Assembly (NCBI RefSeq): GCF_008831285.2
Contig: NC_045145.1
Span: 15,206,040 to 15,270,039 of the forward strand
DNA: 64,000 nucleotides
Direction of reading: 5' to 3'
Source of the DNA: Nymphaea colorata
Taxonomy: Eukaryota; Streptophyta; Magnoliopsida; Nymphaeales; Nymphaeaceae
In this document: in pieces, positions 1-64,000 of the stretch
How positions within the stretch are numbered: position 1 is the stretch's first letter
How the letters are laid out: every line of letters starts with the position of its first letter
The notes under the pieces: model-generated
Told to the model about the DNA's origin: nothing
What the model saw: the letters and a program-made list of their open reading frames with translations, nothing else
The model's database searches: none
Program-made: the position numbers and the translations under genes

Positions 1-1084
1 TCCACTTTTTTGAAACACGTTCATGAAGTTTGCAAAGAAATCAAAATTCCTGTTACCAAACGCCTTATTACTTGCTATCTTTTGGCATCTTCATTTTGAC
101 GAGCAATACATAATTATTATTTGGGTCCACAACCTTTTTTTTTTTTTAATATGATGAGGAACTTTTCAACATTGCACATCAATTTAAGGGAGCTGGAGCT
201 GGAGCTGGAGCTGGCCCCTTCCAAAAGTAAGCTCTAGGTGGAGTCACCACCAACGCCGAGCTCAGCTCATGTGGAACCTTACATGAAAAAGGCACCCACA
301 CATCTGATCGCCTTTGCAGCATTATAAAGCCATCTTCTACTTAATTTGTAGGTCCCAACTGGGTCAAGCAATAAAGCATATGAGGCTCACTAGTAGTGGT
401 GCAAACACGTACAACTCAGGCCAGATTTGGATACCCACGGCGTCTCCCTCAATCAATTTCATTGGGCCTCAGATTCGAAATTCGATTTAATTTTTAAAAC
501 TTGTTCCAGGGCATCTGATCTGGGTTTGTTTTCACATGCATCGGCTCACGATCTTTAATACATCCACAGATTTCGATGCAAAATCACGAGATACCCACAT
601 TGGGAACTAAGTTTGCATTCCCAATTATCTAAAACAAACCAAGCAATTCAGTTTAGATTTGAGGGAATGGCCCAAGTGTGAGATCCGCGTGTAACTTTGG
701 GTCTAGATCTGGACCTTGTGCGCCAAAGGAGGCATCTAATGTCACATGCACCTTCAAACTGAAACGCGGCACTGCTGTGAACCTTTTCTGAGAAATAAGA
801 CGAGAAGGACACTGATTTCTTCAAGTTTCGATCAATAAAAATATTTTTGTTTTCTACTCTATGAGTTATGCCTAATATCCGTCCCTTCCTTCCCTGTCAT
901 TGAAGGTATATCTATAGCTAGAAGCTGTTGACGGCATTCCTTCCAGAGATACATATGTAGACATAGTGCTTGCTTTTCTCTACGTTTTGGTGTCTTAATT
1001 ACAAATTATGTTCCTATAGCACCATCCATGACATAAAAAAACGGTACCAACATTTCCTCTACTTAGGAAATTCATAGATTTATG

Positions 1085-1086
<2 letters not shown>

Positions 1087-1149
<63 letters not shown>

Positions 1150-1172
1150 ATGCACGTGTGTGTGTGTGTGTG
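1087..1172. repeat. (CT)n-(GT)n compound microsatellite
   Basis: About 53 bases of perfect CT dinucleotides pass directly into GT dinucleotides. A second tract of opposite polarity, GT then GA, lies at 1,300-1,345, so the CT and GA arms could pair across about 160 bases. Confidence 0.95.
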
Positions 1173-1299
1173 ATGATGATGGTGATGATATGTGTGAGAG
1201 AAAGGTGGTATAATAATTGATACGAACTAATAATTGAATCCTCGTAGTCTTTTGCCAGCATCTGTGAAGACGATTGATCGGCAGATCATCCAAACTGGC

Positions 1300-1312
1300 G
1301 TGTGTGTGTGTG

Positions 1313-1345
<33 letters not shown>
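1300..1345. repeat. (GT)n-(GA)n compound microsatellite
   Basis: GT dinucleotides are followed by about 15 GA dinucleotides. It is the approximate inverted partner of the CT tract at 1,087. Confidence 0.95.
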
Positions 1346-1349
<4 letters not shown>

Positions 1350-2946
1350 GCAGGAGAATATTAGAATTATATGAGTTGTGTACTTGCAGTTGCAAGATAA
1401 AGCCAAGAAAATAAAACCAGGGTCCCGTGGCGGTCCACTGGGTTTTGTTTTATAGAAGCACAAATATTGAGCATGACTCTGTGAGGAATCTGCCGTAGGC
1501 CTACCAACTAGCTAAGCTTCAGGCCAACAGCCTCCCGAGAAGCAATCATGCATCTGCCGCAACCAGGACAGTAGGGCCTCCAAGTTAGGCTTCACACATA
1601 AATAGGCACCAACTCTGCCTTCAAACACTTTTTTCTCCCAACCACAATTTCTTTTGTATCTATATATACACTTTTAGTTTTTAACATTGTTTACTTTTTT
1701 ACATTTTACGTTAGGGCTATGTTCTTCATCTCTAAAAGATTATGCATTTGCCAAAAACAGAGATGCTTCTCGAAATGTGCAAATGGAATTTTGTAACTTG
1801 CATGTTCACAAGTAATAGTTTTAACTATTGTGATTACCAAGATCGCCATCCTGCCCAAGTAACGGAAACGTTTGCTTTCGTTATGAATTGCAATCTAATG
1901 GAAGTCACGTACATTTCGTCTCTTTAGCACACTTGACTAAGTAATATACTAGTTTTATGCAGCCAATGCGCCATTAAATTAATGCATCCAAGTAATCGTA
2001 TGAAATTTCTTCGAATGTCAGTGTGCAATGAATGTGTTCGATAATAAGGATATGTCCATGCATTGCCCCACATTGGTGTGGTTTATTGTGTCGTCTTGCC
2101 AAACGAAAGAGAAACCGTGGCTTGATCTTTATTAATAAATGGTGCAAGTGGGCTTCCAAGTGCTGCATTTCTTGAGAGATACGTACGCGGCTCTAAAGAT
2201 GACATATTTTTTTACCTCTTTTTGCTTGAGTTGAGGACAAGGAGAAGGACCTGCAAGTGGGGCGACATGGGCCAGGCTTCGAGTCGTTGAAACCTCACAG
2301 GCTCACAGGTCCTTCCCACCCGTCGAAGTGCGTGCTTCCGGTAACAGATGTCTCTCATTGCCTTTTGAACCTGTGACATCCTGTTCATTTGTCCACATTG
2401 ATAACTCGATCTTGCGTGATGACAGGGGCCTTTGTTTTTGCTTTCCGTGTTTGTTTTTGGTCTTTTCTAACGTTTTTTGGATATAATATCACACAAGAGA
2501 CTAGTAACTTGATAAAAAGTCTCGAAGCAACTTATGATTTTGGAAGCATAAGAGTATGATTTTAAGGGTTTTACACGGCAAACAGTTTATTCTATATATA
2601 TATAACATATATACTAAGTGAGTTGGCCTACTTGCATGTGCATAAGCGTGGGCATGCATGGATGTGTACGTGACTTTTGTTGTTATATGTGGAACCCAAC
2701 ATGCATAATAATGTACCCTGAAGGAGTGAAGGCCAAACGGTAGGTCTAGGCAAAGGCGTAATCGATATATAAACTTTGGCCACTATCATATACAATAACG
2801 AATCATATAGTCCAATCGACAACTTGCACAATCAGGTGCTCTTGTCATAGAATAAGGACAGGTGAAAGAGAGAGAAACTGTACCTGATGCCCTTGTTCAA
2901 GCTGTTCACTTTCCAGATAAAAGTGCCAAATGAACTGGATTTGATG

Positions 2947-3030
2947 TCTCTCTCTCTCTCTATCTCTCTCTTATATATATATATATATATATATATATAG
3001 ATATATATATATATATATATATAGATATAT

Positions 3031-3066
<36 letters not shown>
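2947..3066. repeat. Composite palindrome (CT)n-(TA)n-(GA)n
   Basis: A CT tract, then about 60 bases of TA interrupted by single G bases, then a GA tract. The left half is close to the reverse complement of the right half, so the 120 bp are self-complementary and could extrude as a cruciform or fold into a long RNA hairpin. No coding content. Confidence 0.9.
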
Positions 3067-3070
<4 letters not shown>

Positions 3071-4736
3071 ACACTCTATTATATGTGAGGACTATTAACA
3101 ACCAGACTCTTTTTTCTTCTCCCTTTCATTCATTGTTCATCAATGAGCATTCAGTATATAGAGAAATAAAGGAAGTTGCGTGCATTACTAGAGGTAGAGA
3201 TGTTATTGAGCACGGGTGCAATCAAATTGCAAAGTGCGGAAAAAGTTATAGTTTCTTGGTTGAAGTTTGAAGAAAATTTTAAACGAACAAAACAGTTTTT
3301 ACTTCATATCGTATACGAAAAACCTATGAGTATCAGAATTTCACAAATGTTTCAAACATGGTATTGAGAAGTTGTCATATTTATCTGCATAGCCTTAGTA
3401 CTTTGTCATGTATTTCTATTTCTCAACGCTTTACGAAAATTTTCTTGAAAAGTATTGAAATAACATATGATTTATCACTAGGAAATTTTTCTTATAATGA
3501 GATTCAGAAAAAACAACTTCTATTTTGTCGGGGACTCAAATAGTAACCTATTATATTTTTAGTGATGATAAAATATGAAACAAACGCAACTTTCCTTCTT
3601 GCAAAGCTTAAGCTGCATAATTTGTTGAGCGCCGAAAATGTGAAAGCTTATGTGTGTGAAGCGACTCACATTTATGTGCCAATCTTGAAATCTACCGGTT
3701 CATAATTAAGCACATCATTAATTGTAGCTAATTTAAGTCACAAACTTACACGTCACCACTCATAAATTGAACAAGTTTTATATATAGGACGTCATGATTA
3801 TGTGGGAGGAAGGGTTAGATATACTGTGGCAGATGATGCTGTGCATCAGAAGCTGACCCTGGCCGTCCAAATGAATGCAGATGGACGGCAGGGGATTAAT
3901 AGACTGTATCTCCTTTCGTACCAAATATCACATCTTGAGGGCTTTAATTATGTGAACTATTCCTAGATTCTTTGCTCGTTTGGGCTTTCCATTCACCGAG
4001 ATAGTCCGTGTATTTTCTCCGTAAAGACTAATCAGGACTCTTGCGTTTGCGAAATTAAAACAAGTGCACTCTTTGAGGGACGAGACGAAGCTCACAAGGT
4101 TCGTTAATCCAAAGCCTGTCAGTGTCGGCCGGTGATTTAATTTAATTAGTTTTCACGTGGCCAACCCTAAAAGGGAAAATTTTCCATCATGACTTTGAAT
4201 CTGCCGCGAGATAAGAAAATTTTCCACTGGTTTCGGCCGAGTCAGAAATTTTTTTCCTCTAATTGTTCTCGATTCATTATTAAAAATAATGAATTGCTAA
4301 AAAAAATACACAAAAGGAAGTGCTAATATGATTCAAAGCGCCATTAAAGATATCATCACTAACACATGGAGAACTTTTGTATCAACATATGATAAATATG
4401 TTTTCTGCTCTTGATTGGTAAGTAGTGTGTACCGGTTGAGAGTCATCGCTTCTCATCTGCCAACTTGAATACCATATATATAAAATAGCAACATGACATG
4501 TCCTTTTCATTTATAGTCCTTTTTCTGCGTAAATTCCCTTCTTTTATATCGTAAATCATTTTCATTGAAATTTACGATAAAAATGATCGACGTCATCGAT
4601 GAAGAATTTTAAAAGTTATGCATGATAGTAAATATTCAGAAATCAATATTCGAGGTTTCTCTTTCCTTTCGTTTCAAATTTTTAAATAAAGGGCAGGCAA
4701 GTGGCTAGGTTTGAAAGGAACCGTAGAGAGGAAACC

Positions 4737-5165
4737 AAACCCTAGAAAGATTTTCCACCGGATGCTCTCGCCCGTTTTTAATTTTCTTTCGATCTAAAAT
4801 GCGGGTCAATAAATTCGGAGCCAGGACGGCTGGGCCCCACTCCCCACCCTTTAATACGCTCACGTCCCCGCGTAGTGAGTGAGAGACAGCCGGGAGCGGG
4901 CCCCACGCCTCACACGTGTGGCGTGATCCACGCAACGCTAACAGTAAAACTGCAGCGTGGGACCCGCACCCCGCCACGTCAGCCCTCCGCACGAACGGAA
5001 CGATGTCGATCAGCAAGCAAGCAAGTCCGCATTGTTTGGCGGGACCCACCGGGAGGCTCAAACAGAACTGGCCGATTCGGGTGATGCGCGACTCGGGTGC
5101 GTTCGATGTCCGTATCGGGTCCTTGCGCGGTGGCTCGGCCGGTGGGTGGGCTCAGGCCGACCTGC
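4737..5165. promoter_or_regulatory. GC-rich promoter-like island without an identified gene
   Basis: This block is clearly richer in GC and CpG than its AT-rich surroundings. A telo-box (AAACCCTAG, 4,737-4,745) opens it. A palindromic G-box core CACACGTGTG lies at 4,911-4,920, and a second ACGT-core bZIP-type site (CCACGTCAGC) lies near 4,975. These are features of plant promoter or leader DNA, but no recognisable exon follows on either strand. It may be the promoter of a non-coding or lost gene, or a CpG-rich relic. The function is inference. Confidence 0.35.
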
Positions 5166-8100
5166 ATTTATTCGTGGGTAGAGTATCAAAAATGCTTTGA
5201 CATTGATAATGTGCTTCTTTTGTTGTGCTTCCCTTGGCTAAGGGAACCTCCCGAACAGAAATTCCATACTGTTGCCTCCCTATCAACGATTGGTAAAAGC
5301 GATTTATCATGTGGACCAAAAGTTTGATCGCGATGGATCATAGCTCCTTGCCAACTTCCGCATCTACGTTATTTTTTCTTAATTTGGTAGCGTTTACAAG
5401 TAGCCCATAATCAATCAATATATTGTGTAGGAAAAAATAAATCTCTTGTATTGAATACCTTCATCACCATATTTACGCTTTCACCAACTCTCTCTCTCTC
5501 TCTCTCTTCCTCTTTCTCATCCACGTGTATGTACAGGGTTGTCGAATGAACATGAAATGATAAATTAAAAAAACTTATAATGTTGGTATAACAAGGCAGG
5601 CAGGCACATTGATTTTTGTGGGTGCTATTTCTCTTAATTGTAAAAAAGTAAAAAAACAAGCTTAATTTTATACAAAAAAAAAAAAAGCCAAATATATTGT
5701 CCTTGGGACAAGAAGAAACGAATAAACGAAATAGCGGAGGAAGGCGCGCCGCCCTAAACGGAGAGGTGCGTTCCGAACAAAGTGAATGCAGTTAATGAAG
5801 GGAGCGAGCCGTGGCCTGGGGCTGGCTGGGCCTCGGCGCGCATGACCTCGTCTCTTGTGATTCAATGCCAATAATGGCCCATTAAAGCCCGCTCACTCCT
5901 ATCTCCACTTCTCATTGGAGCTTTTATTTCAGTTATATGCTTTTTTTAGTCTATACTCTATTATTATTTCAAAATCTTGCACTCGTTTCTTCTGAATAGA
6001 TTTATAGATAATAGTACTTATAGTGCTTGCCAAAAGGTGGTAATAGGCAAAATGGATTTGAAAATGATAATTGATTGCCCCTATATACAGAAAGGGCCAA
6101 CAAAGAAAAATCGAATGGAGCTCTCCTAGTTTTGGTGTGTCTTCATGTGTGTTAAACAATTTGTCAATGTCCTTACATAATATGAATTATGATGGTAGGA
6201 TTGAACGTATTATTTTGTTATATGTTTCCAAGGGAATTGATGCGAAAATAGGAGCAGGGACTGGTAGGGTCAGTTCCCATTTCAAACCCACGGGGCGTCA
6301 CCTACTTCTCTTGTGTTATCAAAAGGAGGCCACTGATGTATAAGTTGAAGTGCGGTGGAGGCGGCATTCCGACGTTTCGAAAGAAAGCCTTGTACCCTAT
6401 GGGGATAAAGGATTGGTAGGAAGTTTCGGCTTTCTTCTAGATGGCATGATGAAAGACTCCTCCTAATCATCCAAAACGTGTTACACGTGGTTATTTGGAT
6501 CATATTTTTTAGAAATAAAATTGAGTTAATGACTAATTAAATTTTGATGTTTTGTGGCTTTGTAACCTCTAATGCCCTTGATTTTATTTGTTGCAAAATC
6601 CCATATGTTAAATAAGTATCTTGGACATTTAATCCATTAAATGATTTTAAGTTGATAATCAAGGGGGCATAAAAAACACTATATATATATACATGCACAC
6701 ACACGCACACAAACAATGAGGAGCACATGATACATCGTCATTTATCAATGCCAGCATAAAGAGTAACAAGCTTCATCAGTTGAAGATTTAGCAGTGAAAG
6801 TACTCAGCTGTGACCATGAAAGAAGCCTAAGTTCAAACTGGGCACCCACCTCATCAATATAGTGATGATATATTACACATAAAAATATTTAACATTATAT
6901 TCAGTAACAAATTATAAGAATAATGTATTCTTGAAACACATGTTATCGTCAAAGCCAAATCAGACAAGTTGTTTTTGCATAAAAATATATGAGGTATTTA
7001 TTTGCATCATTAAGTAAAATCCATTTAGATAATGGACATGAGGATTAGTATCCTAATGAAACCGGTCCGCTTACTGGAATAAAAGAAAAAGAGGATCCAG
7101 AAGGGCCTGTTTCGGTGGGCTTCATTCATGGTGAAAAGTACACAGATTAAGTTCCCTCGAGTGCTCCGGCAATTAAAGAATAGTTGTCAACCCCGCCGGT
7201 ATCACGTGAATTATGAGGCCATTTCTTCGTGTTCTTTGGAAATCGAAACAAAAAAAAGAAAAACATTATTTTAAAATTCTAAACAACTTGCCTGCAAATT
7301 ATAACGTAGATCATGAACTAGATATGAACCATCCTCTCTAAAATTGATATAATCTAAAATCTAGAGTTATTTTGAGACTTAAGTAAGAAGCGGTACACCT
7401 ATTAAAGCGTCATGCATCTATCATTCATGCTATGAAAATTGAACTAATAACCAGACTTTCATCCATCTATCAATCCAACCAACTATGCTATGTTCATTAA
7501 CGTACTGTAATTGATAAAAAGATGATCAATTAAACTGGATTGAACTGAGATAAATTTGTCTCAAACGAAGCCAAATTCCAGCAAATGCAAACAAGACTTC
7601 TCGAATAATGCATGATGAATATTCTCTTTACTTTGGCGTGCGGATTTGGATCAGATATTCGAACATATCCGTTCGCGGGTCCACCATTCGGCCTGTTGGA
7701 TTCAACCCAAACGCGATCGTCTCCGGGGAAATCACCATTTTTCCCACGAAAACGAACGCGCCACTTACGGAGACGAGGAAGTAATTTTCGTGAATGTGGA
7801 GGGGCATGAAGGGGGCGGTAATATGCTCGCCTTTCCCGGTAATGACAAAGCATATTCTTCTCGAGGTTTTCTGAGATATAATTTTTTTGTTTTTCCCTTA
7901 CCTTTTAAGATTGGCGTGCGCCTTTTGAGAGTCGCCCCTTTCTTTTTAGTCCTTGCCTCATCCTTCTTCGCTTTCTTTATTTTTTTTTTTTCTGCCCTCC
8001 ATTTTTTCCTTCCTTTTTAATTCAATAGCACGCGGATCAGAGACGGCGGTGGTTCGGGTCCGAACGTAAACGGTTTGGATATGAACAATTTGATTCAGTC

Positions 8101-9006
8101 TTAAATACAAAATTTTCGTGAAATGCAATCCAACTGAAGAGTATATCGAAATTCGTACTTTGACTATTTTATATTTTGCCTTGAAGATGTTTGCATCTTT
8201 TTTTTTTTTAATATCAAATTTGAAACAAAAATTAAAGGAAATTTTTTCTAACCAACATGAACAATTCAAGTATCTTTTATCTGTCTTCGATACTATCGAG
8301 TGACGAAATCATAACAATAATAATAATAAGGGTATCCATAGATTAAACGTTATAAGATTGAGTAATTGAAAGGGAGATTTAGTCAAGGGACGCAGATACT
8401 CAGGTATGGACTTGAGATATTGTTACATTCATCTTTGAGTTAACAATGTTTAAGTCCACGGTAGCTTAAAGATACAACATGAGCCTTGCGCATGCCCAGT
8501 AAAATAGCATGTGTCATGCTTTTTTTTAGATTGAAAAACTTCGCTGCACCTTAATATCGGGTCGGATATAAATAAATAAATTCCAGTACCATACCACCGT
8601 CGTCTTGGTAATAAAAAATTACAGGTCTCCACTGAATTGTTAATTGGACCTCTTTCCTCCATACCAAATTCGGATCCCGGGTTGGGGTCCAGTCGTATTT
8701 CAAAAAGGCTTTTCTTGATATCTTTTTTAAAGAACATGCCATGTCGAGTTTTGAATCTATATCAGATATAGATCACGTAAAAACTATGGGAATATAATAA
8801 AATAATTAAAACTAAGACGGCTTATTATTGGAATATAAAAACCTTGAGATCTATGATAAAAAAAACTCTATTATTAGAACACCTTTTAAAAGTTTTGATG
8901 GTTTTAATAATAAGATATTGTCACGTTGAGAAAGTTTTAATGACCTCTAATCATGGTTTAATATAAAGTCATTTTCATGTCCATGCCTCTGCGACACGGA
9001 TAGTAA
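5166..9006. other. Intergenic DNA, no gene recognised
   Basis: The stretch is mostly AT-rich, with two locally GC-rich patches (about 5,740-5,850 and 7,640-7,810). Open frames up to 124 codons lack any motif I recognise and usually lack an ATG at a sensible position. A short CT microsatellite lies near 5,488-5,508. Confidence 0.55.
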
Positions 9007-9108
9007 CCTTTGGGTGCAACGAGCCTTGAACGAAGTCGGGGGACAATGTAGTTGACACCTTTGGGTGCAATGAGCCTTGAACGAAGTCGGGGGACAATGT
9101 AGTTGACA
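9007..9108. repeat. 51-bp direct tandem duplication
   Basis: Two adjacent 51-bp units (9,007-9,057 and 9,058-9,108) differ at a single base (C in the first, T in the second, at unit position 14). The unit contains a GTGCAAYGAGCC core. The near identity indicates a recent event. No coding role is evident. Confidence 0.95.
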
Positions 9109-10019
9109 CCTACTTTTTAGTATTTTCCATTTCTTCGGATGATTCAGGTCAGACAAATCGTTCAAAGTGTTGGTGACCTGATGAAATCCATCATTGTTGG
9201 TTTAATTTAGTAACAACTTTGGATCTATGCCATAAATCAATACTACTTTGAACCCTTTGTTTTTTTTTTTTTTTTTTTAAGTGGGTGTTAGTTTTGCTTT
9301 TGGTTTTTTTAGAACTATGAATGAAATACTCCTCCCACTCACCCGATTGAAACTTGAACTAATGTCTACACTGAAGGAAACAAATCGATGGGGTGCTATT
9401 GGTCAATGTCATGTGACAACTTCCACTAATGTTGCAAACAAGTGAGATTTGGTATGATAGTTTTTGTCATTTTTTTGTCGTTGTAGAATTGATTCCAACG
9501 AAATCACTAGTGTATTTAGCTGTCCCAATACATACCAAGCTATTTTTTATTTTTTTTTTCTCTACCTCCCATTGGCCAGGGTGGTGTTTGCGAGTTAAAT
9601 TATAAAACATCATATCTGTCTACGTTTATTTTAATTGTTTTTTTTTTTTGGTGTGAAAATGTTCGGAACTGGAACCAACTTCAGGGTGATGAGCACAATC
9701 CATGTGCTCCAATGAATGAATTGGTAACTCATCATGTGATTTTTGCATTACTTAATGCAAGTTGTTGCTCTACAGCGTTCCCTAGTTTGGGAAACTAAGA
9801 AGGCTCCAAAACACAGGTCCTTTTTTGGTTATATTCAGAAAAGGAAGGGAGCTTACCTGAAAAGTTATGCTCCGAGAGAGTAGGAGAGACATTCCAGTCC
9901 CACCCAAAAAAGCGTTAGGACAAAAATGTCATTTCCGTGGATCGGAGTTACCTCATCACTCATTTAAAAAAAAAAGAAATTACTTATTTATTTAATTTTT
10001 CGAGTGTGAATTTTTATAG
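9109..10019. other. Intergenic DNA upstream of the response regulator
   Basis: AT-rich sequence with several T homopolymer runs. No gene or clear core promoter could be identified. Confidence 0.5.
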
Positions 10020-10944
10020 GGGGGAGAGACAGGCGGAGGCGTATACGCGTGGGTCGGGGGCCGCTGGATCCGTTGGGTGGTGGTGGTGGCGCAGTTCGAG
10101 AAGGGAAGCGAAGGCAGAAAGAAAAAGGGGGAAGATAGAGAGAGAAAGAGTGAGAGTGTGTGCGTCTGTGACGAATTCCGAGTCCGTAGGGTGGAAGAGA
10201 GAAACCCTAGTCCTTCCTTTCTTATCTCCCTCACTCCCCTACTCTTTATGCGCGGAGTTGATCGGAAGTAGTTAAAATTTCCGTCGCTCTAGCGGGGATC
10301 TAGCCGGATATCTGCAGGTTTTTTTTTTTTTTTCCCGGCTGAGAGAGGGTATAGGAAGGAGCTTATCGGGAAGAGTTGATTGTTGTCGGTCGTGCAGTTG
10401 CCGGAGGTCCAGCCGGAGAACTCTACGGAGTTCTAGGAAACCGGTTCTGCAGGGAGTCAAAGGGTCATAAGGCGGCTGTTCTTGGTTTATTCTTTTTCTG
10501 TGTCTCTCTGCTTCGATCGTTTCGATTGCGTCCCCCTGGATCGGCTCGGCGTTGACTCAGGGAGTCAGGAGACCAGATCTTGGAGGTTTCCGGCGGTGAT
10601 GTAGCACACGCCGAGTTCTGAAGGGGTGCTTGGTTGGGGGTTCTTGTGGTACGGATTTGGGGGGGGGGGGGGTTTTAGCCGAGGGTTTTGCCTGAGTGGA
10701 TGGAGCGATCGGGCTGGGGAATGGAGTTGAGATCGTGGGAGTGCGGTGCGCGGTGTCCGATGGAAGGGGTCTAAGGGGGGAAATTAGGGTTTGGAGGGTC
10801 GATTGCAGTGGTAGCGCGTTGATTTTTGGCATGGAAGTTAGGGTCTTGTCTAGCAGTGTTCGTTTTGACCGAAGATTTGATTAGTTCACTTCTTTTCTTC
10901 ATTTGATCCAAGTTCTTCCTTTTAGCCTCTGGCCGTTAGCGACC
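10020..10944 (+). promoter_or_regulatory. Probable promoter and 5' leader of the type-B response regulator
   Basis: GC content rises sharply, purine-rich and pyrimidine-rich tracts appear, and a telo-box AAACCCTAG lies at 10,202-10,210, all typical of a plant transcription-start and leader region. If the leader is not spliced, it carries an upstream ATG frame of 24 codons at 10,700-10,774 that closes 170 bases before the main start. A run of 14 G lies at 10,659-10,672. The transcription start cannot be fixed from sequence, and a leader intron is possible. Confidence 0.45.
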
Positions 10945-13900
10945 ATGCAGCGGCTGCAGCATTCGAATCCAAGCACGGCCAGCAATTATGGCTCGTGCCA
11001 GACTGAAGTAGGTGTGCCTGATCAGTTTCCGGCAGGCATGAGAGTTTTGGTCGTCGACGATGACACTACGTGCTTGAAGATACTCGAACAGATGCTCAAG
11101 AAATGCATGTATACGGGTGAGCGTTTTTCTTATAAATTTGTCCTTATATCTGTTTTTTCATTTTCCTTCTTTAACTAACTTTATCACAGTATCTCTGGTT
11201 TGTTATGAAGGTTAGATAGTGTTTTTTCTTCTTCTTTTTTTTTAAGCTTTTACTATGTTTCCTACTTGCCTTTACTTGCATTTAGTTTGTTGATGGCAGC
11301 AGAAGTTTTCTAGATCTTCCGATAAAAGCACAGTCAGATTTCTTATTTTCTCTTTATCATTGGAAATTTGGAAGGAGCACAATTTGGTGGTTTATAATAA
11401 GTACTTTATTATGCATAGATTTTCTTTTTTCCCGTAATTCAGGTCATTCTGTTTTCTTTCCACCTATGATTGCGAGCCTTCAATCTCTCCTGACGTGAAG
11501 AAAATGCTAATCGGATACTATATCGGTATTTCATGATGTTATTAGCAGTCCGCGTGCCCGATGTTTTTGGGCAGTCCAGATCTCTTGATATTTGAACCAT
11601 GGGAACCACGGTGCTGACACGGACTTGATACTGCAAAGTAGTTTATACCTCATCGACAAGCGGCCATCTGCGTCATAGGAAAATTTGCTTGTGGGTGATC
11701 CATCGGTAAACCGTATTTTGTTCCGATAAACCCATCGCTTCCGTACAACTGGTAAAGTTTTTAAAACTCTGGTAGTTTCTGAGAATCTGAAAGTGTGCTT
11801 TCTAGTATGAGAGGTTAGGGTGGTATTACTCTTTATCCTGTAAGGAGGCTTTTTATTTCGCAATCTAACTTTCACTGGATGACAAAATTTGGATAGGCTT
11901 CCATTGCTAGCGTCTCTGAGCCTTATGCTTGTTGTAGAGACAAAGCAGAATTGAAGCCAGCGTATGACAGTAAAGTATGAACAAAATCTTCCGGATGTAA
12001 AAAATCTTTTGTCGAGTTTGAATTTGAGCTGGACGAACTATACTGTTCTTTTTGCTTCCATTTCCAGTCACAAACTTTTCTTTTCTTTCCTTTTTTTTTT
12101 TTTTAAATTTCTCTTTGGCAGCCAGCAAGTGGCTATCTAAATGTGGGGTTTTTCTGTATTATTGTTATTTTCTTTAAGAAAGGTCATCCTTAATGGTTAT
12201 TAAAACATTGTTGTCATGCTTTGCAGTCACAACATGTAACCGAGCTACAGTCGCACTTTCTCTGCTGCGGGAAAAGAAAGGAGGATTTGATGTGGTCATA
12301 AGTGATGTTCATATGCCAGACATGGACGGTTTTAAACTGCTTGAACTTGTTGGGTTGGAAATGGATTTACCTGTAATCAGTAAGTACATCTGCCTTCCCT
12401 CTCTTTCTTTTCCTTTTCTCTTTTCGTGACTTTTCAGCTATCTGCTGTTATTGTTCCACTAACCTAGTTGATATACTTAGTGATGTCTGCTGATGGGAGG
12501 ACCAGTGCTGTGATGAGAGGGGTGAAACATGGTGCCTGTGATTATTTAATAAAGCCTGTGCGCATAGAGGAACTGAAGAACATATGGCAGCATGTTATTA
12601 GAAAGAAGTGCATCGAAAACAAAGATCACGAGCAATCTGGTAGTTTTGATGAAACTGAGAAACATAAAAGAATATGCGATGATTCAGAATATGCATCATC
12701 TGTTAATGAAGGTTCAGATGCCAACTGGAAGGTTCACAAAAGGAGAAAGGAATCAAAAGAGGAAGAAGACGATGGTGAGCAAGAAAATGAGGATCCCTCT
12801 GCATCAAAGAAACCTCGGGTAGTTTGGTCAGTAGAGCTGCATCAACAATTTGTGAATGCAGTGAACCAGCTTGGCATTGAGAGTGAGTCTTGAATGCCAT
12901 CTTCGTTTTCCTACTCATGTTTTCTGGGGATAATTGGTAATTCATTGACTAGCCTGTGAATTCAGTTATTTGACTTCATGTTGCTTGATTATATGCAGAA
13001 GCTGTTCCCAAGAGAATCCTAGAGTTGATGAATGTTCCAGGTCTAACAAGGGAGAATGTTGCAAGTCACTTACAGGTTTGTTTGTTGCCGTCCTTTATGT
13101 TATGTTCCTTGGAGTACTGGATGAGTATTCAAAGTTGTCTTGGAATTTGTTGAGGATTACCTGTGTCAGTTTTGGTCGAGTGAAGACATAGATCTGGTTG
13201 ATAATTCAAGCTGTGGATGAACATACATATCTGCTGTGGATGAACATACATATCTCATCACATGAAAAGCATTTACCTAATATCTCTGCTGCAAAATGTT
13301 AGATAAAAACATATATCATCATATAGAAAACAGCTTATGTAATTTCTGCTAGAAAATGACAAGTCAGACTCTTTTGAGTGTAGAATTATGCTGTTATGCT
13401 CTTTTGGTATAGATTGCTATAAACTCGTTTGAGTGTGAAAGGTGACTATGCGGAAAATATGCTTAATTCTTGGCACAGCCTTTGGTTCTGCATAGTGGCC
13501 TCGCTTTATTAAGGTTTGAGGTGACTTTACTAAAAGTTCATGGATACCACGAATCTGTTTATGATTCTTGCTTTTTGAGTGCTCACTACCTTGGGCGTTC
13601 TGATTGAGGCAGTAAAGAACAGCAAGCGAATTAGTTATCTTTCAGATTGAATTTGCCTGCTAGAACTTAGTGAATGGTAGGTTTTATCTAATACAGCTGT
13701 GTTTTTTGTTTGCAGAAATTCAGGCTTTACTTGAAGAGGCTGAGTGGTGCTCAGAGTCAGGGTGCAATTTGTAGTTCTTTTGGTGGTCCTGTAGAACCAA
13801 ATAGCAAGTTGGGCCCAATGGCAAATGTCAATATCCAAGCATTAGCTGCTTCTGGTCAAATTGCTCCTCAGACTTTTGCTGCTTTGCATGCAGAGATTCT

Positions 13901-14906
13901 GGGTCGTCACCCGGGAAGTTTTGTAATGCCACCAATTGACCAGTCTACACTTTTACAAGGCGCCCTGCATGGATCCAAGGGCAATCCGGTTGAAAGGGGT
14001 TCCACGTTTGCTCAGCCTTTAATGAAGCCCCAGTCTAACTTGCCAAAACCCTATGCACAAACAAACATTTCTGTTGATGATATCCCGTCTGGCTACTCAA
14101 CATGGCAACAACCTCTTGGGACAGCTACCCCTTCCAATAACATAGGTGGATTAAATTCCCATGGAAGTAATGTGTTAGTGCAACTACATCAGCATCAACA
14201 ACAACAGCAACCTCTTCAATTGGACTCTGCTCTTATGCTTAATGTGCAGCCATCATGCCTTGTGGTACCTAATTCTTCAAGTAATTTCTCCGGTCGAAAT
14301 AACTCAGTTGCTGTTTCTTCATCCGGCCATCATAATCTGGGTAACCAAAGTTTCACTGGTAACTCAATTGTTGACTATAGCATGATTTCTTCTGCAAGCA
14401 ACGGAACAGTTGGAATGGGGCAGGTATCAGATGGTGACTTAAAGGGTACTGGTTTGCTTAGTTGCTATCCATTGCCTACTACTATGTCAACTGCAGTGTC
14501 ATCTTGCTCGGTCTTGGCTGAGAACAGCACTGGCTTGCAGAGCTGGCAGGTTCAGAACCCTGTTCCTGTGATGAATATCAGTTCAGCTAGTCAAGTATCT
14601 GGACTTCCACCAAATGCTTGTGAGGCCTCATATAGCATTAAAGGGGGTGAATTGTTCGACCAGGGAACGTCTAGAAGTATTGGATTTGCAAATAAGGGAT
14701 CTAGCGTCCTGAGCAGATTTGGTGTTGACAGTGGATCTCCGCAGGCTTTTGCTGGCGAACTGAGCCAAGGCATAGTATGTCTAGGTGACGAAGATGATGT
14801 GGTGAAACAAGAGATTAATCTAGACTTTGTGGATGGTGTGAAAGTTGGCATGCCCGTTATGCAACATTTCTCCCCCAATGATCTCATGAGTGTTTTCTCC
14901 AAATAG
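10945..14906 (+). CDS. Type-B response regulator (ARR1/10/12-like GARP transcription factor)
   Basis: Nuclear transcription factor ending the cytokinin phosphorelay: histidine phosphotransfer proteins phosphorylate the receiver, which releases DNA binding at cytokinin targets. Exons are 10945-11116, 12227-12379, 12481-12882, 12999-13075 and 13716-14906. They join in phase to 664 aa, within the usual family range. The receiver domain spans about residues 32-145, with acidic Asp38-40, phospho-acceptor Asp84 in [12 protein letters not shown] and the conserved Lys133 in LIKPV. A Lys/Arg- and acid-rich linker follows. The GARP (Myb-like) DNA-binding domain is about residues 218-279, with [11 protein letters not shown] and the [19 protein letters not shown] helix. 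The long C-terminal region is Gln-, Ser- and Asn-rich, as expected for transactivation. The start is the first in-frame ATG just ahead of the receiver. A GTAATA follows the TAG stop directly, so a 3'-UTR intron is possible. Family assignment is secure; the ARR12/10 subclade is likely but inferred. Confidence 0.95.
13210..13255. repeat. 23-bp tandem duplication in response-regulator intron 4
   Basis: Two perfect adjacent 23-bp units beginning GCTGTGGATGAAC lie in the 640-bp intron between the GARP exons. No effect on splicing is apparent. Confidence 0.9.
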
Positions 14907-17900
14907 GTAATATTTTATCTTAAATACAACATAGGAATCGTTAAGTACCTTTAATTTATTTTATTTTTTGTGTATACAGTGGACAGTGTACCTTGCTTTT
15001 ATTTTATGACAGGTTGATTTGATTAATATATTCATATGCATGTAAATTTTTTTTGTGGTAGCTGTATATGTATCTATTTACGTGATCCATGAGTGGGCAG
15101 ATTGTGAGATCAGTTCATTTCTTTTGCCTTCCTTGATATCTGGAAGTGATGTTTTTAAGTGATGTTTTTATTGCCTTTTGAGACAGGCATATTTTTATTT
15201 GAACTGATGTCTTTGCTCTAAAATACATTTCTTCTTTTTAATTTTTTTCTGTGTGAAGTGTTTGTACTTACAATAGTATTTTCTTGCATCCGTTCATTTG
15301 CCTTTGTCTCCAACAACGTGCTGCTTAAACATTTGCACTGGCCTCTGTGTATATGGCTGAATCCGAACCTGTGGTTACGTATGGCTTAATTCAAACCTTC
15401 GGGCTGAACCCGTTCATTGATTATCCATTAAATATATGCTTAAATTTCAAATCGATTTGAAAAATTGGTCCCCTTTTGGTTTTACTTTTGTTGATTATGA
15501 TCTGGTGAATCTTATCGCCCTAAAACTATTTCTTTTGGAAACATTTGGAAAGTTATAATTATGCGCACAAGCATGCATGCACAATGTTCATGGCAGACTA
15601 TTACACGGAGCTTGGTGTGGGCTGTTTCTCTAATGAGGTCTGTTTCTTTGCTGAAATGACGATAAATGTCTATCTAGTCTCTGGACCTCACTGGATGTAG
15701 TCGTCTCACCTATTTTTCTGGTGTAGAAATTGTTGGACTAAGTTGTTCGTTAAACAGATGAAGAAGAAGGTTTCTGGTTTTGGGACTTTGGTGGAGATGG
15801 GGGCATGCGGTACACATGGAAGAGGAGCAGTTCGATATTTATGGTCCAATCATCATTTTAGATCACAGAGTGACCGGTCAATTATACCTGCATAACGCAT
15901 CAAGCATACTTGGCCGTTTGGCAAGAACGAATGAAATTTCTTTGTATTCATGCTTTAACTTTGTGATGATGTCTTCACGAGTCCTGATCTTTGTTTCTTT
16001 GGCTCCTTGAAGAATTGTAATCATGGAAAATAAAATTCACGCTTATTCCTTTTGAGTTTTCAATGAATTGGCCCTGTTTCTCTGTACATACAATATGTAA
16101 TAAGATAAACATGAATTCTGAAAGTTGTGCATACCCTCTTATGCCTTAAAACGTCAAAGCTATTGAGTAGGGTTTCGGGAAAAGTGGGCAGGCGGGCTCA
16201 CCGTATGGCTTTCTGGGGTTCCTTGACAGTTTCTTCGAACTGGGTAAATGGGCCTCGTTTGGCAGAACGTAGATGCCACTTGGGTTAATAAAAGTAGGCT
16301 TATCCATAGATATACTTCTTGTGGATCTGTTTGTATATGTAGATGCTCAAGTTTTTACATGCGTTCATGATTCTAGAACTTGGATCTTTCTATGTTATCC
16401 TTAAGGACAATCTAATTGTATTTTATTTTTAAGGGCAATCTAATTGTCCTTGAGATCGAACAAAATAGTATCACTATTCTATAAATTAGTCCAGTTTGTC
16501 TTGAAGTTGTTAGAGCCTTGAGAAAATTTTATCTGTTTTCCTGTTTTGTTTGGAAGACCAAGCGAAACCAATCATCGATCTAAAAAAGAGCCGAACTTAA
16601 TTTTCCTTCGGCTTATTTATCAGCGGGTTCTTTTTGTTGCCTGCGTCCCATCATTTTCGTGGCTGTGTGCACTTACATGCATCTTCCGATTTTGCCATGG
16701 ATGGCGTGTGAATCGCGTCTCTCTGTCTGGCTTTTATTTATTTCTTGGTACGCATGTCTCAGGGGGGGAAGGGTGTCTGCATTCTCTGGATTCTGTAACC
16801 TTGAAGGAAGCAGCTTTGTGCACGCCTCGCTTTCTTGGATAAGCAGCAGAAAGTGTGGCCATGAGATGCATTGTTATGAATGAGCACGATAGTATGTTGC
16901 TGGCTTATTATAATCCCCTTTCTGCCACGCTGTTTCATTTCCGACGAAATTGTTTATTCTTACCCAAGTACGCTTTAAGAAAAGGTTGGCGAGAGAAAGG
17001 TAAAAGGAGGAAAGAGAGGAAATAAATAAAAAAAGGGGGGGGGGGGGGATTGGAAATCGATTATCTCAAAAGTGTCCGGCGATGATGGTGCGACGTGACA
17101 AATTATAAATTAAATGAAAAAAAAAATCAATCGCGAGGTCAAACTGTTCGACGGCCACACAAATTGTAGGGTGCTTTTTGTTACCACCTTACATGAATGG
17201 GAAGGAAGTGTGGCGAACGTGACATCAAAGTGCTGCCAATGGTCTTTGGTGAGATGGTGAACTGAGGTGTTCCTCTCTGCCTACTTTCTCTGGGTTGTAA
17301 GGTGGGGTCGAGCACATTTCTGCCACATTATGTACCTTCCAGATACTGCCAGTAAAGACAGGCCTTAGGTACCAAACGTTTCGAGCCTTCGTCTTTTTCC
17401 AGCTACAAGGTTTTAAGACTAATTCCACTTGCTTTGTTCCGTGTAGGTAGCGTGGTTCAGCATCATCCTCCATTTGGTTAAGAGAATTAGAAAACGACAC
17501 TTGAAGGCATGTAAAAGAGAAATGTAGCCTCGACTGCGGCCAGTATGGGCTCACAGAAATCATTGATTTTTTCAATACAACGGGACATAAAATGATGGTT
17601 TCACGGTTCATGGGTATGGGAAGTGAAATTTTCATGAATGGAAAACTGCAATTCTCTCGGCTGCAGTGAATTCCATATGCATGGGATTCCAGATTCCCCA
17701 AAAATTCGTATTTCACTTTTGGGTATTATATTTCCTTTAAATGCTACAGTCTGTAGAATCAAGATTGGCTGTGCTTAAGATGGAGAATCTTGCTCTTTTG
17801 CAATTTAGGTATACCACTAGCGGAATCCTTTGAAATTTGAAATGATCACTTGATGATATTGATTCTTGTACTGCCTTTGGATTCTGATTCCTCTTTGGGC

Positions 17901-18550
17901 AATCACAGTGTCACCTTATTTCCAGATATGCACAAATCTCCCACCAGCTGGTTCCCAAACTAAGGTGCGAAACTTCCACCACAACTACAATTTCGTTTCA
18001 CACAGGCAGCACGGACGCCGTTCCTCGGCGTTCTGTGGGAGCCCACGTCCTGCATTTGCATTGGTCACGGTGAAGAAAGTTGCTTGCTACAGTGCAGAGA
18101 CACCAGTTATGAAAGTTTCTGTAGGTTGCAGATCACGCCAATCTTTGGTCTCTCATTTCAGCTAGTTTGGTTGCCGAAGTGTTAAAATAAAGCCGAAAAT
18201 TTTGAAAGGTCGTCGGTAGGACAAGGTGTACGAGTTCTACATACAATGGAATGAGGCAAATCTAGTAGCCTTGCCAATTTTCGTTCAACCTTGCCATTCG
18301 GATGAGCAGCATCTTCCTTTGCCTTCATCAACAGGAAGACTTGTGTACCGCGGAATCAAACACGCCCTAACCACTGGACTTTAGTCTGGAGTACACCTGG
18401 AGCAGGCACGATTGTTGGAGGTAACAGATGAGGGAACCACTCCCATCCATCTTTGGGCGACCCCATCAAAGCAAACTACGTGACCTGGCCTGCATCATCC
18501 CACCACTTTCTTGAAGAAACCTTTTTCCCATGGTCAACCCACTGAATCAC
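14907..18550. other. 3' region of the response regulator and intergenic DNA
   Basis: The first part is probably 3' UTR. An AATAAA at 16,029-16,034 could serve as a poly(A) signal if a 3'-UTR intron begins at the stop codon; otherwise it is too far away. A run of 14 G lies at 17,035-17,048. Open frames at 17,225-17,716 (minus) and 17,866-18,165 (plus) have no ATG at their 5' ends and no recognised domain. Confidence 0.5.
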
Positions 18551-18717
18551 TCTCTCTTTAAAATGATGGGTAGAGCAACCTATCTCTCTTTCTCACCAAA
18601 TGATGAGTAGCGCAATCGGTCGGGTTAGATGTCTCTTCAAATGATGATGAGTAGTGCAATTGGTTTCTCTCTTTTTCTCACCAAATGATGGGTAAGGCAA
18701 TCGGTCGAGCTGAATGG
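18551..18717. repeat. Degenerate tandem repeat, four copies
   Basis: Four imperfect units of about 33-50 bp each contain a CTCTYTT tract followed by AAATGATGRGTAR.GCAAT. Copies two and four are longest and share CTCACCAAATGATG and CAATCGGTCG. No coding role is seen. Confidence 0.75.
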
Positions 18718-21297
18718 TGTGTAGTCCCATATCCTCATGTTGGCTTTGGTTGAGGATTGCCAGCTGATGGCTAATGTGGTAGAGTTTTCTCATGCATCTC
18801 TCTCTCTCTCTCTCTAATCTCTAATAGAAAGGGCAATACATGGTAATGCTGGTTTAATCTGGTAGTCACAGTGTAAATTCTAAGCTGAAAGCTCCAAAAG
18901 CCTAAAATCATCTACCGGATAAGCACAGTAGCTAGGACTCAGAGCTGCAGCAAGGTTTCAACATGCAACTATCCTCACAGGGTCCTTCACACTTGTGCTA
19001 ATTCCTTGGGTTCCCATCTCTCTCTCTCTCTCTAGTTTTAGATATTTATTTGAAAATAAAAGTATGATGGTGTTCGTACATATTAAACTTTACGCCAAGT
19101 GAGGAAGATCGATACTAACCTATATCACCAAAGTGTAGAGTGTGGATGCTGATGCGAATGCAGATGTTGTAATGTTTCAAAAAAAAAATTAAGTGTGGGT
19201 GTGGCGAGGATATATATATATATATATGTGTGTGTACATAAACAATTTGTTACATAGTTATTTAACTGCTTAGTAGTCTTAATTATTTATATTTATATAT
19301 AAGATTTTTATATTAAAGATTATTTAATTACATGCAGATTTAAGATAATCAGTTTTGACCCAGTTAGGATGATCGCACCTAATGTGCTGTATCAAAAAAG
19401 TACGAGCAAAAGCACCAGCGTCTAAGACAGCCATCTAAAAGCACCCATGTGAGATAGATACTTACACTGTATTTCACATTATGTTAGTCTTCCTATAACT
19501 GAACGCAACATTTAAGTAGGACTCAATCTAGGTAAACCAAGCGGAGGAACAGCAGGGGCCATTATCACCTGCTTTCCATTATATCTGCTTGTCTGGCTTG
19601 ATAAGCATGCGTGGACCAATGCTGCAATTTTGACAACTCGTCGTGATATTTTGCACTGCCAATGTGTTGGATCCTCATTGATCTTGGAGAACATGACCAC
19701 GCGATTCAGATTTTATATATTGAATCCGTTCGATTGCAAACACGAGCTGTTGTAATTCGAGATTCCAGACTTGTGAATAATCATCCCCTTCACCAAATGC
19801 CGGCTTCAAATGGTGGCACATTTGCGATGCCTGAAAATCAAGAGTCAAATCCTTTTGTTTCTTTTTCAATGGAGTCCGACGGTTGCCTAGCAGGGGTCTC
19901 CGGGGCCTCAGCGCTCATTAGCATCAATCATAGATTACAGTACTTTAAATTGAAGTGTAAGTTAAACAGGTTCGAAAAAAAGTGAGACTCAGGTAGATTT
20001 CTCATGTAATCAATCAAAATCCAGGTGTCCTGGACGTCAAATTCTCGCCATTAATGCCGGCCAACGGCCTTAAAGGTGGCCTCGGATGAGTACCAGTGCG
20101 GTGCTGCTGTTGGTTGGCTGTGAGGCCGCCACTCCATGAACCTTGCACCAGAGTCTTCTCCTCGGGCAGCTGCATACGGCGAACCCCATAAATTTTTTGC
20201 TCTCGCTATTAATCATCCTTGTATGATTATTCCCTTCTCGCCATCATCATCTGCCCGAAGATAGCATCAATCCAACCTCATCTTTATGAGGTGGGATCCA
20301 TTGATGATTGAGATTTTGAACAACGTTGGTTGCATGTGTATGGTTGAAAAAATGAAGTAGACGAATCTGAAAATTTGGTTTCTAATTGAAAATATATCAT
20401 CTAAATGCTGATTATTATGGTCATTTTTTCTTTTGCTTTCTGAAAGAGATTTTTTTAAAACAATGGGGTTTCTCTCTCTCTCTTTTGTTTTAATTTATTT
20501 ATTTGACAACAGTTTAAAGTAATTTAAATTGATTAGAAAAAATGAAAATCTATAAGCCAATTACAATCCATGTCAACATATATATATTCAGGCCAACTTC
20601 TAGGTGATAAATTATGGTCCAAATTTGAAGGCGTGCTCAACTTTGGTAGACTGCCTGCAGTTTCTTTCATTGTATGCAAAAGCTACATTAAGAACATAAT
20701 ATTTAAAATGGGTCTATCGCCTTTGAGTTTGATGTCATGTCAATAGGTCCGGTGGAAAAGTAGATGGTTATTGTTGCCTGTAATGGTAACTATGAACCAT
20801 CATCCATCATAAAAATTGAGTGGAGAGAAATTACCTGATCATTTCCCCCTTTTCTTGTTTTTAATTGAAATAATAATAAGGAAAATCAATTTTCCCACAG
20901 CGGACCTGATTTTACAACACAAATTAAAGTGGGATTTTTAGTGCTTGTGGTAGGTATCCTGTCAACCGGAATGCCCTTCACCAGCCGTTCCAGCAAACAA
21001 GGTCGGCTTCTTTTGCAAGAAATGTATAGGAAAAAATTATTGAGGAAACCATTCGTGTCAAGTGATGATAAAAAAAACATGGAGGTGGGAAATGTTGAGG
21101 AAACGTTTGGATGATTCATTGAGAAAATGATTTTTTAGAAAAAATTGGTTTTGTAAAAATGATTTTCTATAATGGGTTTTAAAAAAAATGGTTTTTATGT
21201 TTAGGTGGGCAAGCAAAAACTGGTTCTGGATAAATAACCTAATATTTATATATTATTTTATATTAAACATATATGTATTTTAATGACAATCAAGCCA
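18718..21297. other. Intergenic DNA, no gene recognised
   Basis: AT-rich, with short CT and TA microsatellites (about 18,798, 19,018, 19,211 and 20,470). An open frame at 19,662-19,985 has no recognisable domain. Confidence 0.5.
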
Positions 21298-21468
21298 GGG
21301 CTCGAGCTGCAGTTATAGACTCCGGCCTAGCATAAGTCCAATAATTTATATTTAATATTATATTATTATATATATATATAATTATATTTATAAATTATAT
21401 TTATATTTAAAAAATAATTTTTAAATATTAATTGAATCAAGCCACAATTATAGGCTGCAGCTCTGCCC
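21298..21468. repeat. Inverted repeat with AT-rich loop, MITE-like
   Basis: About 20 bp at 21,298-21,317 (GGGCTCGAGCTGCAGTTATA) is closely matched in reverse complement at 21,449-21,468, separated by about 130 bp of almost pure A/T. The short direct motif AATCAAGCCA also flanks both arms. It could be a decayed miniature element or a simple hairpin; no target duplication was recognised. Confidence 0.45.
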
Positions 21469-22155
21469 GATGCCAATACTTACATGCTACACAAACAAAT
21501 CAAAAAAGGAGTTTCGAAAGTTTTGCCTTCACAACCCTTTTTTTTTTTCATGCATCTAAACAGGCTCTAAGTTTTGTCTTTGAGAAAAGCTCCTTTCTTA
21601 TCAGTAAATGATTAGACCAATTTCTCAAAATGAGAAAACCAAGCTGTAAACGTGAGTTGAGAGATTAATAATTTAATTGCTCAAAAAGGAAGCCCAAAAA
21701 CCCCTATTCCTACAACTTAAAGATACAAAATATTACACCCACAGTTTCATTACCTGTTTATAGGCACTTTAGATGGCCCTTGAGGCAAGGGCACTGTCAC
21801 TATCGAGAAGAAAAAACGTACAGCAGAAAAAGGAAAAGAATAAATGTGTGGTTTTTAGTACTGCCGAAGAACGACGGTAGGATGTTTTACAGGTTGGTCC
21901 TTGGACGTGAAAATTTTTAAAGTCATTTATCCGGAAATTAATTCAGAAAAGCGACTTTGAAATCTAAGGTAGTCTCTTCTCATCTTAGTTAGACCATCAA
22001 CAAAATCGATGGAAGAGAAGACGAATGTGCCTAAAGATTCAAATAGATGAAGATAGATTCGATAAAAGCTCAAAAGGGCAACCATGAATACGAAAAATAG
22101 CTGACAAAGTGGGAACTGCATATTAGATCAACTACAGGTTTAAGTTTCTGCTCGC
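21469..22155. other. Intergenic DNA upstream of Sec14 copy A
   Basis: No gene seen. It presumably contains the promoter of the first Sec14 copy. Confidence 0.5.
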
Positions 22156-22161
22156 TATAAA
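22156..22161 (+). promoter_or_regulatory. Candidate TATA box for Sec14 copy A
   Basis: TATAAA in GCTATAAATC, 44 bases before the ATG at 22,200. This fits a very short leader with a start site near 22,186-22,190. It rests on motif and spacing only. Confidence 0.4.
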
Positions 22162-22199
22162 TCTTTCTTTGGGCTCTGTTTCATTCAGAAAGTACTCAA

Positions 22200-24967
22200 A
22201 TGGCTGAAGTGGCCCCAGAAAGCGCCATGGAGCAAATGAAAGCTGCAGTTGAGAAGTTGGGGTCTTCAACAGAGGTATCCATTTTCCTTGGAATCTTACA
22301 AACCGTTTGTTGGATCACATCGTTCTTACGGTGCATGCTTCCTGTACGCAGGGGGAGACAGAAGGCGACCTAACGAGGTTCCTGGTCGCTAGATCGATGG
22401 ACCCAAAGAAAGCCGCTCGGATGTTCGTCCAGTGGAAGACATGGAGGGCGGAGATCGCTCCTCTTGGGTACATCCCCGAGGATGAGGTGCTCGACGAGCT
22501 GGGCTCCCAGAAAATCTTTCTACAAGGTCCCAGCAGGAGCGGTTTCGCGGTGTTCATCATTCTAGCACGGAAACATTTCGCTCCCAAAGATTTTCTGCAA
22601 CTCAAGAGTAATAACTCAATCATGTTTCGACTCTCTGAAACTTTTCCATTCTGCAGCTTCAGCTTTTCCATGGCATCGTCGTTCTTGAAAGAAAGCTGAC
22701 ATTCAATTCATTTGCCGCAGAGAGCATCTGTAGTTCATTCTTGCTTTCGAGCTAAAATATACGCTAGCTATAATTAGTTGGTCCTAATTCCGTCACTCTG
22801 CCTAATTCATAAAACCAAAGATGATTCTCATATTCTTCCATGCATCGTTGCACGCTCTTCAGCGGCATGAATTTCAAGCGACAAAAACCCATTTGTTTTC
22901 TGCAAAAGTTTCCCAGGCACAATTTTCTGGCTTTCTTTTCCTGAGAAAATTAGGAGAACGAATCGGTTTCCCTTTTTGGCTGCTAATGTATTTTTCTTCT
23001 TGTTTACTAATAATTATGCAGGGTTCGTGGTTCACATTTTGGACAAAACGCTTATGAGGTACCGCATTCTCTGATAGTCAAAAGTCATTTTTTTTTGGGG
23101 GGTGTTAGTGTTATTATCCAAGCGACTGGCAAAAGTCTTCATTGTGAGCATGTAATTAAAATTCAAATGCAATACATATGGAGAAAAATGTTGATGAATA
23201 CAGAAAATTTGTAAAGCTCCCGAAAACATTTGGGTAGCAGAGACATTTTGGTGGCATTTTAGCCATTTCCGAAATATAAATGGATACATTAATGATTTTT
23301 GGTTTTTTTTTTCCTTGCTACCTTCCATTCTTTTCATCCCTGCAGGGGCATCCAGGTCATTTCACATGCCATACATGAAAACTGAAATGACCAAAATGCC
23401 CTTGAATATATAATGGAACGATTTTCCATTTAAAGGCAACTGTAACTTAAGGCAAATGACATTTGAATAGGTGGTGTTAAAATGGCTGACAATTAGTATC
23501 GGGCATTTGTCTGTTGAAATAAAAGTTCCAGGTTCTACCTACCATACCACATCTTGTGTGATGACTTCAAACCTTTTGTTCTACTTGCTTAGGTGGAACT
23601 CTGATGATCATGTATCTCTTTCTTAAAAGTTTCACTTGTTTAAATGGAACTATAATGTTGAAACAAAAGTAACAAGATTGAGTAAAAACACCCAGCGTTA
23701 ATGTTGTTTGACCATGAAACTTTCTTGGACTTTTGAGTCCCGGTTCTACTTTTACAGTAAAATATCACATATTCAAACACGGCTTAGAGGAGTTAAAATA
23801 ATGGGCACTTATTAATTTTGACTCATTTGCAAATCAAATTAAAACACGAAAGAAAGTAGATTGGAAGTCTTGATTTTATGCTTATTCAAATACGTCTTCA
23901 TTTTGTCCGTGATATTTGCTTCTCCACGTAGCTGTGAAGGTCATGCAGAGAAAGGAAAAGAGAAGATCGTAGCGATTCTCGATCTGCAGAAGATATCATT
24001 GGCGAACATCGACGTCCGAAGTTTAATAGCAGGGTTTCAGACTTTGCAGGTATGCTAGTTAGCTCTTTTAATTTTTCCCTTCTTTTTGGCCAATTCAGTA
24101 CACGTTGCAGTTGGGTCGGAACGACGGCTTGGCGAAGTTCCGATCGAATCTCACTGGCGCGGCCTGGGGTTTAATCACTTAGTTCAAAAGCTTCTTAATT
24201 TGTCAACCTGAGTCATTTACTGATACAGATTACAGAGGTTGTTGAGTCGGCTTCACGAGCCAGCCGCCCGATGTTCACAAATGCATTTAATTGCCTTTCT
24301 TTCCATGCTTTAACTTATTTGTATATATATATATATATATGTTTAAAGACTGGAAGTCTATTTGGGTACTGTAGGATTATTATCCAGAGCGACTGGCAAA
24401 AGTCTTTATTGTGAGCATGCCTCTCATTTTTGTTGGTGCTTGGAAGATTGTTTCGGCTTTCTTGAGCAAGACAACTTTAGACAAGGTCTCTTTCTTTCCC
24501 TTCTCTCTCTCTCTCTACATACATACATAAATGCATACATATATATATACATACAAACATGCATATATGTGTGTATGTATAATTAGTTTAGACAATTTTG
24601 ATATTTACTGTATATACAGTTTGAATAATGTACTCAACATGATTGAAAGCTTAAAGCTGACTATTTTTGAGATGTACATTATTGACGAGTATGGAATCGC
24701 AAATGTAAATATAGTTCCTAGGGCATGCATGTGGTATGAAACTCCAAGTGACTTGGCTCATCACTCCAATTCATCCACATGTAAGTCTTTGACATAAAAT
24801 TAGACACTGATGATGTGCAGGTTCAAATTGTGAAGTCGGAAGAAGGGAGGGCGGCAATGTTGAAGGAGATAGGCGAGGAGACGCTTCCAGTGGAGTATGG
24901 AGGCAGTGCCAAATTGGTGCCTCTCCAAGATGTGAAGCTTAATTATTTGCCTGCAACAACCGGCTAG
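22200..24967 (+). CDS. Sec14/CRAL-TRIO lipid-transfer protein, copy A
   Basis: Predicted soluble phosphatidylinositol-transfer-like protein of the plant single-domain Sec14 family (At1g14820-like). Exons are 22200-22274, 22352-22607, 23022-23058, 23932-24049, 24375-24485 and 24821-24967, giving 247 aa. The CRAL-TRIO-N helical region is about residues 26-75 (RFLVARSMDPKKAARMFVQW). The lipid-binding domain follows to about residue 235 and includes YYPERL and the C-terminal EYGGSAKL. Glu167 and Lys199, 32 residues apart, match the yeast Sec14 phosphatidylinositol contacts Glu207 and Lys239. The yeast phosphatidylcholine contacts Ser173 and Thr175 align with Ile and Ala, so phosphatidylcholine exchange is not expected. 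There is no signal peptide or membrane segment. Exons 2-5 have exactly the same lengths as in the two downstream copies. Intron 3 holds a 40-bp relic of exon 5. Ligand and biological role are inferred. Confidence 0.9.
23113..23152 (+). pseudogene. Relic of Sec14 exon 5 inside intron 3 of copy A
   Basis: These 40 bases match 24,379-24,419 in exon 5 of the same gene, except for one missing base and one C/T change. The similarity covers the codons from the second Tyr of YYPERL to about VSM. The flanks diverge quickly. A correct splice acceptor and full reading frame are missing, so it is not a usable alternative exon. It looks like a small, fairly recent copy of exon 5 placed upstream in reverse order. 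Confidence 0.8.
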
Positions 24968-25007
24968 CTGAAAATGCAGACACCCATACACCAAAAATGA
25001 TATGTAA

Positions 25008-25013
25008 AATAAA
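25008..25013 (+). terminator. Candidate poly(A) signal of Sec14 copy A
   Basis: AATAAA 41 bases after the stop codon. The motif is canonical, but the 3' UTR would be very short. Confidence 0.35.
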
Positions 25014-26570
25014 TGGGCCGGCTTGGCCCTTTGGACCTACCAGCTCCACTCATGTTACCATGGCTACACTGCCTAAGAATCTTTGTGATAAGTTGTTATT
25101 ATGCTCCAGGACTTTCTTTAATGATATTCCCTTACATGAGAAAAGAAAACGCTTATATATTATTGAACATGGATGTCTACAACGTCAAAAGCTCATGTTA
25201 TAAGTCCAGGTTCCTACTAATTGAATATTCCACCAGAGAAGTGGCCTTTGTAACATGTGTATGTTCAACCCAAAACTTTTGACGTTTAATTAATTTGGTG
25301 TTTTGGTTAACAATCTAATAAAGTTCAGTTGATCCTTTATTACGTCAACGACCTAGACGTGTTGTTTTCATTGTCACGATTTAAGTTCTTAGAGCGTCTT
25401 CTTGGGAATTTCACCTTCACATTTAAGATGATCCCTCTGTCACACAGATTATACAAGTGAGGGACAAAATGTTCAGGGTTCTCAGGGGTAATAGCTGTCC
25501 TTGTCCCAAATTAATGGCAGCCAACTTCCACATGCATCGTGGACGATGTCACGAACATGGTTTCAAAACATTAATTTGAGTACTAATCTGGTGCTAGGCA
25601 ATCAATTTCTTCCACCAGGTCCTGTAATTTTATTTAGCAGGTTTCATTTGTCACCTTAACTAGCATTGTCAGGGTGAGTGAGAGAGTAATATTGCATCTC
25701 TGCCTACCATCTTAAATGAAACCAGAAGCAATCCCACGGTGCAATGGTGATTGATGTGAACCCAGCCAATGTATGAAAATTAAACCAGCTATAATATACT
25801 ATACTGTACCGCTCGAATTGAACTTCTTGATAACAATTTTTTCATCGCACGGTGACAGTCCAAAAGCTGGGCGGAGCATGTGCATCACTTTCTTCTACAA
25901 ATATGAGAAAAACATCGGTGCCACCATTAACTATAGGACACTGTTTTGTGTTAGCAATTCGCCACATGTGTTCATCGCCCAGCAGGTCCGCGAGAATTGA
26001 CAGTATAGAAAGGAATCAAAGAGAGCACACCCTCAACCTTGACGAAAAGCCAAGAAAGCGAAACGGCGGGGCCACCTTTGGCTGTATTTATCGACTCTGC
26101 TTCACCTGCGAACTAACTTGGCCTGCCTAATAACTTCGAATACCGAGCGAATTTCGATCAGCATGCCACTGTCTTAAAGGCTCCAGTCCTTATTTATCTG
26201 CCGACATCCACCGCATGGGGCGCCAGTAGAGTAGCCTAATTGGCACTATTAATGGGCCGATATACCTTCTATTTAAATGTTTTTTAATTCTTTTTTTTTT
26301 TTAAATTAAAAAAATAATAAAAAAACAAGCTGATATGGCCATCTACATGTATGTGGCTGTTTACATATGCTGTATAACGGGCATGCGTGGTGCCCATTCT
26401 GATATTGACAACGCGCGGTTCAGGACCGCTGCAGATTAATGACGTCACTTCGTCGAGGAATCGAATGAATTTTGTTCTTAACTATCTATCTGCTAATTGA
26501 AACAACCAAAGGATCTCTCTTCTCTATAGCTCAGAAATTTCAGAGATTCGCTTTCTCGACTGATATCCAG
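25014..26570. other. Intergenic spacer between Sec14 copies A and B
   Basis: No further gene recognised. It should contain the promoter and leader of copy B; a CT-rich stretch with CTATAG lies 40-60 bases before its ATG. Open frames of 68-92 codons have no domain. Confidence 0.5.
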
Positions 26571-29500
26571 ATGGAGAAGACGCAAGAAGTTGCTGTGGAA
26601 CAGATGAGGGCAGCAATAGAAAAGTTGGGTTCTTCAGCAGAGGTATTGTTTTCTTCTTTTAATTTGGTTCCTTTGATAGTTGGCGCATACATATCATCTC
26701 CTATGTTCACAAGCTTTCAGGATCTCTAAGTCGACAAAGCTCGACATGATGGGCTTCAGGATATATATGGCTTAGGGAAATGCTGTCTAGGAAGTTAGGG
26801 GCCTGTCTCATGCTTTCCGAATTCCTACCATCTACTGCGAATTGGTAAAACAGAGCTAGAAGATTCAATTCGATTTTCAAGGCAGTACTTCATGAAGAAC
26901 TTATATGAGTTACGAAGAGTCGAGAGATGTCGTTTCAGCATAGAATTAAACCGGAAACTGTTTCTTCCAAGCACATGTTGTTAAGGTTGAAAACTAGTTG
27001 TTCACTCTCATGAAATCGAGATTGATACAGTTTTGAGTTTTGAAAATAACGTAAAGGACAGCAGTAAAGCTCGCCGCAGAACTATAACTTCCTGCTGCAC
27101 GGAAAACTGGTGGAAAACCAGGAAATAGAAAACATGGGGTTCATTTTTTGTAAGGACTATTCTCAAAAGATGCCAGGAAATTTTAAAGGAAAAAAACGAT
27201 GCCCCTCTCTCTGTTCTCGCATTCTTCTAAATTTTTTCGAAATGATGAATTGGTCTTCTTGTTGTTTGCTTTCTTTACAGGGGGAGGCCGATGGCAAGCT
27301 CATGATGTTTCTGGTAGCTAGATCCATGGACACGGAGAAAGCAGCTGAGATGTACTTGCAGTGGAAGAGATGGAGGGCTGAGATTGCTCCTCGAGGATTC
27401 GTCCCGGACGACGAGGTCGTTGACGAGTTGAATGCCCGGAAAAGCTTTCTACAAGGTGTTAACAAGGCTGGTCATGCAACGGTGGTCATTCTGGGGAGAA
27501 ATCATTTCGCGTCCAAGGATTTTCTGCAATTTAAGAGTAATAATTCATTGTCAACTATAGGGTCCAATAGCAGTAGTTCATGAAGAAGTATCTACATTTT
27601 CAAGAATTGCCAGCATGAATATGCCATTCAGGCGCGATTTTTTTGTGAAAGGAAATGCTACAGATTAGATTAAAACACAGTAAGGTGCGCAACTGAAAAT
27701 AATTATTAGACAAAAGTAATTGAAATAGTATAGCTCCTTTCGTCAAATTTGTGGGGTGGAAAAAGATCTTTATATGTCATTTACATTAATAATTAGCATG
27801 TAGGTAACATTTAGAGAATACTGGGTAATACCAAGTTTCTAAGACTTCAATTCATGAAAATTATGCTCAATCATTATAAAACTGATCATTTTGTATTATC
27901 TGCAAAGAAAAACTTTAGAAAAAAAAATTAGGTAACATATTTGAAATTAAAATATTTGAGAAACTTCACCACCAAGATGGTTAATTGTAAACACGAGAGA
28001 GGGTTCTTGCTGATTTATGTCAAATCTGCTCCATTTATCACCACAGGTTTCTGCATTTATATACTCAATCACAAAATATTAAGACACAATCACACTTGAA
28101 AACATTCACGGACATACATATAATGTCGTCTTCTTCACATGCACCCTGCAGGGAGCTACATTCTTATATTTAAATTTCTTGAAGTTGCATGTACATCCAT
28201 TTGCAAAGAAGGTTGTAGGAAGAGTGCAGGTGTTTGCAGTAGACTACTGCATTTTAGGGATTACAGCACCTTTTGCAATGGCTCATTGCATAGTGAAAAA
28301 ACTCCTGCTCTGCGGTGACGGACGGAGGAAGATATTTTGTCTCAAATCGCTGTATTCTTGTGCATCTGTGTCTTTGACTTCCGTTATTCTTTTCAATCTT
28401 AAAGGTCGTGGCAGGGGATTGTTTCTCTAAGTACAAAGTTTTCTTCAACTTAGTTATCATATCAAAATAAAGAGATAGGTAAGGCACCTGTCTCACCCAG
28501 TAAAAAATGACCAGCTAACGCTTGCCTATGTACAGAAGATGTTTTAACATCGATCCCTATTCAGTCTTTAATTCCTTCTTTTGGGTTGCAGAATTTGTAG
28601 CTTACATGATGGACAAAGGACTTGCAAGGTACAAACTGCTCTTATAAGATGAGACTTGTGAATTGTATGGGGTACTTGTAAACAGGAACATAGAAACAGT
28701 ATTCTATGAATCTGTTGTAGATATTGGAGCATGCATGCATGTTCATGGAACACTAAAATACAGTATTTCATGAATCCGCTTCAATTCATAGAACAGTTTG
28801 TTAGTATTTCTATTATCAAACACCTCCCGTGGCCGTAGCGTATATGATCGGTTCTGGTTGAGCATTCCGGCCAAACACGTCATGTTTTCCCCAAACATGT
28901 GTTCGGCCGGAATACATGACAACAAGAATCCTGGAGAAAGAAAGTTCCAATTTGTAATAGTTGGTCTTCCTGACTTTAAGTTTCCTAATTTTAGCCCTCC
29001 ACTGTTTCCTGTCTCTTCCTACGTAGTTGTGATGGAATTGTTGAGGAAGGGAAAGAGAGGGTGGCATGTGTTCTTGACCTGCAGCAACTCTCAATGGCCA
29101 ACCTTGACGTTAGAGGTGGAATTGAGGGATTTCAGATTCTGCAGGTATGCTTTCTCTTATTAGATAGTTAGCCTTGCTATTATAAATTAAGCACTACTTT
29201 TCCGTCAAAAAGAATCAAAAGATCGATCTGCTTTCAATCGTTTCTAAAACGACCACCCATCAAAAAGATGTATTCGTTAGCAGTCAACAACCAAAGTAAC
29301 TGTAGATTCGGACTACGCTTCAGGAAATTCATTGATATCACCAAGCACGGGTCACAGGCAGTCAATTATATGTCCATTATATATATCCACGAAACCCACT
29401 AAATTAGGAAAGTGCATGCATTAATCATGCCTCTGCTCTTATTTATAACTTGCACAGAAGAATCGGGATTGAATCGATTAGACAGTAGAATCAACAAATT

Positions 29501-30860
29501 GATTTTGAAACGCGACCTGCCCCCGGGCCAGCCCTACCACAAATGTGCTCTTGATGGTGGTCTCGGGCTAGTGTCATCAGAACTAATGCCCTGAATCGGC
29601 AAATTTGAATCGAATCAATGGCTCCCCAATTCGAATATTATATGGCCCGATTCAAGAGTGGCACACTTCAACCATTAATTATTTTTATAATTGTTTAGGA
29701 ATTTTTTATTGTTACTGAATTTTGTATAAAATTTTTCATTTATTTTTTAGAAAAAAACTTTTAATTATTTTGTTACCAATTCACAATGAATTTAGCTAAA
29801 TCGATGTGTCCACCAATTCTTCTAATTAATTGCGTCACAAACTGATTTTAAAAAATTGTTCTTGACCGTGTCACAAACACAGAAAGAGATAAAGTTTTCT
29901 TTAGAAAATTTTCATAAATTTTAAAAAAGTTAAAAACAAAAAACGAAATGTGAAAATAAAAATTTGATAACTAAAAAAATACAAAATACAAAAAACATAA
30001 AACTGAACAAACGAAAAAAAAAAACATGAATAAAATGCATTTTTCGTGTTTTTTTTCCATTTCACTGTTTTTTAAAAAATACGTTTTTTTTTTTTCACTT
30101 TTTTGGTTGACATGTTTTTAATGTTTTTCGAATAAAATACGTTTCTTATGAAGCTGGTCGTAACCCATGATGATAGAAATACGTGACCACGGTGGCCTGA
30201 GTTGTTTAAAATTTAATATACTTATTTATTAATATTCATGAATGTGTGTGTGTGCATGCATGAACATTTATGCAGGAGTACTATCCAGGACGACTAACAA
30301 AGTTTTTTATTATCAACGTCCCCTTCATTTTCGCCGCTGCTTGGAAGATCATCTCGCGCTTCCTCGACAAGGCAACAGCAGAGAAGGTATCTTTCTCTCT
30401 CTCTCTAACGAAGAAGAGCGACTCCGAAACAGCAGTGGTGTGAGCCACTGCCCACCCCAACCGCTGAAATCATGCATTGTCGACTGAGCTCGACCTCTGT
30501 TCAGCTAGTTCCATGGTGCTCACACCAGACCTAAGTCAGTGCTCCTCAACCAAATTTTTTTTTGGCTCTGCAAGCACCATCTTCCTAAACGAGAGATCTG
30601 TTGCCAAGCATGAACTCTCAGATGGATAGTACCTTGAAATATAGCTATCATTTGCAACCTATCGATTCGTTTGATATTTTTTCACATAATTAGTGACTGT
30701 TGTGGCGCAAAAACAGGTTCAGATCGTGAAAACGGAACGGCAAAGAAAGGAAATGCTGAAAGAGATGGGAGAGGAACTGTTGCCGGCTGAGTACGGCGGC
30801 AGTGCCAAGCTGGTGCCCCTGCAAAACGTGAAGCTCAAAAATCGGCCTCCAACTAACTGA
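26571..30860 (+). CDS. Sec14/CRAL-TRIO lipid-transfer protein, copy B (altered PI-binding residue)
   Basis: Exons are 26571-26642, 27281-27536, 28592-28628, 29027-29144, 30276-30386 and 30717-30860, giving 245 aa. The start MEKTQEVAVEQMRAAIEKLGS aligns with copies A and C; frame upstream of it is open but not homologous. The CRAL-TRIO-N region (FLVARSMDTEKAAEMYLQW) and the lipid domain are complete, and exons 2-5 match copies A and C in length. In exon 5 the Sec14 signature YYPER reads YYPGR: Gly166 replaces the Glu equivalent to yeast Sec14 Glu207, a phosphatidylinositol headgroup contact, while the partner Lys198 is kept. The encoded protein is otherwise intact, so this may be a copy with changed ligand preference rather than a dead gene. 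Intron 4 (29,145-30,275) is long and A/T-rich around 29,690-30,150. Confidence 0.9.
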
Positions 30861-30960
30861 AAGAAGAGAGCGAGATGACGCTCGTTTCATCTAGCAAGCT
30901 TAATAACTGGCTGCCACTTCGGAGAATCATGCTTTACTCGATCCAGCAAAGTTCAGCTTG

Positions 30961-31014
30961 AATAAAGCAAGATGTTTACGTTCTCGATGCCTTGTTTCTG
31001 GCAGCCTGAATAAA
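30961..31014 (+). terminator. Candidate poly(A) signals of Sec14 copy B
   Basis: Two AATAAA motifs, at 30,961-30,966 and 31,009-31,014, lie 100-150 bases after the stop codon. This is a normal distance for a plant 3' UTR. Confidence 0.5.
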
Positions 31015-31441
31015 ATCAATATATTATTTCGTCTACATATATGACATCACGTGGCCCACTTTGGCTTTTGAGGTATTTTATTTGTTACTAAGATTTGTTT
31101 GGGTGGTGGGTACAAGACTTGTTGATCTAGACGGTAGATCTGGGTCTGGTTTGGATTCAGATCTTGATCTAACAATACACATTCAGTTTAGGGTCCTTAA
31201 TCGGAGAGAGTCGTGAGCCCTCGACATCGCAGGCTTACTCAACAAAACAAAAAGAGTATTTCATAGTACAACAAGAATGCACAAGCCCACACCCTATTAC
31301 TATAAACAAGAATGCACAAACCCACACCCTTTTACCTATGGTAACAGTATCGGGATGTATTGAAATTAAAGAATCAAAGTCTCTCTAGTTCCTTTCCCCT
31401 TGCTCCAGAGTCTACAGCTCATAAAATAAGGGATTGATCTG
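31015..31441. other. Intergenic DNA between Sec14 copy B and the MITE
   Basis: No gene or notable structure seen. Confidence 0.5.
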
Positions 31442-31840
31442 TAGGGGTGAACACGGTTCTTCGAGTTGAGCCTGAGTTCAATCAGCTCGAGCTCGGCTTG
31501 AGCTCGAGAATAGCTCGATGGATGCAGCTCGACTCGACAGTTACGTGTTGAGTTTGAGCTCGAGCTCGATTAAGACTCTACTAATTCGTTTGAATAGACT
31601 TGATATTCATCGTTACCTGTTGAGCTCGAGCTCGACAAACTCGTAAACTTGGTTGAATATATCAACTTGATTAAGGCTTGAAATAATTATGTGTTGAGCT
31701 CGAATTCAACTCAATTATTTGAACAAGTCAACTTATGAATTCGAACTCGACTCGTTGAGAAAATGACTCTTCTCGAACTCGCTCAAAAGCTAAACTTTAA
31801 AGAATCAAGCTTGGGTAGCTTGACTCATTGTTCACCCTTA
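31442..31840. mobile_element. Probable hAT-type MITE, GAGCTCGA-rich
   Basis: A 399-bp unit bounded by 12-bp terminal inverted repeats, TAGGGGTGAACA at the left and its partner TGTTCACCCTTA at the right (11 of 12 paired). hAT-family ends typically begin TAGGGGTG. The flanking octamers TTGATCTG and TTGTTTTG agree at 6 of 8 positions, as expected of an aged 8-bp target duplication. The interior is full of GAGCTCGA and CTCGAACTCG words in both orientations and has no transposase frame, so it is non-autonomous. Confidence 0.6.
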
Positions 31841-33094
31841 TTGTTTTGACCTTCTACGAGTCAATGATCCAATCAACTACATCAAAACCCTCGAATTAAG
31901 TTGACGAAAGTTGAAAGTTCAATGCCAAAATTGTAGGCTGTAGAAATTTTATGGGATTGAGGGTATTGATGTAGCGGAGCGGGCATCGATCATTAATTAG
32001 ATATGGGGATTGGCAATTTGAACTCCATACGCGTATTAGTAGTCATTGTTGCAAGTGGAAGCATTAATAAGGTGGCCTTGGCGCACTCATGAGATCAGTA
32101 CTGGCCGTAGGTGCGACTAGTTATTGGTTCAAGTCAGGGTGTTGTCCTTTCCTCTGAAATGGAGAAGCAGCAGTACACTAGTGTTATGCCAAAGCCAATA
32201 TCATTGCTACCATTCTTGGGCAGCGGCCGACACCCTTTCTTACCGGGAATGGTAGATTGTTACTTGGTCTAGCGGTTCCATTTATCACCTGTGTGGTTAA
32301 GCCGAACAGTTTAATTTTTGGATCTGGATAGATCAAACTGAATTCGAATTTACATAACACAATTATAAATTTTTAATTTTTTCAATGTAATTTTTTTTAT
32401 TTAAATTGATTGGGTTGGGGCCATGGCCTAGGTGGCTCTCTCCGCCCTCCGCCCCTGCCCGTATGCCTGGAATTCGCTTTGAAGCAGAATGTATTGATTC
32501 ATATCCAAAGATTCAAACTACAGGTATTTTCAACTGCAATTAAGGAACCTTCTTATAATTGCAAAACATGTGGGTAGGTGGACACCACGCAGCTTTGGGT
32601 CCCTGTCTAGGTGCGGCACTGTTATAAATTCTCCAAGTTAATGGCAGAGGAGACTGCTGAAGAATAATAAATGAGATGATGTGTGTGCATATCCAGCACG
32701 GTTAAGATTATCGATTCACAGATTACATGCGCTGTAATTTTACAGATTTATATAGAATCCCACCTTAATTTCTTCTTCTTCTTCTTCCTCCTTCCCCTCT
32801 TCTTCGTACGACAGCCATCAATCGCCATCATTTCTGCTGTGCGTCGACATCTGGTTTCCCTGGAAAAAGTTGAACTCATCCATTACAGGAAGAAATATCT
32901 GTCGCGCTTAAAGATCTGAAAGCCATGCCCAACTAAAAGACACTCGTCGGCAGCTTCCCAGCTAGCTCGTTATTCTGCCTCTCCTCCTTTTGAGACTATT
33001 TTCCCACTGTAGGTAGTCCCTTCCCAATAGCTTCTTTACGTGAGCGGCTGGGGATTACATTGATCTCCCACGCTCTCTCCCAAAGAAGAACCAA
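31841..33094. other. Intergenic DNA and probable promoter/leader of Sec14 copy C
   Basis: No other gene seen. A TATA-like TTTATATAG lies near 32,745-32,753, followed by a pyrimidine-rich CTT tract typical of plant start regions. This would give a leader of about 300 bases for copy C, possibly spliced. Confidence 0.35.
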
Positions 33095-36000
33095 ATGGAA
33101 GAAGCACAACTGAAGGCTGTAAGGGAGATGAGAGCGGCAGTAGAGAGGCTAAATTCTTCAACCCAGGTAATTCTCCTTCGTTATATATCCTCCTTGGGGG
33201 CACACTTGCATTACAGTATCTTTACGGCTCACATGTTTCTACCTGGTTAAGGTGGAGGGGTGGATGCCTAAGGCTTCCTCTGTTCTCTTTTTCTTGAAGG
33301 GGCGTTTGAATAGGAATACTCTCAATCTCTATTCTAAATTAATTAGATTGAGTTAGATTTTTCATGAATTTGCCCCAATCAGATTTATTAAATTTAATGC
33401 CCTGTTGTTATTTAGTGTTCGGAAATGCCCACTAAGGTTTAGAGTTATGTCGACTTGCCCAAGAAATTGGTTTTTGAAAGAACTAACCCAATGACTGATT
33501 GCCTACCAGCCGCTTGTCCGACCGGCTACGCTAAACCCTCGGGTTTTACAGAACTAGGATATATTAAAAAACGGACACAAACAGAGAGAATAGGGCTGTT
33601 GAAATTATGGAGATCATAGACCAAGGACTTATCCTCTTTTTTGGTGGAGGCCTGGTAGCCTTGAGGTTGAGGGTTTCAACCTTTTTGTTGGGCATTGGAT
33701 GAAATACTTCTCATACTCATCCTATCACATCACATGCACACAACACAAATTAATAATGGACGTCCATGGTCCCCATACATTTTGATGTTTGATTCAAATC
33801 CAAATTCAAGTAATTGAATTTGTTTTAAAATTTCATTGTCGATCGGTGATTAGTTGGATTCAGATTCGGTGTGTCTCACTGAATCCAATGCACGGTTATT
33901 TGAATTTTGGCAGATTTTCAGATCTGATTACATGCACAAGATCAATCGGATACAGTTTCATACATAGTTTTTGTATTCAAATTTATATCTTTGGATTAAA
34001 CGGTGTGTAATTATTTGGGCATAGTAATAGCTAGATATCCGATCCATTGGCTTCCTTATGCATGAAGTGTTAATAATACAGATATATACCTTTTTCACAA
34101 GTACGTCAACAAACTTTTTAAGCATTCTCTTGGCTTCATTTATTGATAATTATTTTTTAATTTCCCTTTTAGGGTGAGGAAGAAGCCAACCTTGTGAGGT
34201 TTCTGGTAGCTAGATCCATGGATCCAGAGAAAGCAGCTAAGATGTTTGTACAATGGAGGAAATGGAGGGCTGAGATTGCTCCACTTGGGCACATCCTGGA
34301 TGACGAGGTCGCTGATCAACTAAATGCTCGAAAAATTAATCTACAAGGCGTCACAAAGAGCGGTCACTCTATGATAGTCTTTCTAGCCAGACTGCATTTT
34401 CCCTCGAAAGACCGCCTGCAATATAAGAGTAAATTACTCATCACTAAACCTTTTTCCCGAATAGATCTCAAAAACTTTTGATATGTTGTCACAAGCATCA
34501 GTATTTTCTTTCACATAATGAGAAAACTACTAAGAACGGGACCATTTTTATTGGGTTTTGCTTTCTTCTCAATCCATTGAATGTGTTTGGTTTTCATAGT
34601 GGTAGTGAATATTTTACTTGTCAACGTCGCAACGCAACTCTATGTATGGTCTATTGTTAGTCCTTATTAGCCCGGTCGGCCAAATGTGCTTTTAAAAAAA
34701 GGGGGAGTTGAAAAAGATGAGAAACAATGAGGGAAAAGGAGGGTTGAGAAAAGTGTACCCTAGATCGAATCCTATTGACGCACGAATCCTTACCTATAAC
34801 CTTTAGGCATGATGGTCAGGCTATGGCGTAGCCACATGGTGATCGGTGCGGCCAGTTGTTCACACGAGTTTCTTAAAAGTTTTTTTTATTTTTAAACATG
34901 AATCTTAAATATTTTTCTTTATACAAGTGCCCCTCCAGTTAATTTTTCTAACTCCGCCATTATGGTCAAGACGGGTGTTTCTGGTTTTCACATATAATGA
35001 ACATTATATTTGCTCAACAAAACGTAAATCGTCCATCTTGCTTTTCTGATTTTCCATTTTATTCTTTTGAAGCGCAGAATTCGTCGCTCACGTCCTGGAC
35101 AAAGCAGTTGCAAGGTACACTTGAACTGAAGAAGTAGATATCTTTCTAAAGTGTTGAGTAATCAATCATTCGACGTCCATTTGATTATAGAGATTCAATT
35201 TAAGATACACTAATCCAATTTTAATTACTGAATAAGCTGTAGACGGAGGAGGCATAAGAAAAGTGGGGCGAGGAGATTCTCCTTCTTCTAAATAAAAAAG
35301 AGAACTTATGTTTTCTTCTGCTTTTTTAACTTCCCGTTTAATTTCTACTTATTCTCATTTTCCAAATTGGTATTTGAGTCCCTTCGTGAAAAAAAAAAAA
35401 AAATTCTCTTTCTTTTTTAATTAAATGGATTCTTGTACAGTGCCAGTGAGCATGCAGAGAAAGGGAAAGAAAGGATAGTGTGCGTCGTTGATCTTCAGCA
35501 ATTCTCGATAGCCAACATAGACGTTCTTTCGATCAGGGCAGCCTTCCAGATTTTGCAGGTCCTTAACTGATCTCCTTGCATTATTATCTTCTCAGTTTCT
35601 TTGTATTGTGTTATTTTATGATCTTCTCTGCGCCTTGCACTCATGCTTACAGTACTTGCAGGACTATTATCCAGAGCGACTAGCAAAGTTGTACATTATG
35701 AACATGCCCCGGATTTTGATTGGTATCTGGAGGATGCTCTCCAAGTTCCTGGACAAAGCAACCCTAGAGAAGGTCTCTCCATCTCCATCTCTTTCTCTTT
35801 CACACACACACACATACACCCCACAACTTGTTGCTAAAACTACCATAAATGTCTCCACACCATAAACAGTGGCTAATGCCAATTCAGTGATAGTTTTTTA
35901 GCAACATTTTTTATAAAATTTTAGCCATCCAACAATATGGGGCATGATTAAACTCTCCCCACATAATAAGTCACAGATTTCCATCTATGGTGACCAAGAT

Positions 36001-36161
36001 AAGAAGATGACAGACGCTTATGGATGGCACAGATTGTGATGGTGAACAGCAAAGAAGAGAAGATGGACATGCTGAAGGAGATTGGAGAGGAGATCCTGCC
36101 GGTCGAATACGGGGGCAGTGCCAAGTTGGTGCCTTTGCAGGACGTGAAGCTCAAAGATTGA
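33095..36161 (+). CDS. Sec14/CRAL-TRIO lipid-transfer protein, copy C
   Basis: Exons are 33095-33166, 34173-34428, 35078-35114, 35441-35558, 35662-35772 and 36033-36161, giving 240 aa. Exons 2-5 (256, 37, 118 and 111 nt) match copies A and B to the base, so the three arose by tandem duplication of a complete gene. The CRAL-TRIO-N region reads FLVARSMDPEKAAKMFVQW. The lipid domain keeps YYPERL with Glu166 and Lys198, the equivalents of the Sec14 phosphatidylinositol contacts; the phosphatidylcholine contact Ser/Thr positions are not conserved. The last exon is 15-18 nt shorter than in the sister copies and ends at KLKD. The exon 6 acceptor was chosen because IVMVN then aligns without gaps to VQIVK. 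Cytosolic, with probable membrane-lipid or phosphoinositide presentation; the specific role is unknown. Confidence 0.9.
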
Positions 36162-37900
36162 GAACCATACGTGCTTTTGATCGTGGATGAATATCAATAT
36201 TTGGTCTTCGCTTGGATAATCATGTTAGTCATATATGTTAACTCTTATAAAATTGTCCATATGCGATCTTGACAGAATGATCATATACTAAATCAGGATC
36301 CATTCTATTTATTGGATCCAAGCATTCTTATCAAATCCCGCCAAGTGAATTCAGATATCGATTCGATGTTAGACTGTATGATCCATTCACCGGGAAACTT
36401 AACCATTAAGATACGTTCTCTTGAGGAAGGAAAGAATCTTTGATGAACTCATCTGCACGTCTATCATTGTACGATGCGAGGAAAAAACGAGTGATGACAA
36501 TTTGACGTGGGTCCCCCTTTCCACTTCCTGAGAAACTTCATACGCATCGCGCCAAGGGCGGCTGCTTCCCTTTTTTTCTGGTCTTGCTTGCCTTGTGAAT
36601 ATTTACAAGTCCGTACCTATCCTTTTCAGAAGCAGTCCAATTATTTTACACCAAGTAGAAACCGCCGCATGACGACTTTAAGTATTGCGGGCAGCCGTGG
36701 CCCAAGGCCACCGCCCGTTAGGAACTTTCTTATATTTCATATCATGATAAATCTCATGTTACAAACAAGATTAATAAGAGATCTTTAATTTTAAGATGAA
36801 AAAACTACGCATTCATGGTGCAATGAATGTATCGTTTCATTTTTTTTAAAAAAAAAATCTAAAATAAGAATTCAAATTTTCTCAAATCGCCTGCACCCGA
36901 ACTCGCATCATCAATCGACTGCAGTGGAACGCTTTTCCGTTGGATACGGATTCTAGGGGAAAAGGCAAAACATGAGAGAGAAAATGCCAAGAACCTGAAA
37001 AATCAAAAGGGGAGTGTGGGAAATTTTATAAAAGAAAAACACCCTACACTCGGTGAACTATACTCAGAAGAAGAGGAGGTTTGGAAAGAAATTGAAAAGC
37101 CCGCGTCGTTTCAGCAATAATCCTCGAAGTTAAGGACTTATACGGAAAATCTTGGATTTGAGTCCGTGGCCGACAAGAAAAGTGCCGCGCATGACGCCAA
37201 CGACCGCAGTGGCGGTCCGTTGACTGAGTACGGACTCTTGATAATTTCCGTCCGTAAACCAGTCATGATCAAGCTCTTCTCAAAAAGATGAAAAGCCGAT
37301 GGTGGTTTACACAAAATTACAGAACCGCAATTCCGGCTCCCACCGGCACCGCGAACAGTTTACCGGCGATCCCTTGGCCAGCAAGTAGAGAGAGACCTTC
37401 ACACTTAGGGGAGAGGAGAAAACTACTCTCTCTCTCTCTCTCTTTTAAATAGAAAGGCAAAGCCAGTTTTCGAAAATTTTATTTATTTTTTCTTTCATTT
37501 GATTCTTCACTAATTTTCGTTCTTTTCCTCTTTCTTTTCTTACACATATTTTTCATTTCGTACAAACTTCTATGTTGCTTTCTTGTTTTGCTTCCGCCGT
37601 TTTAATTATATAGTTTTTACTGGGATAAATCATATGTTATAGTCCCTTATTCCCGTATGGAGAGCATTCATTATGAGTTAGAAATGATTAAAATACTTCT
37701 GCTACTTAAATGAAAGTAACTTGAAAATGTTTTACGCCATAAAATTACTAAAATATTCTTCTGTTAAAAACGCAATGCTGGTATTTTGATTATTATCAAA
37801 AGGTATTTTGAATATTATCAAAAGGTGGTGCCCAAATGAAATATTTTTCTTGTTCCGCGAGCAGGTCCCTCTATGTTCTCACTCACTCAAACACTCTCTA
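36162..37900. other. Intergenic DNA and probable RDR1-1 promoter
   Basis: No gene recognised. The part nearest RDR1-1 includes a CT microsatellite at about 37,424-37,443 and a short duplicated TATTATCAAAAGGT motif near 37,790-37,825. Confidence 0.5.
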
Positions 37901-39283
37901 TCTTTTGCACAGTTCGTAAGTTCAGCCTCTTCAGCCAGCAACCGGGAGAGACCTCCTCTTCTGAGTGATTTGATTGGCCACTGATCGACGTTAAAACCCT
38001 CCTCGCTTCGCAGAGCGGGTGACAACACCAGTGAGCAGTTCTCAAACTCTGGCGCTTGATGCGGGGTTCTAACTTCTAACTGTTGTTAGTGGTGTTCTTC
38101 TGCTTCGTCTTCGACTTCTTCGCCTTATAGTGCTACTCGTTTCGGAGTTAAGTTTGGTTCCCTTTGTTTAGTTGGTGAATCTTTGTAGATGCATACTGCG
38201 TATCTCGTAACTCCTTATCGAACTCTTGTTGACGTTCGTGAACTTGATGATCATGATTGGTGTCTTCTTTTTTTAGCCCTGTTTCGTTTTAGTGACATTT
38301 TACGACACTTTGCATTTGTTTTGGGAACTAAGTTATATGCTAATTTTCAGAAGTATATGAAAAATTGAAAAGTTTTCAGCAATCTAGCGGATTATTTTGC
38401 ATATAATCTGCAAATCTTGATCATTGATTTCTTTCGCGGGTTTTGAACACGGATAACGCCATTTCCTGTTTACTGTGTAAAGCTGGAAGCAGAAGTTACC
38501 CGGTTTACCAGCAACGGATAAGTTTTAGTTTTGCTCTTAAACCTTCATGTCATCTTTTGCGTTGGTAGTGTTGGTTGACGAGATCCGTTCAATCCCCCGT
38601 CCGCTCTTGCTACATTTTATTCTCTTGCTTTCCCTTTTCTCAACTTGGCTCCAAGCATAAGAAGATGAATCTTGTCTAAAAAGTTGCTCCGACTAGGCGA
38701 ACAGGAAAACTTTTCTCGTTCAAGGCATTATAGCTTTGATTTTTCTGTCGCGCCCAAGAACTTATACATTGCCGAGGAAAGTTACGCGTTTTCATTTTAA
38801 CACATCAAGAACATTGAAAACTGACGTACAAGTGAACTACATGATCTTGGTTGAAAAAAGCAATTCATCTCCTCTTAAAATTAAAAGAAAAGGAAATTCA
38901 CTGAACTGCCTAAAATTCATGGTAAGACAAGCCTTGCACTAGAATCTATAAAGGTCATACTTCTCCTGACCCTATCTAGTAGATTGAGATGGTTGGTGCA
39001 GAAGGAGGGACTGGGAAAAAGTTTATTTGGTCGGGTGGGAAACTCCCTTCTTTTCTTGAGGAGAATTATTTCTTTTTTTATATTATTTACTTTTTGTATT
39101 TCTTGCCTTTGTTTTATAACAATTTCTGTTCCTGCAAAGAACAGTGGGGAAACAACCTACCACTTGTCTCCATCTAATGACGAAACCTGATGGTCGAGAG
39201 ACTACTGGATCTTTTCCCACTAACACATTCGATATTCATCATGGAGTTGTAATTCACTTGTTAGATTTCTCTGTCTTGACAGT
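37901..39283 (+). promoter_or_regulatory. Probable 5' leader of RDR1-1 with leader intron
   Basis: The stretch about 37,920-38,060 is similar to about 51,690-51,850 upstream of RDR1-2, including GATCGACGTWAAAACC and GTGAGCAGTT versus GTAAGCAGTT. Both genes therefore carry a duplicated non-coding first exon. A CTTGACAG acceptor-like site ends one base before the ATG at 39,284, so an intron within the leader is likely. The donor for this copy could not be fixed. Confidence 0.4.
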
Positions 39284-40265
39284 ATGGGAGGGCGGTCCGT
39301 TCAAGTTTCTGGTTTCCCTGCTGGTACTAACGCTGAGAAAGTTAAGGACTTCCTTGAATCACTTACAGGACATGGAACAGTTTACGCATGTAAAGTCAGA
39401 AATCCAAAGGATGTGCAGAAAAAATCGAGAGTTTTCGCAGTGGTTCAATTCACAACACCCAAATCTGCTGAACTTATTAGCTGTCTTGCGCAACCTCGTT
39501 CTCTATATTATGAGAAATCCTGGCTTAATGTTCGATATTTGGATAGAGATGTTATTCCGCAGCCAAGGACTCCATTGTTCGTTCTGGAGCAAGTGGTTTT
39601 GCACTTTGGATGCCTCGTTTCTAAGGAAACATATTATAGTCTGCATCTGATACCAAATGTCAATGTGCAATTTGGATTTGGTATGCGGAGAATATACTTC
39701 TTTCTGACATGTGGACGTGTGGAATATAAGCTTGATCTCTATTATGAGAATGTTTGGCAAATTCAGCTGCGGCATCAGAAAGGCATGGAGAAGAAGTACT
39801 TGCTGTTTCAGGTTTTGACACTCAATGACTTTTTAACTAATCTGTAGTCTATGCCTTTCCACTTGTTCGCGTCTCTTTCTTTGCAGCAAGTGTTTGGCTT
39901 CCTGTGCTCTTGTTTGTAGTATCTACATTCTTAGAACTGTTCTAAGTTGAACAAACTTGGGTTATGATCTTTAACTTTGTGATGCCTGCTTATAATATTT
40001 ATCTAGCGGCCTTTATCCAAGCTATCCTTTTTCTTTATCGCATTGCCTTCCGTTTTGTGACTGGAAGGTTTGAAACATGAATCTTAGTTAGAAATAGTAT
40101 ATGAAATTTATTGCAAATAACTGCATTCATATTTGAAGTTACCATTGCTATAAAGGCGTTTATAGCAGCACTCTTTTAACTAGCCATATGCAATGAAATT
40201 GGTTGTTATCTGTCTTTAGGAATGTGTCCCCAAACTTGTAATCGTTTGCAGTTGAGGATAACTGC

Positions 40266-40319
<54 letters not shown>

Positions 40320-43300
40320 ATTGCACCTGTAGCTCAATTTCTGTGTACTTGGGCGTCTTGCTGTCAATTAGCGTACGAAGTTTTGCATTTAATACTGTAG
40401 AAACACGAACAAGAAGAGGAAGAGAAACAACGATCACGATGTAACGTGGAAAAACCCTCAACAAGAGGAAAAAAACCACGAATGAGGAGGAGCCGGTGCC
40501 CACTAGCCGCCAGACTCTCTCTCTCCTTTGTCTTTCATTTACTCAATAAGGATTAGGGTTACACAACTTAAATAATGCCCAACAAGGGCTACAAGTTGGA
40601 TCGGATACGGATCCGGACCCGGTCCCGAGACCCATCTAACATACTTCAACACTCCCCCTCAAGTTGGGCATACATATCAAACATGCCCAACTTGGATACA
40701 TTTCTCTCAAATGAGGTCGAAGATAAAGCCTTCGTCAGAACATCAGCCGTTTGGTCTTCAGATCTCATGTAAGGAAGTATAAGTTCTTTAGCATCAATTC
40801 TCTCTCGAATGAAATGTCGGTCAATCTCAACATGCTTTGTTCTGTCATGAAGCACAGGGTTGTTGGCCAAGTTAATTGCAGACTTGTTATCGCAATACAT
40901 CTTCATTGGTTCTTCAACTTTTATACCAATATCAGTCAACAATACTTTCAGCCACAAAAGCTCAGAAACTCCCATAGCAACAGCTCTGTATTCTGCTTCA
41001 GCACTGGAACGCGAACAAACATCTTGCCTTTTACTTCTCCACACTATGAGATTCCCTCCCAAATAAATACAATAGCCAGAGGTGGACCTCCTAGTGTCAA
41101 TACAGCCTGTCTGCATCTGAATAACCTTCAATTCCAAGAGTGTCTTGCTTGACATATAAGAGACCTTTGCCAGGATTCCTCTTCAAGTAGCACAAGATCC
41201 TGTCAACAGCCTTCAAGTGGGCATCCGTGGGAGCATGCATGAACTGGCTCATCACATTCACAGCAAAGGTAATATCAGGTCTAGTGAGAGTAAGGTAAAT
41301 TAACTTCCCTACAAGACATTGATATCTTCTTTTTGCCTCTTCACAGAGTAGCTCCCCGTCTCTCAGACTTAGCTTATGGCCAGCATCTAGAGGAGTAGAA
41401 GCTGGTCTACACCCTAGTTTCCCAGTCTCCTTTAACAAGTCTAGAGTGTACTTCCGTTGATTTAGCACAAGGCTAGTCCCAGACCTAGCAATTTCTATGC
41501 CAAGGAAGTATTTCAACTTACCAAGGTCCTTAAGATCAAACTCGATCGCCAACAGTTTCTTTAACTTCATTATTTCATCTTCATCATCACCTGTGACAAT
41601 CATATCATCAACATATACCAACAGAATAGTAACCTTTTGCTTATTTCTCTTCACAAAAAGTGTATGATCTCCATTCCCTTGATGGTATCCACATTGTCTC
41701 ATGACAAGTCTGAGTCGTTCAAACCATGCTCGAGGAGATTGCTTGAGCCCATATAAAGCCTTCCTTAGCTTGCAACATTTTCCAGGTTCCTCATATCCTA
41801 GAGACATACACATATATACTTCCTCTTCAAGGTCTCCATTGAGAAAAGCGTTCTTGACATCAAGTTGGTACATCTTCCACTCCTTCATCACAGCTAAAGA
41901 GATAATGACTCTGACCGTCTTCATCTTCGCAACAGGAGCAAAGGTCTCCAAATAATCAATCCCATATTTCTGACTAAACCCCTTGGCCACAAGGCGAGCT
42001 TTGTATCTTTCAACACTCCCATCTGGTTTGTACTTGATGGTGTAGACCCACTTAGATCCAACCAAGTGAGCCGCCTCAGGAATCTTTACAACTTCCCATG
42101 TCATGTTTCTTCGCAAGGCTTCCATCTCTTCTTGCATAGCATAGGTCCACTTAGGATCACCCTGAGCCTCAGCAACATTCCTGGGAATCATAGTCAAAGA
42201 AAGAGAAGATACAAAGCATTTGTAGTCCTTGCTCAGTCTAGAATATGAAACAAAGTTACCAATAGGATGTTGAGTACATGACCTGACACCCTTTCGCAGG
42301 GCGATGGGAAGCTCTTCACTAGCAGCAACAGTCTGAATCTCTTCTTCAACAGGTTGCTTCTGCGCACGACTTGGGTCATCCAGGGAAGGACTAATTGGAT
42401 TGGGAGTAGAATTCTCACCACCTGTCATCTCATCTGTACAAACTCTTCGCCTAGAGTAAACTTGCCCAAATAAACGATTGCACTTCTCTTCTGCCTCAGT
42501 GGAACACTCTCCATTTTTCTCCTGTTCATGCACCTCACTAGATGGACCATTTTTCTCTTGTTCATGCACCTCACTAGATGGACCAACGGAGTCACGCCTG
42601 TAGTCCAAAAAATCTGTAAACTGAATTTCCTGACTCGGAGAATACTCTTCCCGTGACATAGAGTACTCCCCCTGAAGAGGATTCTCATCAAAATAGGAAA
42701 CATGTTCAAGGAAAGTGACATCTTTGGTAACATAGGCCCGACCAGTGGAAGGGTCTCGACACTTGTACCCTTTTTGAGTGGGAGAATACCCTAAAAAAAT
42801 GCCCTTAATAGATCTTGGATCAAGCTTTTTAATGTGAGGACTATGGTTGTGAATAAAGCAAACACAACCAAAAACTCTGAGTGGAAGAGAGAAAGGTTCA
42901 CGAGTCCCCGGTAACAGAGAGTGAGGCGTCTTCCCATTCAACACGCGACTAGGCAACCGGTTTATAAGATACGCACTGGTCAACACAGCATCCCCCAATA
43001 CTTTTTTGGAACATGACGTTGAAAAAGAAGAGCCCGAGTCATATTCAATAACTGACGATTTTTTCGTTCAGCAACTCCATTTTGAGGAGGGGTATAACTA
43101 CATGAAGTCTCATGAACAATTCCCTTTTTTCGAAAGAAGCTATCAACAGACTGGCACATATACTCTCGAGCATTGTCAGATCGAAATGTCTTAACAGATG
43201 CTCCATATTGAGTTTCCACATAGGCAATGAAAGTCTCTATGACAGTAGGAACTTCACTACGGTCTTTTAGCAAGTAGACAATAGTGTTACGAGAATAATC

Positions 43301-46300
43301 ATCGATAAAGGTGATAAAATATTGAAAACCATGACAAGAAGGAATCCCTGCAGGCCCCCACACATCAGAATGAATCATGGCAAATACCTCATTAGACCGA
43401 TGGCTAGACAATGGGTACGAAGCCCTAACATGTTTGGCCAGGTGACAGACATCACAAGACACCATAGTCATATCTAACCTGGAACATATATCAGGAAACA
43501 ACTGTCTAAGAAGGCCAAAAGGCAAGTGTCCAAGGCGCTCATGCCACCGTAGAAGCAACTGAAGGGAGTCCTCTCTATTCTTCGTGGCTTGGCTGACTGC
43601 CGTCATGAGAGCCTGAGCAGCACACATAGGTAAACGATAGAGCCCGTCAGAAGCTAGGCCAATCCCAATCCTCTTCCCTGTCACCAAGTCCTGCATAACA
43701 CAGCGATCAGCGGAAAATATAAGTTCGCAATTTAACTCCTTCGTGATCTTGCTAACCGACAAGAGATTCAAGGGAATATGAGGAACATGTAGAGCATTGT
43801 GGACTAAGAACTTGTTTAAAAGTGGGAGACTCCCTTTTCCAGCCACAGAGATAGATGAACCATCGGCAAGGGAAACACGATCCTTTCCTGATGAAAGCTT
43901 ATACCCATGAAAGACCTTAGGATCGCCGGTCATGTGGTGAGTAGCGCCACTATCAATGATCCACTCTCCCATACGGCAATCCGCCATAACGTCTATAGAT
44001 GAAGAAGCTGCCATAATCAGAGATAGTCCAACAGGAGGCAACAAGAGAGGCACCGATGACAACAGAGAGCACCAACGGGCAGTAATATCCGGATTCCCAA
44101 TCAGCCCCAAGAGTGAACAGAACGTCGATTGGGGGAAACGATCGTCGGAGCGCCGGCAGACGTTGAGGCAATCCTCAAGTTACGCTCCTCTCCTCCTATA
44201 TGTCCTCTACCAAGTCACGGACCAGCCACCTCTTCTTGCACGGTGGGCGCCAAACAAAAACAAGAAGATGGAATCAAAGATCAACCAAGCAATATATTGC
44301 AGGTAAGAGGCGGATGCACTTCACCGGATTTGCAAAAGACCCCTAGGAAGTGACATGAATAGGGGGAGGCAAGCTTAGGAAGCGCCTAAGCACGCATATC
44401 TTCTTTCTTCTTCGGGAAGCAAGACTACGGCACAAAAGGTAGTGGCGCAAGGGACAACGGTGACGGCGACGGTCAACAACACAAGAGCGACGGCGCAAGA
44501 GCGACGCCGCAAGAGTGGCTGCGATGGCGATGGCGCAAAGAGTGACACCGGCGGCGGCGGAAACAGCGACAGTGGTATTGGGTACACCGGCGGCGGTGGC
44601 TGCTGCAGCAACGGTGGCGGCAGCGGCGGTGGCGGCGGCGGCGGCAGTGGCAGCAGCGGCGGCGGCGGCGGCGGCGGTGGTGGCAGCGGCAGAGGCGGCG
44701 GTGACTGCAGTGGTGGCGATGGTAGCGGTGAGAGATATTAGGGTTGGAACTTCACAAACCCTAAAAATTTCCCAAACTCGTCGGCTCTGATACCATGTAG
44801 AAACACGAACAAGAAGAGGAAGAGAAACAACGATCACGATGTAACGTGGAAAAACCCTCAACAAGAGGAAAAAAACCACGAATGAGGAGGAGCCGGTGCC
44901 CACTAGCCGCCAGACTCTCTCTCTCCTTTGTCTTTCATTTACTCAATAAGGATTAGGGTTACACAACTTAAATAATGCCCAACAAGGGCTACAAGTTGGA
45001 TCGGATACGGATCCGGACCCGGTCCCGAGACCCATCTAACATACTTCAACAAATACATAATTTTTTATGTACTCGTACATTAACATTCCCTTTATAGGGA
45101 GCTTCAGCGTAATGCATTTTCGCACGCTTATGATGATTGAAAATCCTCAGTTATGTTGACTGTGGCAGAGTCAGAAATTTTGGTTTTAGGGGCAATATTC
45201 CAAAAGTTTTTGGGGCTGGTTTGGGAAACTGCTCTTACCAATCCACATTTGGCTTCACTACTGATTATGTATATGTAGTAGCTGTACCTAATGTATAGAA
45301 CTGGCTTGGTTTCTAAATCTTAATTAATTTAGCAAAACTTCTGTAAACACAGATCAAATTTGAGGCTTATTAACATTGCGAGATTTTCAAAAATCCCATA
45401 ATTTTTATGAGAAAATCAAATAAAAAGAAAAAGTTGCGAGATTTTGAAAATCTCACCAAAACGAAAATCTTGCGATTTTATCTCGATGAAATTTTGTAGG
45501 TTTTTTACGATTTTTTAATTTTCTAAACATTGTTGTGATTTTATCGAGATTTTCTTGAGAAGAACAACTTTGCCCAAAAACATCTAACAAAACCTTAGCT
45601 GATATTTTTCTGTGACTAATGATAGGCATACTGTAGAATAACAATGCCCATTTGTGATCTGCAGCTGCAAGGTGCACCACGGATATTTCAGAAGCCTCCA
45701 TGCAGCTTATCGGTAGTTTATGGAGATACGTTTTTTGACTATTTCAAAGATCTCCCGGATGATCAGTGGGTTAGGACAACTGATTTTACGCCACTGTGTT
45801 CCATAGGGCAGTCATCAACACTCTGCCTGGAACTTCTGAGTGGGTCCTCTTTACCAAATATCGGTGAAAATTTTGCTCACTACAAGTGTGTGGAAGATAA
45901 ATTCACAATAAAGCACGGTTTCTCATACTCACATGATCTGCAATTGGTTCCTATTGTCAAACCTCCACCTTCGATAACGTTACCATTCAAGATACTGTTT
46001 AAGATAAATTCCTTGGTTCACCTTGGATATCTTGTGGGTCCAACTTTGACGGAGGAATTTTATAATTTGCTGAGTCCTTCTGTCACGCCTCTTCATCACA
46101 CAGAACTGGCCCTGGAAAAACTCTCTCGGTTAACAGATTGCTGCTTTGAACCTGAAAAGTGGTTAAAAGGACAGTTGAAAAGATTTGATGCAGCTCGCCA
46201 TGTCTCAAAATCTGCAGCCATTTCTCCAGAATCTGGTTTAGTTCATATTCACAGGGTTCAAGTTACCCCTTCAAGGGTATACTTCTGCGGACCAGAGGTT

Positions 46301-49300
46301 AATGTCTCTAATCGTGTGACACGCCAATACCCCAATGAGATGGATAATTTTCTGCGTGTATCATTTATTGATGAAGACTCGGAGAAGATAAGATCAACCG
46401 ACTTGTCTCAACGAGCAACAGTCGTAGACGGTCAGAGTTCAACTTTGTCTCATAAAGCAGTGACTCCAGATGATCAAAATCTGACACCTATATACAAAAG
46501 AGTGTTGTCTACTTTGACAGATGGCATAGGGATTGGCGATAAGAGGTTTGAATTCCTTGCTTACTCATCCAGCCAGCTTAGAGAGAATTCTTTGTGGATG
46601 TTTGCATCACACCCTGAACTTAGTGCAGATGACATTAGACGGTGGATGGGTGATTTTAGTTCCATTAGAAATGTTGCAAAATATGCCGCCAGATTGGGGC
46701 AGTCATTCAGCTCATCAACTGAAACACTGAATGTTGATGCACATGAAACTGAAAATATTCCTGATGTAGTAAATGATAAGTATAACTTTTCTGATGGAAT
46801 AGGAAAGATCTCTCCTTCATTTGCTAAAGAAGTGGCAAAAAAATGTGGCTGTAAAGTAACACCTTCTGCTTTCCAGATAAGATATGGGGGTTGCAAGGGT
46901 GTTGTTGCTATTGATCCTACATCAAATTGTGATCTGTCATTGAGAAAAAGCATGTGCAAGTACAAATCGGACAACACCCAGGTGGATGTTTTAGCTTGGA
47001 GCAAGTACCAGCCATGTTTCCTGAATCGCCAGATAATAAATCTCTTGTCAACATTGGGGGTTAAAGATAACGTTTTTGAAATGAAACAAAATGAAGTTGT
47101 TGTTCAGCTAGATAAAATTTTGACAGATGCAGAAATTGCGTTGAAAGCTCTCGAACTCATGCCTTCAAGTGAAAACACATATGTCCTTTCAGAGATGCTG
47201 CACTGTGGTTACCTGCAGGATTCAGAACCATTTCTTTCGATGATGCTGCAAACATTGCAGGCAACTAAATTGTTTGACCTTAGGAAGAAAACAAAGATAT
47301 TCATTCCTGAGGGAAGAACTATGATGGGTTGCATGGATGAAACTAGAACGCTGGAATATGGCCAGATTTTTGTACAATATTCTGGAGTTGGGAAAGCAGA
47401 GAGGCGTCACTCTTCCATTGTTAAGGGATCAGTTGTAGTTGCCAAAAACCCTTGCCTGCACCCTGGTGACGTTCGTGTTTTGCAGGCTGTCGATGTTCCA
47501 GCTCTGCATCATATGGTTGACTGTGTTGTCTTCCCACAGAAGGGAAAAAGGTACGATGGTCTATATGCAGTACTGTGATATATTTCTTATACAAACTGAG
47601 CCATATAGTTCTCAAGCTGTCTAATGTATGAAGTTACAATTTTAAGTTTAAGAGGCATGCACAAATGCAAAGCTGGTTCAAAGATTTTCATTAGATAAGC
47701 GTTCTTTCCTTAGGAACATGGTAATGGAAGGTCCGTATGCTTCTCAAAGAAGATTCTCCAATGCATTCATTTCTAATATGACAAAAGTAACTGGGTCAGG
47801 TGGATTGTTGGGGTGTCTGATCCGAGGATTGTAAATGTCATGGATGCCTCTTGTTGTTGTACATGAAGTGTCATTTACTGCTTTGTTAGGGATCATCGCT
47901 TCAAAGTATTTTGTTTGGGGATGGATAGCAAGTCAACTGACTTTGACAACTAATAGATTCTCAAGGCCAATCCATGTAATTTTATTTGTTGATCATGGTA
48001 GATTCAACATTTAGGTCTAGTAGGAAACAAAGGCAATAGTTGAGGGGAGCAAAGAGATACGTTTCATTCAAAATATGGTGGGCATAAGATGTCAAACATG
48101 CATGTATAAGAAAACATGAAATTCATACTGATTTATACACAAGAAAACTTATTTTCTGCATAATCCCTGCTTCCTTGTATCATTCACCATAAATAACATC
48201 GTGAAAGATGTATATGTTGGAGGCAACCATGGTGCTACTTCATTTTGTTATTTTCCGTTTAACATGCATCCGGTGTCCACCGGTCTCTTCTTTTTATCTG
48301 AATAGAATTTACCATTTCTTTGAAAAAAGAACATTATGATCTTTAATCGAGAAGGCTTTTTTTTTTGTGGACGTCAGTGGTCGAACCATTCTGTTACTAA
48401 CTTTGACATTATGATTTCAAGGCCGCATCCAAATGAATGTTCTGGGAGTGATTTGGATGGGGATTTGTATTTTGTGAGTTGGGATCCTGCCCTTATTCCA
48501 CCACGGCAAATTGATCCCATGGATTATGATCCTGCACCACCAAAACTTCTTGATCATGATGTCTCAATTCAGGTATTTGTCTTGTAAACCAGCTGTGCTA
48601 ATTGGTCACCGTTGTTCAATTGATATGGGCACGGTGAAACTGAAATTTCTTCTGATAGCGCACAAGTTACCAGCATTGAGAATTGTTATGTTTTTGTCAC
48701 CTATTGAAGCCTTAATTGGTCTAGGTAAACATTAATTAGTAAAGAAATGTAGTAGTTTGCTTTAATAATTTTCAAGAATGCTGCAAGTAGGTAGCAACTG
48801 GGATCATGTTGGCCAACTTACCTCACGCTTGAGATAAACAAGTTACCTGTTCCAGTGTCTCAGAATTTGGTTTATTCAATGCTTGGTCGTCTTCCTGGAA
48901 TAACATTTTTTTTTTCTCTGAAAAGGTTTTGCCATGTTTCTTTCCTTGTCTTGTTTTCTGAATTAGCTAGCCATTAATCTGGTCCCCTACGAAACACACT
49001 CACTGGCAGGATATCCAAGAGTACTTTGCGAACTATATGATCAATGATAGCATGGGCATGATTTCAAATGCCCACACTGTATTTGCTGATAAGGAACCTG
49101 AGAAGGCGGAGAGTAAGCCATGCATAGAACTTGCCAAGCTGTTCTCAGCTGCAGTCGACTTCCCCAAGACTGGCATTCCTGCTTTGTTGCCGCCCCATCT
49201 CCGAGTCCGAGAATACCCCGATTTCATGGAAAAACCTGATAAGCCCACATATGAGTCCAAAGGCATAATTGGGAAACTTTTCAGGGAGATAAAGGATAAG

Positions 49301-49867
49301 CCACAGGAAGTTCCTGTTTCATCATTCACGAAGAGGGTTGCCTGGCAAGCATATGATCATGACTTGGAGGTTGATGGATATGAGGCCTACCTGGATGATG
49401 CTTACTATTTCAAAAGCAAATACGATCACAAGATAGCCAGCCTCATGCACCATTATAGAATTAAAACAGAAGCTGAGTTACTCTGGGGCAGGGTGGTCTC
49501 CCTGTCTGGATCTTCCAAGAGGAGCAGAGATGCTGAAGGTGTGCCCTTGGCTGTGAAGACTCTTAGGAAGGAAGCAAGAGACTGGTTTTCTAAAAAGTCT
49601 GGCAAGCCTGGGAAGCATGGTGATGGTCATGAGGACCAGTCTTCTGCAAAAGCTTCTGCTTGGTATCACGTCACGTATCACCCGGATTACTGGGGAGCCT
49701 ACAGTGAGGAGAATCAACCACATTTCATCAGCTTCCCCTGGTGTGTCTACGACAGGCTTATAGCCATAAAGAAAGATAAGATCAAAGCTGCTAATGCCAG
49801 GGGCAGGTCTGAGAAGGGCAAGGATGCCCAATTGAGGCACATCCTGAACTCACTGAGGTTCAAGTGA
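39284..49867 (+). CDS. RNA-dependent RNA polymerase 1, copy 1 (RDR1-1), with a copia insertion in intron 1
   Basis: Converts single-stranded RNA to dsRNA that Dicer-like enzymes cut into siRNAs; RDR1 is the salicylate- and virus-inducible plant member. Exons are 39284-39811, 45665-47550, 48422-48572 and 49010-49867, in phase, giving 1,140 aa (family about 1,100-1,130). The N-terminal RRM-like region is about residues 1-60 (GGRSVQVSGFPAG). The RdRP core includes FSDGIGKIS and the catalytic DLDGD at residues 815-819, which lies on the small third exon as in RDR1-2. The C-terminus carries HVTYHPDYWGAYSEEN and FISFPWCVYD. Two diverged 14-aa units occur near residues 440-467 ahead of NLTPIYK-VLSTL. 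No frameshift or stop is seen. Intron 1 is 5,853 bp because of a 4.66-kb retrotransposon in reverse orientation, versus 843 bp in RDR1-2. Splicing may still work, but expression could be altered. Confidence 0.93.
40269..40315. repeat. (TA)n microsatellite in RDR1-1 intron 1
   Basis: About 23 TA units, 80 bp left of the copia insertion site. Confidence 0.95.
40396..40651 (-). repeat. 3' LTR of the copia element
   Basis: A 256-bp direct repeat with TG/CA ends. Read base by base it equals the LTR at 44,796-45,051. Because the element lies on the minus strand, this left copy is its 3' LTR. The RNase H frame runs a few bases into it. Confidence 0.97.
40646..41110 (-). pseudogene. Copia RNase H segment of pol (third frame)
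   Basis: RNase H-like sequence with CIDTRRSTSGYC, SSAEAEYRA and the C-terminal DQTADVLTKAL, which are typical of copia pol. It is out of frame with the upstream reverse transcriptase: a small deletion at about 41,106-41,108 removes bases just after the YSDAD motif. Confidence 0.85.
40652..40662 (-). other. Polypurine tract of the copia element
   Basis: On the minus strand the sequence TTGAGGGGGAG abuts the 3' LTR and primes plus-strand DNA synthesis in this element class. It also encodes the last residues of the RNase H frame. Confidence 0.85.
41097..42998 (-). pseudogene. Copia integrase C-terminus and reverse transcriptase segment of pol
   Basis: An open stretch of 633 codons. It begins with the end of the integrase (AYLINRLPSRVL, GCVCFIHN, FLGYS), passes a low-complexity linker and continues into the reverse transcriptase. 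The RT shows WVYTIKYKPDGSVERYKARL, LDVKNAFLNGDL, LYGLKQSPRAW and the catalytic YVDD at 41,604-41,615. The linker includes a 12-aa tandem duplication (42,511-42,582). It is shifted against the protease-integrase frame at a run of five C on the plus strand, 42,992-42,996. The RT residues look intact, but the polyprotein is broken. Confidence 0.9.
42511..42582 (-). repeat. 36-bp tandem duplication in the copia pol linker
   Basis: Two adjacent 36-bp units (42,511-42,546 and 42,547-42,582) differ at one base and encode a repeated GPSSEVHEQEKN peptide between integrase and reverse transcriptase. Confidence 0.95.
42980..44110 (-). pseudogene. Copia protease and integrase segment of pol
   Basis: An open stretch of 376 codons. 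It carries the aspartic protease motif WIIDSGATHHMTG (Asp-Ser-Gly at 43,946-43,954), the integrase zinc-binding His/Cys pairs (RWHERLGH and CDVCHLAK) and the core acidic residues in IHSDVWGP, FRSDNAREY and NGVAERKNRQLL. No ATG opens it, as expected of the middle of a gag-pol polyprotein. It terminates early after KKYWG because of the frameshift at 42,992-42,996. Confidence 0.9.
44111..44782 (-). pseudogene. Copia leader with gag almost entirely missing
   Basis: Only about 670 bp separate the protease frame from the primer binding site, and they hold no gag capsid frame. A short minus-strand stretch near 44,205-44,250 can be read as CKKRWLVRD, which could be a decayed remnant of the gag CCHC zinc knuckle. 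That reading is weak inference. The rest is leader plus a GCC-triplet block. Confidence 0.6.
44515..44740. repeat. Imperfect GGC/GCC trinucleotide block
   Basis: Dense GGC, GGT and GCA triplets on the plus strand give Gly-rich, Ala-rich and Ser-Gly readings in the three frames and Ala-rich or Thr-rich readings on the minus strand. It sits in the leader of the retrotransposon, where gag should begin. It is probably non-coding simple sequence. Confidence 0.85.
44783..44795 (-). other. Primer binding site (initiator Met-tRNA type)
   Basis: On the minus strand TGGTATCAGAGCC directly follows the 5' LTR. It is complementary to the 3' end of the initiator methionine tRNA, the standard primer of plant copia elements. 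Confidence 0.93.
44796..45051 (-). repeat. 5' LTR of the copia element
   Basis: Reads as identical to the LTR at 40,396-40,651. It is the 5' LTR for the minus-strand element and would drive transcription antisense to RDR1-1. Confidence 0.97.
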
Positions 49868-50601
49868 ATGCCGCTGGGGACTCGTCTGGCTCATCAGTAG
49901 TTCTGCTGGGGGCTCGTTTGGCTGATCAATGGTTTAGTATATAGTCCATGGGTTGCTTCTCTGTGTTAGTGTTTTACATTTGTTGAAAAACAGACCTCAT
50001 GATGTGTGGGTGTGGAGGAAAATGATGTGTTGATGTGTGGTTTGTAATTGCTTTTACTTTCTAATGTACAGTTTGCGATAGTTATCAGGAAGAATCTCGC
50101 TTCTTTCTTTACGTAGTCTCCGTATCCCAACAAAGTGATCATACATCAGCTTCTTTGGACTAGCCGGCAAGAAAATGCATGGACTCGAAGAGAGCAGTGA
50201 TTGCGTCTTCCTCTTATCTAAGTTGAAACACTTTTTAATCTCTCTCTCTCTCTCTCTCTCTCTCTATGAGCTTTTCTGATCGTTCTTTTCTACAGTCAGA
50301 TTGAGAAAGGAGTTGTTCATGTTTTATAAAATAGCAGCATAGTAACAAGAAACACATTTAAAAAAAAAAATGTTACTATGAATAGTAAACACTCTCTCTA
50401 GGCTTACAAACGAGACGATTTTCCTACCCCACCAAATCATCCCCGACGCCGACTCCCTCCGTACGTGACTGATTGGTTGCTGCCCACTGAAACTTTCAAA
50501 GGTGCCACCCGGCCATTCCTTTTCCTTGGGAGCGAAGTAACCGCCTGAGATTCTCGAGCCTTTTCTTTTTCTCTTTTTCACCTCAATAACTTTTTTTATT
50601 A

Positions 50602-50643
<42 letters not shown>

Positions 50644-51680
50644 GGTGGGACGGGTGAGTTTCATCTATCAACTCTTAACAGATTTGAGACTGAAAAATGC
50701 GCCCAAGACTCCCGGTGCATTCTCCATCGTTATTATTCGCTATATCCATCTTTTGGTTACTATAATCATACTTAGCATAGTTTTCGGTAAACCTTTACGT
50801 GTTTAATTTATATATTTAAAAATATTCGGTTTCACCAACTTAATTTTTTTAGAATTTGCGTAGCTTTTATAAAGGAGAATGATCTTAAATAACGGATTTA
50901 ATGTTGATTACTAGTTTCGAAAATGCAGTTTGGTATTAGTCAAAGCCAATTTTCTAAAACCCCTTTTTCCAAGGCTTGCCATCTGATTGCATTAGTATTT
51001 TTTAATGTTTATTTAGAAAAACTCAAAGGTCTTGATTATGACCTTTTGCAATTCAAAAGAACAATACAATTGAAATTAGATAATAACAACGAGATCCAAA
51101 CCTCGAACCAAGAGGTCTTGCCACAATTGCACCATGCCCTTTAAGGTTTGTGTTAACACCTTTTACCAACATTTCACTTTATGTTTCAATTAAGGTCGTT
51201 AAAATTTAATTTATTCTCTCTTGAAAAATTGTATAAAAATAATTTTTTTTGTAAATTCATAAGAAATTACAATTCTGCTTATTAGATTCAATTTCTAAAT
51301 TGAATATATCACTGACTTAACGGGGTTCAATCGTAAGGCTCATGTGAAATGATTTTTCCTAGTGAATGTTGTTCTGGAATCTTTTTCTGTAAAAGGTGTT
51401 CCTGTTTTTACGGCCGTCCATCTTTAAATAAAAAGAAAAATTGGGCAGTTAACTTTTAGTCTTCAAATAACTAACCCTATGTTTGGATGGTGAAGGGAAA
51501 GGGAGGAAAAAAAAAATGGATGAAAGGGGAAAAGGAGCCACTTTTTCTTCTTTTCTTTTCTTCAATATTAATTAGTCACCTTTCCTTCCATTCTTTTCCC
51601 TCCACCCCCGTCCCCAACGGAGAGAGTCGACAGAAGTTCAAGCTCTCTCTCTCTCTCTTTTCTGTGCATGGCAACATGTC
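49868..51680. other. RDR1-1 3' UTR and spacer to RDR1-2
   Basis: No gene recognised. Contains a CT tract (about 50,240-50,265) and a TA microsatellite (50,606-50,639). The part next to 51,680 should hold the RDR1-2 promoter. Confidence 0.5.
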
Positions 51681-52565
51681 ATGGCCTTCTTAGCGGGCAA
51701 CCATGAGGTCTTCTTTCTGAGCGGCTTGATCACAGACAGATTTTAGCTTATCCGATCGACGTAAAACCTCCCGTCTCTTTTCGCCTTCAGGGTAGAGAAC
51801 GAGTGACCGCCAGTAAGCAGTTTCGAGATTCTGGTGGTAATTCTTCTTGTTCTTGTTCTTCTTCTTCAAGGTACGTGTTCGAGAGTTTACGAGAAGACGC
51901 CCGATCTGGCCCTGGTTTTCGAGAGAAAGATAAAAAATACTTCGGATTTTTTTTTCTTTTTTGGGGAGGAATGCCGTTTGGGTTTGGTTAGTTCTCCTTA
52001 GGCCGTATTTAGTGAAAGAATGAGTTCGACAAGTGAATGGATGGAACGAACTGCTCAATGTTTGCGAGGACGAGAGACGCCGATTGTTGTTAGAAGTAGG
52101 TGACAGTGAGAAAGACGAAAAGGCAACAGGATCGGTTAAACTTCCCTTCCTAGTTCAGTTACTTTTTTCAGCCTAGGTAAGAGGAGTAAGCAAGATTCTG
52201 TCTCTTGAAGGTAAACTCTTAATGAAGTTCTAAAGACGCATGGCGCAGGTTTTCTGCTCTTTCCCTCTCTCTCTTTTCGCTTTTTCTGGTGTCTCGTGGG
52301 AAGGTCGCTCGCGTCAAATCATTTCCCCTGTTTTTCACGCTTCTACTCAGCTTGAAGCTTATTAAAATTTCCATATCTTGTGCCTTGATTTCAAGATTTG
52401 AATGACAATGGCTTGCGATTCCTTCTCTTATCGGTTTCCAAAACGTCGACCAATGGCTACGGGGTCTTGATTATACTTACTGAGCGCATCATTTGATTGA
52501 ATTAGCTAAACATGACCGGGATTAATGTCTGAGCTCTTTGGTGTAGATTTAAATGTCCTGATACC
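51681..52565 (+). promoter_or_regulatory. Probable 5' leader of RDR1-2 with leader intron
   Basis: A non-coding first exon similar to that of RDR1-1 (about 51,690-51,850) appears to end at a good donor, CTTCAAG|GTACGTG, at 51,870. The acceptor ahead of the ATG at 52,566 is uncertain; TTGGTGTAG near 52,547 is a candidate. A leader intron in both copies suggests it was present before the duplication. Confidence 0.45.
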
Positions 52566-55500
52566 ATGGGAGGACGGAGCATTCAGGTTTCTGGTTTTCC
52601 TGCCGGTGTTGATGCTGATACTGTTAAGAACTTTCTGGAATCGTATACAGGATCGGGGACCGTTTATGCATGCAAAGTCAGGGAACCAAAGCAAGGCCGG
52701 AGCAAAAGAGTTTTTGCGATGGTTCAGTTCACCACTAAGAGAGATGCTGAACTTATTACTTCTCTAGCACAGCCTCGTGCTTTGTACTATGGGTCATCCT
52801 ATCTTACTGCTCGGAATTTGGAGAGAGATGTTGTTCCACAACCAAGAACCCCATTTTTTTCTCTGGAAAAAGTAGTGTTACACTTCGGATGCCTTATTTC
52901 AAAACAAACATATTACATTCTATATACGAAGTCAATTGTGAAGGTGGAGTTCGGCTTCGGTTTGCGGAGAATATACTTCTTTCTTGCTTGTGGAGACGTT
53001 GAATACAAGCTTGACCTCTATTATGAGAATGTGTGGCAAGTTCAGCTGCGACACCAGAGAGGGGTGAACAAAAGATATTTGCTTTTTCAGGTTTGATCCT
53101 TGATGACTGCTGTTACCGATCTGCGCTTTTTATGATTCTTCACTTTATTTTGTTGCTGTTCCTGTTCCTGTTCCTTTGCAGCAAAATTTCGGTTCCTCCG
53201 GCTTTACTTGCAATACTTACTTCTCCTTGCTCTTTTAGTTCCCATTCATGTGTAAGTTTGGCCTTGTCCTGCCTACTTACCCATCCTCAGATAGATGTGT
53301 TCCTTCTTTGATGTCTCAGCTTGTCAGCATGCATAACTGCCAGTTGTACGTCATACAGACGCGACTTGCATCTAATGTGCATTTTATCTGCAAAACCAAT
53401 TTAGAGCAGTGAAAAAATGAATAATGTGGTAGCCGTTATATACCAGATTGATCATGTTTATATATGATCTATCCAATCAGTTCTTGCCTAGTTGCCTTGA
53501 TAACTCTACTTTGTTCTGAGACATTTAGCACGCGTATACAGATTGATTCGATAATTGGAATTCCATAGTCATGATTTTATGCTTTATGTCATGTCATTGA
53601 TGGTAACATATATATTCCTAATCTGCTCTAAATGGGTTTCATACTTTACATCATAATAATAAAGTTATCCCTGCATAATTGGAAAGCTTGTGAAAGTTAT
53701 AGACTACATGAAACCTTTGGATGAGATGAAAGTCTGTAAGATAGCTTAAAGCAACACACACATTGCTCCAATTAGATCTCTCATAACTATGTTGTTACTT
53801 GTCAGGCATACTGCGACTACGAGATATGCTCAATAAACCAGTGCGAGAACGCTGGCGATTAACATTTTGAACCCTTTTTTATGATATTATCCATTAGAAA
53901 AAATCACAATCTAATCTGCATGCCTTATCGCAGCTGCAAGGTGCACCACGCATATTTGTTAAGCCTGTATGCATTACGTCAGCAATCTCTCGGATGCCAA
54001 TTCTTGACTTTTTTAAGGATCTTCCAGATGATCAGTGGATTCGAACAACAGATTTTACGCCTTTGTGTTCTATAGGGCAATCGTCAGCAGTCTGCCTGGA
54101 AATCCCAGATGGGTCTTCTTTACCAGATATCCGTGAGTACTTTGCACACTATAAAGACGTAGAGGGTGAATTCACACTACAACAAGGCTTTTCTTATTCT
54201 TGTGGTTTAAGTTTGGTTCCCGTTGTCAAACCACCAAACAGAATCAGGTTACCGTTCAAGATACTGTTCAAGATAAATTATTTGGTTCACTTTGGATATC
54301 TTGTCGGTCCGACACTTACAGATGAGTTCTATCATTTGCTGAATCCATCAGTCACACCTCTTAACTACATTGAACTGGCCCTGGAGAAACTCTCTCAATT
54401 AACAGATTGCTCCTTTGAACCTGAGAAGTGGTTGAAAGCACAGTTCAGGAAATTTAGTAGAGCTCGATATCTTCCAAAGTCTGCAGTGATTTCACTCGAA
54501 CCTGGTTTGGTTTACGTTCACAGAGTTCAAGTGACCCCTTCAAAAGTATATTTCTATGGACCAGAGATCAATGTCTCTAATCATGTGATTCGCCAATACC
54601 CTGATGAAATAGAAAATTTTCTACGTTTATCATTTATTGATGAAGATTTGGAAAAGATTCGTTCTTTTGACCTATCTCGGAGAACAACACTACCGGATGA
54701 CCAAAAATCTACTTTTCTATTGGAAACGATGTTGTCTAGTTTGGAAATAACCTTAGGTATTGGTGATAACAAGAATGAATTTCCTGCTTTCTCATCAAGC
54801 CACGTTTCTCAGAGAACCACATTTCTAGATGACCAAAATCATACTCCCATATACAGAAGGGTGCTGTCTACTTTGGAAGAAGGCATAGTTATTGGTGATA
54901 AGAAATTTGAATTTCTTGCTTTCTCATCAAGCCAGCTAAGAGATAATTCTTTGTGGATGTTTGCATCACATCCTGAACTTACTGCAGCTGACATCAGACG
55001 AAAGATGGGTGATTTTAGTTCCATTAGAAATATCGCTAAATATGCAGCGAGGGTGGGGCAGTCATTGAGCTCGTCGACTGAAACTTTGAAAGTGCCTCCA
55101 TCTGAAGTTGAAAATATTCCAGATGTAAAAAGTGGTCAATATGTTTTTTCTGATGGGATAGGAAAGATTTCTTCAGCATTTGCGCGCAAGGTGGCAGAAA
55201 AATGTAGTTGCAATCGAAGGATACCTTCTGCCTTCCAAATTAGATACGGGGGCTACAAAGGTGTTGTTGCTGTCGACCCCACATCAAATTTTAAGTTGTC
55301 CTTGAGAAAGAGCATGTGCAAGTACATGTCAAATGACACTCATCTGAATGTTTTAGCTTGGACTAAGTACCAGCCCTGTTTCTTGAATCGTCAAATAATA
55401 AACCTCTTGTCAACTCTGGGGGTTGAAGATCGCATCTTTGAAATTAAGCAAAAGGAAGCACTAGATCAGCTGGATAAAATTTTAATAGATGCAAAGGTTG

Positions 55501-58171
55501 CACTGGAGGCCATTGAGCTCATGGCTCCAAGTGAAAATATGAAGGTTCTTACGGAAATGCTACATTGTGGATACATGCCAAATTCTGAGCCATTTCTTTC
55601 GATGATGCTGGAAACATTTCGAGCAACCAAGTTACTAGAGCTTAGGAGAAAAGCAAGAGTATTTGTCCCTGAAGGAAGATCCATGATGGGTTGCATGGAC
55701 GAAACTAGATCCTTAGACTATGGTCAGGTTTTTGTTCAGTATTCTGGTGCTGGAGATGCAGAGTGTCAATGCACTCGTGTTGTTGAGGGATTAGTTGTTG
55801 TTGCTAAAAATCCTTGCCTACACCCTGGTGATGTGCGTGTCTTGTGGGCTACCAATATTCCAGCCTTGCACCATATGGTTGACTGTATTGTCTTTCCTCA
55901 GAAAGGGAGAAGGTACAATAATCTATATGCACCCCTCCCACGCTACCGTCTCTTTATCATTGCTGTTATTATGCAAAGTAGACATGTTGCTCCTTATTTG
56001 TCTATTAGGAAGGTCACTTAATACATTGTTTGGAATGACTTATAAATTCTACAAAATGACAAATGGACGCCTAACGGAGTCTAAAACTGTTGTGCATGAT
56101 TGAGGACCATGGCAATGAAAACATTGAAAACCCCGCTTGCTCTCAGGAGGGTGGGAGTTCATCCTGCAAAGTGGAATAGTCCAATCATTTATACGTTACA
56201 GACCACACAATGAATAGCTGTCTTACATACTATCGTTTTGCTCTTTTTTTGTTTTGTGTGACCGACAACTTCGTTGCAATAATTCCCTCGTGATTTCTTG
56301 TACCGTCAAATCAATGAAGTAACAATTTTAGTAAAAGCCAATCCGCAATGTCGCGAAAAGTGGTTAATCATCTACTTTAAATTGTCTTAAGATTGGTACC
56401 AAAGCTTAGTTCAAAATATATGACATCCTGAGATGTCGCGCATGCATAAATAAGAAAAGTGGAAGTTATAAAAACACAAAAGTAGCATATTAGCTAATAA
56501 TATACATCAATTGTTGGTTTGAAATTTTGAATATACGGCTGCATAAGATGTGGCACAGTCATGAATAAGAAAAAGTGATGAAAACACAAAAAAGGTGTAT
56601 TTTGACTAATATGCATTAAGCCTTGGTAGGCATCCTTCTTATTTGTTCATCATAATTAGCATATTATCTTTGTTCTTTCCATGTACTAATAACAACGTTG
56701 TTGTTGCAAGAGAAGGCCACACCCCAATGAATGTTCAGGGAGTGATTTGGATGGAGATGTTTACTTCGTTAGTTGGGATCCTGCACTTATTCCACCTAGG
56801 CAAATCCCCCCTATGGACTATGATCCTGCGCCGCCAGAAGATCTGGGTCGTGATGTCTTAATCAAGGTACTCTGTTATAATAAATTACACAAAAAGGTCC
56901 TTTGCTTTTATTGAGTTCATAGAAGAAGTATTTGTGATCCCTCTCTTATTAGGATGGTGTGAGTTGTGGGCATTGAAAAGAATTACATTCTATATCAACT
57001 TCTAAAGCAGTAGAAATTGGGAAAGCATACCTACAATTGAGATTAGCAAAAGAGATTAAATTCAAAAGTGATTGGATCTTGATCGCATAATGGAAAGTTG
57101 CGTCCTGGTCAATATGTGGCATCAAGATAAACTTTTCAAGGGAAAAGATGATTCTTGGGGAAAACTCGTGGCACATGTGATGTTATTCTTTTATTCTGAT
57201 AATAAGTATGTCAACAAAATTACTATCAAATAAAGTTTTTGTTGTCTTTGCTTTGGAACTAGGTAACCATTTTAATCTGTTGCCTACTCTAATTTGCGTG
57301 CCACTAAGCATTCTTCTTGGCCTGGCCGTGATGACAGGACGTGCAAGAGTACTTTGCAAATTATATGATCAACGACAGCTTAGGTATAATTTCAAATGCC
57401 CACACAGTGTTTGCTGACAAGGAACCAATGAAGGCACAGAGTCTGCCATGCATAGAGCTTGCCAAGCTTTTCTCAGTTGCAGTTGATTTTCCCAAGACTG
57501 GTGTCCCAGCTGTTATCCCATCTCATCTCCGGGTCCAAGAATATCCGGACTTCATGGAAAAACCAGACAAGCCCACATATGAGTCCAGGGGAATAATTGG
57601 AAAACTTTTCAGGGCTGTCAAGGGTAGATCACAGGTTGCTTCAATTGCATCTTTTACAAAGAGTGTTGCCTGCAAAGCATATGATCGAGACTTGGAAGTA
57701 GATGGATATGAGGACTACTTGGATGATGCCTATTACTACAAAAGCGAATATGACCTCAAGTTGTGGAATCTCATGCAGCATTATGGGTTCAAAACAGAGG
57801 CTGAGATCATGTGTGGTAACGTGATGTTCCTCTCTGGATCTTTTAGAAGAAACAGAGATTCGGAAGCCATCCTACTGGCTGTGAGGTCTCTTAGGAAGGA
57901 AGCTAGAGCCTGGTTTGCAAAAGAGTCCAACAGGTCAGAGCAGTATGGTGATGACTATGAGGATGATCCTCTTGCAAAGGCGTCTGCTTGGTATCACGTC
58001 ACGTATCACCCAGATTACTGGGGAGCCTACAGTGAGGAGAACCAACCACATTTCATCAGCTTTCCTTGGTGTGTCTATGATAAGCTCATAACCATCAAGA
58101 AAGAGAAGCTCAGGTCTCGAAAAACCAGGGCTGCTCAGTTGAAGCACCACGTGAACTCACTAATGCTGTAA
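52566..58171 (+). CDS. RNA-dependent RNA polymerase 1, copy 2 (RDR1-2)
   Basis: Intact tandem sister of RDR1-1, with the same role in siRNA-based antiviral silencing. Exons are 52566-53090, 53934-55912, 56716-56866 and 57338-58171, giving 1,162 aa. All exon boundaries and phases match RDR1-1, and exon 3 is 151 nt in both. The N-terminal RRM-like segment begins GGRSIQVSGFPAG. The core carries FSDGIGKIS and catalytic DLDGD at residues 845-849. The C-terminus again ends with HVTYHPDYWGAYSEEN and FISFPWCVYD. Compared with RDR1-1 it carries a 44-aa tandem duplication before the LRDNSLWMF motif, which accounts for most of the extra length. The two paralogues differ at many positions, so the duplication is not very recent. 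Nothing suggests inactivation. Specialisation between copies is possible but not shown by sequence. Confidence 0.95.
54675..54938 (+). repeat. 132-bp in-frame tandem duplication in RDR1-2
   Basis: Two adjacent 132-bp units (54,675-54,806 and 54,807-54,938) encode 44 aa each. The first runs from SRRTTLPDDQ to FSSSHV and the second from SQRTTFLDDQ to FSSSQL. They share about half their residues, so the duplication is old and has stayed in frame. Confidence 0.9.
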
Positions 58172-59139
58172 AGAATCATCTGCCTAATTAGAAGCGCATC
58201 CATGCTTTGCTTCCTTCTTGTTGACTTGCGTTTCCCTGTCCATAATCCCTACATATAGGTCGTAGGATTAGGCCATAATTGGTTGTACACAGGTTGGTGT
58301 TTCTTCTGTATCTCTTCCTTTTGTGGTCTTTGTTTCACCATGTTTGTCTACGTTGTGCTGTCATGTTAAACAGGCAAGGGATTTTCAGTAATTTCAATGT
58401 TTATTTGGTGTGACATCCTGAACTTCTTCATGGTTGGTCTCATGAAAGACTATCTGGTGCAGTAGACTCGTGAAATCACCCAGTCGTCATCACTCGGTGT
58501 TCTTCCACATTGTATAAGGTAATAACAAGAAAATTTTAAGCACGACTCGCAAAATTTCTTTTTTCTTTTTTAATTAAAAAAAATCACCCCTGCTTTAAAC
58601 GGTTAACAAAAGAAACTATTCCGGAAACTTAAGGCGTGTTTACATCATACTACCGAAAGCTGAATATATATTTGCAATATTTTTTTCCTTTCGTTGTAAT
58701 TGCCCGTTCGCGGGCGTCATCAGTCTCCTCAATTACGTTACGCCACTTCGCAGGGCCAGAACCGGGCGCAGAGTGATGCGGCTCCCCTCTGAAATTCTCA
58801 AAGACTCGACCGAATTTATATATTAAACTAAATGCTCAATGCCTACCCCAAAGCCCAGATGCTCCCTTTGAAATATCGGTAAAAGATCAATCGGCCCTAC
58901 CTAAAATTTCTGGATCCACTTCACTTCCGAGTTGACGATCTTTTTCTTCTAAAATCGAACTCAAATGCAGCTTCTGGCTCTCAATTCTGACACAACAGTG
59001 GGATTTGCATTGAAGAACTATTTCCTGTCCCAAGATTTAATATTGGAGAGCTTACTTGACTGTGTATGAAATATTTAGTCATCCTATGGTCCCTCTTCTG
59101 CTCAAACAAATCTTTTAGGCAGATAAATTTCGCCATCTT
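58172..59139. other. RDR1-2 3' UTR and spacer
   Basis: No gene seen. A GC-rich patch at about 58,705-58,800 has no recognised content. Confidence 0.5.
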
Positions 59140-59900
59140 TGCTTTTGAACCAGGCTGTCGTTTCAGCGACAGTTGTTCACTCTAATTGGGCAGTCCCTAA
59201 TCTTCCTCCTTGGGCTGCACTCGGTGGCGGGATGGACGATAATAGTTTTCATAGTATATGACCAATTACAGCTTGGGCATAATCTCCCACAGTGCAGACT
59301 TGCTTAGAGAAATGGCCAAGCTGTTCTTAGTTGCAGTTGGTTTTCCCAATACTTGTGTTCGGCAGTGGACCTACTTATAAGCTGCCCGTCAAAAATTGCA
59401 TTGTGAAATCATCAAAGCCCGGAGTCCATACTTAGACCGAGCCGGTGATTGAAAGTGCTTCTCAGCCAAAAAAAATCCTGAGTCTGCTACTAAATGTTCT
59501 GATGCGGTCATCTGATGCAGTCATTTCACTGAAGCTCCGATGTGAGCCAGAGAGTTGACATGGACAGGCAGTAAACGTAGCTCCTGTTGAACCTTTGATG
59601 GCTGTGAGGTCTCCTAGAAATTAAGGAAGCAACCCCCTGGTCTGCTAAGAAGCCTAGCAGGTCCGACCAGCGTGGTGATGAATAGAGTCACTTAATTGGC
59701 TCACTCGGCCATTAAGTTGGTCTGAATGCTCATCACGCTAGTTATCAACAGGCCTGTCTGCCCATGCTTTCCTTCCTTTCTAATTCATGACTTGCTCCTG
59801 GTTGTACCCATATTCTATATGATAAGGCTAGGACTTATAAATTGCTTGTGAATAGGTTGGTGGGTTTCTGCAACCTTTTTCTATTTACTTCCTGTTAAAT
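59140..59900 (+). pseudogene. Decayed third RDR1 3' end
   Basis: Pieces of RDR1 intron 3, exon 4 and 3' UTR lie in the correct order. The stretch 59,225-59,360 matches the start of exon 4 (intron end, YMINDS region, AKLFSVAVDFPKTG region) with a deletion. About 59,590-59,690 matches the segment encoding AVRSLRKEARAWF and the following acidic stretch. About 59,755-59,890 resembles the 3' UTR of RDR1-2. The splice acceptor AG aligned with 49,008-49,009 reads GG at 59,229-59,230, and stop codons and frameshifts are frequent. No exon 1-3 remnant was found, so this is a truncated tandem copy. Confidence 0.8.
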
Positions 59901-60629
59901 TTGATCTCTACTGCTAGTAATTTTCATTATTTAGCTGGCGAGCCCATCTTAAATTTCTAGCTGACAATCGTTTCAGGTTGGCGTTCCGCCTGGTAGAAAT
60001 CTGTATTCTTTTTATTACTACATAACAAAAAAGAATGTCAAGAAAGCTTGATCAGTCGATCAATGGCTGAAGGTACTGCTGAATCGTGATCACCGTGCTT
60101 GTGGTTCAGATTCGGCTAAACTCGACAGGTTGCTTCTGCGCTTTCACCATTCACACGCCCTACCAATCCGAATAGATCCAGCTGATTACACGTTGGACTG
60201 CCAACAGTTCGATTGCTCCTCAGAAAGACTTAAAGGCTCAAAAATGGCGCACTATAAAACCAAAAGGAAACGGCAAAAAATTTGAAAAAAAATCAACCAT
60301 TGATGACAAAATGGAAAGGAACCAAACAAAAAAAGAGGTATGAAGTGTGTGTTCGACCAGAAATGCAGAGCGTCATCCCCAAGTCCATCATAACGATTCA
60401 GGTTTTGTTTTTAGGGGGGACTGAACATTCCAGAAACTATATAGAAAAGTCAATGCTTCCATGGCGGATAATTGTGAGATGGTTAAATTCAAAAATTCAT
60501 CACTAAAAAAATAATAAATCATCAATAAATTCATCATAAACTGTTTTTGCACCTTAAACCATTACTAATGTCAATGTACTCAACTATTATTTAGCTATAA
60601 ATTTAATGTTTGGTAAGATTGAAATCTTG

Positions 60630-60683
<54 letters not shown>

Positions 60684-63000
60684 AAAACGAAAACATCAAC
60701 GTGCAAGTTTTACTTTTTAAAATTTTAGAGGATAAAGGGCCATGTCCACTCCCAGCCCACCACGTTCTATCCTTGTGCAGATGTGCTTATGTGTCACGGT
60801 TACACGTCTGTGCACTCATATATATACTTGCAAACTGACGCTGAGAAGAACGCAATTTAACAAAGCACATTTATATTGCAAAGCTAACATCATTGAAAAA
60901 GAAAAAAGAAATTTCTTTCGGATTTTCATACTTCCACTAAGGAATATGAACGTGTTTGGGATTTGGATCATTTAAATATATTAAGAGTTTTTTGATAGCC
61001 TTAAATTTGAAATCTTCTTTTGCCCTCTCTGATCTTAAATCCAATCTTTTCTTAATGCAAAGAAGTAAAATAAGGATCTTAAATATAATACTTTGATGAA
61101 TCATGAACCTTTTGTCACATCAATAAAAACATACCACGCCATATTCACATCAGATCTGGATTTCAAATCCAGAGTAATCAAGCACCCCTTCAGAAACTTG
61201 GTCTTAACTCATCATCTTAACTTCTCATCACCACTACTTTCATATTCGCATGTGCATTACTTTCGTATTCGTATGTGCATTCTTATAAAAGTGGAATTCT
61301 TTTTCCGAAATGTCCCCGAGAAAAACACTCAGACGGAATATATTTTCGGACTTTCTTTCCATAAAGTTTTTGACGAAACCGGAATTTAACGAAGAGATTC
61401 TCATTGGCCAACATTTTTATTGAAAACGAGATCCGTCGCTATTGATCAGGCCAGAAAAGGAAAAAGAACGTCCTTATCTCCAAAAAGAAGATGGGGTCAC
61501 GAAGCTTTTCCGCCAAATCAAATGTGTCGTGACTTATCCTTTTCGATGAGTACGACTGACATGAAAGCACAATAAAGATGAGCTCGAATGAATTTAAGAG
61601 AGGGAAAGAGAGAGAGAAAGTGCAGATGCAGAGAGAGAAAGAGATGAGAAGTCAGGATACAGTTTCACCGTGCATACTATAGCAACATTATGTGAAGCGT
61701 GACGTAGACTAACTTTCAAAATGCCCCAACTCTTCCTGTTGCGTCATCTCTATCCCCAAAGGGTAGAGCTAATTCAGTTAAGAGAATTGCCAACTAGAAA
61801 GATACAGGAAAACATGGGTAACTCTTGGAAATTAAACTCCAATCGAACAGAGGTCTCAAGTCAGGATGCTGCACATCGCTGCAGATAAAAGGATAGCGAG
61901 GAGGTGGCGAGCTTCTGTCCACGCCCGTAGAAGAACAGAACAAACCGGCCATCAACAAGAGAGTTGGACCCCTTTCACTAAGAGCGGCACCAAGCCATGT
62001 AGAAACAGAACCTGATTTCTGAAACAAATCCAACTTGAAAATAACTTGGACCAAAGTTACTGGAAGTTCCTGAGACACCGAACCCACGCGCTGACAAAAC
62101 CAAACAAGTGAGATGTGACTTGTTGCACTTGGCATAGGCTCAGGCTCCTCTTGCAGACTTGCGCCTTAAAAAGAACTCAGAAGCAGCCCTAAGATGCTTG
62201 AAGAGCCACATGGAGTTGGGACAGGCAACTGACGATGTTGTGACCTGTGAGAAGTTCATAGAATTAACACCTGTAGGATGAGATAATGGGCAGATGGAGA
62301 ACCCCCAAGAAAAAAAAAAATCAGAGATAGAATCCACTCTGACCCACCACCAACAGATTATTCCAAATACGGCGTCAGACAGACAAAGTTCAACGAATTG
62401 TAGCCGCTCTTCGCATCACCAAAACAGTTCAAGATTGAATTAACTCCGATAATCGAATGTTGAATTTACCATGAAGAACCCGGCAGATTCACCTTGGGAA
62501 AATACTCACCTCCTCACTGGATCAAAAATATTCCAGTCAAAAGCCAGTCAAGATCTCCCTGTACAACGCCAAACCACTGAAGGGATGGCTTCCAGGGGAT
62601 CTGAACATTAAAGTCCAAGAGAAAAAAAAAATGCAACGTGCTGGAGAAGGTAGTAACGCAGAAGAACCATTAAAAACGATTAGCGAGACAGAAAGGGACT
62701 CGAAGATACAAAATACAAAGTAATGTGGCGAAAACGCCGTGTCAAACCCAATTACGACACAATCACTCACAAACAGATTAGTCTATAATGGAAATGGAAG
62801 CAATAGCATCCAAATGTACGACTCAGAAAACAGCAGTGACGCCATTCATGACAAATCACAAGAGTAGCGGCTCAAATTTCCCCTCGTATAAAGCTGTAAT
62901 AAAGTCCATGTCAACATCCAATATAAGGGAAGTTCCACTGAAACAACTATGCTTGCAAGCTTTTCTATAATACTTTTGAGAAACTGATCAAGCTACAAAA
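59901..63000. other. Intergenic DNA, no gene recognised
   Basis: AT-rich, with a TA microsatellite and a GA-rich stretch (about 61,600-61,645). Minus-strand open frames at 61,794-62,135 and 62,140-62,337 have no recognised domain. Confidence 0.5.
60633..60681. repeat. (TA)n microsatellite
   Basis: About 24 uninterrupted TA units. Confidence 0.95.
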
Positions 63001-63370
63001 AGGAGAAAATATGTATCCGACTATCAGTAAAGTACAAAGACACCAAAACCTTCCTAGGAAAAGTACATAATTTACATCACAATAGATGTGCCGTGAGTGA
63101 CATCGAGATCCTGTTTACAGCATCCAAAATGTAACTGTAAAATATCAAGGCGCACCATGCAAACCAAAATTTTCCCCGCGCAACAGCAGAGTAACCTTTG
63201 AAGCCAATTGAAGCTCATCCACGATGGCTCATCTAAACCAAATGCTTGTCAATGAAGGTAAAAGCCTAACAAGATTCTTGTGCCAATCGTCTTTCAAAAT
63301 CGAAACTCCCTGGACAAGCATCAAAGATGAGGGAGTTATCCCTTCCTGCTGGCTTGTGATTAAGGGTGTG
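63001..63370 (-). other. Probable 3' UTR of the trehalose-phosphate synthase gene
   Basis: Lies directly downstream of its stop codon on the minus strand and holds no other gene. The end of the transcript could not be placed. Confidence 0.4.
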
Positions 63371-64000
63371 TTATGAAGGGGAAATTCTGGGCCCTTGGTC
63401 TGAAACTGAAGCAAGGCTCTGAAGCATTCTCACAATCTCTGTAGTATCATCCAAGTAATACTTGGCCTTACTAGGCTTCCGTCCAACGGTACATGCAAAC
63501 ACTTCTGTTGAAGGAGACAACGTCGAACCAACCATGGCTTTAGAGATCACCTCAAACATATCTTCATCAGATCTGTCATCCCCAATACATAGAACAAAAT
63601 CTGGCACCATGCCCCTTTGTAGCATTGTTGAGAGAAGGCGATCAGCCACAAGCCCCTTGCTAACACCCTGCACAATAACAAGAAAAAGATTAAGTAAAAA
63701 CGTGTCTAGCCTTATTCCAAGTAAACTTAGCACCTGTTCTTGCGGAGATCCTCTCAGATACAAGGGACAGTTTCAGTTTCAGGAAGCAACAACTAATGTT
63801 CTGGACAAACTATGATATAGAGGAGAATTATGCTAACCTGTGGCTTAACCTCCACTAGGTTCTGCCCACGCTTGACAGAAACTGGCTCATTAGCAAGAAC
63901 ACCTTCAAGGTGATCCAGAAGTTCCTTAGCTTGGCATGATCCAAAATCTGGATCAGCATCCTCATAGTGCCAAACCACAGCACTTTCTTTGGTTTCTATA
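63371..64000 (-). CDS. Class II trehalose-6-phosphate synthase, 3' end (partial)
   Basis: The last two exons of a TPS5-11-type gene, which fuse a glycosyltransferase-20 domain to a trehalose-phosphatase (HAD) domain and act in sugar signalling with little or no synthase activity. Exons are 63838 to beyond 64000 and 63371-63667, separated by a 170-bp intron with GT-AG ends. The visible part is the C-terminal phosphatase domain: DADPDFGSCQAKELLDHLE, then VEVKPQ at the exon end, GVSKGLVADRLL at the start of the last exon, the HAD motif GDDRSDEDMF with its acidic residues intact, and ACTVGRKPSKAKYYLDDTTE. The stop is TAA at 63,371-63,373. The 5' part, including the synthase domain, lies outside the window. 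The family is secure; which class II member is not. Confidence 0.93.

What the first reader, a model, noticed from the sequence alone, without database searches (positions are those of the whole stretch)
40391..45056. Very young copia insertion in intron 1 of an antiviral silencing gene
The two 256-bp LTRs read as identical and the AATAC target duplication is perfect, so the insertion is recent. It sits antisense inside RDR1-1, whose product makes dsRNA for silencing. LTR transcription would run antisense to RDR1, and siRNAs against the element could affect the host intron.
Basis: partly seen in the sequence, partly recalled or inferred. Interest (0 to 1): 0.7.

Follow-up and report, generated by a model that had tools for sequence, protein, structure and literature searches.

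The report
Gag-less young copia element in RDR
A recently inserted plant jumping gene sits backwards in the first intron of a gene-silencing polymerase gene; it belongs to a family that has lost its capsid gene yet kept copying itself, probably by borrowing capsids from related elements.

Summary
A 4656-bp copia element (40396-45051, minus strand) has two identical 256-bp LTRs and a perfect AATAC duplication. It lies antisense in intron 1 (39812-45664) of an RDR-type polymerase gene whose exons stay open. It is young, but 0 differences in 256 bp only bounds it below about 0.45-1.5 Myr, depending on an assumed rate. Any effect on the gene is untested.

All 8 gag-bearing relatives compared join the family's homology at the same place (element 1078-1081). 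Just upstream, the family's sequence aligns to the gag start codon of 5 of these 8. So gag was deleted while its start codon stayed, in frame with protease. In 10 of 21 copies pol is open from that codon to the end.

Pol variants shared between copies show purifying selection (N:S 13:22, dN/dS about 0.2-0.3); singletons look near neutral. Young gag-pol relatives with open frames exist in the same genome. The best reading is a Tos17/BARE2-like parasite that makes its own Pol but borrows Gag: a new, multi-copy member of a known kind.

The parts
40391..40395 (.). Target site duplication AATAC, left copy
45052..45056 (.). Target site duplication AATAC, right copy
44796..45051 (-). 5' LTR of the element (256 bp), identical to the 3' LTR
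40396..40651 (-). 3' LTR (256 bp)
44783..44795 (-). Primer binding site TGGTATCAGAGCC (initiator-Met tRNA type; the tRNA assignment is recalled)
   Evidence: exact match in 20 of 21 copies (not L026)
40652..40660 (-). Polypurine tract GAGGGGGAG next to the 3' LTR
   Evidence: 21 of 21 copies
44015..44782 (-). Leader without gag, with a CCG-rich tract (44588-44701) in a region that varies in length between copies; 8 of 21 copies carry a further 213-227 nt in the leader
   Evidence: the part 43974-44330 matched only this family among the 40 places scored
43997..44082 (-). Remnant of the gag start region: sequence upstream of the gag ATG, the ATG itself (44014-44012) and the first codons
   Evidence: best local alignment falls on the gag start of 5 of 8 gag-bearing relatives, each above all its shuffles; 3 of 8 do not show it
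43972..43996 (-). Deletion junction; DNA homology to the gag-bearing relatives resumes at element 1078-1081
   Evidence: 8 of 8 relatives
42980..44014 (-). pol, first part: protease (DSGATHHMT motif), Pol_BBD, gag_pre-integrs, integrase core
41097..42998 (-). pol, second part in another frame: SH3-like domain, reverse transcriptase RVT_2
40646..41155 (-). pol, third part in another frame: RNase H region (SSAEAEY motif; name recalled, no Pfam match above cut-off)
39284..39811 (+). Host RDR gene exon 1
45665..47550 (+). Host RDR gene exon 2, most of the RdRP domain (3' border chosen by GT/AG and the recalled RDR motif GKRPHPNEC)
48422..48572 (+). Host RDR gene exon 3, carries DLDGD (3' border one of several that keep the frame)
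49010..49867 (+). Host RDR gene exon 4 to the stop codon (5' border one of several that keep the frame)

Best explanation
The window holds a recent insertion of a gag-less copia family. An ancestor with one gag-pol reading frame lost about 1 kb of gag but kept the gag start codon in frame with protease, so the RNA should be translated straight into Pol (protease, integrase, RT, RNase H). The RNA keeps LTRs, PBS and PPT. It is inferred to be packaged in capsids made by related gag-bearing elements in the same genome and copied there by its own Pol. Shown: structure, no gag found, the deletion junction, independent insertions, recent amplification, constraint on pol, and young open gag-pol relatives. 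Inferred: use of foreign Gag, preference of Pol for its own RNA, and which relative is the helper. In the RDR gene the element is most likely a tolerated intron insertion (inference).
For: No Pfam gag domain in the window copy's scanned frames, while Pol domains are found (not every leader frame was scanned). In one search the gag proteins of three relatives gave 5 weak hits (E 2.3-4.9) in 22 sequences, two of them on the gag-start remnant; the same queries hit 5 of 5 relatives along gag. All 8 gag-bearing relatives share the breakpoint at element 1078-1081. The gag-start remnant is above shuffles in 5 of 8. 17 of 21 copies have identical LTR pairs (L016 over 255 columns) and 19 of 21 a perfect 5-bp target duplication, each different. 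Pol is open from the shared ATG in 10 of 21. Shared pol variants are N:S 13:22, dN/dS 0.20-0.27, p at most 1.7e-4; singletons 42:21, dN/dS 0.66-0.93, not significant; Fisher p 0.006. Two fetched gag-pol relatives have single open frames of 1476 and 1454 codons with LTR pairs 100% and 99.6% identical; 20 of the 123 gag matches lie in open frames of at least 1454 codons, one of these with a stop in the match.
Against: No RNA, VLP or extrachromosomal DNA data. The 20 copies fetched for alignment came from the best LTR matches to the window, so youth and identity are biased upward. The selection test uses 35 shared sites. The remnant is short, its margin over shuffles is thin in L052 (35 against 33), and it is absent by this test in 3 of 8 relatives. 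A gag-bearing element with this family's own leader could exist beyond the 40 scored places.
Confidence: 0.8

Rival explanations
1. The element is autonomous after all: the leader encodes an unrecognised, diverged gag-like protein, so no helper is needed.
For: A stop-free stretch of 159-251 codons runs through the GC-rich leader in one frame of all 21 copies.
Against: In 20 of 21 copies the stretch begins inside the LTR. In the copies whose translation was printed it is poly-alanine/proline-like low complexity; the window's has no match near a Pfam cut-off. Length changes of 2, 5 and 14 nt, not multiples of three, fall inside it in some copies. Gag was found readily in the relatives.
Confidence: 0.06
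2. The insertion is old, and its LTRs were made identical by gene conversion.
For: Possible in principle; LTR identity alone cannot exclude it.
Against: The internal 3500 bp differ from the nearest fetched copy by only 6 substitutions and 2 small indels, and the copy carries 7 private variants in all. Seventeen of 21 independent copies show identical LTR pairs, though these were picked by LTR similarity.
Confidence: 0.05
3. The insertion alters the RDR gene: antisense LTR transcription or siRNA-directed methylation spreading lowers or retunes silencing capacity.
For: Antisense orientation inside intron 1; the family is recent and multi-copy, so siRNAs are plausible.
Against: No expression, methylation or small-RNA data. 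The exons stay open, and a second RDR gene lies about 2.7 kb downstream. Intronic insertions are often tolerated (recalled).
Confidence: 0.12
4. The family is a set of dead relics copied by segmental duplication rather than by retrotransposition.
For: Two near-identical copies lie about 16 kb apart on C3 in opposite orientation, which fits local duplication or a local hop.
Against: 19 of 21 copies have their own 5-bp target duplications with differing sequences; the two C3 copies also have different ones.
Confidence: 0.02

Closest known systems
Tos17 (rice copia element)
   Same: Copia with LTRs, PBS and PPT, a pol-only open frame, no gag; proposed to borrow Gag from a related element (PMC3977881, whole text read). 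The PBS core printed there, TGGTATCAGAGC, is the same.
   Different: Tos17 has two copies in the reference and no gag remnant identified. This family has at least 40 places with its leader, a recognisable gag start joined to pol, gag-bearing relatives about 71-79% identical in pol DNA in the same genome, and measurable constraint on pol.
BARE2 (barley copia element)
   Same: Cannot make Gag, makes up about 68% of BARE transcripts, and its RNA is packaged in virus-like particles (PMC3735527, passages).
   Different: In BARE2 a deletion removes the gag start codon; this family lost the body of gag but kept the start codon.
Gag-bearing relatives in the same genome (L030, L047-L053)
   Same: PBS core TGGTATCAGAGC in 7 of 8 (not L050); LTRs mostly about 69-86% identical by local alignment; pol DNA about 71-79% identical from element 1078-1081 onwards.
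   Different: They carry gag (Pfam PF14223 shown on L030; related sequence in 8 of 8); two have one open gag-pol frame of 1454 or 1476 codons, others are interrupted.
TARE1 (tomato copia element)
   Same: Short-LTR, about 4.7-kb copia that amplified recently (PMC3701649, passages).
   Different: Described there as autonomous, most copies having the full gene set; some incomplete copies lack gag.

Membership tests
LTR retrotransposon, Copia superfamily | Paired LTRs with TG...CA ends and target site duplication | tested here: met
LTR retrotransposon, Copia superfamily | Domain order PR-IN-RT-RH with RVT_2 | tested here: met
   PR and RH by motif, IN and RT by Pfam
LTR retrotransposon, Copia superfamily | PBS and PPT in place | tested here: met
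Autonomous copia element | gag capsid gene present | tested here: not met
   no gag match beyond a start remnant; control relatives hit
Gag-less, trans-mobilised copia (Tos17/BARE2 kind) | Pol kept, Gag not expressible, family-wide | tested here: met
   gag found in 0 of 21 aligned copies; pol open in 10 of 21; copies not fetched were not tested
Gag-less, trans-mobilised copia (Tos17/BARE2 kind) | Recent independent insertions despite no gag | tested here: met
Gag-less, trans-mobilised copia (Tos17/BARE2 kind) | RNA packaged in particles made by a gag-bearing partner | not testable with these tools
   candidate partners exist; no RNA or particle data
Plant RDR polymerase gene (host) | RdRP domain with DLDGD and intact exons around the insertion | tested here: met
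RDR1 in particular | Closer to RDR1 than RDR2 by phylogeny | not tested
   No named plant RDR1 proteins were at hand; two of the best four PDB sequences are named RDR2, the other two only RNA-dependent RNA polymerase

The most novel reading that the evidence does not exclude
A copia lineage has become a specialised capsid parasite: deleting gag while keeping its start codon turned the whole translation product into Pol. Pol stays under purifying selection because it enters borrowed capsids with its own RNA. Such elements would add enzyme rather than merely steal it, and could spread beside their helpers without their own gag.
Probability: 0.4. Interest if true: 0.6.

Novelty: new member of a known kind. 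Interest (0 to 1): 0.4.

Why it matters
In the papers I saw, gag-less copia elements rest on few cases, notably Tos17 with two reference copies and BARE2. This genome offers a multi-copy family, a readable deletion junction, gag-bearing relatives close enough to compare, and enough copies to test selection. That makes it possible to ask which Gag is borrowed and whether Pol acts on its own RNA. The RDR intron insertion is a useful presence/absence marker, but no effect on silencing has been shown.

Tried and rejected
Empty site by paralogy: the neighbouring RDR gene's intron 1 gave only short chance-level matches. Empty site in the assembly: the right flank matches in full only at its own locus; the left flank was not searched. 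Leader capture from another element or gene: a search with 43974-44330 scored 40 places, all 96-100% identical over their main stretch (some further split pieces 88-89%), so no outside source was seen among them. Copy number from the LTR-end+PBS pattern: 384 places at up to 3 mismatches, reversed-pattern control 0. This is not family-specific: three one-mismatch places that I fetched proved gag-bearing (3 of 3). Fifty-three listed places match exactly. The selection test was first run from element 872, which took in 55 leader codons (shared 15:25, singletons 45:23; with other kappas); the corrected run from the ATG is, and odds did not need changing. Species identity was not established. Paper searches: 7. 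Beyond Tos17, RN304 (named in the Tos17 paper), BARE2 and incomplete TARE1 copies I saw no other gag-less copia family in these listings and passages; that is not a full literature review. Passages of PMC9097378, PMC4608283, PMC9190103 and PMC5338827 were read without adding to the argument.
Full report
Observation. The element at 40396-45051 is real and as described: two 256-bp LTRs without a difference, TG/CA ends and a perfect AATAC duplication, with PBS and PPT in place. It reads on the minus strand. The host gene reads on the plus strand: exons 39284-39811, 45665-47550, 48422-48572 and 49010-49867, with GT/AG borders, give one open frame of 1140 codons with DLDGD. Other borders for exons 2-4 also keep the frame; I chose these by the recalled RDR motif GKRPHPNEC. 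The protein carries the RdRP domain.

Age. Zero of 256 LTR differences bounds the age at 447, 831 or 1454 kyr (95%) for rates of 1.3e-8, 7e-9 or 4e-9, which are recalled values. The copy has 7 private variants among 21 aligned copies, giving 117-380 kyr with upper bounds of 220-715. Private variants can include copying errors and changes in unsampled parents, so they lean high. Recent, then, but not necessarily 'very young' if the host is a slow-evolving tree.

What it is. Pfam finds Pol_BBD, gag_pre-integrs, integrase core, SH3-like and RVT_2 domains but no gag in the frames scanned. Pol of the window copy is split over three frames by two small deletions relative to its nearest fetched relative. 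I fetched 20 more copies from the best LTR matches. Seventeen of 21 have identical LTR pairs (L016 over 255 columns), 19 of 21 a perfect target duplication, and internal divergence is at most 0.9%. L015 and L016 lack a matching duplication. A leader query matched 40 scored places; 40 is the scoring cap, so this is a lower bound.

Loss of gag. An older relative on C2 (L030), met by chance beside a copy, carries a 325-residue gag (PF14223, E 3.5e-11) and pol DNA 77-79% identical. Searching that gag in the genome scored 123 matches of 5386 candidates. I compared 8 gag-bearing relatives: L030, four picked (L047-L050) and three fetched as LTR-pattern near-matches before their gag was known (L051-L053). 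In 8 of 8, the main homology with the window element starts at 1078-1081, next to the protease motif; upstream only LTR, PBS and parts of the leader match. Gag sequences of L030, L047 and L048 gave 5 weak hits (E 2.3-4.9) in 22 sequences of this family, against long hits in 5 of 5 relatives. Two of the five weak hits, in L012 and L027, fall on the gag start described next. The 22nd sequence (L029) was cut roughly, so I count 21 well-defined copies.

The junction. Element 970-1055 aligns best to a stretch of L050 that contains its gag start codon and first codons (score 56, best of 30 shuffles 29). The same place is the best alignment in L048 (38 against 27), and, with 100 shuffles and a shorter query, in L051 (34 against 28), L052 (35 against 33) and L053 (42 against 36). 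L047 and L049 stay below their shuffles, and L030's best alignment (27 against 26) lies elsewhere. The shuffles keep base composition only. The ATG is in frame with protease, and pol is open from it to the end in 10 of 21 copies. The simplest history is deletion of about 1 kb of gag with the start codon kept.

Selection. Among two-state pol variants from the ATG to the end of pol in the 21 copies, those found in at least two copies are 13 nonsynonymous to 22 synonymous (dN/dS 0.20-0.27 for kappa 2-16, p at most 1.7e-4). Singletons are 42 to 21 (0.66-0.93, not significant). The two classes differ (Fisher p 0.006). As these copies share the deletion, shared variants most likely arose after gag was lost. 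Pol therefore still mattered in copies that gave rise to others.

Mechanism. Copies without gag amplified recently, so Gag must have come from elsewhere. Twenty of the 123 gag matches lie in open frames of at least 1454 codons (one with a stop in the match); the two fetched have single gag-pol frames of 1476 and 1454 codons and LTR pairs 100% and 99.6% identical. The 1454-codon relative and L051-L053 have LTRs about 80-86% identical to this family's and the same PBS core. They are candidate helpers; none is shown to be one. BARE2 RNA in particles (PMC3735527, passages) and Tos17 (PMC3977881, whole text) are precedents.

Host gene. Nothing here shows an effect. The intron also holds an older dispersed repeat (about 45375-45620) and a TA microsatellite. 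A second RDR gene lies downstream (52566-58171).

Noticed in passing
window 52566-58171: A second, tandem RDR-type gene (RdRP domain in two open frames), 74-81% identical to the first in DNA where alignable; its intron 1 is about 0.85 kb and unrelated in sequence.
   Followed up: partly
window 45375-45620: Dispersed repeat inside the same intron, 67-82% identical to many other places, possibly a MITE.
   Followed up: no
window 40269-40315: (TA)23.5 microsatellite about 75 bp from the insertion point.
   Followed up: no
window 22341-22611, 27270-27540, 34162-34432 (and 24370-24491, 30271-30392, 35657-35778): Two sets of three direct copies, the other copies 70-72% identical to the reference copy, suggesting a tandem gene triplication.
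   Followed up: no
window 42511-42582: 36-nt tandem duplication inside pol of the element; 4 of the 20 other aligned copies (L017, L018, L021, L028) lack one unit.
   Followed up: partly
G000 C3:2552224-2577755: Two nearly identical copies of the family about 16 kb apart in opposite orientation with different target duplications.
   Followed up: no
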